From contig NBIV01000190.1 of assembly GCA_003194525.1 (NCBI GenBank), positions 62,001-126,000 on the forward strand: 64,000 bases of DNA. The letters are read 5' to 3'. The notes under the pieces are model-generated. The model did not search any database and was not told the DNA's origin. It was given only the letters and a program-made list of their open reading frames with translations. Of the stretch, positions 1 through 64,000 are shown piece after piece. Within the stretch, counting starts at the first letter, position 1; each line of letters opens with the position of its first letter. This DNA is from Gracilariopsis chorda (lineage: Eukaryota > Rhodophyta > Florideophyceae > Gracilariales > Gracilariaceae). Made by a program: the position numbers and the translations under genes.

Positions 1-415
1 ATGAACGGCCTTGACAAAACAACTGCAGTTCAAAGTGCAATTGCACTTTGAGGGAGGATGATTGTTTCGGCCAAGTTGCACAGCGTACCTGCTCCTGAAA
101 CTGGCGCTACAAATTGACTGTATGGACAGCCATTTAGCAGCAAGCAGGCAGTAAACATGCAGCAGTGACCAAGGAAGTGTACGCTTTGCTGTCTCTGTAT
201 GTTTTCAATGAGAAGGATACATTCGGCCAAATGTCGGCTTTGCGTGCGCAAAGGGGAGCGTGGAAGCCGGTTTATTGACGTAACGCTTCCACTAACTCAA
301 TAATGCGCCCACTTGTTCATTTATATGCTTAATGTAAAAAATTTTCAATGACAGTGGTGTACAATGTGGCTAGAGCTGCTTTACAACAGCTTTTGACAAA
401 GCATATGAATATTTT
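1..415. other. Intergenic, nothing recognised
   Basis: I see no gene here. Short open frames exist on both strands but show no domain, no signal peptide and no conserved composition. The last five bases before the neighbouring retroelement (416-420, GGTAT) are that element's target duplication. Confidence 0.5.
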
Positions 416-420
416 GGTAT

Positions 421-659
421 TGTGACAAACTGTTTGCAAGTTACACTTTATTTATTTAGTTTGACGTCGAAAGATAGTTCATCGACGTCACTAGAATTGT
501 CTGGAAGCTGTCCAGCTCAGCTTTCTGTGCTGCACAACTTACAACTTTGTTCTAGATTTCTCCAAGGGGGAGAATCTAAAGTCTATATAAAGGCGTGGTG
601 CTCTCGATTAAAAAAAAAGATTTATTCAACATACCGTCTACCTACTCCTATTCATTTTA
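421..659 (+). repeat. 5' LTR of G1
   Basis: This 239-bp repeat starts TGTGACAA and matches the copy at 5550-5789. It contains a TATA-like TATATAA at 584-590, a likely element promoter, and an A-rich tract near 610-620. Confidence 0.9.
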
Positions 660-1052
660 CTGGTAGCATCGCTCCCGTTCCAGCCGCTGTGGCCGCCCTG
701 ACCGAAGAGGAAAACCGCCGATATAAACGTAGAAGTTTTTTTGAAGTGGAATTTTCTGGAATTATCGTGATTTTTCGAGGTTTTGTTTTGATTTCGATCT
801 GTGGTTTTTGTGAAAAGGACACCGCGAAGGTTTACATTGAATACATCACACCCTGTGATTGTAGGTAGACTGGTGGGGATATCCTGAAAAGGCAGCTGAG
901 CAGTACTCGCTTAGTGTCGAGTATTGTCAGAATTATTGAATTTTAAAACGTTTCCGGCCAAAAGGATATACTTGAGGCCGAAGTACCTTCCTTACGGGTG
1001 CTGGAAATACCAAGAAGAAGAAGATTTTTAAAAAGAAGAAAAACAGTTCAAC

Positions 1053-1853
1053 ATGTCTTCCATGAAACCGCCGAAGCCCGATAAGTTTGATGGCCGCCGT
1101 GATGCCTTGACTGTTCGTGCATGGTTACACTCCGTTGAGAAATATCTTTGTCTCGTTCAAATTGGGCAAGATGTTGACATAGATGCACGTACTGCAGTCG
1201 ACTTCGCCTCAACTTTTATGACGGGTACCGCTGCGAACTGGTGGTTTACGCTGGTATTGGAAGAAAAGGTTCCGCCTACTTGGGAAGCCTTTAAACTCTG
1301 TGTCGAGAACGAGTTTGTGCCCAAAGACAGTATGGTGAGAGCACGAGACACACTCTATAAGCTAAAGCAGAGAACCAGTGTAGCCATCTATTTGTCTGAT
1401 TTTCGAAACATTGTGATCGAAATTCCAGGGATAAGTGATTCCGAGAAGTTGGCTAGATTCACCGAAGGATTGAAGCCTCATATTCTCCTGGAAGTTCAAA
1501 AAGCAAGTCCAAAAATGTTTGAAGAAGCAGCGAAGATTGCGCTATACATCAACGGAGCTTTCTATGGTGCAGGATTTTTCTCTAACCGCGGATTCGGATT
1601 CAATACAGGTTTTCAGACTGGACCAGTTCCCATGGAGATTGGGAATGTCCAAAGGCAAAATAATCTGCGAGAAATTAGTTCTGAGAAAATGAGAGATTTG
1701 AAAAACAATGCCTCTTTTCTTAGTCATAAGCCTGGATGCCTTCCATGGAAACCCAAGAATGGGAAGAACCAGCAGAAGAAAAAGATTGTTCAGGGGAACA
1801 ACACCGAAACGAACTGGACTCCTGACAATGACTCGCGTCCTCAGGAAAACTGA
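1053..1853 (+). pseudogene. gag region of G1
   Basis: The translated region begins with a Met-rich basic leader and carries a retrotransposon gag fold: a WxxxVEKYL-like stretch, the ANWW motif near residue 67, and a WEAFKxxVENEF helix, as in the Retrotrans_gag family of Ty3/gypsy elements. A basic, Lys-rich tail follows. In life this would form the particle that packages element RNA. It lies about 390 bases after the 5' LTR, behind an untranslated leader. Confidence 0.85.
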
Positions 1854-1903
1854 GTGGTCCACCTAAGAGAATAGTAAACACTCAGGTTAGACACGAAGAG
1901 AGT

Positions 1904-4900
1904 GTGATCAACCGCTTGGAGAGCGCGTTGAATTCTCTAAAGTACGGATTGAAGGCCTTGAGAAGAGAAGAGGGCCGTGATGTGCCAAATATCTCAAGTG
2001 CAGAGTCAAATGCCATGATTAGGAGTCGTGATGACAACATCCTTACGGAAGGGCCTATACCCATAGAAACTTTACTTGTACTGAGTGGTACCATGAATAG
2101 ACTCAGTTTGAAAGTATTGAAAGATGATGGATGTAATACTAACGTGGTAAGCAGAGAGTTTCTGGCTAAGTATAGAAGCAGAAATATCTTTAAAGTATGT
2201 CAGGAAAACGTTACAGTTGAGCACTCTCAGAAAGGAACAAAGGAAGAAGCATCGGAAGTCATACTGAATGGGACTTTACTGCTTGGAGCTCACACTTATA
2301 CGTCTAACTGGATCGTTGCCAATTTCAGGTATGATGTTCTGTTGGGAATGCCGTGGCATGTTGCCCACAATCCAACAATCGATTATGAACAAAGGATTGT
2401 GAATGTTGGAACCGATGTTATTCCAGCGTTTCAGAAGAATGATGATAAGATTCAAGTAACGAATCTAGGTGTGAAAACGTTCCGAAGAATGATGAGAAAG
2501 AAAATGAAGAAAGTTGAATTGTTTCAAATCAAGATCCTAGAGGTTAAGCATTCAAACGGAGAAACGTTTGCCAAAAAGAATGCCAAATTGGAGCGAGTGC
2601 TTGCAGAATTCGAGTCTGTTTTCAAAACAGAGTTACCGCCTGGATTGCCACTAAAGAGATCCATTGATCATGAGATCCAGGTTGAAGAAGACTCAAAGCC
2701 TCCACACCGTCCGTTCCTCCAGCTGTCTCCTGTCGATTTAGAAGCAGCAAAGGAATATGTGGAAAAGTTGCTGAAATCAGGGAAGATAAGACCAAGCCAA
2801 TCACTGTATGGAGCTTCGTTATTTTTCGTGAAACAAAACGGAAAACTAAGAGGAGTCGTAGACTATCGAGCACTTAATCGACTCAATAAGAAAAATAACG
2901 CTCCCATCTCAAGATCCGATGAGATGTCTGGTAGGCTTGGAGGAGCAAAAGGTTTCTCCAAGTTGGATCTTAAGACTGGATTCCATCAAATACGGGTGAA
3001 GCCAGAAGATATCGAGAAGACTCCGTTCAACACAAAGTATGGGCAATTGAGTATCGTGTTATGCCCATGGGGCTTTGTAATGCTCCTGTGACTTTTCAAA
3101 CGTTGATGAACCAGCTCTTTTACGATTTTATTGATGATTTTCTGGTGGTCTATATGGATGATCTCCTGATTTTCAGTAAGGATGAAGCAAGTCACTTGAA
3201 GCACCTGGAAACTGTATTGCGTCGATTGAAAGAAAACAAGTTGTTGGTGTCCCCAGAGAAGTGTGAGTTAATGAAAACAGAGATCGACTCCCTAGGATTT
3301 GTTGTCGGTGAGGATGGACTGAAAGTTAACCCATCTAAGGTCAAAGTACTGAACACTTGGCCAAAGCCGAAATCCTTATTTGAAGTTCGAAGTTTTCTGG
3401 GACTACTGCAATTCTTTTGACGTTTCATACCAAAGTTTTCAGAAGTTGCTGCTCCAATGACAAATCTGATAAAGAAAGATCAAGGTATCAAGAAATGGAA
3501 TGAAAAATGTGATGAAGCCTTTGAGAAGTTAAAAGAAGCAATCACAAATGCACCAATTTTGGTATCGCCAGATTGGAGCAAGCCGTTCAGATGTCACATT
3601 GATACTTCACAGACCACTGTCGGTGGAACTTTGACACAACTTGATGAGAATGGAAGAGACCGCGTTATTGCCTTCTATTTAAAGAAGTTATCCCCAAAAG
3701 AGCCCGTGTAAACAGCCAATGACAGAGAGCTTCTTGGACTAATCTCATTCCTTAATAGGTTCAGATGTTATTGAGAAGGGGCGGAGTTCGAATTCTTTAC
3801 AGACAACCAAGTGCTAAAGAGTTTCTTCACGAAACCAAAACTAAGCAGAATAGAATCGAGATGGCTTGAAACTTTTTGGAACTTCGGAATCTTCCCTATA
3901 ACTCTTAAACCTGGTAAGATACACATCTTAGGAGATGTTCTATCTAGAGCTCCTCATTTCATGGAAAAGATTGACGGTTGCTTATTATGTAATGACGTGG
4001 TAGTGCCATATGTCAAACATGAAAACGTAATAACTCGATACAATGAGGAACAATTCTTTGGTCCTGTTGTGAAAGCCATGAAAGATGAATGGCCAGACGA
4101 TCAGATTCAAAGATGCAAACTGGAAAAGATACTCCCAATTTTCAAAAAGGATGGTGAAAGACTCTTCTACAATGGAAAGCTTTGCATACCAAGAAAGTCC
4201 GTGTGCGAGTTGTTGCAACTAGCGCATGATTCTAGGATAAGTGGTCATTTTAAGTTTGCAAAGAAACTGTCAAGACTTAGCAATTTCCATTGGAGGCACA
4301 AGAGTCAAGATGTTCGGAAGTATGTCGAAGGATGCATGAGGTTTCAGCAGTTTAAGGACTCAAATCAAAAGGAGTTAACTGACCCAGAATCTTTCGAGTT
4401 ACCAGAGAGAAGATGGGGCTCATTGTCTACAGACTTCATCGTAAGCTTACCCAAGTCAAAAGGTGGGTTTGATGCAATAACTACATGGGTTGATCGGTTG
4501 ACCAGAAGAGTTCATTTGTTAATTTGCACTACCAATGAAACAGCTGAAGACACTGCGAATGCCATCTTCTCGAACATTTTTAAGCACCATGGAATGCCGG
4601 ATAGCATAACCTTGGACCGAGATCCCAAGTTCACATCCAAGTTTTGGGATCATCTGATGAAACTTTGTGGAGTTAATTCGAAAATGTCTACGAGCAAACA
4701 TCCGCAGACTGATGGAGCGACTGAAATCATGAACAGAATGGTTGAAAACTATCTACGTTGTTATTGCTCTTACAATTAGAATGAATGGGATGAACTGCTG
4801 CCTGCAGCTGAGTTTGCATACAACTCTGCAGTGACTGATGATCTTGGGATGTCACGGTTTGAATTGGATCTTGGATGGACACCGAAATCTCCGCTTGACA

Positions 4901-5517
4901 TGCTTTCTGGAAAAGAGATACCAGTGCAAAATGTGGAAGAATTCAAGGAAAAGCTGAAAGCCTCAATTGAAGATGCATAGTACCCTTACAAAATTGGAAA
5001 AGCTGGTCAAAGCGCTTATTCTTCTATGAAGTATCGGGTTCCTAAATATGACGTTGTAGGAAATGTTTGGCTCAACAGGTCATTGTTCAAGGATGCCCAT
5101 GCAAAGTCTCAAGAATCTGATAAGCTAAGTGCCGGAAGATTCGGGCCTTTCCAAATCGTGAAGGTAATTGGAAAGAATGCTTTGAAGCTTGAGCTCCCTG
5201 ATCATATCAAGATTCATCCTATTGTCCATGTCAGCCATACGATACCTCACAAGAAACAACCAGCTGATATAGCTGCATCTGTTCAGCCAAGACCAGAACC
5301 GATACAAACAGAAGAAGGAGAAGAATATGAAGTTGCAGCTATTCTCAAGCACAAGAAAAGACGAAGAGGATATCAGTTTCTGGCTCTTATGAAACGAGAG
5401 CGCACTCATGATGCTGAGTCGTTAAGCAAGAAATCGTTTGTTGACAAATATGGAACCGTTACTGGAGTATGGCAGGGATATATTCGTCAAGCAAGAATAT
5501 TACCGCAGTATCATTGA
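1904..5517 (+). pseudogene. pol region of G1: protease, RT, RNase H, integrase
   Basis: Domains in order are a retropepsin-like site (DDGCNTNVVS, near 2120), reverse transcriptase (LDLKTGFHQIRV near 2965; VVYMDDLLIFS near 3150), an RNase H-like stretch (HIDTSQTTVGGTL near 3600), the integrase zinc-binding and catalytic core (HHGMPDS, SKHPQTDGATE near 4580-4720), and a C-terminal domain with IHPIVHVSHT (near 5215). The order PR-RT-RH-INT defines Ty3/gypsy. The region is a broken fossil and would not make one protein as it stands. Confidence 0.88.
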
Positions 5518-5549
5518 CGAGGACGTCAATAGTCTGGGGAGGGGAAATG

Positions 5550-5789
5550 TGTGACAAACTGTTTGCAAGTTACACTTTATTTATTTAGTGTGACGTCGAA
5601 AGATAGTTCATCGACGTCACTAGAATTATCTGGAAGCTATCCAGCTCAGCTTGCTGTGCTGGACCACTTACAACTTTGTTCTAGATTTCTCCAAGGGGGA
5701 GAATATAAAGTCTATATAAAGGCGTGGTGCTCTCGATTTTAAAAAAACATTTTATTCAACCTACTGTCTACCTACTCCTATTCATTTCA
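5550..5789 (+). repeat. 3' LTR of G1
   Basis: This 240-bp repeat is the direct partner of 421-659, ends in CA, and is followed directly by the target duplication GGTAT at 5790-5794. Confidence 0.9.
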
Positions 5790-5794
5790 GGTAT

Positions 5795-6713
5795 GCTCCT
5801 TTGCTTTTAGGTTAAAGATATATAAAAGGAAATAAGGTTCGTTTTTTTGCGGAACTGCTGAGTAGTATCCAGTCAGAGGTGGAGAAAAGGACGGCAGAGT
5901 GGTCTTATAAGTTCTGTACTGGTCTTTATCTCTGTTATTCTCAGATAGTGCTTTAACTCCAACTTTCGCAGAAAGTTTGAATTGAGAATAGCTTTCTTCT
6001 GCTAAGAGAGCTACCGTTCTATCAGGCCATTTTCTGATCATGTTTTCGAACCATATTTCATGTCTTTCATTCATTGTTCGCAAGGAAAGTTTTCTCGATG
6101 AGGTCCACAAACATCGTTTTAGTTCGTAATGGTCAACGTTTAGAAAGTATTTGTCAATTTGTTAGTTAGAACCCAAATAATGCAAACAAGGTATAGAAAG
6201 CACTACTAACTGAGTAAAAGCAGCTTCAGCTTCTCTTTCAGACAAAAGGTTTTTAGGAGCACGTCTTATAATCTACAATCTATACTATATTGTCTGTATA
6301 ATGTACCATGTAACTTTGCTCCGCGGAATACTACCATACGTGAGTTAGACGCAGAGTAAATGTTCTTGTACCACCGGTGTTAAAAGAATGGTAGAGCGCG
6401 TGCTGCAACGAGTGGGATCTCTTCCACTGATACTGTTACTCTGACAGGTCGATGGTTTTCCTTCTGTATGGCTTACCGAGCATCAACTTCGCTTCTGTGC
6501 ACTATTCTTGCAGACCGTTCAGACCATCTACGCCCCTTTCCGTCTGCAGCAACTCAAATTAAGATTTCAAGACCATTCAAGTGATTGTTACACTTACGCC
6601 TACAAAGAGGTTCAATGTTTACACGATTGGCCTCTCACATATTAACTTCCACGCCAATTCCTTCAATGTAGATGAGTAAGCAAATTCTTGCGACCAATTT
6701 ATTCCTAGAACGC
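5795..6713. other. No gene seen; probable flank of an old remnant
   Basis: No convincing gene. The right edge (6709-6713, AACGC) is the target duplication of element G2, which interrupted older retroelement DNA. The bases just left of it may therefore be the far end of the reverse-oriented remnant seen at 12006-13205, but I cannot recognise its LTR. Confidence 0.4.
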
Positions 6714-6962
6714 TGTATTTGGTGGCAAGCAACCCACTAGGGGTAGCCACGCCATCCAACGGTTGAATTGTGAATTCACCTTGCCGCACATCGTTGGCCA
6801 TGCAAGCCAACTCACGCCCGCTTAGAGATTGTTTCCGAATTCGGAAACACTTGGGTGGTATATAAGATAGAGAAACACGACCACCAAGTAAAACAGAGGT
6901 ATCGAACTACGAATCCTCGAATTCACGCACAACCACGCGCCTTCTTACCGTGAAAGCCCACA
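6714..6962 (+). repeat. 5' LTR of G2
   Basis: This 249-bp repeat starts TGTA and ends CACA. Its partner is 11758-12005. A TATATAAG box lies near 6860. No TGG-type primer site follows directly, so the primer type is unclear. Confidence 0.88.
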
Positions 6963-7005
6963 GTGATCACTGCCGATACACGGTATCGCAATCGTTTGAT
7001 CTGCA

Positions 7006-8040
7006 ATGGCGTCCGCATCGACGTTGCAGTCAGACTATGCTGAGGCACAGAGCGACCTGGCCTTGCAGCAGCCGTCTTCCGTTTCGTTTTCAATCAGCCA
7101 TCCCAGGCTCAACCTTACCGATCCTCGATCTATTAGACTTTCCCTTCGCAAATACGACCAATACGTGAAGCAAGTAACCGCTCGTGCTCTTCAGTTGGCC
7201 GTAGTAGACTCAACGACGACAGAACCAGTCCGCCTGGTAAATTTGACGTATTGTGTGGACCCAGAATGGATAGAGTCTTCAATCGCTTTGGATTACATTC
7301 CTTGAGTCACTAAACTCGCCCAATTGACAGACGACTTGTTATGCAAGTATTTTGAGTCCGAAGCCGAAGAGGAGAAGTCCTCTGCCTCTATAGCCTCTAT
7401 GGACTACATCATCAAGAAGGAACTTCACATGGATATGAATGACACTTCTTCGCGCTCAAGGATGAAACGGTAATTCACTTCGTACGTTTCTGTTCTCCGA
7501 GCGAATGGACTTAGCTGGATAATGGAGGAGCAGCAAAAACTGGCAGTTAAACACCTTCTTTTGGCAATCAGGCCAAGAACGCTTCAACAAAGATTGGAAA
7601 ACGACCTTGAGCTAGCACATTATAATCTTAGAAAAGATGTGAATAGTTTCATGAAGCACGCATTATCAGCAGCGGACGCGTTTCAACTCATCGACAATGG
7701 TCCGCCCACAAAACCCAAACAGACGAAACCTCGAAAACAGTCAAGCCAATCAACCCCAAACTTCACTCAAGGGGAATCAAAGAAGGACTTCAACGCCGGT
7801 AATACACCGAAACCATTCCGAAAATGGTCTCGTCATGGACCACCTCCCTGCCCACACCCACCCTGCAAAAGGAAGGAAGCACAACATTGGATAGATGACT
7901 GCGATCTTTCTACGGGTGAAGAGAAAAGGCAGATGAAAGCAGAACTTGCAGTGAAGAAAGCATCAGATGGACCCGCCAAGTCCACCAGATCACAGAAGAG
8001 GGCAGCTCAGGAAACTTCTGGCACTGTCGGACGACTACGC
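7006..8040 (+). pseudogene. gag region of G2
   Basis: The translated region has a helical gag-like part followed by a basic Lys/Pro/Gln-rich linker and a zinc-knuckle-like motif C-x4-C-x6-H-x4-C (about 7855-7905). That spacing differs from the usual C-x2-C-x4-H-x4-C knuckle. It would have served as the particle protein. Confidence 0.7.
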
Positions 8041-8049
8041 CCCATAGCC

Positions 8050-11000
8050 ACAAAAAACTCACCGATGTGCGCCATCACATTTTCGAATGGACAGTCTTCG
8101 ATCGATTCAACAGGCCGATGCGATGATGGAAGTGATGACAGCATCGTATCGCCACATCTGGCTGAAAAGGCTGCAGTTCAGGGGATTGGGAAGATCGCAG
8201 TCATCAAAACTGTAACACTCGCCGTGGCGCTGAAGAAAGACAAAAGTGCCGCAGCCGAACAGTTTTCATTCTCCCGAACATGGACTGTACCAAGAACAAT
8301 CCTCCACCTCGCTTCAGGAAGCTTAGCGCTTCTCAACATTACTTTTCTCGTCGCCGATGATGACCTTTCCTGTGAAGAGCTTTTAATAGGTCGCCCTGTG
8401 TTGGAACACCTTCGAATCGACACTCGCACATTGTTAGACAACAATCGTTTCGCTCTGAATGGCGCAGACTGCTCCGGAATCGGAAACCCTAGCACCACTG
8501 GCTATGTTAGCCGTATCATGTTTACGAGAGCGAATGGCATCCATGAAGAATCCTTAGAAGAACCGAAAGAGAAAGATCGTCCGCGTGTGAACTACTACAA
8601 CGCCAGGAAAATGGAAGACCCGTTTCCGGACCCCTCGCTCTTGGACCCGATGGACAGCACGCAACATGAAGACATACTACAGGCCGTGAATAAGATGATC
8701 GAAACAGCACAATCAAATGGTATGGGAAACCAAGACGCCACTCTTTTGGAACAAATAGTACACGAACCTATCATCACCTTTCGCACGCCTCTATCTTCTG
8801 GTCCTCCGGCTAATTTCAACCCCCTTAAGATCGTCCTCACAAAGGATGCGAAGCCAACGCGTGTTCGACTGCGCAAATACTCCCAAGACCAGTGCGCATT
8901 CTTGGCGAAGTTTGTATCCGACTTGGTTCGTACAGGAATGGTTTACGCAAATCCGACGTCGCCCTGGGCCTCTGCACCACTCATCGTGCCGAAACCAGGA
9001 CCAGCGAAGTTCCGCTTCACCGTGGACCTCAGGCCGGTGAAAAAGTATACCGTCAGACACCAGTACCCCATGCCAAACATCGAGCAAGAGCTTCTTAAAC
9101 TTGCTGGGTCAAACTACTTCGCCACATTCGATCTGTCCATGGCTATTGGCAATTTCCGTTGGACAAAGACTCACAAGAGCTCCAATCTTTCATAAAACCT
9201 TATGGTGTGTTCTCCCCAACAAGAGTTCTCCATGGCACAAAGAACGCAACAACGCACTTGCAGTCGGTCCTAGCTGAAACGTTTCCAAGTGACCTGCTCA
9301 AGCAGTTACTGTACTGGCTCGACGACATCTTGCCTCACAACCCCTCTGTTAAGGGCCTAATTGAAGACATTCGCACACTTCTCGCCACTTGCTCGCAGCA
9401 TTCGATCCGACTACACCCTGGAAAATGTGTGCTCTTCGCCAAATCTATTCGGTGGTGCGGTCGCATAGTTTCCGCTGAAGGAATTTGTTGCGATCCGAAA
9501 CAGCTAGACGGACTGGTGTCTATGGAACCACCGACCAATGGAGCTCACCTCCAACAATTCTTCTGTGCCATGCAATGGGTGAAGACCGGAATCCCAAACT
9601 TTGCTCATATCATCTCCCCCCTGCACGAATTCATGGAAATGGTATACGGAAAAGCAGGCAAGCGAATCAAACGCGCAGTGAGTGCAGTGTCCTTAGATTC
9701 TCTTAGCTGGGGACGGAGCGACCTAGAGGCCTTCAACTGTTGCAACAAAGCGTTGGTAGAGATAATAACGTTGGCACATCGTGATGAGCATCAACGCCTT
9801 TTCATCTACACCGACGCTTCAGATATATGTTGGTCTGGAATTGTGACGCATGTCCCTATCGAAGATCTGTCGCTCTCTCATAAAGAGCAACGTCATGAAC
9901 CGCTCGCATTCTGCTCTGGGCGTTTCAACTCAACCCAACTAGGATAGTCAACCCTGGAGAAGGAAGGTTATGCCATCATGGCCACCGTGGAACGCATGCA
10001 TTGGCTCGCCGCAACTGCAGCGGGTTTCGACCCTCAAACTGACCACAACAACCTTGTTTTCCTCTTTGATCCAGTCTCTCTTGTGCCCGATCTCAGCCAA
10101 TCGTCTACGCGAAAAGCCTTGCGCTGGGCTGTTGGACTGAGTGGGTATTCCTACACCTGCTTTCATATCAACGGTACCGACAATGTCTGGGCAGATCTGC
10201 TGACGCGTTGGTCCGCGCCGAAAACGGTTCGTCGACTTATTAAGATTCCTGCACTACCTACAACCAGCATGGAGACCTTTCACTGGCCATCTCACACGGA
10301 GATAGTGGAAATACAGAAGGCACACATCAACAGCCGACCTTCGCGCACACTGCAGTCAGACGGGCGTTGGAAAACTCCGGCTGGTGCCATATCGATACCA
10401 GAGGCAGCCCACAATCTACAACTCCGATTATGCATCATCGCTCGTACGGGCTCTTCAGGACATAGAGGGCAGCAGACTACATTCAGGACTCTTAAGCAGC
10501 ACTACTTTTGGAACACCATCGCGGATGACATACAGGCTTTTGTGAAATCCTGCATACATTGCATCTCTACACTAGGTGGCGAAAAGGTTCCCAGGCCATT
10601 TGGTCCCACACGGCACGGAACAAAGCCGAACGATCTTCTCCAACTCGACTATATTGACATAGGGCAAAGCCATGGGGGTGCGAAGTATATCCTAATGTTG
10701 CGCGACGACCACTAAGACTACAATTGGTTCTTCGCAACGACAGAAACAACTGCCGACAATGCAGAAATGGCAATCATTGACTGGTGTGCAGCTTTCGGAG
10801 TTCCCCATGGCCTCATGTCCGACGGGCCTACACACTTTAGGAACGAAACCCTCCGTTTGGTTTGCAAAGGGCTTCGCGTACCGCATCATTTTACCCTTCC
10901 GTACACCCCCTGGAGTAACGAGGCTGTCGAAAGACTTGGCAAAGAAGTGGTTCGCACATTCCGAGCGCTCGTGTCTGAACTTCAAATGGAATTCAAGGAA

Positions 11001-11747
11001 TGGCCCGATCTTCTACCGATCATCCAGAGCATTTTAAACAACGCTCCCTCTCCCAACCGTCGCACCATTGCTCCGCTGACCGCATTCACAGGCATGGAAC
11101 CGTCTCCACCAATTGCTACGTTCTTGGGAACCACTACACTGGCACCCGTGAGCATCAATGACGAACAGTTGGACCGTTCTGTCAACGTCAAGATTCTGAA
11201 ACAAAGAGTTGCTGAACTACATCCGCCGGTGCAAAACGCCGTCGCAAACAATTGCGTCTTGTCTCGTGCTCGGGCTTCGAAAGGGCAGCTTCCTAATTTC
11301 TCACGCGGTGATTTTGTTCTATTTGCACGAGAAGAATTCCACTCGGGTGAAAAGCTAGACCTTCGTTGGCGGGGACCACGAAGGATTACCAAAGCCCTTT
11401 CAGATTATGTATTCCAGGTAGAACACATTCGTAATGGTTTACTAGATGAAGTTCATAGCAGCCGACTGAAGTTCTACCACGACCCGTCTCTCGACAAGGA
11501 AGCAATTATGGGTCATGTTCTTTCCTCCGAAACCGAGAGGCCAGTGTCACGTCTTTTGAAACTGGTTGATACTGAAAACGGCCTGCATGTCCTAGTACGA
11601 TGGAAAGGCCTGGATAATAGTGAAGATTCCCTGGAACCTTTGGCGCAAATCTATTCTGATGTTCCGGAGATGTTGCTACGGCTGCTTGATCGAAAATCTA
11701 CTTCTACTTCACTCGCGAAAAGGGCAAAGAACGAGCTCTCTCTTTGA
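8050..11747 (+). pseudogene. pol region of G2: protease, RT, RNase H, integrase, chromodomain-like tail
   Basis: A retropepsin-like DDGSDDSIVS lies near 8130. RT motifs include FRFTVDLRPV (near 9010), YFATFDLS (near 9116) and the catalytic YWLDDILP (near 9315). RNase H starts near 9800 with FIYTDASD. Integrase includes a zinc-binding half (about 10430-10570) and the catalytic core (LSDGPTHFRN near 10820). The end (about 11535-11700) has VLVRWKGLDNSEDSLEP, a chromodomain signature. Chromodomains in gypsy integrases are known to steer insertion to marked chromatin; that this tail does so is inference. Confidence 0.85.
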
Positions 11748-11757
11748 AGAAGGGGAG

Positions 11758-12005
11758 TGTAGTGGGTGGCAAGCAACCCACTAGGGGTAGCCACGCCATC
11801 CAACGGTTGAATTGTGAAATAACCTTGCCGCATATCGTTGGCCATGCAAGCCAACTCACGCCCGCTTAGAGATTGTTTCCGAATAGGGAAACACTTGGGT
11901 GGTATAGAAGATAAAGAAACACGACCACCAAGTAAAACAGAGGTATCGAACTCGAAGCCTCGACTTCACGCACAACCACGCGCCTTCTTACCGTGAAAGC
12001 GCAGA
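11758..12005 (+). repeat. 3' LTR of G2
   Basis: This 248-bp repeat is the direct partner of 6714-6962. It is preceded by the purine tract GAAGGGGAG and followed by the target duplication AACGC (12006-12010). Confidence 0.88.
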
Positions 12006-13205
12006 AACGCCTTTATTAGAGTGCCATCTTTTTCAACAAAATCACGGGTTGGGTGCCATGGTGCTTCATGCATGGTCGAATGTTCCAAAAGCGCCAACGA
12101 CTGGTAGTTTCTCTCGCGTTTCTGATGAGCCAAAATTCGGTCAACATTGAACAACGGAACATCTGCTGTAACATCAACCGGAACAGGTGCAGTCCGGCTT
12201 GGTTGAGCGAGATCTTCCGGCTGACTAAGGTGAGGCTTTGTATGCAATACTTGAATGTCTGGATGAATGCGCAACTCCCCAGGAATATCTAAACGAACTG
12301 TATTTCTTCCAATAAGCTTCAGGATCTTGAAAGGACAATTCCTTCGTTCCAATAACTTTGAGAATTGCTGCGTACTACTGGAAGCGTCCTTGAACAGTTT
12401 TCGAAATATCCACAAGAGATCACCCTTCCGATAGGTAGGTTGCTTGTAATGAACACTTGTTTCTGCAATCTGCCTTGCTTTGGAAACTTGATGCGTATGA
12501 CGATCGTCATCTATCACGGCTTTCAGTCGCTCACGAAAATCAGATAAAAACTCCAGACGAGTTTTCATTTGAAAAAAGCATCCAGTGGACCCTTTGGATT
12601 CCATCCCAAATCAATTTCGAACGGTAGGAGACCAATACCTTCCAAGACTGCGGAGTTGTACGCAAATTCTGTGCAAGGCAATAAAACTTCCCACTCATCT
12701 TGTTCATGTGAGCAAAAGCTACGAATGTAGTTTTCGACGATACGGTTCATCACTTCGCATGCACCATCTCTCTGGGGATGTTTCGCAGAAAACATGCGTA
12801 GCTTCACTCCAGAGAGGTTCAAAATCAATTCCCAGTAGCGAGATGTGAACTTTGGATCTCTTTCTCAGATTATGGCATTCGGTAGACCATGATGACGAAA
12901 AATGTTGGTGAAGAAGGACTGCACTATCTCAGGGGCTTGATTTCGTTCCTTATAGGCAATAAAACGCACCCGCCTAGATAGGCGGTCAACCCAAGTTGCT
13001 ACTGCATAAATACCCCGTGATGTCGTTGGTACCTTCACAATAAAAGCAGTGGCGACAAGTCCACAACAACGCGTCGGAAGCGGAAGAGCTGCGGGATCAT
13101 TCAACGTCTGGCCATGGTAATCCTTCTGCTCTTTACATACGAAACATCCGTCGCAATACCATTTGATGTTCTTACTTTTCTGCGTCCAGTGAAACTCTGC
13201 AAGGC
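12006..13205 (-). mobile_element. G3: reverse-oriented Ty3/gypsy remnant (integrase part), broken
   Basis: Read on the - strand this stretch encodes the integrase core (WVDRLSRRV near 12985; FRHHGLPNAI near 12880; KHPQRDGACEVMNR near 12770) and the C-terminal domain (IHPDIQVLHTKPH near 12260) of a gypsy element. It resembles G1's integrase in order and wording but is clearly diverged, so it is another member of the G1 lineage. Its 3' side is cut by the insertion of G2 at 12006. There are several breaks. Upstream parts (RT and gag) are absent to the right. Confidence 0.82.
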
Positions 13206-13546
13206 GGGGGGTCGTGCTGACAAACTGACACAAGCAACTACCGACACTACCGACAATGAAAAGGTCGGTGATTACGTTGTATGGGCATCTTAATTTAACT
13301 TTGGATCGTGGTGCTGATGAAGTCGTATTTGTACGTGAGTTTAGTGCTAATGGAACTATAGCTGTTCTTTCTAGCATTATTATACGTGTTTAGCATTAAT
13401 GTACGTGTTACTGCGCTATGCACTAAGAATTTATGTCGGAGTAGAGGCGCCGGAGTACTATTTAAGCACTCGCCAGACGCCAAGTAAAGCCGATAAGAAC
13501 GGACAGTTGTCTGATTGAACTCAAGCGCCTCCCTCCGTCGGCTTCA
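13206..13546. other. No gene; possible LTR-derived sequence
   Basis: No coding signal. A TATTTAAG box at about 13460 lies just before a gag-like region, so this may be the 5' LTR or leader of element G4. I have no second copy to confirm it. Confidence 0.3.
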
Positions 13547-15214
13547 CAGCATGTTTTTCAATCGACGAAACAACTCCGCCTCTTGTTCGCTTATCGATGG
13601 CACGCTCTTCCTCATCGGTGATGAAAGCGCTCTTGCGGCGTCAAGAAGCAGAGATGAACGCCCTATCTGCCTCTTATGTGAAGCTTGAAGAGGAATATTA
13701 TGAAATGGCTGCTGTAAACGTGGATGGCTACGACTCGGCTCAGGCTAAGTAGTCCAAGGACCGCCTCAAGCAATTGGAAGGCGAGCTTAATGATTCCATA
13801 GAGCATACCGACAAGGTCAGCCAGCGCATCAAAACGACTCTCTCAATTCTCTCACTATCGAGTTCGAATGTCAAACTCTTGTATCCCGACTCTGCACTCA
13901 TTTCGAGGAACCGAACCGACCGCAATCAAGGATCCTTTTGACTTTTTGGGGAAGTTAAGGGCCCTGCTCGCCGCACACGAGGTGCCACAAAGTCGATGGT
14001 TTGCAGCACTGCTTACAACCCTGAATGGATTTGACCGACAATAGGCCGAAGTAAAATTAGCGAAACTGAAGTGGGAAGACCTGCACGCCCGTTTCCTCCA
14101 TCATTTTGAGACCCCAGCAATTCGTGAAAAGCTGGTAAGAGACCTCATGACCATCAGCCAGAAACAGTCGGAGTCAGTACAAGAGTACAGTGACCGTTTT
14201 ACCACCCTCATGTATCGCACTGGCCGTTGAGATGACGATGAAACTCTTGTGGCCATGCAAATCGAGGGTTTGGAATCCAGTCTGCAGGATCTGATGTATG
14301 TTGCTCGAGCAGCGACACTGAAAATGTTGAGGAGAACGAACACTGGAACTCCGATGGCAACTACAGCCAATGAAATCGCATGCGCAATTGCTCTTCACTA
14401 TTCAAGTTCCACTGAGCGCAGGTCGGGGACGAGGGACTCTTGAAACAACGGAAAGCAGAACCAGCCCACCAGTATGAAAAAATGGTGCTTGCATTGCAAC
14501 TCGCAGAATCATTCCACAGAGAAGCATCAGTAGAAAGGAGGAGAAGCTCCGAAAGACAGAGAGAAGTTTCTCACAGCGCCAACGAGAGAACAGCCCAGGA
14601 GAGAGAAGAAGTGCTTCAGGTGTAAGAAACATTGGAAGCCGGGCCGCAGATGCGATGAATTGAATAAGAAGGAGCCCCAGGCAGCCAACGTGCAAATCTA
14701 ACGACTGCTGGAGCTGCTGGAGGATGATGAACTGCGAGCTTTAATGGGATATGATGAGTTCAACCCAGAAGCGTGGTTCTTGGCGGAAATCGCCGAACGC
14801 GAGGACCAAGTGGATCCGACCATCAGCGCACTGTCTGCTGCGCCAAATGACGCAAACGAACTGATGTACATTCCAGTGCTGATCGATGGCAGTGAAGGGT
14901 TGGCCATGGTCGACTCTGGGACAGAGTCGACCTTTATATCAACCGATTTCGTTCAGGATCATGGCATCGCAGCACAGGAGGTCTCGGGTAACATCCGTGA
15001 CGTTCTAGGTAAAGTGATGTCAGAACATAAGGGAGTAGTCAATGTCACCGTAAGGAATGGAACACGGATGGTTGCCGTGATAGCAGAGGTGATGCAGATG
15101 CCGCCTCGGCGGTACATGATAATCGGACTCCCGCACTTTTCAGCGTTCGGATATTTGAAAATAGCTCCATGTCGACAAATATATGCCCACGCCTTGCACG
15201 ATACACGGAATTAA
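13547..15214 (+). mobile_element. G4: Ty3/gypsy gag-protease fragment, broken
   Basis: The + strand carries a gag-like helical region (13600-14450), a zinc-knuckle-like Cys/His segment (CFRCKKHWKPG, near 14615) and an aspartic protease of retropepsin type (MVDSGTESTFIS, near 14908; IIGLPHFSAFG, near 15120). The sequence ends there with no RT. It is a truncated gypsy copy with several breaks, unlike G1, G2 or D in sequence. Confidence 0.72.
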
Positions 15215-15891
15215 ACCATTCGTTTACAAAATATTCGAAACCATCATCAATTTAAAATGGACTACGCTAGGTGAGACAGTTGGCTACTGTATCAGCAGTA
15301 AGAAATTTTTGATCTAGAAAATTTATATCAAGAAGAACAGGGATATAGGCGTAACTAATGTAGAGATCAACCAATATATTCGGAGTACGTTTGGTGTTGC
15401 AAGTGGTAAGAAAAACCGTTATAAATATTTTGTCCGAATACCCGAAGGGTCGATAAAATGGTGACTTTGGAAGGTCTAGCGCTCGAATCCTGTTGCAGTT
15501 CCGAACGAAGGCCACGTTCCATTTTGCCCTAGATCGCCAAAGAAAAGGGATTTAGAAGAGCAGTGAGTGCCCTGCCGGTTTGTCGGTCGTGGTGCAAAGT
15601 TACACTGCCAAACCTGGCACCCTGTCTTCACAAGTAGGGGGCTCTCATTGGAGCAGAGGTTTGTTTATAATGAACAGTTGAGTGCTGAGATACGAGCGAT
15701 TACCTGAAAAGTATTCCAATTTGCCCAAACCAAAAGGTAGACCGCTAGCCCTGCTCGCTGTTGACCTTCAGCCTTCGGGCCAGTTGCGCAATAGAAAGCA
15801 AATCCGCATAATCCTGCAAATTGTCGAAGAGACGGGCCGCAGCAACAAAAGCAATGAAAACTGTTACTTTTGTGGCTTGGAACTAAGTCCA
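15215..15891. other. Intergenic between retroelements, nothing recognised
   Basis: I see no gene, repeat pair or RNA gene here. The right edge is the 5' LTR of copia element C1. Confidence 0.45.
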
Positions 15892-16264
15892 TGTGAGAAT
15901 ATATGTGTGCTCACCATCCACATCAGGCAGTCATGCACACAGGAATGGACTAGACAATCTCACCATACCTAAGGATGGTGAGAAGGCTTCTTGTCTTCTC
16001 AATAACCCTAAGGATGGTGATATGGCCCGCCTACAATGTCCCGTGCATGCTACACGCATCCAGATTAGTCCAAGAAGACGAGTAACATTTTTTTCTCTGC
16101 ACTATAAGAGGAGAGAACAGTGCGCAACCCTGGTCTCTGTTCTCGGTACCAACTTCACTTCACATACTTCAACTCTTGTTTAAGCAAAGGAATGTTTTTT
16201 TTTGGTCGTCTCTAGCTTTTGCTACATGTCTCCCCTTTATTTAATGACGTACTATTTCATTCTA
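15892..16264 (+). repeat. 5' LTR of C1
   Basis: It starts TGTGAG and contains the CTCACCATCC / GGATGGTGAG blocks that mark this family's LTRs, plus a TATAAGAGGAGAGAACAG promoter-like segment near 16105 that matches the TATA region of E. The right boundary is set by the shared internal sequence that starts TTCC and contains ATCCGTGGATAAT. Confidence 0.75.
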
Positions 16265-16427
16265 TTCCAGAACTATCCGTGGATAATGGTTGATTTTTAC
16301 CGTTTAGAAGTAAGTGATTCGACACTCAAATAATTAAAAAACTGTGTTCGTACTGATTACGCGTTGTTAACCAATACGTATAAGACGTAATTACTAACCA
16401 CACATTTTTCCAATTTATATTCTTTTA

Positions 16428-17060
16428 GTGTCCAATCAACATATAACTACAATGGCTCGAAAGCAGTCAAGCACTGTTCTTGCCATTTATTCAACCTATT
16501 CTACGGTAACTGTAGAACAAATCGCCACGCGTCGTCAGCATCTTGATTTAATACCAGCGCCATCAAACAATCAGCAAACCAGGAGCATATTGAACTTTTC
16601 AACCTCTTCAGAGGTGTACAGTGAATCAAAACCAGTCTACGAGTCAACCGCATCCAGCAGAAATCTGGCAAGTGTCACTAATCTTGAATCCGAAGAGGTG
16701 CAAGTGCCCTGCCACCGCCCGCAAACACCGTTGCCAGTGCAACGAAACACCAGTGACACTCAGAAGCTCCGCAGGAAATAACCCAACTTTTTAGATGACA
16801 AATCACATTCCAAGAAGAAAAGCACGCATGTGGCACGTGCTAAGCGCTTTTGCACATTGTGTAGAAGTCAGTGCAACAGTGCAAATATTTTGTTCGACCA
16901 CGGTCAGTCAACAACACACCGCAACCACATGCAATACAACCGTACTCCACCATACTGTGCCACCAGTAAACGCTCATTCGAGTCCCATCATCACTTGAGC
17001 CGTCACAAAAACGGCAAAGCACATCACAAGGTGCTTTTTTATCAAAATTCAAATAAATAA
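16428..17060 (+). pseudogene. C1 ORF1: two C2H2 zinc fingers upstream of gag
   Basis: The first part holds a low-complexity Ser/Thr/Gln-rich region that begins NQHITT and ARKQ, matched almost exactly by the copy in E. The second part, starting near 16830, has a basic stretch followed by two zinc fingers of the C-x2-C-x12-H-x5-H type (U1/JAZ-like spacing). It precedes gag by about 140 bases. Such an ORF is not a standard copia part. It may bind element RNA or DNA; that is inference. This copy is degraded. Confidence 0.7.
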
Positions 17061-17196
17061 ACTTCCTTTGTTTTGGAAATTATTCCACTTTACTTAGCAA
17101 TATTAATAGGTGTTTAACGTAAAAGCAAAGTACAACTTAACAAATTTCTATAGTAAATTAGTATACTACACAACGTAGTTAATAGTATAGGTCATT

Positions 17197-18830
17197 ATGT
17201 CGCCCCTTAACAGAAATTCTACTAACAATGTTAGGTATGCAAGTCCGCGAACACGACAATTTATTGATTTCATTAAGAACATTCAGGAAACCAATACCGA
17301 AGCAGAGCATGTTCAAATACTCGAACGTTTTAGAACTGAATAACCTACAGATAAGCTACTTACTAATGCAATTTTACATAATGGATGGTTTATGCGTAAC
17401 CTTGCAAAAGTTTTGGAAGTGTTGTTGTAGAGAGTAGTACAGAGCTTACGATAGACTTCAATAAACGCAATGTTGATTTGTCTCGATGAATCAGATTTCT
17501 TTCTATCATTCATCAAACGTAGTCTACCACTCTTCCTTATGGAGTGTTCTAATAATTTCAATGGTATTCTAGACTTTCTAACGATTTCTATAATGAAACA
17601 CCAACAACATTCTCAACAGTTCTTCCATAGAATGTTCTAGAACCGCCTAGAATATTGTAGTTTCTAGTCGCTTCTACCACAGAAAGATCAAAGAATTAGT
17701 CTTGCAGAACACGAAAGCGATATTCATTTGAAAATAATTGCCAAAAAGTTTTAAAGAGTGTAATCTAGACGATGCTTTCGCTGCTATATATTTATTCGAG
17801 GAAACATCAGCGCATGTCTGACCTGCATGACTGCAACCACTAAGATACGCCAAAGGAGAAGAAGACACCAAGGATGAGCAAAAACGTGAGCTCTCAACTC
17901 CAAAACGTGGAATGAACGTCGCCAACGCCAGCCGTGGCGTCATCAAAACCTTAAGATTGCGTCACAGACTAACTTTGATGAAAACAGAAATACGTTTGTG
18001 TATTACGTTTCGTCTAGCTTCAAACATCATTCGTCGGAGTTTTCCAGAGCTGTGAATGAGTGCTGGGATGAGTTTCCAAGTAACTTGAAAAAGCTGCTTT
18101 GGATGTCAACCTATCCAATCATCAGTATCTCCAGTACTTACACATTCTTTTGCGTGGAAATTCAAAACGATTTTACATAAAACTTATTGATAGCAGTGTT
18201 TGAAGCGTCACAGAGGCTTCAGCAATGATGGAAAAAGAGTACAATTCGCTTTTTCGTCAGAATTGCATTGCTGTATACATCTGTAATTTACCAATAGAGA
18301 AACTCGAGTCATACAGTTCCTCGTTAAGTGATGCTTTGGAGAAAATCCTTGAAGAAATTTCAAAACTTGCCCCGCAAAGCCCCATGCACTAGTGCTCAGA
18401 ACGCAACTGCCTTGAGTACTTACAGAACACGGTAGTTGGCCACTCTTGGGCCCGTGATGCCCGGAGCAGAGCCAATGTGAGACTTACTAGATACCACGAA
18501 CTTTATAGACAGTTGGAAGCCACAACGCAACTGGATAAAGAGGATAAAATCTGTAGCATACGAGATTAGAAGAGTCTTCAGTTAGACTCTCTCTTCATCG
18601 ATGACTTCTAAAATCTCGACACGAGTGAAGCCTGTTATGCTGGCCAGTCTCGGTACGCACGCCATCCGCATTCCACAAAATGGATAAAAGTTCGTCAATC
18701 CAAAAGCAGACGAAATGGTAGCTGTTGGAATTGTGGTAAACTTGAACATGTAATTGCTGAATACAGGCAACGCAAGGACCTCACCAACAATGCCGCCAAC
18801 CTTGTGTAATATTTGCAACCCAACAGCCGC
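17197..18830 (+). pseudogene. gag region of C1
   Basis: The start (RQFIDFIKNIQETNTEAE) matches the gag of E (RQFIEFIKNFQENNTQAE). A zinc-knuckle-like CWNCGKLEH lies near 18720. The region is heavily degraded. Confidence 0.6.
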
Positions 18831-19186
18831 AAGGATCAGAACAAAGCTTTGAAATGCGTCCTGTACGAAACAATGGTGAGGCAGATATTAGTGGAGAAGA
18901 CGAACATTCTGCTCCATTTGAGCAATTTTTGCATCCAATCTTTAAATGCAAAGTAGCGAGCCTTCTTTCCGGAAGTGCCTTCAGAATTTGTGACCTAAAG
19001 TACCAATGCTTTCTGCCGTAGTACTCCTCCAAGGCATCAGAATAAGAAAGGACCAGACAAACTCCGCACTGGGTCACCCCCAATCATTCGTTTTTGTACG
19101 CGTATGTGTGAACGACACATTTCACAAACATCTCGTTGGAACCTCATTAATATTCAAAATGCAAAGAGAAGTTCATTCGAGAGAAA

Positions 19187-21659
19187 ATGACGAGATTTTC
19201 AGGGTCCATTTCCAGACTCTGGGGCACAACAATTCGAAATAGGGAAACAAGAGCCCTAAGTGTACTTCAAACTTGTAGGCATTCTATTAGGCTGAAGAAC
19301 TCCAAAATAGCTTTCAAATTTAGAAATGGCGTATACTTAAGCCGAGGAACGATGCAAGTACGCATTTTGTTACCTGTAAACACTTTCCTTCCACTGGAAA
19401 TTGACGTGGTTGACGCCTCTGTACCTCTCCTTATTGGTCTCGATACTTTGTACCTACACCCTTTTTTACCTGACAACGTGGACAACAAGTTAGCCAACAA
19501 GAAGTTCAATTGGTGGATACCAATCACGCGGCAACTCGGTCATATGTACTTAGAATAGGACATCTCTGAGATTCGTTACACCAAGATTGAACTCCAAAAA
19601 ATGCATATGCACTTCTACCATCCAAGCGCAAAGAAACTTATCAACATGATCTCTCATGCCAGGCCAGAACATACCATACCCGAGACTAGGTAACTCATAA
19701 AGCGTGCTTCAAAATCATATGCTACGTGCCAACGTTTTACAAACTGGCCACAAACTTCTCAAGTATCCTTTCCATGCAATATTCAACAGCAAAATTGCTT
19801 TGGATCTTATGTTTCCGGACAGAATGCCAGTTCTACATTTTCTTGATACACAAACTCACTTCAGCTCTGAAGTTTTTCTCAAGAGTTTAACCACTGCAGC
19901 AATCTGGAACGCATTTCTCAACTTTTGGGAAACATTGTACACTGGGTATCCAGAAAAAATTAAATTCGATAAAGCCAGACAATTAACATCCGCTCGATGG
20001 AAGTAACTCACAAGCATGGCTGAAATCACATTACATTTGGTTTTGAAGGTCACGATTCCGTTGGACCAGGTGAGTCGTACCATGAATCTTTACGCCTTAT
20101 CTATCAGAAGGTTCGTTACAGCGAGCCTGACGTCCGTATCGCTCTAGCTCTTCAACTTGCTGTCATAGCTATGAACGATACAATTAAACCCGAAGGACGT
20201 GTGCCTTTGCTACTCGTCTTTGGAGTTCTTCCTAGCATTCCACCACTTACCACAGAACTTCCAAATCATGTAGAGCGAATGAGAGCTCCTCAAATCGCGT
20301 GATCTGAGATGGAAACAATCACTTTGGAGCTTCGTTGGTGCCGTGCAATCGTCGCTCGAATTCCATCTACCCCATCCAAAAACTTGAAGATTGAACGAGA
20401 AGTTGTAGTTCATCGTAAGGACTTGAAGCCAATAAAATGGACTGGACCGTACAAAAATGGGAAATTTTATGACAAGCAGTTCTTCAGTAATCGCAATGAA
20501 GAAACAGTCCAACATTATATTGCGCAAATCAAACCATTCCATTGTGACGAACTAATGGAAAACCTTCGTATTTGTCTCAAACCAATAGTCCCTGGTGATT
20601 TTGAACTCTATGATGTTCAAATCACTGAAGTGTTAGGGCCATCCGATCACTGTAGGAACCTACCAGCATTCAGTGAAGCCAAACGAACTGAGCTGGTAGA
20701 ATTATTATCCCGTGGAACGTGGAGATTCATTAGACGAGACGAAGTGTTACAAGACAACAAAATTGTTACTGTCCGATTTGTGCTCGCCATTAAAAACTCT
20801 GAAAATGATAAAGAGATATTGAAAGTCAGAGTTATCGTTCAAGGGCATAAAGATCCAGAAAAAGCTCTTCTCATCCACAATTCTCCGAATCTAAGACAAA
20901 ACCTCACCCGAATCCTCGTTTCTATCGGCGCTGTTCTCGGATATAAACGATGGAACAGACATGTTCGTCAAGAATACTTGCAATCCACACAGAGGTTCAT
21001 GCGTAAGGTATACTTGAAACCTCTGAAACAAATGGATCTTCCCCCGGACATGTTACTGGAACTTCTCCGCACTCTTTACGGACTTTCAGACTCTGGGGAC
21101 TATTGATATAGAAAAGTAACCACTCATCTAAAGGAATAATTAGGAATGAAACCGACGACAAAAGATCTGTCACTATTTATGAAACACGAAAATTCAAAGC
21201 TTATTTGCTTAACCGGTGTTTACGTAGATGATCTCCTTCAATGTGGAAACGATCAATTCCTGCAACACGCCAAATTCACCGTTCAGAAGTTTGAATCAAA
21301 GACCTAGAAATATATTCCGCTCTAATTGCTGGAGTAAGACTACACACAACAGATAATGGATTTTCACTAAGTCAGAAACATTCTGCCAAACGATTGCGAA
21401 TTCGTCTGAAAGATTGCACCTTCTCTGATATCCGTTCATTAACACATAAACATGCTTGGTTGACCCACACGCGACCAGCTATTTGTTGTGCTGTGAACAT
21501 GGCTGCTCAAGTTACGGAACAATCTTTATCTAAGGAAGATGTGCAAAACGTCAACAAAGTCGTAAAGCATATACAGCAAAGTCAAAACGTAAATCTGAAA
21601 TATGTTAAACTTGATATCAACTCACTTTGCCTCAAGGTTTATTCTGATTCATCATTTGA
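19187..21659 (+). pseudogene. pol region of C1: protease end, integrase, RT, start of RNase H
   Basis: Clear copia matches to E are the protease end (PLLIGLDTLYLH near 19435), integrase (HFYHPSAKKL near 19610; LDKARQLTSA-like near 19975), integrase C-terminal domain (KPIKWTGPYK near 20430), RT start (EYLQSTQRFMRKVYLKP near 20975), the RT active site (YVDDLLQCG near 21225) and RNase H start (KVYSDSSF near 21635). RNase H resumes at 32107 beyond element D. The order PR-INT-RT-RH defines Ty1/copia. Confidence 0.8.
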
Positions 21660-22211
21660 TGTATTACCGTGAGATCTGACCATATGGGCAGTGCAACGCG
21701 CGCTGGAGTAATTGGTGAGTGTGCCACGTGGGTTAGAGTGGCTAACTAACTAGTTTACTAATTTATTTAATTATTTAGATAGATAGTGACACCCCCCTAC
21801 TGTGGTGTGGCACCATGCCACTAGAGCTGACCCCAACGTATCCCAGGTAGCCGAGTGCACCTGAGGTTGAGCCTCGCTCACCCTTAAGGTGGGTGCAGCG
21901 CTCCCTCACCAACCATGGAAAAGGCAAGTACCTCTTGGCTAAGTGTGATACCAACAGGTTTCTACAGTCAACTTCTTGGTTTAGGTAAGACTATTCAGAC
22001 TTTACTAACCCGTGAGCGCCGTACTACCAACACTGCCAATTGGTTACGGTAAAAACACCTGTTTATCTTCGACCCCTATTGGTTTTGTGCTGCCACACCC
22101 ATTCGATTACCAAACGTCAACCCTTCAGGTCGAGCCCTCGTCGTACTCCCGCCAATGGTTCTCCAAACGGGCTACCTCGCTGGTACTTGACATACGATTG
22201 GCTGTACCACA
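21660..22211 (+). repeat. 5' LTR of D
   Basis: This 552-bp repeat starts TGTATTACCG and ends CCACA. Its partner is 30618-32106 minus the inserted 938 bases, which leaves 551 bases, a near-equal length. Confidence 0.85.
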
Positions 22212-22343
22212 TTTTGGGGTCCCGACGAAGAACTGGAATTATACCTATTGTTTTTGGAAAGAAGAACCTAGGAAGAAACTGTATTTTGGACACCGTTTGG
22301 TTTGGTTATCACTAGAAAGCGATTTAGTGAACCATCAGTTTAC

Positions 22344-24588
22344 CAATTGGATATGCCGCAACTGATCACAAGATCCAGAAGTTTATCGAGTCGAGGAACG
22401 GGCACGGGGCTGTCCCAGGGATTCGTTGAACCAAGGTTGGAAACCACGGAGCAACTATTGAGAAGAACTACCGTACAGGTCAATGCCGACGAAGGGGAGC
22501 TGACGGCGGAGAATGCCACTCCCCCCTTAACTCAAGCTCGAAGAACCACCACCATCAGGTTCCTCTCCCTTCGGTCCCTGCTTGGCTCAACCAGTTGGGT
22601 CTGGAAGTTATATATACCCCTGGTCCTCGTCTACTTGAAGGTCTGCCCGTTTCCGAAATAGACTGGGAAGCTCTCCAACAGTTTGGTTTACAGGAAGAGA
22701 TGGCTGGATAGCCTGCGTGACAGATAAAACCTGTGGGTTACCATGAGCGGTTGGTGTCAGTACCGGCACGGTTTGCGGGCTCTGCGGGGCCATCACTTGG
22801 TGTTCCTGCAGAGACGTCTGTACCATTTGGTCAACATATTCCTGATTGCTCTGCTCTACGAATTGGAAAACCAATGCGGGTATTCGTTCGTCCAGCTGCT
22901 GTGTAGCACGGCCAACTACCATATTGGTAGTTGTATCCAAATCCAACTTGGCTGGAACCATCTTAATTTTCTTCGTTTCCTTTTCTTCTACCAGTTGGTC
23001 AGATGTGGCACCGGTTCTTGGCCTCACCGAGGACGCGGTCTCTACCGAGCGGCGACGGAGACCAAAAGGAAAGAAGGAGACCAATACGAGAAGGAGAAAG
23101 GGCCGTGGGTCAGACCATCACACCACGGACTCCAGTACTGATACGGTGCCGTCAGAGGATGACGAGCACCGTGAAGGTAAGAAAACGAGGAAGGAAAAAA
23201 AAAGCCGGAAGGTGAAGTAAAACTGTAAAGGAAAGACAAAACGGTACGACTCATCCGATGACAATGAGTCCGATACGGATTCGGACCTGGGGGTTATTCG
23301 GCCGTTGAATGACTTGTTCACAAAGGCGGTTGACTATAGGACCTACAGGTTACCGAACCCGGATTATGAGTATACCAAAAAAGTGGCTCAGAAGATTACC
23401 AAGCATTACAAACGGCCTAATTTCCAAATGGGTGATACTACCTTCACAGGTTATGATCCCATTGCGATCATTGATTTCCTTCAAAGGTTCAAGATTGCTT
23501 GTGACCAGAATGGTTTCTCAGAAGGTGCAGCCATGTGGGTATTTCAGTTCTACTTCAAGAAACCGTCCGCATCCTTGCTCCATAGTAGGATGCAAGGAAA
23601 TACCATGTCAGTTGATGACTACCAAACGGAGATGCTTTGGACTTAACCGCAGGTCGTTAAATACCTTTTGAAACCCTACGCGACCGATGAAATTATTCAG
23701 GAAGCTTACACTGAGCTTCTAGGTTACCTTGAGAGGTCAGAACAAACCGAAGTAGACTTCGCAAAGTCATTGTTCGCGATGGCCTCCCGGTGTGTTACTA
23801 TGTTCAACAACACGCGGTAGAAGTCCTTGTTAGCCGATAACATCAACAAAGCCATTAGGTTGCAGGTGAGCAACTACCTTGCAACAAACTGAAAGGTGGA
23901 TTACAAAAGGCTCGTGAGATATGCGCAAGCGCTTGGAGATACTCACCAAGCCGGACGAAGACGGCCCAGTACGTTTATCAAGCCTGGCACGGATAAACCG
24001 AAACGAATCCTGGAGGTGGATTATTCGTCACTTTCAGAGAACACGACGCATGATGTCCCAGCAGTTGGATCCACGGTTCTCTTGGTACACACCGGGACCC
24101 CAATCGCATCGATCTCTCCCTCATCTGCCCGCACGTTCCCAATGGTAACATCATCCTCTAAGGTGTTGACGCCAGCTACGCAGGTTTCCGTCCCTGGTAA
24201 ACAGGTATTCGCGATACAAACAAGTGGTAGGACCCCACCCCAGAGTCTGCGGTCTTCGTATCATACGGCGCGTGTCCAACAGATGGACAGGACGCCAATG
24301 CGTGGAACCTGGATGGCTTTGAGGGATCCAACCACTGGAAATATCCTTTGTTGGTTTTGCCCGTCACCTCACCACTTGGCTACGGCATGTCCTAAAGTCA
24401 CCCTTCAGGTTAGAGCAGCGCTCCTACAGGTGCGTCAGCAATACCATCAGGTGGTATTTAGCCAAGCGGGCGGAAACCGACAGGTTCAGGACAAGGAACC
24501 TCTTGGTAATCAGCAGTTTATTCCATTCACCAGTGCGGAGAGGGCAGAGGAAGCTGCCACCGTACCAGCACAGGCGGAAAATGCCTGA
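22344..24588 (+). pseudogene. gag region of D
   Basis: The region opens with an Arg/Ser/Thr-rich segment, passes a highly basic Lys/Arg stretch (about 23060-23230), a gag-like helical core (IAIIDFLQRFKIACDQNGF, near 23460) and ends with a zinc knuckle C-x2-C-x4-H-x4-C (CWFCPSPHHLATAC, near 24350). It would be the particle protein of the element and is broken. Confidence 0.7.
22608..23084 (-). other. Antisense open frame in the 5' part of D
   Basis: A 158-codon open frame runs against the gag direction. It is Gln/Val/Pro-rich with a plausible amphipathic stretch. I recognise no domain. It could be an antisense gene, an inverted segment of the gag region, or chance. Confidence that it is a real gene is low. 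Confidence 0.25.
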
Positions 24589-24623
24589 AGGCTGGACCGC
24601 AGGCCAATCTTAACCGGTTCCAT

Positions 24624-27600
24624 TTGGAAGGCCAAGCGGCACCAGCTGGTTTTTGTATGGATTTTTGCCCTGTGGTCACTAAAGACGAATCAGTAGAAGA
24701 CCAATCGGTATCTATTTGTCTTCTGAAGCATAAAAAATACAAGGAAAACATCACCTTTGGATGTTCTGTTAACCATTTGGTTCCGTGTACTGCCTTCTTG
24801 GATGCGGGAGCTGGACCAAACCTGGTTAGTGCGAAGGTTTTATCCCCAATGGTATTGGAAAGGGTACGACCGAGTACCATCACAAACGCTTTGGTGGATA
24901 CAAATAAGCGACCATTAGCGGTCCGTGGAATTGTAGACCTAATGGTAGCCGTGGGAAACCTTAAGGTCCAGGTACGGTTTATATCCATGGAACTACGTTC
25001 ATAAACAACTATTTCTGGGCAAGTATGCCTCGTACCAGAACGATTTTGTTCCATAAGGGTCCAATACTCGCCATTTTAGGTCGTCACAAATCGAGAAAAG
25101 CATCAGATACGAGACAGGAAACCCTGTCGGCGACAGTATCTAATAAGGTTCGATTGGCGAAGTCCATTTGAAGTCTGCCCATGCACCAAGTGGTAGCCAA
25201 AGTGGTATGCGACCGACCGGGTTTGCTAAGACTAGAAAGCCATCATAATGTATTGGAACGCCAGATGACGATGATAGCAAACGGAATCGTGGACAGTATA
25301 CCGAATCAAACCTTTCAGGTATGCTTAAGAAACTTCAGCAACCATATGGTCAAATTATCCAAAATCATCGTTGTTCGAAATGCATCTCCTGCTCCGGGTA
25401 GCATATTTACCTTGACACCATTAAGGTCGTTCAGAGAACTCCACCCTAAGGAGGGGGGGAAATCAACTGCGGATAACTAGAACTAAACTATGCCGGAAAA
25501 GGCCGAAGAAACACTGACACAGGACGGAAATACCAATTCAAAAGAGGAAGTAAGCATAGGGTCCGAAGGGAAACCTTGTAAGGACGCCATCCTCGACCTA
25601 TTGGATCCATTCAGTGCCATTTGGGCAGAACAACTAGGAGTGATCAAGTCCACGCAACACCATATCCACTTGGTTCCTGGAGCCAAGACGATACACCAAC
25701 AATCATACCGGGCAGGTCCGAAAGCCTGACAGGTTGAAATCAAAGAGGAGGAAAGGATGTTCAGGAAAGGGGTTATTGACCGCGCATATGCGGAGTGTGC
25801 CAGCCAAGTGGTATTGGTTCAGAAGAAAGGAGAAGAAAGAATGAGGTTTTGTATCTACTATCGAAAACTAAATGCCATTACTGTCAGGGATTCGTATCCG
25901 ATACCCAGAATGGACGAATTTATCGATTCCGCCGGGGATGCGAAAGTCTGCACCACAATGGATGCCAAATGTGGTTACTGGTAAGTGGATATAGCTGAAG
26001 AGGATAGGGACAAGACTACATCCACCTGCCATGCTGGTCTTTTCCGTTTCTTAAGAATGCCATTTGGTTTAAGGAAGGCGCCCGCTACGTTTCAGAGAGC
26101 TCTGGACATAATCCTATCGAAAATAAGATGGCAGACCGCGCTGATGTATATAGATGACATATTCATCTATTCTCGATCGGTTGAAGAGCACTTTGGGCAC
26201 GTCCGAACGGTGCTCCAGCTCCTGAAAGATGGAGGGGTGACGCTCACGTTACGCAAATGTGTGTTCTTCGACCAAAAGGTGGATTATTTGGGCCATACGA
26301 TCAGCCCAAGACGCATACAGGTAGCCGAGACGAATATCCGAGCGGTTCATGGGTCTACACTCCCACATACCCAAACAGATATCCGCTCCCTCATCGGTTT
26401 TTGTATTGCGTACCGTCGTGTTATCAAGGGGTTTGCTAAGATTGCAGACTCCCTTAATATGAAACTGCAAAAGAGATGCCCAGATTGGTTTGAATCCCTT
26501 GAGGAGAACGAGATTGAGGGTTTTCAGAAACTCAAAGCTGCCCTGATCTCGCCATCAATATTTGCTTTACGCAAGTCTGGCTATCACTACACACTTGATA
26601 CGGACGCGTCTTCCGTTCAGGTAGGATGCTGCCTTATGCAGGACCAAGCAGATGGGAGCAACGCACCCATCGGTTACTGGAGTAGGGCGCTCACCAGAAC
26701 GGAGCAGACCTACACCGTGACGGAGAAGGAATGAGTGGTGGTGAGAAGTATGATGATGCTCCATCCTTACCCATATGGAACGACGTTTACCATTTGGACA
26801 GATCACGATGCCTTATGGTGGATATTGGACCTCGCAGACGCTTACGGATGGCTAGCCAGATGGAGGTTGACACTGTCAGAGTTTAAGTATGAGATACAAT
26901 ACCGCCCAGGGATAAAGCATATCGTGGCCGATGCCATGTCATGCTTGAGTACCAATGAGTTGGAAAAGGAATCAGTGGAGGACGATATTCCGTGTTTCAC
27001 TATCCAATTGGTTAAGAATGGACAGGGAAAGAAAAGTGAAGTAGGTACCTTTTTGGATGAAGAGGAAGAATTTCGTCAGTCTATCGTCGTAGACGATGCA
27101 CCAAGTGGATTTTTTGCAGTGGAGGAGGAGGAAAATTCCCCTATTAGCAAAGAGAAATTCTTGCGCGAGCAAGCAACCAATAGGTATTGCAATTCATTGC
27201 TACACCTTGTTAGGCGGAAGAATACGCAGTTCGATGTGGACCATGAAGGCTATTTATTCGGGCGATCCAAATTAGATGTCCTGCTGTGAAATGTCGTTCC
27301 GGAGTCGCTTCGCCAAAGGGTTCTACACCTGGGTCACCGGCCACGGTTGCCAGGTCACCGGGGAGATACACGAATGTACTACACCCTAAGAGGAAACTTC
27401 TAATGGCCCCTGCTGGCTCACGAGGTCTATATCTATGTGGCTAGATGCGCCTCGTGCGTTAAGAACCATGGTGGTATTCGAAAACATCGTAAGCTTATGA
27501 AGCTATTCCCCGTGGCTGGCCCTTTGGAGTTCATTTCTATTGACCTATAGGGACGACTTCCAGAAACCTCAAAAGGGCATAAGTACGTCATGGTAGTCAC

Positions 27601-28890
27601 TGATCTATTTACGAACTTCACGATGGCAGTCCCCCTCAAGAGCACAACCTCACCGGTTCTAGCGGAAGCATTTATAAACCATTGGGTATATGCTTACGGT
27701 CCTCCACTGTACCTCCTCACCGATAACGGTTCTAACCTAGCTTCGAAGGCATTCGAACCAGTCTGTACCATGTTAGGTTTGAAGCACTATTTCAAGACTG
27801 CGTACCACTCCCAGACCAATGGGCAAGTGGAAAGGGTTAACAAGACCCTTGTGCAACGATTGCGTCATTACGTAGATGAACACCAATCGGAGTGGGCTGA
27901 GTTTGTACAGCCCTTGACGTACGCTTAGAACATACAGGTACATCGGTCAACGGGAACCACTCCCTTCGATTTGGTTTTGTCACGAAACCCTCCGGGTATT
28001 ATTGTCCAAGCTGGTCAGGCGAGCCGCCGTGCCTCTCGAACACAATCGGCCGCTCAGTTGAAGAGGGATACCCTACGAACTTTGAGGGAACCCCTTGCGG
28101 TAGCATCATCAAAGATGACCACAGCCCAGGAGCAGTATAAGAAGTACTTCGACCAGAACGTGCAAAGGGTTACCAAAGTGGAAGTCGGGGACTACGTTTT
28201 CGTGGATGTCCCACAAAATGGTGCTTGGCCAGTCCCGAAGGACGAGAAATGTCACCGGACGGTAGCAGAGGAGATAAACGCCAAGCTACTGCACAAGAGA
28301 ACTAGTCCTTGCGAGGTTATACGAACAGAAGACCACTCGTTAAACATCCTAGAAGGCAATTTAGAGAGCATCGTTTCGGTTGATAGGGTTACGAAAGCCT
28401 CGCAGGCCAACGTACCAACCGAGTTTCTCGGTGGAACAAAGAGCACCATTGCTCCGGCTCCATCAACCCAATTGGAACAATAAGCTACCAGGGACCTGGA
28501 CTCTAGTCCGTCACACTATGGGAGCACAAAACCAGTTAGAAAAAAGAGGGTAACCGCCGACACTACGGTCGCTCCCGCTGCCTCACGGATTGGAAATGGA
28601 ACATCACCACTAGGGAATGCAACACAACCTCTTGGAAATGTACCAACAGAAACCGAAGGGTCATTGACTGCATCATCGATCACGAGTTCACCATATCGGG
28701 AATTTGGTACCGTGTACGGTGGTATGGGTGGATGGCGTTACATGAAACCATGGAAGCGCCCCACCAAATACCCAATAACTTCTTCATATGGTATTGGCGC
28801 AAACGAAATGAAACCCTACCAACTGGATCCCTCAAAGCCCATGCCGTGCCGTGCATGGACGCTAAGGAGGGGGGAGGGGAGAAATTTTTG
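24624..28890 (+). pseudogene. pol region of D: protease, RT, RNase H, integrase
   Basis: In order: retropepsin (CTAFLDAGAGPNLVSAKVL near 24790), RT (FCIYYRKLNAITVRDSYPIP near 25850; active site MYIDDIFIYS near 26145), RNase H (YTLDTDASSVQVGC near 26590), then the integrase core (LLTDNGSNLASKAF near 27712; YHSQTNGQVERVNK near 27805), and a Gly/Asn/Thr-rich tail (28500-28890). This order is Ty3/gypsy. It is a broken fossil. The tail after integrase is longer than usual and has no domain I recognise. Confidence 0.83.
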
Positions 28891-28969
28891 AAGCAATACC
28901 ATGGGGGAAACAACCAAAAAGAAACTAACAACAACTCAGGTAACAACAGACAAATTTACGCATGTTGGC

Positions 28970-30140
28970 ACCCACAAGATTGTGCAAAGGTGACAAAGGC
29001 GGGACTTCTCAGCCGAGTCCCCAGCCCATCGTTCACGGTCCATGAACCAGTTGGTATGCAACCGTTTGTCGACGCAAACCATGTCAAAGTGACACCGCAC
29101 GGCCGAAGGACGGGGACCCATAACGTATAGGAACCAAACCACTCTGTGGAAGAAATATACCTCTCGGGGACTACGGACGAAGGGAGGGTCAGATGGAACC
29201 ATCGGAGGTATAACGTACACGAAGGGTGTATGACGCCGCTTGGCATCAAACGCCGATCGGTGGAGCTTCCGGTTTCGTCTACCAGGTGGTGGAGGAGCCC
29301 TATAGGTGGGAATCCACGCTAGGCGTTCGCAATCCAATCGGCTGTGAGTGACATAGGTATCCACAGAGGGTCGACGGTATTTGTTCGGAGCCTGAAACGA
29401 GTTGGTATTGATGGGCCAATAATTGGAATCGAAGATGCGGGGTCAATGTCCTCCAGAGCGATTCCATAACCACCTTGGCGGAGAAACAGTTAACCAACAG
29501 GAAGAGGACACGGACTCGGTTGTTGACCTATAGGAGAAACAGCTGCCGGATCGTTGTAAGAAGTCCCAGGGATCGGAACTTGGTCTGGATAGTTGCTCTC
29601 AGAAGCCGAAGGGTGTCTGCGGCCGCGGCCTCGACCACTAATTGGAGTCTGCGAACCTCCCCGGGATTGGAAGCGAGTAACCCGTTTGGAAATGCCCTCG
29701 TAGGGACCCATCCAAGGGTGACGGTTCATTACGGACGCCAAACCAATTGGGCCTCTGTGAAATCCGGTTGGCGAGGAGGAAGGAGAACGGCCAGGAGAGT
29801 CGTTCCAAGTGGTTAAATTGGGATCGGGACTTGCTTCCATGACCGCTGAAGAAGCACCATCGCCTGTTCGATGCAACCCATCGGTGAACGGCCTCGAGGC
29901 ACGAAAAAAACGCCGAAGGGTGGACGGCGGTTCCCTGCGCACGGAGTGACCTGAGTGGGTATTTGGCCCATCCCCCTTGGTTTCGATGTCCTGTGTAGGT
30001 GTGAGAGGAGCATGAAGCCGCAGTGGCGCCTCCCCAGAAACCATCTGTGGGTGTGGTAGCGAGGCCTCTTGCTCTACTAAGTCCAAAAAACTTACCACTT
30101 CTTCGGGAGACGCATGACGTGTCGGATCAGGACGAATCAA
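28970..30140 (-). other. Antisense open frames between integrase and 3' LTR of D
   Basis: Read on the - strand, long open stretches cover most of this interval, the best being 29490-30140 (216 codons), rich in Pro, Ser, Arg and Gly with an RGRGRR basic patch. Nothing resembling + strand pol remains here. Antisense genes between integrase and the 3' LTR are known in some plant Ty3/gypsy lineages (Tat/Ogre group), so an extra antisense gene is possible. I recognise no domain and cannot rule out an inverted foreign segment. Confidence 0.35.
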
Positions 30141-30617
30141 TTGGGAGGAAGACCAACGGGCATTCGCGTGGCGCGCCTACGTCGCACCCACAATAGACCA
30201 AATAGTTAATACCGACCGACGGTAGAGGCGTCTAATGCAGGGACCCGAAGCCGTGAAGGGGCAGCGCGAACTCAAGTTGTGAGCCAATCGAGTGGTGAAA
30301 TTGTCGCTGTCGCGGACGCGCCCAAGGGAAGAAGTCAACCAAAAGGAACGAAAAGGACCAACCCCTAAGGAGAGTGTCGCGCTATTCCGGGGAGGCAAGT
30401 GATCAACGGGTATGGGATGGGTTGTTGAGGCCAAGTAGGAACCCTCAGGTCTGGATCTACCGCAAGGAAGATGCACGGCTGACCGTCGAGCCGATTGCCA
30501 AATGGATACGCAGGCTGCGCCACGCGCCGGAGTTGCCACCAAAACTGGTTCACCGACACTGGCCGCTGGGCCACGGTGTACAACCACAATGGCGTGCCTG
30601 TTGGTAGGAAGGGGGTC

Positions 30618-32106
30618 TGCGATACAGTGAGATCTGACCACATGGGCAGTGCAACGCGCGCTGGACCAATTGGTGAGTGTGCCACGTGGGTTAGTTTGGC
30701 TAGTTAGTTATTAGAGTATTTTATTTAATTATTTTGTATAGGTAGTGACACCCCGCTACTGTGGTGTGGGGCCATGCCACTAAGGCTGTAGTGCAAAACC
30801 CGAATGTGGGTATCACACTCAAGGTGTCCGGGGCCTTGCTACGTGTGGAGTCAGACTCTGTGACAAAGCCCTCTGTACACCTCTAACACGGGCTTAACTC
30901 CGTAGGTATTTCGGATTGACCACAGAAGTCGATAAAAAAAGGTGAACCGGGGCCAAAAAGACGCTAAAACCAGAGACTGGTGTGCCACGCGATGCGGCGG
31001 TTTAGAATATAGCCGGTGAAGGGTGCCTTCCGAGGACGGAGAAAACCCACCTGGCTCGTCGTGCGGAGAGCCGAAACAGACCCGACGGAGGGTGCAAATG
31101 AACGGGATGTAGCGAAAAAATTGCCCAATACAAGGGAGATACCAATAAAACACGGGACATAATGTCACACGACAATTATAACACAGAGTATCTGTATGTT
31201 TACCAAGCGGTTGAATTGAGTGAACCGAATGCAGTGACCATCCGTAAGCAGTAGTACACGGCGCAACTACGTCACATCCAAAGCCGGATACCTCAGGTCA
31301 AGCTGAACAGTTATGAATGACCGAAGTCTCGGGTTAACTTTATTTAGTGCTGGCGACGACGACGTCACGCTCACCTAAGTAGTTACACTACCAAATAAGT
31401 TATAATAATTAAATACAATATTGCAAACCTCCTCAGGTCCACACACGTGGCCAAGCCAGTGTTAGGCACCCTGACGGATCAAACCAGGTAAAAAGTAAAA
31501 CTACAGCATGGTGCTGTCGCACACGCGCACACGCGTCCACTCATCCTGCAATCTATTCCAGATTCCTAGCTTCCTATGTAAAACTTCACACAACAAACCA
31601 TCCCATTGGCATCGCCTTGTACGAGTACAACTAATGTATGGTAGAGCCATCACGGAAACCACTTCACACTCCTATGAGTAGCATCATCGCGATTTCCACG
31701 CATTTAGAGTTGCACTACAAAGGCCAGCCTCAACTTATAACAAGTAGCCGAGTGCACCTGAGGTTGAGCCTCGCTCACCCTTACGGTGAGTGCAGTGCTT
31801 CTTCACCAAGCATGGTAAAGGTAAGCACCTCTTGGCTAAGTGTGATAAAAACTGGTTTCTACACTCAACCTCTTGGTCTAGCTAACACTATTCAGGATTT
31901 ACTAACCTGTGTGCGCCTTACTACCAACACTACCAATTGGTTACTGTAAAAATGCCTGGTTATCTTGCACTCCTAGGGCTTTTGTGCTGCCACACCCATT
32001 CGAATACCCAACTTGAACCCTTCAGATCGAGCCCTCGTCACCTTCCACCCTAAGGTTCTCTGACCGGACAACTCCTTTGGTACTTGAAACCAGATTGGTT
32101 GCGGCA
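30618..32106 (+). repeat. 3' LTR of D, interrupted by an insert
   Basis: It starts TGCGATACAG after a purine tract (GGAAGGGGG) and ends GCGGCA. The LTR halves are 30618-30786 and 31720-32106. Confidence 0.83.
30787..31719. mobile_element. 933-bp insert in D's 3' LTR (solo LTR or non-autonomous element)
   Basis: The insert starts TGTAGTGCAA and ends with the inverse (TTGCACTACA), and the 5-bp AAGGC stands on both sides (30782-30786 and 31720-31724). The 5' LTR of D has no such sequence, so the insertion is certain. TG...CA ends plus a 5-bp target duplication fit a solo LTR of another element; the 10-bp terminal inverted repeats would also fit a small DNA transposon. I see no coding sequence inside. 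It has an alternating CA/CG run near 31530. Confidence 0.85.
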
Positions 32107-32612
32107 TTTTAAAACAATACGGACAACTCATTCCACCAGATTGGATTCATCATTGTTCTCGTGTAAAAGTTTCAGAACAGAAATACTCTTCATTTTGCAA
32201 GTCACAAAAAGCGGTGCCCTTCCAGATTCGTCTTAAGAGGAGACCTATACGCATTTACAGATGCATTCGAGGTTACTGATGTTATAAAAAATGAATTAGA
32301 GTTCATAATTGGGAAGACAATTATAGTGACAATGTTGACTGACTCAACGAGTTTATTCGAAGTAATAACCAAAAGCTCGTTCAAATCTGAAAAGAGAGTC
32401 ATGATCAATGTTTCAGCAGATCCGGAAGCCTAATAAAACCATAAAATCTCTGATGTTAGATATGTCATGTCCGATAACAATATTGCCGATTATTGTTCGC
32501 AGAGTAAGAGCTGTAATGCTTTGGAACAACTTCTAGTAACTTCCAAATGCATTTCAGATATTCATATATTAGTTATACGTCATGTTATGAGACAATGGTA
32601 TGCGATACAAAA
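32107..32612 (+). pseudogene. RNase H end of C1 (continues past D)
   Basis: The translated stretch (QIGFIIVLV near 32140; TMLTDSTSLFEVITKSS near 32330) matches the RNase H end of copia element E. It belongs to C1 and lies on the far side of nested element D. Confidence 0.8.
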
Positions 32613-32622
32613 TAAGAGAGAG

Positions 32623-32997
32623 TGTGAAATAATTAGCTCTCTCACCATCCTAATCAGATGTTAACAGAGGCCGAGATGGAATGGAGCATCTCACCATCCT
32701 TGCAGATGGTGAACAAGCGTTTTAAATTCTCATCATCTATGAGGATTGTGGGATGGTTCCTTGCAATGCCGCATTGATGCGAGCATCTTAAAATAGTTGT
32801 AGTGGAAGAGGACAACTAATGTATTTCTCCACCAGTATAAAAGGGAGGGAACAGAGCTTTGCTTTTGCCACTTGTCTGTTTTTCAACTTAAATTTCTATC
32901 ATGAACTTTTTTCTCTACTAAGCAAAAGTACTAAAGGTTTTTCGTTACTAGCCGTTACTACCGCTATATCGCTTTTTCAATAATCGAGTTTATCTAC
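32623..32997 (+). repeat. 3' LTR of C1
   Basis: It starts TGTGAAAT and carries the CTCACCATCC blocks and the TATAAAAGGGAGGGAACAGAG promoter segment of this family (about 32837). The right end is approximate because the two C1 LTRs have diverged strongly. Confidence 0.7.
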
Positions 32998-33400
32998 AAG
33001 GAGAATCGAGGGTGCTCAGAGTGAAGAAAGGAAAGAGCTAAGGGCGAACGAAAGCACACTCCGGGCAATTTGGTCTACCATTGTGATCTTACATTACATA
33101 TCATGTTTTGCAATTGAAATAGAGTCCACACAAGCCATAGTTATGGGGAAAAAATGAGTTACATATTAAGCGGAGATAGGGGGCAATTGAGCCAAAAGCG
33201 TAGCCCGCACTCTTCGCTTAACAGTTTACTGTTGTATGAACTATGGCTATCAGCAGCTTCTTAAGGGATCAGTAGATGCAAGATAAATGTGCATACGTAC
33301 AAACAGTATTACGTCGAAGGATGAACGACTTGAAGAGTTGGAAAAGATCGTCAGCATCGTAGCTACGGGCACGGTATTAGAGTGCACGTCACGCTTGTTT
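32998..33400. other. Spacer between copia elements C1 and E
   Basis: No gene seen. The last five bases before E (33401-33405, AGAGT) are its target duplication. Confidence 0.45.
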
Positions 33401-33405
33401 AGAGT

Positions 33406-33779
33406 TGTCGTGAAAGAATACGTTTAAAAAAAGGGGCGGCCTGTAGTGGTAGCTAGGGGCGGCCCAAAAAGGATGATTCCTTTGGTTAAAGAGGTAGAGT
33501 TGATGATAATAATGGGTTGGGGAACAGACGAGAGGCAAAGGCCGAGCTCTGTTCCCTCCTTTTATACTCAGAGAGAAAGACGCTAGTCGTCTTTCTCGGT
33601 AGTTAGAGTCCTAACATGCTCGCATGAATGCGGCATTGTAAGCAGACATCACACCATCCTCGGGGATGGTGAGAAGGCAGGACGCTTTCTCACCATCCCC
33701 AAGGATGGTGAGATGGTCCACTCCATCTCCTTCTTCCTCACCGTCTGACAAGGACGGTGAGCGAAGCTTTATCCTCACA
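33406..33779 (-). repeat. 3' LTR of E
   Basis: In element direction it starts TGTGAGGATAAAGC and ends CGACA. It holds three hairpin-forming CACC(A/G)TCC...GGA(T/C)GGTG blocks (33652-33671, 33689-33712, 33737-33761) and a TATAAA box (reverse strand, 33561-33566). Confidence 0.93.
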
Positions 33780-33801
33780 TTCCCTTCTCTTTTCGTATGG
33801 C

Positions 33802-36799
33802 TTACAATTGTCGCATAAAATCACGTATAACTAGTTGATTAATATCTAAAACGCATGTGGAAGTACTTAAAATTTGGTTCATAGCATCACAGTTCTTAAC
33901 TTTGGTAAAACAATCGGTGGGGTTGTTGGCGGAGGTGATATACCCAACATCGGCAATTTCGTGGTTCGAGTAGGCTTCACGAACTGCATAAATGTCGATC
34001 ATTAGTCGCTTTTCAGATGTCGATGAGCTTTTTGTTATTACGTCGAATAAACTTTTTGAGTCGGTAAGCATTGTGATTGGAATTTTCTTCCCAATTATTG
34101 ACTCTAAATCATGTTTGATAACGTAAGCTATATCGAATGCATCTGCAAATGCGTATAGCTCTCCTTCTAAAACGGATCTGGTAACGCGCCGGCTTTTGTG
34201 ACTTGAGAAATGAAGAATATTACAGTTATCGAACTTGTCCACGAGAAGAATAATGAATCCAATCTGGGATGAATTGTCTGAATTGTTGGCAAATGATGAA
34301 TCGGAATATACCTTGAGGCGGAGTGAATTGATATAAAGTTTCACATATTTCAGATTTACATTTTGACTTTGCTGAATATGTTTTACGACTTTGTTGATGT
34401 TCTTCACATCTTCGCTTGAGAAAGATTGTTCCGTAATTTGGGCAGCCATGTTGACAGCACAGCAAATATCTGGTCGCGTGTGGGTCAACCAAGCAATTTT
34501 ATGTCTCAATGAACGGAAATCAGAGAAGGTGCAATCTTTTGGAAGAAATTCGCAATCGTTTGGCATAATGTTCCTGACTTAGTGAAAATCCGTTATCGGT
34601 TTTGCGTACTCTTATGCCTGCGAATAAAGCGGAATCCATTTCTAAGTCCTTTGATTCAAACTTCTGAACGGTGAGCTTTGCCTGTTGCAGGAATTGATCG
34701 GTTCCGCATTGAAGGAGGTCATCTACGTAAACACCGGTTAAGCCAATGAGCTTTGCCTGTTCGTGTTTCATAAACAGTTACAGATCCCCTTTCGTCGGGG
34801 TCATTCCTAGGTCTTCTTTCAGATGAGTTGTTATTGTTCTGTACCAATAGTCTCCAGAGTCTGAGAGTCCAAAAAGAGGGCGGAGAAGTTCCAACAACAT
34901 GTGTGCTGGGAGTTCCAGTTCTTTTGGAGGCTTCAGGTATACTTTACGCATGAGCTTCTGTGCGGATTGCAAGTATGCTTGACGAACATCTGTGTTCCAT
35001 ACTCTATATCCAAGAATAGCGGCGACGGTAACGAGAATTCGGGTTGAATATTGTCTTAGATTAGGCGAATTGTGCACTTGAAAAGCTTTTTCTGGATCTT
35101 TGTGCCCTTGGGCGACAAATCTGGCTTTAAATATCTCTTCATCAGTCTCAGGATTTTTGATGGCGAGCACAAAGCGGCCAGTGAGGATATTGGCGTCTTC
35201 TAACACTTCGTCTTGTCTTATGACTTTCCACGTTCCGCGCGATATTAATCCTGCCAGCTCTTTTCGTTTAGCTTCACTGAATGCTGGTAGGTTCCGACGG
35301 TGATCGGAAGGACCTAAAATTTCAGTGATTTGAACATCATAAAGTTCAAAATCACCAGGAAGTATTGGTTCGAGACAAGTATGAAGATTGTCCATTAGTT
35401 CGTCACGATGAAAAGGTTTGATCTGCGCAATAGAATGTTGGACTGTTTCACCATTGCGATTGATAAAGACTTGTTTGTTATCAATTCTTACAATTCTATA
35501 GGGTCCAGTCCATTTTATTGGCTTCAAATCTTCTCGATAAACTAGAACTTCTTGTCCAACTTTCAAGCTTGTTGATGCGGCATATGGAATGCGAGCGACG
35601 ATTGCATGGCGCAAACGAAGTTCCGAAGTGATGGTTTCCATTTCAGTGCGCGCGATTTGAAGAGCTTTCATTCGCTCCTCATGATTTGGAAGTTCTGTGC
35701 TAAACGGTGGAAAGCGAGGAAGAACTCCAAATACGAGTAGTGAAGGTACAAGTCCTTCGGGATTCATTGTATCGTTCATAGCCTTGACAGCAAGTCGAAG
35801 GGCTAAGGTGATGGGGACATCGGGCTCGCTATATCGAATCTTTTGGTAGATACGACGTAAGGGTCCATGGTACCGTTCACCGGTTCCAAGGGAATTATGA
35901 CTTTCAACGCCTGAGAACTGTAAGGTGATCCCAGCCATGCTTGTCAGTTCTTTCCGTCGAGCGGATGTGAATTGTCTGGCTTTATCCAGTCTCATCTTGT
36001 CTGGATAGCCGGTGTATAATGTGGCCCAACAACCGAGAAATGCGTACCAGATTGCTTCAGTGGTCTGACTCTTGAGGAAAACTGCAGAGCTGAAGTGCGT
36101 TTGTGTGTCGACAACGTGTAGAACTGGCATTTTGTCCAAGAACATAAGATCCAAAGCAATTTCACTGTTGAATATTATTTTGCCTGGAATGGATACTTGG
36201 AAGGACTGTGGCCGGGGTGTAAAACGTTGGCACGGGGCACATGATTTTGAGATATGCTCAATGAGTTTCCTGGTCTCAACCGTGGCATGTTCTGGCTTTG
36301 CTCGGGAGATCAAGTTGAAAAGCTTGTTTGCGCTTGGATGGTAGAATTGCATATGCATTTTTCGGAGTTCACTTTTTGTGTAAAGAATCTCAGAGAAGTC
36401 CCAATCTAAGTACATATGACCGAATTTCCGCGTGATTGGTATCGACCAATTGAACTTCTTGTTGAGTAACATGTTTTCCACGTTGTCAGGTACAAGAGCG
36501 TGTAAGTCCAGGATATCGAGTCCAATAAGAAGAGGTACAGAGGCGTCAACGACGTCAATCTCAAGTGGAAGAAAAGTGTTGCCAGGGATTGGAATGCGTA
36601 CTTGCATGGTTCCACGGCTGAAGTATATGCCATCTCCAAATTTAAAAGCTTTGTTGGAGTGATTCAGCTTAAATGGAATGCCTACAAGCTTACAGTACGC
36701 TTGGGCTTGTTGTTTTCCTACTACAGATTGTTGTGCGCCAGAATCCCGACATGCGCCTTGAAATTCGCGTCGGTTTCTCTCGAATGAGCTTGTCTTCAC
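33802..36799 (-). pseudogene. pol region of E: protease, integrase, RT, RNase H
   Basis: Domains in element order: retropepsin-like CRDSGAQQSVVG (near 36740), integrase zinc site (H...H...C-x2-C, near 36330-36230), integrase core (ALDLMFLDKMP near 36140; GTGERYHGPLRR near 35880), integrase tail (KPIKWTGPYR near 35510), RT (DVRQAYLQSAQKLMRKVYLKP near 34970; active site YVDDLLQCG near 34720) and RNase H (KVYSDSSFANN near 34290; ILSTSTCVLDI near 33855). The order PR-INT-RT-RH is diagnostic of Ty1/copia. It is nearly continuous, with very few breaks. Confidence 0.9.
35135..35582 (-). repeat. Internal inverted repeat arm 1 of E
   Basis: This 448-bp stretch of the integrase-tail/RT-start region recurs in opposite orientation at 37078-37525 with the same length and very high identity. 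See the finding on the inverted repeat. Confidence 0.9.
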
Positions 36800-37077
36800 G
36801 TTGTGAATATCAACAAGGTTCCAACGAGGTGTTCGTGAACTGTATCGTGCTTGCTTTCGTGTACAAAAACGAATGATTCGAGGTGAGCCATTGGAGGACT
36901 TGTCTGGTCCTTTCTTGTTCTGCTGCTTGGGAGGAGCACTGCGGCAGAAATCGTTAGTACTCCCAGTTAAAAATCCTCAAGGCAATTCGAGAGGGAAGGT
37001 TCGCTACTCTGCGTTCCAAAATTAGATGCAAAGAATTGTTCGGAAGGATCAGAGTTTTCGTTGTCTGCATTAACATC

Positions 37078-37525
37078 TGCCGCATCAACAAGCTTGAAAG
37101 TTGGACAAGAAGTTCTAGTTTATCGAGAAGATTTGAAGCCAATAAAATGGACTGGACCCTATAAAATTGTAAGAATTGATAACAAACAAGTCTTTATCAA
37201 TCGCAATGGTGAAACAGTCCAACATTCTATTGCGCAGGTCAAACCTTTTCATCGTGACGAACTAATGGACAACCTTCATACTTGTCTCGAACCAATACTT
37301 CCTGGTGATTTTGAACTTTATGATGTTCAAATCACTGAAGTGTTAGGTCCTTCCGATCACCGTCGGAACCTACCAGCATTCAGTGAAGCTAAACGAAAAG
37401 AGCTGGCAGGATTAATATCGCGCGGAACGTGGAAAGTCATTAGACAAGACGAAGTGTCAGAAGACGCCAATATCCTCACTGGCCGCTTTGTGCTCGCCAT
37501 CAAAAATCCTGAGACTGATGAAGAG
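37078..37525 (+). repeat. Internal inverted repeat arm 2 of E
   Basis: Inverted copy of 35135-35582 lying between gag and the protease part of E, about 1.5 kb away. It reads as integrase-tail protein on the + strand, opposite to the rest of E. Confidence 0.9.
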
Positions 37526-37649
37526 CTATCCTGTCTCGGCTGTCTCCAAAGTTCGTTTGTGGCTCATTGGTAGCGTTGTGAGCACGCCATGGCTGGCGTT
37601 GGCGATTTTGCTCATTCACGCGTTTCGGAGGTGAGAGCTCCCGTTGTTG

Positions 37650-38066
37650 CTAAACCTCAGTTTCTTCTTTGACGTCTGCAAATCTCTGTGGTTGCTGTCG
37701 GGTAGGCGTAGCAGGTGCCGGCGTTTGCTCGAATAAATCTATAGCAGTGAAAGCATCTTCTACATGAGACTCCTCAAAAATTGTTTTGGCAATTCTTTTT
37801 AAGAGGTGACCGCTTTCATGTTCTGCGAGACTAATTACACGATCTTCTAAGAACTTTGCAAACTTTCGCATAAGCAATCCATTACTTAAAATTGTAAAAG
37901 TGAGTAGCTTATCTCGACGGTATTCAGTTCTCAGAAGTTCGATTACTTGAGCAGGCTCTGCTTGGGTATTGTTTTCCTGAAAATTCTTAATAAATTCGAT
38001 AAATTGTCGTTGTTGCTGATTTGCATACCTAACATTGGTAGTAAAATTTGCGTTAAGTGGCGGCAT
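37650..38066 (-). pseudogene. gag region of E
   Basis: A 138-codon frame starts MPPLNANFTTNVRYANQQQR and is rich in charged helices (LLRTEYRRDKLLTFTILSNG), then Pro/Thr/Gln. Its start matches C1's gag at 17197. Position between ORF1 and pol fits copia gag. No zinc knuckle is seen in this stretch. Confidence 0.65.
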
Positions 38067-38199
38067 GATGAACTAAACAAATTACTACAGAGTTTTGTAT
38101 GCTAATATAATAAAGTACTGTGTTTAACTAAGCTTTACTCGTACACAATTAGCCTATTGGTATTGGTTACTAATCGTAGAGTAATACGCAAAAGCAAAA

Positions 38200-38841
38200 C
38201 TATTTATTTATGTAAATGTTGATTGTAGAGCACTTTGAAGTGTGCTTTGCCGTTTTTTTGTGGCGGTTCAAATGATGATGCGACTCAAATGAGCGCTTAC
38301 AGGTAGCACAGTAAGGCGGAGTACGCTTACACTGCACGCGGTTGCGGTGTGTTTTAGACTGACAGTGGTCAAAAAAGGTTTTTGCACTGTTGCACTGAAT
38401 TTTGCACAATGTGCAGAAGCGTTTGGCACGAGCCGCACGCGTGGTCTTCTTCTTTGGTTGCAATTGGTCAGCCAAACACTTGGCCTTTTTCCTGCGGAGC
38501 TTCTGTATGCCACTGGTGCTCGGCTACACTGGCACTTGTGTGTGTTGGCGGCGGCGAGGCACTGGTATTTCTTCGGCTTCAAGGTCAAAGACACTTGGCG
38601 GTTTGCGGCTGGATGTAGTTGAGCGGTGGCCTGGTTCTAATTCACTGTCCACTTCTGAAGGAGTCAGATGGTCCAATATGTTCGGTCGTTGCTGATTGGT
38701 TGGTGGCGCTGGTAGTACAGCAAGGTGGTGACGATGCGGGGAGGCTGGGTGCTCTACGGTTACTGTAGGATAGATTGAATTATAAATAAAAACAGTGCCT
38801 GGCTGTTTACGAGCCACTGTAGTTATATGCTGATTGGGCAC
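38200..38841 (-). pseudogene. E ORF1: two C2H2 zinc fingers upstream of gag
   Basis: The N-terminal half begins MPNQHITTVARKQ and is Pro/Ser/Thr/His-rich. The C-terminal half has a basic patch (KKKTTRAARAKRF) and then two zinc fingers with identical spacing C-x2-C-x12-H-x5-H, separated by about 15 residues (about 38415-38240). This spacing is that of U1/matrin/JAZ-type fingers, which bind RNA or double-stranded RNA in other proteins. C1 carries the same ORF in the same place. Standard copia elements have no such gene. Role unknown. Confidence 0.75.
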
Positions 38842-39005
38842 TAAAAGAATATAATTTAGAAAAAATGTGTGGTTAGTAATTACGTCTTATACGTATTGGT
38901 TAACAACGCGTAATCAGTACCAACAGAATTTTTCAATTCTTTAGATGTCAAATGACTTACTTGGAAACGGTAAAAATTGACGATTATCCACGGATAATTC
39001 CGGAA

Positions 39006-39379
39006 TTTCGTGAAATAATACGTTTAAAAAAAGGGGCGGCCTGTAGTGGTAGCTAGTGGCGGCCCAAAAAGGATGATTCCTTTGGTTAAAGAGGTAGAGT
39101 TGATGATAATAATGGGTTGGGGAACAGACGAGAGGCAAAGGCCGAGCTCTGTTCCCTCCTTTTATACTCAGAGAGAAAGACGCTAGTCGTCTTTCTCGGT
39201 AGTTAGAGTCCTAACATGCTCGCATGAATGCGGCATTGTAAGCAGACATCACACCATCCTCGGGGATGGTGAGAAGGCAGGACGCTTTCTCACCATCCCC
39301 AAGGATGGTGAGATGGTCCACTCCATCTCCTTCTTCCTCACCGTCTGACAAGGACGGTGAGCGAAGCTTTATCCTCACA
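39006..39379 (-). repeat. 5' LTR of E
   Basis: Direct partner of 33406-33779. In element direction it precedes the leader and ORF1. The hairpin blocks recur at 39252-39361. Confidence 0.93.
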
Positions 39380-39387
39380 AGAGTCTA

Positions 39388-39440
39388 CTCCTGAGTGACA
39401 GGTGGTGTCCAAGCTTTAGACACCGCCTGTGACTCAGGAG
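39388..39440. repeat. 53-bp near-perfect palindrome
   Basis: The arms read CTCCTGAGTGACAGG... and ...CCTGTGACTCAGGAG around an AAGCTTT centre, with only a few mismatched pairs. It starts three bases after E's target duplication. It could form a hairpin or cruciform, or be a tiny foldback element. No coding role is seen. Confidence 0.8.
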
Positions 39441-40803
39441 CAAGGTGTAATGCATTGAAAAGACCTCGTTCCGGCGGCAGAGGTGCTTGCGTGGTTCCAG
39501 CCCAGCTGGTGCAGCACCAGCCTGTCTGAGACAGCAACCTATTTGCGTGAGATGCACCGATGCATCGCACTGCTTTTTCATTTCGAAATAGTCTTACGGT
39601 GCACAGATGTCTGTTGAACCTTCGGTAACCTTGAAAAATGCAGGTTTCACTGCAGAAGGAAATTGACCACCTTATTCGCACTGCTCGGGCTAGCTATTGC
39701 TTTCTCGAGCAAAATGGTGGACGATCTCACGTTGTGGGCCGCAGAGAGTCGGATCGTACAGTACTTACTGCTCGGAGTGGGGGTGTGGTGCATTATACCG
39801 ATGGTAGATAAGGGTTAACCTTTAACCGCTCATTCATCTTGTCGTTCACATCATCGCTCTCGAGTGCACGGGCGGAGCTGAGCTAGTACTGGGGAGAGGG
39901 GCTGACGCAAATGATATCCCTGCTCACTTTCAGGCACTGGGTTTCCCAGTCTTTCGAAATCATGCACTAAATCCTGTACCTCTTCACCCTAGACCAGCTT
40001 TTGCACCCCTTTAGCGGAGGGAAGAACGACTAAGTTCTTCTGTCGCTTGGGAATCAAACGAAAAGCTTGACACATGCAGGGGCAACATTGATTGGAAATA
40101 TTTGTTTACAGTGTTGTCCAATCACCAGTGATTTCAATGCAGTATCTGTGAATGAAGCCACGCTGGTTACCAATTGGAACGTGGTCTACAGCCCACTCGT
40201 TCCAACTGGAGGCAGAAACAACATTTTCTTTTTAATCAATCAAAAGAACAATCTAGAACGTAAAAGCAGTGGAAGGGATATCATTGGCCGCCTCCCATCT
40301 GAAGGGACCGCCTGCCCAACCAGCTACAGTATAAAAAAATGCGAAGGTTCGCAAGTTAGACACCTCGCCCGGCCCTCCCTTCTTTCGGTCAGGGGGGCGG
40401 GGCTGATCACCTCGTCCTTCTCCGTGACTTTCCTTATGCCGTGTGGCGCACCCCGGGGCGGCGCGTCGTGTTGCGCGTTACTGAAATTTTAGGCAGCTTG
40501 TTAGACGAAGCGGCCTGCGGAGCTGGCGTTGGGAGTGGCTTCTCACTTGTATTCTTAAGCGTCGTCCTGGCCGAGGGCTCCGGGGTGAGATGTTGGGGTG
40601 CCAAACGGGAAGTTGCGCCCCAAAACCTTACAGTGAAATAGCTGTAGCCAACACGTGTTAATAAACCGGACACTGACAGCGAGACAAATTGTCAGCTCGC
40701 TGCGTACAGTGACCTGTTGTTTCTTCCACTTCTCCACAATTCCAATTCAAAAATTCTGCCACGATAGAGAGAGGCATGTTTGTCGACGACGGGAGGGTGG
40801 GTG
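39441..40803. other. Intergenic, nothing recognised
   Basis: Short open frames occur on both strands but without domains or start context. No RNA gene found. GC content rises towards the DIRS-like element at the right edge. Confidence 0.45.
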
Positions 40804-41025
40804 GGGAAAGAGAGAGGCATGCCCGGGCAGTCCGAAGCACGGGCAACCGCTCTCCACCTGTAGGCGCCGCGAGACGCCGGCGGCGAGCGGTACATTCGGG
40901 ACACGTGGTGCCATATAACACTATAGGCTTACACCATCATACGCATCGTGTATGCCAGCGGTCTGGCCAACCTCGCTATACATGAATTAAATTGTTTCAT
41001 CAGCATAAACACGTCTACACATGAC
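40804..41025 (-). repeat. Direct repeat, 3' copy of the DIRS-like element
   Basis: It matches 44931-45152 over 222 bp with two differences. It lies about 70 bases past the end of the recombinase ORF. Confidence 0.92.
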
Positions 41026-41093
41026 AAAACATCCAATCACACCCAACGCCTCGTTGGAACACCACGGAGGGCTGCAGGCCCTGCGAAGGCACG

Positions 41094-42230
41094 TCAAAGT
41101 GACGGGCTGGAAACGGGAACGGCAGGGCCCCATGATGCATTAGCCGGACCGAATAACCAGAACGAGGCGGCAGTCACTCTGATCGTGCGGTCAAAATATG
41201 TCGAAGCCATCTCGTCACTTCGCGGGCCCCATCCGAATCGAGACAGCCGCACTTCCAGCGGTATACCCAATAAAACCTGCTCCGTATGAGCCCCAATGCG
41301 CAGCGAATGTGAAGTGAACTTTCCACCGGGCGGCGCCGTGATCTGCAAGATCTCAAGGCAGTTTTGCAGCGAACGAGTCAACCCACCGCCAGCGTTGGGG
41401 TTGTACTCCTGTTTGCTGTCAAGTCCAAAGAAACGGGAGTGGTTTCCTCGCGCATGCTGCCAACGAAGCCAAAGATCTACTGGGGACGGTAGGTTGTTCC
41501 ATCGCTCGTAGCGCACTAACGCAGCCTGACTAGCCTGCTTGCCCTTCACCAGGGACAGTCGTGCGGTCATCGCATTTCCATCCAGGGAAACATTCGGAGG
41601 TAGTATAGAAAGCACAGAGCTCTCCCGTAAACCGTTGAGGCAGTAGGCAAAGACGCATGATGCAGCATCCCGAAGAGTAGCAGGAGATGAAGTCGACATC
41701 CCCAACCCCCATATGCGTTGAATAATAGTGGCAGGGATCCCACAGCGGACTTCAGTCTTCGGAAAGTTTGCTTCTTCCCATCGCGAATACCCGCGGATTA
41801 GGGCTGCTACCAGCGGGAAGGATGGGATAGCATATCCGAGAGTGGTCTGGTGCATCTGCCGCGCAGCACTGAGGTACTGCGGAATCGAAGCGCTCGACAC
41901 CGACCGCCGCCCCGCTTCGCGCTCCAGCGTGAGCCATCCGATGAACGCGACGAAGTGTGCCTCTGTGACAGGTAGAATGGGACGACCCTCGGCATCGCAG
42001 AATGAGACCCACGTCTTCCACTGTGAGTTCCTGGTCGACGTGGTGCGCTCGCTCCAGGCGAAGTCGCTGAGCAGGGATGCTGACCTCGCCAAACAGCTGG
42101 ACGGGGGCAACGTTCCAATGCGGCGCACTGCTTGGTCTGCCAGGGACATCCGCCGCGCAGCCCGAGGACCTACTCGAGGTTCACTTCGAGGAGCAGCAGG
42201 CCCCACTTCGGGTTGATGTGTCGCCAAGCC
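41094..42230 (-). CDS. Tyrosine recombinase of the DIRS-like element
   Basis: The C-terminal part of a long open frame (which stays open to 44186) is a phage-integrase-type tyrosine recombinase. The catalytic set is visible: Arg in NGLRESSVLSI, Lys in LVKGKQ, H-x-x-R in SHSLRIGAHT, and the nucleophile Tyr in STYFDRTI. An N-terminal SAM-like DNA-binding half (FVAFIGWLTLEREAGRRSV, QYLSAARQMHQ) precedes it. It would insert the circular element DNA by recombination. The start is unknown; in DIRS elements this frame overlaps the RT frame, and it overlaps here near 42170-42230 or further. Confidence 0.82.
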   Translation of the reverse strand, partial: GLATHQPEVGPAAPRSEPRVGPRAARRMSLADQAVRRIGTLPPSSCLARSASLLSDFAWSERTTSTRNSQWKTWVSFCDAEGRPILPVTEAHFVAFIGWLTLEREAGRRSVSSASIPQYLSAARQMHQTTLGYAIPSFPLVAALIRGYSRWEEANFPKTEVRCGIPATIIQRIWGLGMSTSSPATLRDAASCVFAYCLNGLRESSVLSILPPNVSLDGNAMTARLSLVKGKQASQAALVRYERWNNLPSPVDLWLRWQHARGNHSRFFGLDSKQEYNPNAGGGLTRSLQNCLEILQITAPPGGKFTSHSLRIGAHTEQVLLGIPLEVRLSRFGWGPRSDEMASTYFDRTIRVTAASFWLFGPANASWGPAVPVSSPSL

Positions 42231-44401
42231 GTCCACCCCGCCTCCGGGGGCACTTCTAGCCGCTCCGATCTCGTCGCGAGGTGCAACGCGGCGGCATGCC
42301 AAGGCTGTCGAGGCCAGTCCGGAATCAGCAGGACTGCCGGCGCCTTCGTCAATCGGAGCTTGCGCACAGTTGCGTTGATGAGGTCGACCGGTTGGCAGAG
42401 CAGGCGAACGTCCCCCGGCGACCATAGAGACGCTAGCTCGGCGAAGGCTCGGCGTCGGAGTTGCACTGGATGCTCCCCGACTGGGCGATAAGGGAGTGAG
42501 TCCACTGGGGCTCGCATTCCATCCCGAACGGAATGCCGCAGCTCCAGCTGGATCTGCAAGTCGCCGCGAGGGAAGCGTCGCGACAAGGCGTCGGCAAACT
42601 TGTTGGCGACTGACGGTACCCAATCCGTCCGAAGATGCAGGCCCAAGTGATCGAGGACGACCTTGAGCTTCCTCAGCTCGCGCATCATAGGCCGGCTGGC
42701 CGAGACAAACGAGTTTGTGATGTGCACGACGGCCTGGTTGTCGACATGTAAAAGCAAGTCCGCGTGTCCCTGTTGCACGACCTCCGTGCCCAGAGAGCCG
42801 GTGAGCAAAAGTCGAATGGCCTTCAGCTCGCGGTAGCTGATGCTTTCGGCTCGGTCTTTCCAGCTCCAAATACCCTGCGCCTTCCAATGGCCGAGGATAC
42901 CTCGGCTCAGGTCTTCCGCGTTGAGCGTACCACCCCACCCAACCTCTGCTGCGTCCGTGTGCATCGCTGCGGTAGGCGTGGTCGGAACCATCGGACGCCC
43001 TGCCAGTTCGGCTCGGGCCAAGCTCTGCCACTTCAACAAGTCTCGAATACTCTGATGGCTGAGCCGGTAGCGCCCACGTACATCCCTCCGCCTCGTCGAA
43101 CCAATGTCCCAATAGAGGGCACGGGTGTAGAAGCGGGCCCATGGCATTGCAAGCGCCAATGACACGCAGACGCCACAGAAGTGTGACACAGCCTTCTTCG
43201 AAACCCACCGCCTGCCCAGTCGCACCTCTTTCAGCAGGCGTCTTGCGAGATCTTGGACCTTCGAAACCTTGCGCGGGGCGATGAAGAAGCGCATCTGCTC
43301 TGTGTCGATGCGAACGCCCAGATGCTCGACCACTCTTGCCCCAGACCACTCGCCTTTCGTCGGGTGACGTTTTAAACCGAGTCGGTCTAAAAGAGCTTGG
43401 ATTCGAACCGTCGCTCGTCGGCAGTGGTTTGGAGTCGACGTTTCTCCGTGCGGCGAAGGTGCGAATAGGAAATCGTCGAGGTACCCTAGCACACGATATC
43501 CGTAGCTGCGGACTTCCTGCACAAATGGGGCCATGAGCCGCGTAAACCACAAGGGAGAGCGGCCCCAACCGAAAGGAAGAGCCAAGCACTGATAGTAGCG
43601 AGCCTCCCACCTGAAGATGAACCAGTCTCTCATAGCGGGGTGAAGGCGGAAGTGCCGGTAGCCCTTCTCGATGTCCATTGATACCAGGTGGTCTCCCCGT
43701 TGTAAATCCATTGCAAATTCCGCCAATGACTCCATCTTCACCGAGCCCTTTCGCCATCGCTTCGACTGCAGTGATAGGTTCACTACAAAACGACCCTTCC
43801 GTCCATCGGATCCGTCTTGCCATACCACGAAGCTTGAAGAGATAATTGAACCATTCTTCTTTGCCCGTGCTGCGTGCTCGGGAGATACATCTTGGTAAAT
43901 GCCGGAGCGACACCCTTGTGTGAGGTCGACTGCCGCAAAGGCTTTTTCTTCCTCCGACTGCGGGATATCTCCCAGCTCCATTCCTTCCCCAGGAATAAAT
44001 GGAACTGAAGGGTGATGGAGAATCCCGAAACGGATCGCCCGGAGCAAGAACTCTGAGCAACCCAGCTGGCGCCATCCCTCGACGTGACATTGTGTCGCAC
44101 GCCAGAGAGGGCGTCCAGTCCTTATGGCGACTAATTGTTGCCGGCAGCCGCACCTTTTCCAGAACGCTTTGTTGCGTTGCTGGCACTCATGGTGGCGACT
44201 GCCTTCATCAACTAGGTTGACAGATGCGTTTCCACCTTGTTCATGGACTCCTGGAGATCGTCCGCGGCGGCAACCTCGTTGCGCCTTTCCAAGGTCGGCA
44301 TCACGAGCTTGGCATATGCAGGGTCCTTTTCGGCCATCTTGTAGAATTCTGCACGAAGCCTGACAACTCGGAGTCCATAGCGAATGGAGACACCGGCCCA
44401 T
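42170..44401 (-). CDS. Reverse transcriptase-RNase H of the DIRS-like element
   Basis: This 743-codon frame carries RT motifs (GRFVVNLSLQSKRW, HLVSMDIEKGYRHFRLHP, ALPFGWGRSPLWFTRLM, and the active site GYLDDFLFAPS near 43480) followed by RNase H (MHTDAAEVGWGGTL near 42960; YRELKAIRLLL; HVDNQAVVHITNS near 42740; NKFADALSRRFPRGD near 42590). This is the DIRS type of RT-RH. The first 60-130 codons overlap the gag-like frame and may not be translated, so the start is uncertain. The whole RT part also overlaps a second open frame joined to the recombinase. Confidence 0.85.
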   Translation of the reverse strand: MGRCLHSLWTPSCQASCRILQDGRKGPCICQARDADLGKAQRGCRRGRSPGVHEQGGNASVNLVDEGSRHHECQQRNKAFWKRCGCRQQLVAIRTGRPLWRATQCHVEGWRQLGCSEFLLRAIRFGILHHPSVPFIPGEGMELGDIPQSEEEKAFAAVDLTQGCRSGIYQDVSPEHAARAKKNGSIISSSFVVWQDGSDGRKGRFVVNLSLQSKRWRKGSVKMESLAEFAMDLQRGDHLVSMDIEKGYRHFRLHPAMRDWFIFRWEARYYQCLALPFGWGRSPLWFTRLMAPFVQEVRSYGYRVLGYLDDFLFAPSPHGETSTPNHCRRATVRIQALLDRLGLKRHPTKGEWSGARVVEHLGVRIDTEQMRFFIAPRKVSKVQDLARRLLKEVRLGRRWVSKKAVSHFCGVCVSLALAMPWARFYTRALYWDIGSTRRRDVRGRYRLSHQSIRDLLKWQSLARAELAGRPMVPTTPTAAMHTDAAEVGWGGTLNAEDLSRGILGHWKAQGIWSWKDRAESISYRELKAIRLLLTGSLGTEVVQQGHADLLLHVDNQAVVHITNSFVSASRPMMRELRKLKVVLDHLGLHLRTDWVPSVANKFADALSRRFPRGDLQIQLELRHSVRDGMRAPVDSLPYRPVGEHPVQLRRRAFAELASLWSPGDVRLLCQPVDLINATVRKLRLTKAPAVLLIPDWPRQPWHAAALHLATRSERLEVPPEAGWTAWRHINPKWGLLLLEVNLE

Positions 44402-44820
44402 ACATCGTATTGCAGAGCCTCAGGATCGTTTTTCTCTTCGATTGCCTCAGCCCTCAGATCCAAGGCTGCTTCATGAAACGCCATCCAATAGCCCGAGGCG
44501 TTAAAATAGTTCGCCTCATACTCGCTTACAGCACGAAGGCTGGAGTGTTTCTCCATCCCCCGACGGAGGGGCCACTCTTGATGCTCGAAGAAGCCGCCTG
44601 TCATGGCTCCCACACCTGGGCCTTGTTCAAACGGATACGGTGTGATCCCAAAGTCCTTGTAATCGCGGCAGCGCCGGGCGATAAGCCCGTAGGATCGCAG
44701 CAAAGTCGGATCTATGTCTGCCTCTGCCAGCGTCTTGCCCTGGCTAACGGCCCGAGCCTTGGTGAGCATCTCGGCAACGAGCTTGCGGCTGTCACCGAAA
44801 GTGGGAGTAGAGGCAGCCAT
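44212..44820 (-). CDS. gag-like protein of the DIRS-like element
   Basis: From ATG at 44820 (MAASTPTFGDSRKLVAEML) runs a 202-codon, helix-rich, charged protein that ends just where the RT-RH domain sequence begins. It is the first gene of the element, the place of gag in DIRS elements. I recognise no zinc knuckle. The frame is open further upstream to 45048 into the direct repeat, but the MAAS start is better placed. Function as a capsid-like protein is inferred from position only. Confidence 0.55.
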   Translation of the reverse strand: MAASTPTFGDSRKLVAEMLTKARAVSQGKTLAEADIDPTLLRSYGLIARRCRDYKDFGITPYPFEQGPGVGAMTGGFFEHQEWPLRRGMEKHSSLRAVSEYEANYFNASGYWMAFHEAALDLRAEAIEEKNDPEALQYDVWAGVSIRYGLRVVRLRAEFYKMAEKDPAYAKLVMPTLERRNEVAAADDLQESMNKVETHLST

Positions 44821-44930
44821 GGGGTGTGTTCTTTGTGTTCTTAGTAGCGATACTCTGCAAACAGTATTTGATCTGTGTTCTTTTGACCGTATGAAATGTG
44901 CCTGCCACCAGAAGTTCCGGGGACTCTCTT

Positions 44931-45152
44931 GGGAAAGAGAGAGGCATGCCCGGGCAGTCCGAAGCACGGGCAACCGCTCTCCACCTGTAGGCGCCGCGAG
45001 ACGCCGGCGGCGAGCGGTACATTCGGGACACGTGGTGCCATATAACACTATGGGCTTACACCATCATACGCATCGTGTATGCCAGCGGTCTGGCCAACCT
45101 CGCTATACATGAATTAAATTGTTTCATCAGCATAAACAGGTCTACACATGAC
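44931..45152 (-). repeat. Direct repeat, 5' copy of the DIRS-like element
   Basis: Partner of 40804-41025. It lies about 110 bases upstream of the gag-like start and probably holds the promoter. Confidence 0.92.
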
Positions 45153-46499
45153 GTAAAGAAATGACGTCGCCGATCTGCCCTCCCCGTAATGACGGGAAAC
45201 CAGACAGTGAGAAAGCAAACATCTACAGTATTGTCTCCGCATCGGACATCATAGATTATATTTCTCTCTCTTGTGAAAACACATACCCTTGTACGTTGAT
45301 TCCTTATACGCGTGAGTTTGGTAAACACCCAACAACCTAGAACTCCTCTAGAATGCAGTCCTCAACTACTAATCAGTAGCTGTACTACACCTACTGAGCT
45401 ACGAGGAGAAAGTGTTAGATTTCTTAGGTGTTTTTTGCCGCAGGGCGTTTCGCTACCGACGCTTATAGTCCTACCATTAGTCACTTCATTCATCCTAGAT
45501 ACCACGGGCAGAGGGGCACAACACGACAAGGAGTTCCTTCCCGCATGTACCACGTTTGTCACTCAAGAAACACTGATCAGCGTCCTTACGACCTAACCAT
45601 CACATCATCGGCGGGATCAGGTGCAAGAACCAGTCCGCCTTTCACCGTAGTCCAAAACCAGCCTCCCAAAAAAAAAAACCTCGAAAACCCCCGTCCAGTG
45701 GCTCCGTAGGAGCTCTTCCTTCAGAAGGAAAAATTCTGGGAAAACGACGTTGGGATCTTACTTCGATGATCTGCTAGTGACCTGCTGCGTGCATGCAGCT
45801 AGATGGGGGCACTTTAGCGAGGTGTTACCCAGGTCTGCGAGGGCGATTGGCGAGTTGACCAGTCACTTGGACGTGTTTAACAACCTCTCGGGTCAGATTA
45901 TGTTACCTACCTGAAGTCTACGATAGTCGATCATCGAGCACCACGAGCTCGGGAAAATATCACGACTCACATTCTCCATGCATATATTATGGATGTATGA
46001 TGCATTCATCGTGGATGCAGACAAACGTACACCCAGGGGTCGAAGTCTCCAGTGCTCAAGCTGCTTGATGAGCGACTCTCATATACTTCAGATAAGTATC
46101 TGTCCATATTCAGGTAAACAAAAGCGTTTCTGTATTCCTCTACCGTATTCGTGGAGAAGTGTTTAGCGTGACGTCATCCACCAGTGCCATTACGATACCA
46201 TTGTTACAAGAGGTTGCTTACCAATATCCTGTATGAGATATTTTCTTGCTTCCATCCTACTGGATGCAGATGTTCGCCTTCGATGATTACCCGACTAGCT
46301 TTGCCGAATTACGGAATACTCTGAAGACAGTCGTTTCAGTTCACTGACATCGTCTCGGTACCTTTGGATACTTAAAGCAATCTCTGTCCTTCGGACGTCT
46401 GTTACCACAATTCGTATCTGGACGAGGGTTGGCTGAAGACCAAATCAGTGCCTCGCACTTCATATCCACATTGTATTCGTCTTCGGTCAGGGAATACGC
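45153..46499. other. Intergenic, upstream of the dipeptidase gene
   Basis: No gene seen. Frames are short and broken. The stretch presumably contains the promoter of the dipeptidase at 46500; I see no clear TATA box within 100 bases of its ATG. Confidence 0.45.
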
Positions 46500-48314
46500 A
46501 TGGACAACGAAACTTTGAGCGACCTGTGGCAGAACTGGGCGAAGGAGACTACGGAATTATGCAAGATCAAGGCATATCGCGGTGCGGATCTTTCAGATGA
46601 AGAGGTACACGCTGGACTGAAGCAATGTCGCCAAGTAATTGCTGGTATTGCCAAAAACTTCAACCAAACCGTTATGAGAAAACACCAGCTCGTCCCTTTC
46701 CAGTGGTGTGGTGACGGCAAGGATGGTACACATGATCCAACTGAGGAACAGCTCGCCAAAAGTCCTTTTTGGGTGTTTGGCTATCGTGTCGGTCCAGAGT
46801 CTGCTAGTTACAAAGTCAGCATCATTTGTCATCTTGATACGGTTCCAGCATCTGACGGTGATGACTGGACCCCGTTTTCACCAAAACAAGAAGAGAGAGA
46901 CTATGATGATGGAACTGATTCGCCTCAACAGTTTTTAGTTGGCAGGGGTTGCATTGATGATAAGGGACCGGCCATGTCAGCTTTCATCATGTTCCGTGCC
47001 CTCGCACAAAATTACGACACCGCAGACCCAGATCCGTTTGAGAAAACACAACTGGAGATCATTTTTGATACGTCTGAGGAATGGGAAATGTCTACTCCCG
47101 TTTACATGAAGGACCCAGATACGAGTCGACCAGACTTTGGCGTTGTTTACGATGCCATGTGGATTGTTCGAGCTGAAAAGGGTGGTGAGCGACCAGTTTT
47201 TGTCGTCAATCGAATGAAAGAATCTTCTGAAGTGCCCCTGTACGCTTCGGCAATGTACACATCTCCCAACAACTCTTCCAACACCATTCCGGATTGGGCG
47301 AAAGTTGAGGTGACTGGTAGCCCCAAAGCGCTTACCATTTTCAAGGAAACTGTACTGGACATGTTTAGGAACTTTGCTTTTGACGATCCGGATTACTACA
47401 GAGGTGACCTAAGCGTGGAATCTGCAACTGACGCAAGTGGAGTGATCACCAAAGTTATTCTGAACATTGATGTAGAAGGCGCTCAACATGGGTCTGCCCC
47501 TGATCAGAATCGCGCTGAGGGTGTGAATCCGTTCGTGTCGCTCTCAAACTTTGTTGCCGGCCTGACTGATGATGGTACTTTTGGAGTAAACGCAGTGTCC
47601 TCGGTTGCGAAATTCATCCAGTGGACATGGGGAACATACGCATTTGGAGAGAACCAGGAGTCGCTCTATAAGTACGACGACATTTTCCAGAAGGACAATG
47701 GCACTACTTATGGCGTGACAAAGAGCACAATGCAGGAAGATGGATCTGTCAAGCTGGAAATTGACATTAGATACGCCTTGGATCATCATAGTATCGCTTG
47801 GGATGGTGTGACCGAAGGCGAGTTGGAAGGTGATAGCCAGTTCAGCGAAGTTTTCACGAAACTGTTGCATGAATTCAACACGTCTCACAGCCAACTTGGA
47901 AATGTTTCGTTTACCACGAAGACGTTGTTTGGACCAGACATCCGAGTGCCAGACACAAACGAGAACTTTCTAAAGGCCGAGGAGGCGTTTCGAAACGTGA
48001 TGGGCATGGATCCTCCTCGCTTGGCCATTGGAGGGGGTACAGACGCAAAAGGGAATGTTTCGTTGCTGGCGATGGGCCCGTTGTTTGGCACGAATATGGG
48101 CTCGCCGATTAACTATCACGGCATATCTGAGGGAGCGCCCATGAATGATATGCAAATAAGCACGCAGATTATCTACAACGTATTTGAATCGGAGTTGCTG
48201 AATCCCAGCGCTGCGAGGATGAGAAAAGAGGTTAGGATGAGGAAGGATGCCAGGGTTCTTGCCGCTTTGAACAAAATGGCTGCCAAAGGCCACAAGTATT
48301 GTTGTTCGGGCTAG
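46500..48314 (+). CDS. M20 family metallopeptidase, PepV-like dipeptidase
   Basis: The 604-residue single-exon protein probably cleaves dipeptides or other short peptides with two metal ions in the cytosol; it has no signal peptide. M20 metal ligands are visible: His111 and Asp113 in HLDTVP, Asp153 in GCIDDKGP, Glu193/Glu194 in TSEEWEM, Asp218 in VYDAM and a last His near 540 in INYHG. IGGGTDAKGN near 510 is the PepV-type glycine turn. The middle (about 255-450) is the lid/dimerisation domain. PepV proteins are about 470 residues; this one is longer at the N-terminus and in the lid, and has a basic Arg/Lys/Met-rich tail. The ATG at 46500 is the first in a frame that stays open. Exact substrate cannot be told. 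Confidence 0.88.
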   Translation: MDNETLSDLWQNWAKETTELCKIKAYRGADLSDEEVHAGLKQCRQVIAGIAKNFNQTVMRKHQLVPFQWCGDGKDGTHDPTEEQLAKSPFWVFGYRVGPESASYKVSIICHLDTVPASDGDDWTPFSPKQEERDYDDGTDSPQQFLVGRGCIDDKGPAMSAFIMFRALAQNYDTADPDPFEKTQLEIIFDTSEEWEMSTPVYMKDPDTSRPDFGVVYDAMWIVRAEKGGERPVFVVNRMKESSEVPLYASAMYTSPNNSSNTIPDWAKVEVTGSPKALTIFKETVLDMFRNFAFDDPDYYRGDLSVESATDASGVITKVILNIDVEGAQHGSAPDQNRAEGVNPFVSLSNFVAGLTDDGTFGVNAVSSVAKFIQWTWGTYAFGENQESLYKYDDIFQKDNGTTYGVTKSTMQEDGSVKLEIDIRYALDHHSIAWDGVTEGELEGDSQFSEVFTKLLHEFNTSHSQLGNVSFTTKTLFGPDIRVPDTNENFLKAEEAFRNVMGMDPPRLAIGGGTDAKGNVSLLAMGPLFGTNMGSPINYHGISEGAPMNDMQISTQIIYNVFESELLNPSAARMRKEVRMRKDARVLAALNKMAAKGHKYCCSG

Positions 48315-49008
48315 CAAGGGGTAGGAAGTTGTGAAACACGAGATATGTTAAGATTTGGGTGAGCGATCATGTATTCTCTTCTTGAAGCTTGTTAAATTCA
48401 GCAATGATTACGACATGATGTTATAACATGCGCAACTTATCCTTCGCCTAACAAATGTACATGCTGAAACAACTGGTTCTGGACGATGTCATCGTGCGGT
48501 TAGATACTAAGAATTGATGCGGGCAAAGAAAACGCTGACGGCACGAGCCTACACGTAAAAAGTAGAGTCTCCACTGATTTGCAGAGGAGGCCCATGCCGC
48601 ATGGGCCTCATGGGCCATGCGACTGTCTTTGCATTGTCCGAACATGCACAGCGATGCTCGTGACCCTACTGCGGAAAATATGCAGTAGCCCCAAGTTCAC
48701 ACGTGAAACCATCAGGTCACACATCGCAGGCCTGCTGCCCTGATTCCGGTTTAAAAAAACCTCTCTGACAGAGTTTGCGTGTTCCTTGTCTTAGCCAGGA
48801 AGCGGCGAGCGCAAACAATGCAAGGATGGTAGTCCAACCAGGGGGACATATTACACAAGCACCATCGACGAGAGTTTCTCCGGGCCCACAGAAGAAACAA
48901 ATGATGCGATCCAGATTCGAGAAACCGTCTTCTCCTCATAGTATGCATGACGTGCTTGCCGGCTGCGGCTGAAATTCTAGACCGCCACAAGGAGAACAGG
49001 GTCGTGCA
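48315..49008. other. Intergenic
   Basis: No gene seen. A short perfect inverted repeat, GGCCCATGC/GCATGGGCC, lies near 48590-48608. The right part may be the degraded upstream end of the LINE fragment that follows. Confidence 0.4.
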
Positions 49009-49535
49009 ATGCCGATGTTGAGGGCGGCCCGACGAGTACTTGGTGCACACGGTGTACAACCTCTCTGCCTATCGAAGAAGAAACCAGGGCTACAAAAGCA
49101 CGTCATTCCAAAGCCCGGTGCAAAGGGGCGATTCCGACCCATTTCGCTCACCTCAGTTATAGCTCGGGTAGCGGAGTGTATGGTGAATAAGATTTTCATG
49201 CAATGGCTCGAACCAAGTTGCCACCGAACCAGGCAGGGTTCCGAATGGGTAGAAGTACCGAAGAACACGTAGCTGCAATCTGCGAAAGTATCCGGAACGG
49301 GTGGGATCAAAAGAGAGAGACACTCTCAGTCTTCTGCGACTTCTCGAAAGCTTACGACTGCGTGTCTCATCACAAACTGCTAATCAAGCTTGGACGTCTT
49401 GGATGCCCCCCGCATCTGTGGCGATGGATACAGAGCTTTGTGATGGACCGGCATTGGAAATGTCGGTGGGGTAGCAATACAACAGCCGACAGACTAGTGC
49501 CACAAGGAAGTGTAAGGAACGTTTACAGCAGTTAA
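49009..49535 (+). pseudogene. LINE (non-LTR retrotransposon) reverse transcriptase fragment
   Basis: The stretch encodes the first half of a LINE RT domain: IPKPGAKGRFRPISLTSV (near 49105), LPPNQAGFRMGRSTEEHV (near 49220) and FCDFSKAYDCVSHHKLLIKLG (near 49335), then LVPQGSV near 49495. A frame change near 49210-49225 separates the first motif from the rest. The YxDD active site, endonuclease and 3' end are missing, so this is a truncated internal piece. The motifs fit an APE-type LINE; I cannot assign a clade. Confidence 0.8.
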
Positions 49536-49827
49536 TCCGACATGAGCCACAGAAGTTCTTGGCCTTCCTGAAAAGAGAAAGCTTTTACTAAAAGCTCTCC
49601 TTCAGCTTAGTAATAGAACGCTGTTGTCCACACGAAAGAAGAAGAAAAGCACGTCGTCTGGCACTGAATTCGGTCCGCATTGGCGGCATGAAGGTTCAAC
49701 CGCGGTGTTCAAACCTTCCCTAAACGTGCATTGAAGGCATGAAGAACATGCAGAGGTTGATGAACCCCCCAATGGGTGCATTCAGAAATTAACAGCTCAC
49801 CAGGCCAGGTTTGGATGTCACTGAGGT

Positions 49828-51462
49828 TCAGCTCGCTCTCAAAACGGAAACCGCTTGCCTCAGACCTGTGGGGGCTATTCCCTTCTTCTCGAGTACTTCG
49901 GTCACCGCCTTCAGCTCCTCGAGTTTTTCAGCAAGGACTGTGTTGTCACCCACTTCCTGCCAGTAAGCTGTAATCTGCTTTTCAAATTCGTGTTTCGCGC
50001 TTTGCAGCTTCCCCCTGCCAAACATTCGATACTGAGACGGACTGAGAGGACCGAATATCAGTGCTTTTGTGAGCTGCGGGTACTTGCCAAGATCGACATC
50101 GAAGCCACCATGTTTTGCGAAGAGATCCAGTACGCGGAAGCCAAGCGTGAGCTCTATGAATTTGCGTTGCTTGCGCAGTTGTTTGGAGTTGTCAATGCCC
50201 TTTCTCATTTCCTCAGGGGGTACCATCGGTATTTCTCCTGCAATAGTGGCAGCTACCCATCGGGCTTGATTGTCGTGCATCGGGATACAGGAAGTGCCAG
50301 GGGCAAACAGGCCTATGAAGGACATGCCTGGCAGATCTGGGTGAAAGGTGTAGTCGTACAATTCTAGCACGTTACTGCCATCTTGCGGGGTTATCACATG
50401 CTGGATGTCTTTGCTGAGACATGGAACCTTGGTCCTGTAGCCGGTGGCGAATACGATTGTGTCAAACTGATCGCAAGTGCCATCCACGAACTGCACGCCG
50501 TGTTGCGTGAGGGCCTTGATTCCGCCAACGTGCCATGAAAGGCGATGGCCTCCTTTTGCGGCATCCACTAGGCTGCCTTTGACGACCGTGAAGCCCAAGA
50601 ATGGCGGAATGATAAGGGGAACGTTAGGGGCAGGAGCATGAATTTGGCGATGATCAACGTTGAACAAGCTCATTTCGCGAAGCAGTTGTTCCGGAGTCAT
50701 GCGGTCAGCCAGAGTGCGCAAGAGAGCGTATCGTGTGGAGTAGTCTGCACAAAGCGCACGGCCGGCGATTTGCTTGACCATGATCTGGCGCATGACCCGT
50801 GTACTGACTGTGACGTGAGATGGCCCCGTTCCTTGCGGTGCAGATAACATATCTGCGACGGCTTCGAGGGCGGAATGAGAGCCTCCAACGACCAGAACTC
50901 TCTTTCCTTGAAGCTGGGAGGGAGTTTTGTAGTCAGAGACGTGCATGGTAGGTGAGGCATAGGTGTCGATACCCGGGAGTTGTTGGGGTGTAGGGATGAA
51001 CGGGTTATCAAAGACGCCCGTGGCGACCATGACATGATCAAATATTTGGATGGATGGAACGCTGTCCTTCTCGTAGCACAGCTGGAAGCGGGGTTGCGGG
51101 GAGTTTGGTAAACGCTGAACGGAAGTGACGGTTGCACCGAATATGACGTGATCAGCAAGGTGCGGGGTGTGATTGAGGGCACTGCAAAGGTAGTCGAACA
51201 TTTCTTGCTTTGAAACGCAGAGGTCGTCATGCGGACCCGTTGAAGATTTGGTGATTCGTTTCGGGATGAGGTCGGACATGAACATGTCGAAGCAAGGGGT
51301 GTTTGTGGTGAGATTGTCGAAGACTGGTGTGTTTTGCGTGGACCAGATTCCGCCGGGAAGGGTACGGCGATCATAGACGGTGAAATGCAGATGGTGCTCG
51401 ATGCAGGCGCGGGCGGCGCAGATGCCTGAGATGCCGCATCCGATGATGGCGACTTTGGTCAT
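49828..51462 (-). CDS. Flavin-containing monooxygenase (FMO-like)
   Basis: The 544-residue protein is a class B flavoprotein monooxygenase that would use FAD, NADPH and oxygen to oxidise a soft nucleophile or a ketone. An N-terminal FAD-binding fold has GCGISG at 8-13 (GxGxxG) with an acidic residue at 31. The second Rossmann site, VVGGSHSA at 191-198, binds NADPH. MHVSDY at 173-178 fits the linker fingerprint (H-x3-Y) and VFATGY at 337-342 is the conserved ATG motif. Length fits the family. It begins MTKVAIIG at 51462, with the Rossmann strand starting within five residues, so the start is firm. No membrane anchor or signal peptide is seen. The C-terminal Lys/Glu-rich helices are less conserved. 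Substrate unknown; a Baeyer-Villiger activity is possible. Confidence 0.88.
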   Translation of the reverse strand: MTKVAIIGCGISGICAARACIEHHLHFTVYDRRTLPGGIWSTQNTPVFDNLTTNTPCFDMFMSDLIPKRITKSSTGPHDDLCVSKQEMFDYLCSALNHTPHLADHVIFGATVTSVQRLPNSPQPRFQLCYEKDSVPSIQIFDHVMVATGVFDNPFIPTPQQLPGIDTYASPTMHVSDYKTPSQLQGKRVLVVGGSHSALEAVADMLSAPQGTGPSHVTVSTRVMRQIMVKQIAGRALCADYSTRYALLRTLADRMTPEQLLREMSLFNVDHRQIHAPAPNVPLIIPPFLGFTVVKGSLVDAAKGGHRLSWHVGGIKALTQHGVQFVDGTCDQFDTIVFATGYRTKVPCLSKDIQHVITPQDGSNVLELYDYTFHPDLPGMSFIGLFAPGTSCIPMHDNQARWVAATIAGEIPMVPPEEMRKGIDNSKQLRKQRKFIELTLGFRVLDLFAKHGGFDVDLGKYPQLTKALIFGPLSPSQYRMFGRGKLQSAKHEFEKQITAYWQEVGDNTVLAEKLEELKAVTEVLEKKGIAPTGLRQAVSVLRAS

Positions 51463-51531
51463 GTTTGACTGTAGTGTAGTTTTCTGTTTTGGAGAAAGGC
51501 AGATGGGTTTGTGCCGGTGGGAGTTGGGGGC

Positions 51532-51767
51532 ATGGAAGCGACGGAGCAGCAGCTAGAGCGGGAGATACGGTATTTGTGTTGTGGCGGGCAGTTGGAGGAG
51601 GAGCCGACGCACATTGTGAGTAACGAAATAAAACTTAGGAGATTGCGCAGCTGCTTGTTCTTTTATAAGTGCGGACACGGACCGACGGGATGCAGAGTCT
51701 GCAGACGACGAAAGTAGGGACGGCAGGCAAAGAAGCGGAGGCGGATGTGTGGGAGAACCCTTCGTAG
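51532..51767 (+). CDS. Possible two-exon small gene divergent from the FMO gene
   Basis: ATG at 51532 opens 28 codons (MEATEQQLEREIRYLCCGGQ...) that end exactly at a GTGAGT donor (51616). A TGCAG acceptor at 51704 follows a pyrimidine-poor intron of 89 bases, and the frame then continues for 20 codons (TTKVGTAGKEAEADVWENPS) to TAG at 51767. The product would be an acidic 48-residue protein. It starts 70 bases from the FMO start on the other strand, so both would share one promoter. Without splicing, a different basic tail results. I recognise no family. Support is splice-site fit and composition only. Confidence 0.3.
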
Positions 51768-51953
51768 ATGAGTTTAATGAATTAAAGGGGGGGTGGGTAG
51801 GTCTACCCAGCTAGTACACGCTATAGGGATACGCCCGGGTACGAGCAGAATCGGGCCACGTGGCAACCGTGAATACGTGCCATGGTCGAAGTGGTCGATC
51901 TGAGATGTTATCTGTGGTGTGGGATTATCTGCGGATTATGTATCTGCGGCGCG

Positions 51954-53069
51954 TCAGACGCAGAGGCCAACGGACCAGTCAAAGCGCAGCGGCGGGTCAC
52001 AGCGGCGGCAGTCGCCGTCGACAAAGACCAAGTCGCGCGGGCAGTAGAAGCACGCATCGCGCTTGAGCGTGGGGAACGAGCCCCTCGGGCACGACACGCA
52101 GTGCTCGGCTGCGCCGCCAAATGAGATCTCGTTCCACAGCGCACACGGCTCGCAGCGCGCCGCCACGCGCCGCTGCCCGGCGCCGCACGAGTGGCAGTTC
52201 GATCCGTTTGCCACGGCAAACATGCGCGCAGACGGGCACGGCGAGCACTGCGCCGACGCCGCGGGCGCGTGGAGCCCCGCCGCGCAGCGCGTGCACGAGC
52301 GCGAGACGCCGCCCGCAGACGCGCTGTTGGGCGCGCACGGCTCGCACCGGCCATCCATTGACAGGCGGAATCCGCGCGCACAGGTTCCGCAGGAGCCGTT
52401 ATTGAGCATCGCCGTTCGCGGCGGGCAGCGCGTGCATTGCGATGCGCCGGCGAGCGAGTGAAGGTGGCGGTGCGCCTCGCACGGCACACACGGCCGGTTT
52501 CCGCTGTCCGGCTTGTGCAAACCGGGTGCGCACAGCGAGCATTGCAGACGCGCACGGTCGTACTGCTGTCCGGACGGGCACGAGATGCAAGACCCGTTGA
52601 CGAGCGCGTGGTCGTGTGCGCATGCGGTGCAGGAGGGCGAGCCGGCCGGTGCGAACGAGCCGGCTGGACAGCGCGAGCACGAGGTGCTTCCGGCCGCGGA
52701 GAAGGTATGCACGGGGCATGGCTCACAGCTGCGCATGTTCGGAGCACCGGTCTGGAACGTGCCGGCGGCGCACGGCTCGCAGCTGGCGCTGCTGGCGCGG
52801 AAAGTGTGCCCCGCGATACAGGAGCACCCGGTGTGCAACTTGTTGGCGACGGCGCGCGGCGGACATTCCCAGCACTCGGACCGATTGGCGTACGGTTGCA
52901 CGGTGTTGCCGCCGCACGGCGCGCACAGAACTTCGGGCGACGTCGCCGCGATCGCGCTTCCGGGCGGGCATGCCTTTGCGCAGCACAGGCAGCTGTGCCA
53001 CAGCACAACGGCCACAAGCGCTGAGAGAGACGCTGAGTACGGGTACAAGGTGCGGTACATGATCATCAT
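51954..53069 (-). CDS. Secreted Cys-rich protein with GCC2/GCC3 (ephrin-receptor-like) repeats
   Basis: The 371-residue protein starts MMIMYRTLYPYSASLSALVA, a signal peptide ending near residue 33 (CCAKA). The rest is a chain of about seven to eight Cys-rich units of 40-50 residues with the pattern C-x2-C-x2-G-x(8-12)-C-x2-C, e.g. CEPCAAGTFQTGAPNMRSC and CSRCPAGSFAPAGSPSC, typical of GCC2/GCC3 or TNFR-like modules. There is no transmembrane helix or kinase domain, and the protein ends right after the last unit (SVGLCV). It is likely extracellular or cell-wall associated; ligand unknown. The frame is open upstream to 53300, but that part is not signal-like, so I chose the Met at 53069. The gene is far richer in GC than its neighbours, which opens several spurious frames on both strands. 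Confidence 0.8.
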   Translation of the reverse strand: MMIMYRTLYPYSASLSALVAVVLWHSCLCCAKACPPGSAIAATSPEVLCAPCGGNTVQPYANRSECWECPPRAVANKLHTGCSCIAGHTFRASSASCEPCAAGTFQTGAPNMRSCEPCPVHTFSAAGSTSCSRCPAGSFAPAGSPSCTACAHDHALVNGSCISCPSGQQYDRARLQCSLCAPGLHKPDSGNRPCVPCEAHRHLHSLAGASQCTRCPPRTAMLNNGSCGTCARGFRLSMDGRCEPCAPNSASAGGVSRSCTRCAAGLHAPAASAQCSPCPSARMFAVANGSNCHSCGAGQRRVAARCEPCALWNEISFGGAAEHCVSCPRGSFPTLKRDACFYCPRDLVFVDGDCRRCDPPLRFDWSVGLCV

Positions 53070-54433
53070 CTTTGCGTTGCGAACGATGGCAGCGGCGCGA
53101 TCGTCGCCCCCAACGCATTCACCGCAGCCTTTACCACATTCTTCCTTGCCCGACACATCATCGCTGGCGATGATGACGAGGCGAGCCGCGCCTCTCGCGA
53201 CGTTCACTGCTCTGACCGTTTGGCAAGCCACGTTTCCGTGAAATATCCCGCCAAACAAAAAATTACGGAACCAACATCTCATGCGCAAACCACCATTCAA
53301 CTAAAATAACATATCTGCCTATCAATATTACTTTCAATGTAAATTTTATCTACAAAAACCCTTTCCACACAACCCTGTGTACACGTACACACAACTGGAA
53401 GTGTTACACCTCGAATCACCATAGTACAGGATTGTGCACTTGAACGTGGAGCCCTGGAGCATTAAGCAAATGTACGAAGGTTGGTGTGCACACTTCCACA
53501 ATTGGCTGCTCTCTCGGTAAAGGCTGTAAGGATAACTCTTAATGGTGTAATCGAACGAGCGATGCCGTCCATGGAACCACCACTACAACCAACGAGAAAT
53601 CCTGTTGCTGGATGCGATGGAACGCTTCAGTTCCTACCTACCCTTGTACAGCAAAAGTTGGCCTTGTCTTAATGCAACGGTGGATAACAAAGATGTTTAG
53701 ATGGCTGTATAGTGAATTTTAAAAACAACTCAACATTTCTTTTTTGGATCTGAGAATACTGGTTGTGTCGGCGCACATACATGCCCCGAGCCATCTACTG
53801 CCATCACTACACCTACACGTGTGGTCTACCACGGTACCAAGGGTGCAACGGTAGTCGTATTTTGACTTCGACAAGATGCGAGCAATCTCTTCGCCCTTGT
53901 CTCCTCTCTGCGGTCTGCGGTCATTCTTGTCTGCTTCTCCATGTTCGCAACTACAACCTCTTCGGCAATTAACGTGATACAAGGTAAGGATATCGGTGTA
54001 GGGTAACCCTTTAGGTTACTACCTTAAGCGTTAGCCGGAAAGGAGAAAGTCAAACCCTGTATTCACTGTACATCATATCCGACTATGATCTGCAGCTGCC
54101 TGTCAGATATCTGGCGTTTGTACCCGGCGGTATCCCTGGTAGTCCTGGTAGCCGTTTACACCCTACTCCAGCGGCAAAATGCGGCAAATGCTTGGTACAT
54201 TCAAACCCTTGCAAACCTAAATGCAGGAGAATTGCTAACCCTTTAGCCACGGTGCGCATCACTAAGCGTTACAAGGGCCCAGCGCTGCCACAGGAGCCAG
54301 GATAACGATTACCTCATTCACCACGTTCGTTCCCTAAATTCAATTTCCGTCCAGGTCATTTCCGATCACCAAAGAACTTCTGTAAACAGCCCTTTGAAGA
54401 CCAGAGTGTAAGATATCGTCCATCTCTCTTTTC
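53070..54433. other. Intergenic, includes promoter of the malectin gene
   Basis: No gene seen. Short frames are without domains. The right end holds the TATA box of the next gene. Confidence 0.45.
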
Positions 54434-54440
54434 TATAAAG
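54434..54440 (+). promoter_or_regulatory. TATA box of the malectin-domain gene
   Basis: TATAAAG lies 91-97 bases upstream of the ATG at 54531, after a pyrimidine-rich run (CTCTCTTTTC). Spacing is right for a core promoter with a leader of about 65 bases. Confidence 0.45.
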
Positions 54441-54530
54441 CCCACCCTTCATGACACTCGTCCTTCCATTGCTCGATCCAGAACACCCTATACTTCCCTA
54501 CTCCCGATCCGTTGATCCCAACGAGCAGTT

Positions 54531-55088
54531 ATGTCTTCCGTTCCATTTTTTCAACGAGCCCTCATCTTCTTTTTCATCCTGTTAACTGCCGTGGCCCAGC
54601 CACTGCGTTTCAACATTGGTGGTCCTTCATTCGAGGCAATAAACTTTGCAGAGGACCCTCAGCTCAATCTACTCTCGCCCAATACTGCGATCATCTCCTT
54701 ACCGCCTTCAACCGTTCCACTTAACTCAAGTTGGCAACCAATCTACGATACATATCGCTATGCCCTCGGGGGTAATATCGGCTATCGTATTCCAGTCGCT
54801 CCCGGAATGTACTCTGTAGCGGTTGGCTTCGCCGAAACTTATCCCCCAAATTTTCAGGCGGGCAAACGTCAGTTTGATTTGCTCATTAACGGTGTTCCTC
54901 GTTTTAACCGTCTAGATGTCTTTGCTACCGTTGGCGCTAACAGCCCTATGTATCTTCGTACGGACAACATTCCTGATAGGAATGGCACAATTACCATTGT
55001 GGTCCGGCGTATTTCCTCGAGGGAAAATCCTATGCTGAGTGCGCTTGTCATCTTGCCGACTCCCACGTCTCCTTTAGGTAGTGCGTGA
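54531..55088 (+). CDS. Secreted malectin-domain protein
   Basis: The 185-residue protein begins with a clear signal peptide (MSSVPFFQRALIFFFILLTA, cleavage near 22-23). Residues about 25-175 form a malectin-type jelly roll: LRFNIGGPSFEA at the start, IYDTYRYALGG, YRIPVAPGMYSVAVGFAETYP, FDLLINGV and a late ITIVVRR strand. Malectin domains bind carbohydrates; in plants they sit on receptor kinases and bind wall pectin or diglucose. Here the domain stands alone without kinase or membrane helix, so it is likely a secreted carbohydrate-binding protein of the wall or mucilage. Two NGT/NSS sequons could be glycosylated. The ATG at 54531 is the natural start of the signal peptide. Single exon. Confidence 0.82.
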   Translation: MSSVPFFQRALIFFFILLTAVAQPLRFNIGGPSFEAINFAEDPQLNLLSPNTAIISLPPSTVPLNSSWQPIYDTYRYALGGNIGYRIPVAPGMYSVAVGFAETYPPNFQAGKRQFDLLINGVPRFNRLDVFATVGANSPMYLRTDNIPDRNGTITIVVRRISSRENPMLSALVILPTPTSPLGSA

Positions 55089-57748
55089 ACCTTATGACCA
55101 AAACGTAACACGGAACTGTTGAGTAAACTGAACTCACTCGTCTTTGTCCTTGATCTATTTACACAATCCGAGTAAGAACGAGTCTCTTATTCGCAAACGA
55201 TTTAAACCGTTTCATTCCTCCATACACCCCGTCTCGGAGTAACTCATCAGCCCAAATTTCAATAAAGCTCGAATGTTTTGGTATTGTTATGCTTGCTGTT
55301 GATAACAATAATTCATGATGTACTGCTCAAACACGTACCTACAAAGGATTCACATTCTTCAATACACTACGTTTCAGAGAAATCTTCCTTTCCCGAAATC
55401 GCACGATAAGAAGAAAGCATTCGGAACTGACTGATGAACTGGCACAGTGCACACCAAAAGCAACCTTCTTGTCCCAAATTGTACAGGTTTCCCAAACAAA
55501 ACATTTGAAACTAGCGAGTGGTTTAAGGAAACGTGGAACAGCATGCGAATGCAAGTCAATCTGAAGCTTTTCCTATTTCGCAGTAAAACTCTGACTTATG
55601 GTGGTCCTTGTGCGATGGCATATCTTGAGTGCTTTTAAGACCCTGGAGCAGCAAAAGTTTAAAGTGGTAGCTTGGACAGAGTGGCAGGAGGCTTCGTGTC
55701 TGTCGTCGGAGGCGCTCTCGCATCATTGCAGAGATGCCCCTGTAGGCTAAAACCCCTATAAATCTAAGACCAGGGCCCAAAGGGGTGCTACTGGGTCAGG
55801 GAGATCTGTTTTCACAAGCGAAAAGTGTCTTACCATCTTCTTTTCAAGAAGCTTACATGTTAAAAAGCTGTTTATCACCCCCAAAACTGCACTGATTACA
55901 TACCCTAGAGAGATCAGCTGGGCATGGTCGCTCACGAAAAAAGAGCCCTCGGGTCTCTAATACCATGCGTCGACCCGATTAGAGCCTGTACTTATCTTTT
56001 GTTATCTTTGTCATACCAGACTCTGAGGGACCTCGTCGCCCGAAGCTGCACATAAGGTCAGTCATACTGCGCAGTCCTCCACTCTTAGACGCCCATCCAA
56101 GGGACGATTGGAGTCGTCGGTAGTATCAACCAATGACGAAGAGAAAAGTATGCAGTCCTGTCTAAGGCTGTGGCATGGAGGAGGAGGGGTTCTGGTAAGG
56201 GTTATACATTGGCATGTATTGCTGTCCACTGAAGAGTCTAAACTCCCACTTCACTGAACTTCGGTTTAGATTTTGCTCCACACCGCCAAAATGTCAAGAC
56301 TTCTGCGGTTGTAGATATGCCCTTAGAATAATAGCTCTCACATATCCCATCAACCTCCAAACTTCTCGCCAGTCATCTCTAAAGAAAGCTTTCAGTAACC
56401 GTCTTGTCTTCTGTTTGCAACTCTGGCACCTCCGGATTGCGTTATCGTATTACAGATTGGTTCTTCCTGGAATATAGGCCGCGATGCTTCGATATTGGTA
56501 ATTGCGGGTGGCCACGCAATACAGCGTATGCAGGTATAATAAGGATACGTTTGCGTACCGAAACTAGATCTTCCACAAGGGGAGCCCCTGCGTTAGGCCA
56601 GCCCCGGGCACCATTTAAGTAAATGCTTCTTGTTCAACATCCAGAAACAAACCAAGGAGAAAAAGGAACAAATGAGCTCTTTGGGTGTGCCCTTTTGTTT
56701 TGGCCCTGTTTTCCAGACCAACGCTTTGTTGCGCACGGTGGGACTTCGCTGCTTAGGCGCTGATAAATTATCCTTGAGCATTACCTAAATGAGAGCTGTA
56801 AGAGATAGACAATATCAGCTGAGCAACTTGAAACAACGAAGATGACATAAACAAGGCAACACGCCCAGTTCCAAAATCTATATTTAGATTTGATAATAAT
56901 TGCAAGGTCTTCTCTTTCTTTCTTTTCTTTCTTTCCTATGGGCACACAATCCTGGCGCAAGTTCCGTAAAAACCCTGTATAACCATTCAGATCCTTGTAC
57001 GGGCGGGCCCGTTTTCTTCCATCATCCACGCAGTGCTGAGATGCTGCGTGAGGTAAGACTTCCGCCTCAGTTTCCGAGGGAAAGTCCTGACCCTTCCGGG
57101 AAGTTCAGGGAAAGGCTGGCAAGATCTTCCGGGAAGCGCGTGCGTCGTGCCTACCGTTTCGCACAGCTTAGCGGGGGCCTTTTAGGGGCAGTGCCACCCA
57201 GGTCGCTTGGGGCCGTCGGTCTGCCGACTGCCTGGTCGCTTTTAGAGACATCCCGGGTCAAGGTCTTCTCGTTTCCCACTTATCGACATCCACTTTTTAA
57301 TTGCGAAGAGTCGAACGTTCACAATATATACAACGGTTTAAGAATGTTGAAGTAGTTACAAATCATAGTCTCTGATTAATGTGAAGGTATCTAGCCTCTT
57401 TTCAACATCTCATTTCACATGTCACTCGACTCAAAACAACGAATAATTGCTAGTTACACCCTTGCGAGCTCGATCAAGGGAGAACAGGCCTTTTCAGAGT
57501 TGGTGGTTTCAATATTCCTTCGCCATTGGGCGATAAATATCTTACTACAAGGGTCATCTCTTGTTTTTAAAGGTAGCAATCTAACCCTTAGCAGCAACTG
57601 CTTTGCTGTGATTTTGTCAATGCATCTGTACTCGTTTAATCCGTAAGATATGGTTCCTCCCTTATCTTTGCAAGTCGATATCTACATATCTCCGGAAACG
57701 GAGAATTGACATCGAGATTTTTGAGCTTCAAGCGTCCTCCCTCGCCGA
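55089..57748. other. Intergenic, 2.6 kb, nothing recognised
   Basis: I find no gene with domain or start support. A GC-rich patch lies at 56990-57260 with an open frame (from about 56900) that lacks an ATG and resembles nothing known. No repeat pair or RNA gene recognised. Confidence 0.4.
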
Positions 57749-57755
57749 TATAAAT
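57749..57755 (+). promoter_or_regulatory. TATA box of the six-repeat Cys protein gene
   Basis: TATAAAT lies about 116-122 bases before the ATG at 57871, a spacing similar to the malectin gene. A pyrimidine/CA-rich leader follows. Confidence 0.4.
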
Positions 57756-57870
57756 TCTACCGACTCGTTCTCGACTTCAGCTCCCACCAGAATCATGATT
57801 CCAATCAAGCACTACCCCCATATGATTGAATTCTGAACAACTGGCTTCCGTTTCCACAGCTCATTTAGAA

Positions 57871-58899
57871 ATGCTCTTCTTCATTATCCTTGCATTCCTT
57901 CTTGGTTCTTTTTCACACCTTACATCAGGCACTCCTCCCCAAAACATTGACCCTTCCTCCAAATCTCTCCTTCTTATATCTTCTCTCAGAACTCATGTGG
58001 CTCATGAGTTGTTCCTCAAAGCTCATTTACGTGGCTCACAGGCTACGGTCAGTACGTTCATGAAGAATCCCACACCTGAGTCTAAGAGCTTCAGACCCGT
58101 CAACCACCGGTTAGCTTCTGTTTCTGGCAACAACCTGAAACTGACATCTGGTGCACCATCTTCGGAGGAATCGCTTGAATTTCCTACCAGCACTCGCCTG
58201 GGTTTGAATGGAGATTCTTGTACCTCAAATGGAGAATGTGCGGGAGACCGTTCCTGTATTCAAACTGATGCAAACGGTACAAGTGTATCGTGTAATGGTG
58301 ATAATTGGTTATGCCTGACAGCAAACATTACATGCACAACAGGTGCTGATTGTGACGACGGTGAGACTTGTATCACGCTAACCTCAGGAGCCATGGCTTG
58401 TGCGTCTAATGTAGTTCTTGCGGGTGATACTTTAGATTTCCTGCCTTGCTCATCCTCAGCTGAGTGCGCCACTGGAAGGTCTTGCTTTGGAACATCCCTT
58501 ACTGCTGGTGTTCTAGATTGCTCAAGTTCTTCATGTTCTTGCGTCAATGTGCAATCGAATTGTAATACTTTTGAGGACTGCCTCGTGGGTACATCCTGTA
58601 CTCGAATCTCACCGGAAATTCCGGCGTCCTTCTGTGTTGCCAACTCTCTCATTGTCGGAAACTTTCCAAGCGGTCTTACTCAATCGAACTGCACTCTGGA
58701 TACGGACTGTGCAGCTCCACGGTCTTGTCTTCGGGTTGATGAGGCTGGAGATTTAGTACCCTGCGCAGGAGGCGATGGTTGCGCTTGTGCTGGTGGAACA
58801 AATTTATTCTGCGCATCTTCTAGATTCTGTGACTTTGGTGAGACATGCGCCCTTTTCAATGGGACTGGACTCTGCGCGGCAGTTACGAACGTTATATAA
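57871..58899 (+). CDS. Secreted protein with six C-x5-C-x5-C repeats
   Basis: From ATG at 57871 the 342-residue protein has a strong signal peptide (MLFFIILAFLLGSFSHLTSG). Residues 20-110 are Ser/Pro/Thr-rich and without Cys. Then six units follow, each opening with exactly C-x5-C-x5-C: CTSNGECAGDRSC, CTTGADCDDGETC, CSSSAECATGRSC, CNTFEDCLVGTSC, CTLDTDCAAPRSC and CASSRFCDFGETC. Each motif is followed by an acidic or polar stretch with one to three further Cys. The motif recalls short disulfide modules such as the Dickkopf N-terminal type (C..D.C..G..C), but I assign no family. N-glycosylation sequons (NGT, NIT, NCT) occur. There is no membrane segment after the signal, so it is probably extracellular. 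The frame opens 45 bases earlier without an ATG. Single exon, function unknown. Confidence 0.75.
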   Translation: MLFFIILAFLLGSFSHLTSGTPPQNIDPSSKSLLLISSLRTHVAHELFLKAHLRGSQATVSTFMKNPTPESKSFRPVNHRLASVSGNNLKLTSGAPSSEESLEFPTSTRLGLNGDSCTSNGECAGDRSCIQTDANGTSVSCNGDNWLCLTANITCTTGADCDDGETCITLTSGAMACASNVVLAGDTLDFLPCSSSAECATGRSCFGTSLTAGVLDCSSSSCSCVNVQSNCNTFEDCLVGTSCTRISPEIPASFCVANSLIVGNFPSGLTQSNCTLDTDCAAPRSCLRVDEAGDLVPCAGGDGCACAGGTNLFCASSRFCDFGETCALFNGTGLCAAVTNVI

Positions 58900-59546
58900 G
58901 GCTTTGAGTTTAGTAATTTGAGACTGGTCAGTCACATAATTCTTAGCTACACTTGTGGTGCCATGCATACATCGTTTTATTCCCTGTTTCGACATTTGAA
59001 GAACATCTGAATATTGCCATGTGACTCAAGTTTCAACAACCATCACGTTCTTGTTTTTGCCTAGCTGAATTAGACTCACAGTTAGATTCTATCGGTTCAA
59101 GCTGCTGGGTCGTATGGAATGTACCCTTTGGTGGCATCTGTGTATATCGGTTTACAAGTTTAGCGATGCCACCGTTCGTTCTGTGAGCCCACCTCGGCAT
59201 GAGCATCGTCAGAACCCAGGCGTGAGTTTCGATGAAGCCAGCCGCAACGCTGGTTGAAATCACAAGAAGCCCACACGCACCGTACAGCCTTTTTCAAATG
59301 CTACGGAACGCACCACCGCGAGATACGGGACTTCCGCCATTGTTATATTTGTATAAGATGCGTCCAGAATTACAATCGCAACTTTTTGTAAAGCACCGAG
59401 TAAACTGTAGCAAGATACAACTACCGAAGGTACAGTTTATATACCAAACGATTGCATCTCGTCGTAACAACAATACGTAACACTCTCATCTGCCTCTCAA
59501 CGCAAATCCAATCAATTAGTATGAGCTTCTGACAAATGTGTGGTGT

Positions 59547-59601
59547 GTGTTCTGTACGAGATGCTGTTCATCGCCGATGAACAGCATCTTGTACGGAACA
59601 C
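59547..59601. repeat. 55-bp palindrome with 27-bp arms
   Basis: Arm 59547-59573 (GTGTTCTGTACGAGATGCTG...) pairs with 59575-59601 with two mismatches around a single central base. No coding sequence covers it. Confidence 0.88.
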
Positions 59602-60143
59602 TGTGTCGCTATCCGGCACCGACGAGATCCATCCTTGGTAGTACCAAGTTGGTACGTGACACGAGAACGACAAGAACATGACTTAAGAGTAGCGATGTAT
59701 GACACTGACCCGTTCGATGTGCTTTTCTCTTACAGGCATCATGTGGTACCGTCACTGTACGTGCGGTACCATCGGCGTAGATATTTTCTGCGCCGCCGCC
59801 CAACAGTGGACAACCTCTCGAGAGAGAGGCCGTTGGCGTTTAATCTCCGCCGCGCGCCAGTCTGCTTCAGGCTTTAGTTTTATACCTCGACCGCCGGCCC
59901 CTCGATGCCTCCCGTCCCCCGGGGCATCAAACTCACCCGATCACCCACAACAGGCCGACTCACCGAGCCTTTCGTAAATTTCACACAACCACCGCCGTTT
60001 TCCTTTCGTCTCGCTGAGCCCAAAGTCCAAACGCGCACCCGTCCAACCCCGGGCGACCACACATCACCTGCACAAATTTTGGGTGTTCGGATTTGGAGAA
60101 TACCAATCGACGTGAAACCGAAGCAGCATCAACAGGGATGGAA

Positions 60144-60576
60144 CGCAATCGATTGGATTGCAATCCGCGATTGCTGGCTGGCCAAACGATTGCAATCTGA
60201 GGGGTTGAATTTCAGCAATCGCCCACTCAGATTGCATGAGATTGGTGAAAGTTCTTCGGATTGTAGAAGCCATCAGAGACAATACGTAATGTATCTGAAC
60301 GTTTGAGGCAGTACTGTTCTTATGTGTTAACAAGCGCTTTTAAAACGTTAAGCTAGTTCATGAGGCGATGGGTTTGTTACAATCGGTCACTAACAAATCC
60401 AATTGATACCGAGAACCGTGATTGCGATTCGCTTGTAGTTCAAAGATTGCAACGGGATTGCTTTGCAGAATAAAGATTGCAACACGATTGCCAATTGGTA
60501 AAAGAAATTGTAATCTGATTGCGGATTGATCGCCAGATTGCAATCGCTGCAAAGATTGCCGGTTGGGATTGCAATC
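60144..60576. repeat. Cluster of GATTGC / GCAATC motifs
   Basis: At least 13 copies of GATTGC and about six of its complement GCAATC, several joined as the palindrome GATTGCAATC, fall in two blocks (about 60144-60245 and 60410-60576). Spacing is irregular, so this is not a simple tandem array. Confidence 0.85.
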
Positions 60577-62205
60577 CTGTACCCCTGAGTTTGGTTCCAC
60601 ACCTGAGCATCAAAACGAGAAACACTCGGCGCTCTGTGTTTAGAAATACGGCGATGTTGTACTCGCGCTCCTGGGCGGTGATGCGAATGAATGGAGACAA
60701 TCCAGGCGTCTCCCATTTCCGAAAGTTCTGCACTTCTCACCCACCTGCTAGAGTAGCAAAGCGAACAGCACCATCTAACCAATATGGCTTACTCTGACTA
60801 CGATGCGGGCGCATTCGGCAAACTGCCACATCTTACCGTAAGTTTCTCCCATGCAGGGACAAACATAGAATAGCGAAAACGCAGACAGAGGGACTGACTG
60901 TTTGTGATCCCGTTACGGGCTTCGCAGACATTTGGTGATGGGGATGGGCTTTTTGGTTCAAATCGGGAATGTGGAAGACATCTCCCGCGTGCCACCCGGC
61001 ACGCAGTACTGCGCTACAGTATCAAAGATCAGCGCGGGGCCAGTGCTGCAGCGCGAGAAAATCAGAGGCACGAAGAAGACGGGCACCACAAGTGGAGAAG
61101 GCCCGCGCGAGGATATAGGGCGTCATGCGTTGGTGAGAACAGAAAAGAACGGTTCCCTGCACAACGAGATCATCAGGAGCATCATCGGAGTTATGGGGCA
61201 TCAAAGATGTCGTAGCCCATCTGGAATCACGATGCTAAATCGCTTTGCGCTGGATACTGTTGTAGTGAGGGACCACTGCAAGGTACTGGCGAGTCCCGCT
61301 CAGGGCACATGCAGTTCCGTCCGTCGAGGTGTGCCGACCTTCCGAAAAGGCTATAAAACACTAAAGTTACGCCGGATGAGGAAGCCAAATGGAGATGCGA
61401 TTGGGTCTATTAGGCGAATTTAGATGTCGAATAGATAATTAGCATTCTATTTGTAGAAAGCGAATACTGTTGCCTTGGAATTAGGGGCATATGGTAACCA
61501 CACACACACATCGGAGTTATGCAGCACAGCTTGGGGGCATCTTGCCGATGAACGAAAGTGCTCAGGAGAACGCTTGCCAGAGCTGTGCGCGTGGACTACG
61601 TGGACACTTCGGGACTGTACAGCAAGGTTGTTTTTGGGGGTCTGGTGAATCTACGCCGTGTAGCATATGTAGCAGAAACAGCCAATCACAGGCCGATAAC
61701 CCCAAAATATCTGGGGGAGAGTGCGCTCAAAACCTCGACTTTTTTGAGGTGCAGCAATCCGGCCAATAGGAGCCCGATAACCTCAAATCATCATTGTATC
61801 TCTCTCAGCAAGCGCATAAATCACAGCAATGACAACCATTCATCGCCCTTTCAGCACCTACCCATTGCATTCTGCACCGTGTACTGCATAGCAAAAATGG
61901 CGCCATCTCCCATTCAAAATGGCCAAGTGCTCACTGCCCCAATGCCAGACAGGCTCCTGCACCCTTCCCCCGACCTTTCATCGTCGGCCTCTTCGTGAAG
62001 TCTGAATCAAACCACAACATTCAGTAGACAGGGTTATGTAGCCCTCATCGTTCGCTCCTTCTTCTGCTTTCGGCATTACCTTGCTGCGCTGAATCTGAAA
62101 GCACGCAGATTTGTCTGACAAAGCCGTAGACGGAATCAGATGTGGCTGGCGCAGTGCGTGTTCTTGACAGCCTACTTCTTGCGTCGGCAGCGAAACTTAT
62201 CATGT

Positions 62206-64000
62206 TTACTGATTTCTCATAATCGGTTCAACTTTTTGTATGGCTGAATTGATAGCGCCATCAATGTCTGATCTGGTTGTAGCAGGAAGAGAATTCGATC
62301 TTTGTCTTCTTGAATTTGATCTTTTGCGGTGTCCTCTCATGTTTTCGTTGAAACCACGACGTCGTTTCCGTGATCTTCCGTGCCCGCTGTTTGGGTTACG
62401 AACCAATGCAGCTTCAAATGTTGGCTGGGACCCTAGCAGTTCTACTATTCGCGGACTTGGAAGAGATGCTGGCGTTTGCACGTGCAATGCTTGTCCGGAG
62501 TTCAAGGATTGCAACCCTGTTTGTAAAAAGTTCTTCAAGCCGTCTAATGCGAGAGGGCCCTGCGTCCATGCCAATCTATGCATTTGAGTACACAAACCCG
62601 TACAATTAGCATAGGAAAAGAAGAAAGAGAGCTCGGAATTGTTACCTTCTATGGCATCTGCTTGCAATTCGTGACCTCCGTATCTACTTTTCCCTGGGTT
62701 TGTTTCATTGGACTCTCGACCTCCTCTATTGTCCATGCTTTCCCCCCGATTGCCAACCACAGCACGAAGCGAACCAATATTTTGCAGTGTCCAAGATGCA
62801 GGATCAGCTTTCCAGTAAGGATGCAAGAGCTCTTCCAGGGGAAATCGAGGACCGACAATGTCCAAAAATGCAGGTGTTCTGCTCACTTCTTCTGCATACA
62901 CAGTCGAAACTCTTACCATATGCGCACAAGGAAATCCGCGTGATACTTGCCTTAGACATGTGCAGAACCCTTTACTAACGCTTCTTGTATGTTGTCCTGT
63001 CCGTGTTCTACAGACGTAAACAAGAAACCCGAGTGGTGGTCTGGGTGTATTACTCTGAAGGGTTGTACACGATGAAACGACAAAGGCTGCTACTTGTGTA
63101 TCAGGGGTGTCATCCAATCCCAGCATCGAGCGACGGGTACTGGTGATCGCATGTCCATCGGTGATGTAAGACCTGTCCACACGATAGTGGGCAGACCTCA
63201 CTACACTTATGCGGATGAAATGGTCCAGGCAATACGCAGTATAATTCTGACACATTTCCCACAGTGGCTTTGCCGGAATTCCAAGCGATGAAGACGATAA
63301 CTGTCGCAATATTGGTCGTTTTCTGTGTGAAATATGAGCAGACATGGCCCTTCGGCGTTTTGTGAGCTCCAACATTACCTTTGGTACATCAAAAATCGGG
63401 ACGCCTGGTCGGAGTATGTATTGCCGAAACATTGAGTTAGCAGACTCCGAACTTCCTGTACCTTGAAACAAGAACTGCATCGGCATGTACAGAGTCTTGT
63501 ACACCCTTATAAGCATTGACGGATTATGGCGATATAAAAAGTCGTACCAGCGGGGAAGGGGCATATTGAAAGCATGGAAGTATTTCTGTTCGAACTGCTC
63601 GCGTCTGCTATGGAATTCCTCAATCGTATTTGAACGGCGCATTACGTGCAGATCAGTGCTCATCTCCTTATTCCAGGGCAACCTCTGTATCTTCTGGCAC
63701 CACGAAGAGACGTTCTTGATTTGATTCTTGTTGAGGTGCCAATCATCTAAAGCAAGAAAGCTATTTGGCATAACCTTCCTGACAGCGGCAATGAGAGCCG
63801 CATTCTGATCAACGAAAACCATACCAGGTGACACGGGAACCACGGACATGAACTTTTGTAGCATCCAAGTAAAGCTTTCTTCAGTTTCGGATGGTACAAA
63901 CCCCATAAAGAATGTGCGTACCTGACCAGAACTAGTCCTTCCGTTGATGGAGAAAAGAGGGAAGCTAAACCGGTTAGCGATTGCCTTACAATCAATCGAA
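62206..64000 (-). CDS. MULE-type transposase with SWIM zinc finger (5' end beyond window)
   Basis: The frame is open from the window edge to the stop at 62206 (about 597 codons visible); the true start lies outside. It is a Mutator-like DNA transposase of the MULE/FAR1 type. The DDE triad is visible: Asp in IDCKAIANRF (near 63992), Asp in MVFVDQNAA (near 63810) with DDWHLNKN after it, and Glu in GSSESANSMF (near 63446). A SWIM zinc finger C-x-C-x9-C-x-H (CTC...CAH, about 62964-62920) follows. The C-terminus is strongly basic (SRKRRR, GHRKRSNSRR), a likely nuclear signal. All catalytic residues are present and I see no break, so it could be active or a domesticated host regulator. Terminal inverted repeats are not identifiable in the window. 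Confidence 0.85.
   Translation of the reverse strand, partial: SIDCKAIANRFSFPLFSINGRTSSGQVRTFFMGFVPSETEESFTWMLQKFMSVVPVSPGMVFVDQNAALIAAVRKVMPNSFLALDDWHLNKNQIKNVSSWCQKIQRLPWNKEMSTDLHVMRRSNTIEEFHSRREQFEQKYFHAFNMPLPRWYDFLYRHNPSMLIRVYKTLYMPMQFLFQGTGSSESANSMFRQYILRPGVPIFDVPKVMLELTKRRRAMSAHISHRKRPILRQLSSSSLGIPAKPLWEMCQNYTAYCLDHFIRISVVRSAHYRVDRSYITDGHAITSTRRSMLGLDDTPDTQVAAFVVSSCTTLQSNTPRPPLGFLVYVCRTRTGQHTRSVSKGFCTCLRQVSRGFPCAHMVRVSTVYAEEVSRTPAFLDIVGPRFPLEELLHPYWKADPASWTLQNIGSLRAVVGNRGESMDNRGGRESNETNPGKSRYGGHELQADAIEGNNSELSFFFSYANCTGLCTQMHRLAWTQGPLALDGLKNFLQTGLQSLNSGQALHVQTPASLPSPRIVELLGSQPTFEAALVRNPNSGHGRSRKRRRGFNENMRGHRKRSNSRRQRSNSLPATTRSDIDGAINSAIQKVEPIMRNQ

Follow-up and report, generated by a model that had tools for sequence, protein, structure and literature searches.

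The way in which LTR retrotransposons use a single RNA both as message and as genome is still an open problem; the few elements examined for it include BARE and Cer1. In Cer1 of C. elegans, the accessory protein CERV is made from a spliced mRNA and is required for export of the genomic RNA, and Gag-Pol is made from the unspliced RNA; the cited passages also describe a Cys loop in CERV, possibly an RNA-binding zinc finger, with invariant cysteines required for genomic RNA export (PMC10309623). BARE1, a copia element of barley, carries a 104-nt intron just past the coding part of gag that favors Gag (PMC3735527). In rice tungro bacilliform virus (RTBV), translation of ORF I begins at AUU, and scanning by ribosomes covers about 900 nt (PMC5902531). 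The 5′aORFs of Tekay, a Ty3/gypsy chromovirus, have predicted nuclear localization and disordered stretches (PMC11728184). Splicing, leaky scanning and ORFs ahead of gag are each known from other systems, and the combination of a splice-made AUG with C2H2 fingers in copia was not found in the literature searched. The open-access titles, abstract openings and cited passages covered gave no example of a C2H2 ORF preceding gag in a copia element, and none of a retrotransposon AUG made by splicing, which leaves absence from print unproven.

The 64-kb stretch of Gracilariopsis chorda DNA analyzed here (the window) holds two copies of one copia-type family, E on the minus strand and its diverged relative C1 on the plus strand. 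Both carry an extra ORF with two zinc fingers (ORF1) ahead of gag, as a sequence-only reading of the same DNA had claimed. Its further statement, that standard Ty1/copia elements contain gag-pol and nothing else, would go too far if applied to LTR elements generally, since the Tekay 5′aORFs are likewise conserved extra ORFs ahead of gag-pol; Tekay differs in belonging to the gypsy lineage, and the cited passages describe neither C2H2 fingers nor a splice-made AUG for the 5′aORF (PMC11728184). As modeled here, E and C1 resemble Cer1 as LTR elements with an accessory protein from a spliced mRNA (a prediction in this case) and Gag-Pol from the unspliced RNA. The account cited gives CERV a large size, three structured domains and, possibly, a C4-type finger, whereas ORF1 lies ahead of gag, encodes C2H2 fingers and is known from sequence alone (PMC10309623). 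The model shares with BARE1 a partly spliced RNA and separate RNA pools for translation and packaging, but BARE1 has one ORF, and the cited passages describe no extra ORF ahead of gag (PMC3735527). RTBV and the badnaviruses have upstream ORFs without AUGs, as ORF1 is in E, and their ribosomes scan through these to the main ORF; RTBV P4 is made from spliced RNA. Unlike E and C1 they are pararetroviruses, and the parts cited mention no zinc-finger ORF upstream of the one for the coat protein (PMC5902531). The GalEa/PyRE10G-type copia elements, a clade found in red algae and animals, share the Ty1/copia domain order with E and C1, but the cited passages describe only gag and pol ORFs for them (PMC3587641).

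The main parts of E are as follows.
Positions 33406 to 39379, minus strand: element E, a copia-type LTR retrotransposon (LTR pair, target-site repeat and pol domains)
Positions 39006 to 39379, minus strand: 5′ LTR of E, with a TATA box, TATAAAAG, at 39166-39159
Positions 37650 to 38066, minus strand: N-terminal gag ORF of E, 138 aa, the remaining gag being missing or replaced
Positions 34778 to 36799, minus strand: pol ORF of E (PR-INT-RT; Pfam)

The two LTRs of E (39006-39379 and 33406-33779) shared 99.2% identity over 374 nt, both start with TGTGAGG, and the 5-bp target-site repeat ACTCT is intact on both sides. The 3′ LTR ends in CACGACA and the 5′ LTR in CACGAAA, with one base changed; E shows the TG...CA ends and 5-bp repeat of Ty1/copia elements. 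It also has their PR-INT-RT order: RVT_2 scored above the Pfam cut-off at 535-662 of pol, and matches below the cut-off to Asp_protease (16-102), Integrase_H2C2 (145-195) and rve (223-297) followed the copia order. A purine-rich stretch precedes the 3′ LTR (by eye), and an inverted copy of part of the element's own pol lies at 37074-37529 (98% identity to 35131-35586). E is a young insertion that has been rearranged and is probably non-autonomous; because most of gag is lost and the inverted pol copy is present, its recent insertion probably occurred in trans. The LTR also contains an inverted repeat (39247-39315 and 33647-33715; 84% over 69 nt), with CTCACCATCC...GGATGGTGAG units in U3 that are partly retained in C1.

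Two parts of the second copy, C1, are as follows.
Positions 15892 to 16259, plus strand: 5′ LTR of C1, starting with TGTGAG at 15892, 3′ limit approximate (BLASTN to the E LTR)
Positions 17197 to 18820, plus strand: gag remnant of C1, starting at ATG 17197, 3′ limit approximate (translation by eye)

Its internal part runs to 21658, and the remainder was found at 32105-32907, beyond an apparently nested gypsy-type element (about 21665-32101) whose LTR-like repeats (21665-22204 and 30623-32101, plus strand) are 83 to 86% alike, the 3′ one being interrupted by an insert of about 940 nt. The layout common to E and C1 is LTR, leader, ORF1 with fingers, a spacer of about 135 nt, gag and pol. The gag of C1 includes a CCHC-type knuckle, CWNCGKLEHVIAEY, near 18724-18765 with the last Cys changed to Tyr (by eye), a part that E does not have. 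It also holds an insert of about 270 nt relative to E (17420-17693, plus strand) with TTCTAGAA-like short inverted repeats (by eye). The LTRs of C1 (15892-16259 and 32623-32907, plus strand) shared just 57% identity over 280 positions, compared with 82% for pol and 66 to 71% for LTRs between C1 and E; the 3′ part of C1 may come from another subfamily via recombination.

Two further features were observed in the window. The region at 40804-45152 contains a reverse transcriptase ORF (RVT_1) overlapped by a long second ORF and is flanked by 222-nt direct repeats that are 99% alike. The second ORF had no Pfam match, and we take its C terminus to be tyrosine-recombinase-like; the whole looks like a DIRS/Ngaro-type element. 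A long ORF at 62206-63906 (minus strand) encodes a MULE transposase domain, with a SWIM finger just below its Pfam cut-off.

In both copies ORF1 spans about 210 codons, following the 5′ LTR and preceding gag, which has a start of its own.
Positions 38203 to 38840, minus strand: ORF1 of E past the predicted splice junction (A/TG...), with a TAG at 38526-38524
Positions 38257 to 38433, minus strand: part of E ORF1 that encodes both fingers, 59 codons up to and including His-Lys of finger 2 (Pfam, dN/dS)
Positions 16429 to 17060, plus strand: ORF1 of C1 past the predicted junction (A/TG TCC AAT...), with a TAA at 16779-16781 and fingers at 16833-17009

Neither copy is intact, each being interrupted by its own stop. 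Fusion of ORF1 to gag was ruled out, as ORF1 of E stops ahead of gag and is in a different frame. Two fingers of the form C-x2-C-x12-H-x5-H close ORF1 in each copy, with all eight zinc ligands retained in E and seven of the eight in C1, where Ser replaces the second Cys in finger 2 (by eye). The 77-aa finger segment of E scored 34.7 bits against Pfam zf-met (cut-off, 21.2) and 28.9 bits against zf-C2H2_jaz (cut-off, 22.6), and that of C1 passed no Pfam cut-off, its sole match being the KIN17 finger at 13.8 bits (cut-off, 27.7). The earlier assignment to a U1/JAZ-type finger holds for the spacing in both copies and for the family model in E only. A sequence search of the PDB returned eight entries, each of them a finger protein of C2H2 or similar type, the best being PRDM9 (E value, 0.00096), with KIN17 at 0.18. 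Among NCBIfam models, the fingers had one match below the cut-off (DksA_like; E value, 0.6) and the gag ORF and pol had none. A structure model of the finger segment was uninformative (mean pLDDT, 47). Just past the "RHK" of finger 2 the copies are separated by a 2-nt indel, and a His falls at the correct spacing in both frames (by eye), which makes the ancestral frame ambiguous at that point. Ahead of the fingers both copies encode a Lys/Arg-rich basic stretch, which we take to be nuclear-localization-like.

The sequence-only reading had taken the persistence of the fingers as a hint of selection on the protein. The constraint figures come from one pair, E versus C1, both with a broken ORF1; of 192 codon pairs two containing stops were excluded, and the codons at a 3-nt gap and the tail past "RHK" lay outside the comparison. 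Over the 59 finger codons, 18.0 differences were synonymous and 13.0 non-synonymous (dS, 0.78; dN, 0.10), giving a dN/dS of 0.13 (bootstrap, 0.05 to 0.30), and the differences were distributed 3/7/21 over codon positions 1/2/3 (binomial P = 9e−5). The N-terminal 124 codons gave 0.87 (0.53 to 1.47), where constraint on the protein was not clear, and the other two frames of ORF1 gave 1.05 and 1.00. For comparison, the ratio was 0.37 in pol (0.29 to 0.46; 660 codons). In the gag start it was 1.22 (0.46 to 3.4; 68 codons), again without clear constraint on the protein. Within ORF1, clear protein-level selection between the E and C1 lineages is confined to the finger domain, and the hint did not extend to the N-terminal half.

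The ORF described earlier as starting with NQHITT does exist in both copies, broken in each, but its start is not ATG in the DNA: ahead of NQHITT the DNA shows GTG in E and C1, and there is no ATG shared by the two for ORF1. In C1 the closest ATG in frame is at 16452 (context ACAATGG); E has GTG there, and the site is downstream of the NQHITT that both copies share. Upstream of ORF1, signals of a predicted intron lie at matching places; neither this intron nor the AUG-free leader described below figured in the sequence-only reading.
Positions 38841 to 38960, minus strand: predicted leader intron of E, 120 nt, with a branch-point-like TACTAAC at 38878-38872 and the acceptor TTCTTTTAG at 38849-38841
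Positions 38955 to 38960, minus strand: predicted 5′ splice site of E, GTAAGT, after an exon ending in ...CCAA (same site in C1 at 16310-16315)
Positions 16310 to 16428, plus strand: predicted leader intron of C1, 119 nt, with TACTAAC at 16392-16398 and TTCTTTTAG at 16420-16428

Removal of the predicted intron would join ...CCAA (E) or ...AGAA (C1) to TG... and create an AUG in the frame of ORF1, with the N termini MPNQHITT in E and MSNQHITT in C1 (MPNQHITTVARKQ and MSNQHITTMARKQ, respectively). The conserved N terminus read from this junction AUG begins upstream of the ATG at 16452. Each copy has a single GTAAGT and a single TACTAAC in the region from leader to gag. The composite pattern A/GTAAGT, 30 to 300 nt, TACTAAC, 10 to 40 nt, YAG/TG occurred on both strands of the 64 kb only at 16309 (plus) and 38961 (minus), a looser version likewise gave one site per strand, and none was found in 6 Mb (300 sequences of 20 kb) of first-order Markov sequence modeled on both leaders; as the pattern was selected after the sites were known, these counts express rarity and are not an independent test. 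The exon base before a 5′ splice site GTAAGT is usually G, and here it is A, which counts against the splicing model. The predicted intron did not fold clearly more stably than 200 shuffles (z, −1.4 and −0.9; 17 and 33 shuffles at least as stable), and a strong leader hairpin was dropped as a candidate. A second acceptor directly ahead of gag was weak (by eye) and was also dropped, and self-priming from R-U5 was rejected, as no 8-mer complementary to the 29 nt past the LTR was present. No Rfam family reached its gathering score anywhere in the window, and ARAGORN (bacterial code) found no tRNA.

Of the regions compared between E and C1, the predicted intron was the most alike (89.9% identity over 119 positions). 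It contains the longest identical run, 55 nt including TACTAAC, against a maximum of 26 nt elsewhere (in pol). Identity was 0.88 in the stretch from LTR to donor site (34 positions), 0.74 in ORF1 ahead of the fingers (404), 0.825 in the fingers (177), 0.63 in the spacer between ORF1 and gag (132), 0.81 in the gag start (207), 0.82 in pol (2,009) and 0.67 in the LTR (359).

The leader of E is free of ATG up to gag.
Positions 38066 to 39217, minus strand: stretch of E that contains no ATG, 1,151 nt, running from LTR U3 up to the gag start

The gap extends from 39217, in U3 and upstream of the TATA box (39166), as far as the gag ATG (38066); neither strand of the window has a longer one, the next being 648 nt (405-1053). 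From 39003 to 38067 (937 nt) no ATG was present, compared with a mean of 11.8 and a minimum of 2 in 2,000 dinucleotide shuffles (0/2,000 at zero). ATG was the most depleted of the 64 trinucleotides in the leader (0 versus 12.2 expected), and neighboring regions had seven in 213 nt (U3) and seven in 414 nt (gag start). The matching 937 nt of C1 contain five ATGs, a number that low in 9/2,000 shuffles; between its start of transcription, assumed from the TATA box as in E, and gag there are eight versus 12.3 expected, which ranks ATG only fifth among the trinucleotides by depletion. Of the five, those at 16828 and 16929 at the least arose where E has CG in place of CA (by eye), as decay predicts. 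Because the C1 leader has AUGs, the evidence for an AUG-free leader comes from E alone. An AUG-free leader also occurs in the window without ORF1: the 648-nt stretch leads up to the gag ATG of a gypsy element (plus strand) whose end repeats lie at 421-657 and 5550-5787.

Taken on its own, the reading of ORF1 as a spliced accessory gene is likely. That it is what remains of an accessory gene carried by a copia-type LTR element, and was also expressed by splicing, is, jointly, somewhat better than an even bet. The same modest preference applies to the predicted expression logic, in which unspliced RNA would provide Gag-Pol and the genome and spliced RNA the finger protein. Scanning ribosomes would cross the AUG-free leader of the unspliced RNA and arrive at the gag AUG, this RNA being the message for Gag-Pol and also the genome. 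In the spliced RNA, loss of the leader intron of about 120 nt would join ...A to TG... as the AUG of ORF1, and the two-finger protein would be made instead.

ORF1 could also be translated from unspliced RNA via a weak or non-AUG start, with gag reached by leaky scanning in the manner of RTBV and the splice-like signals coincidental or serving something else. ORF1 of E has no internal AUG, like ORFs I and II of RTBV in the account cited (PMC5902531). The stretch up to the main start holds no ATG in E, against the five of C1, and C1 offers the in-frame ATG at 16452 in the context ACAATGG. E has GTG in place of that ATG, which comes only after conserved coding sequence, and leaky scanning leaves unexplained both the set of GTAAGT, TACTAAC and TTCTTTTAG in the two copies and the placement of an AUG by splicing exactly at the start of ORF1; we consider it unlikely.

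If ORF1 was a spliced accessory gene, its protein may well have been a nuclear RNA-binding regulator of the unspliced RNA. The protein, with its basic Lys/Arg stretch, would enter the nucleus and bind RNA, and the target would be the conserved intron, carried only by unspliced RNA. The protein could then promote export, protection from splicing or packaging of that RNA in a Rev-like or CERV-like loop. E was copied through RNA recently, because its LTRs are 99.2% alike and its target-site repeat is intact, and it nevertheless kept the intron; therefore, unspliced RNA is what is reverse-transcribed. With the intron conserved as well, it would be the natural site for a mark of unspliced RNA, and the finger protein its natural reader. 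Granted a spliced accessory gene, action of the ORF1 protein on unspliced element RNA comes near an even chance but falls short of it. The complete proposal is a copia element with a retrovirus-like loop, in which a finger protein, with a start codon that only splicing creates, binds the intron retained in unspliced RNA and turns an early phase (finger protein) into a late one (Gag-Pol and genome). It is put forward tentatively, because its standing is the product of the likely splicing step and the less certain action on unspliced RNA.

A spliced accessory gene might instead encode a protein that suppresses host RNA silencing or directs integration, roles that the sequence-only reading had also raised, and has no part in handling genomic RNA. 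Pfam describes zf-C2H2_jaz as a double-stranded-RNA-binding finger, and RTBV P4, likewise from spliced RNA, may interfere with silencing according to the cited passage (PMC5902531). Such roles leave the strong conservation of the intron unaccounted for, and we regard them as improbable; they share the expression logic of the preferred explanation, so that the confidences overlap and do not sum to one.

Close relatives were sought in viral, prokaryote, plasmid and phage collections, where, eukaryote genomes lying outside these collections, absence means little. None was found in viral contigs for the finger peptide, the finger alignment, E pol or the pol alignment, or in prokaryote genome contigs for the finger alignment and E pol; an exact 33-nt leader pattern had no match in viral contigs, and tblastn with E pol found no relative in plasmids and phages. 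That no homologue in these collections showed persistence would suit a captured host zinc-finger fragment with no element function, its AUG-free leader serving only gag and conserved as a packaging or dimerization signal, as would the breaks in both ORF1 copies, the dN/dS of 0.87 in the N-terminal half and the AUG-free leader of the gypsy element, but the dN/dS of 0.13 and strong third-position bias of the fingers during divergence of the lineages, the same position in both copies and the splice junction in the frame of ORF1 make this the most doubtful of the alternatives.

If the preferred reading of ORF1 as an accessory gene expressed by splicing is true, the copia lineage would have a very simple switch, in which splicing supplies the start codon to a leader that otherwise lacks AUGs. 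Action of the finger protein on the conserved intron would mean that Rev-like control has emerged in one more group of retroelements.
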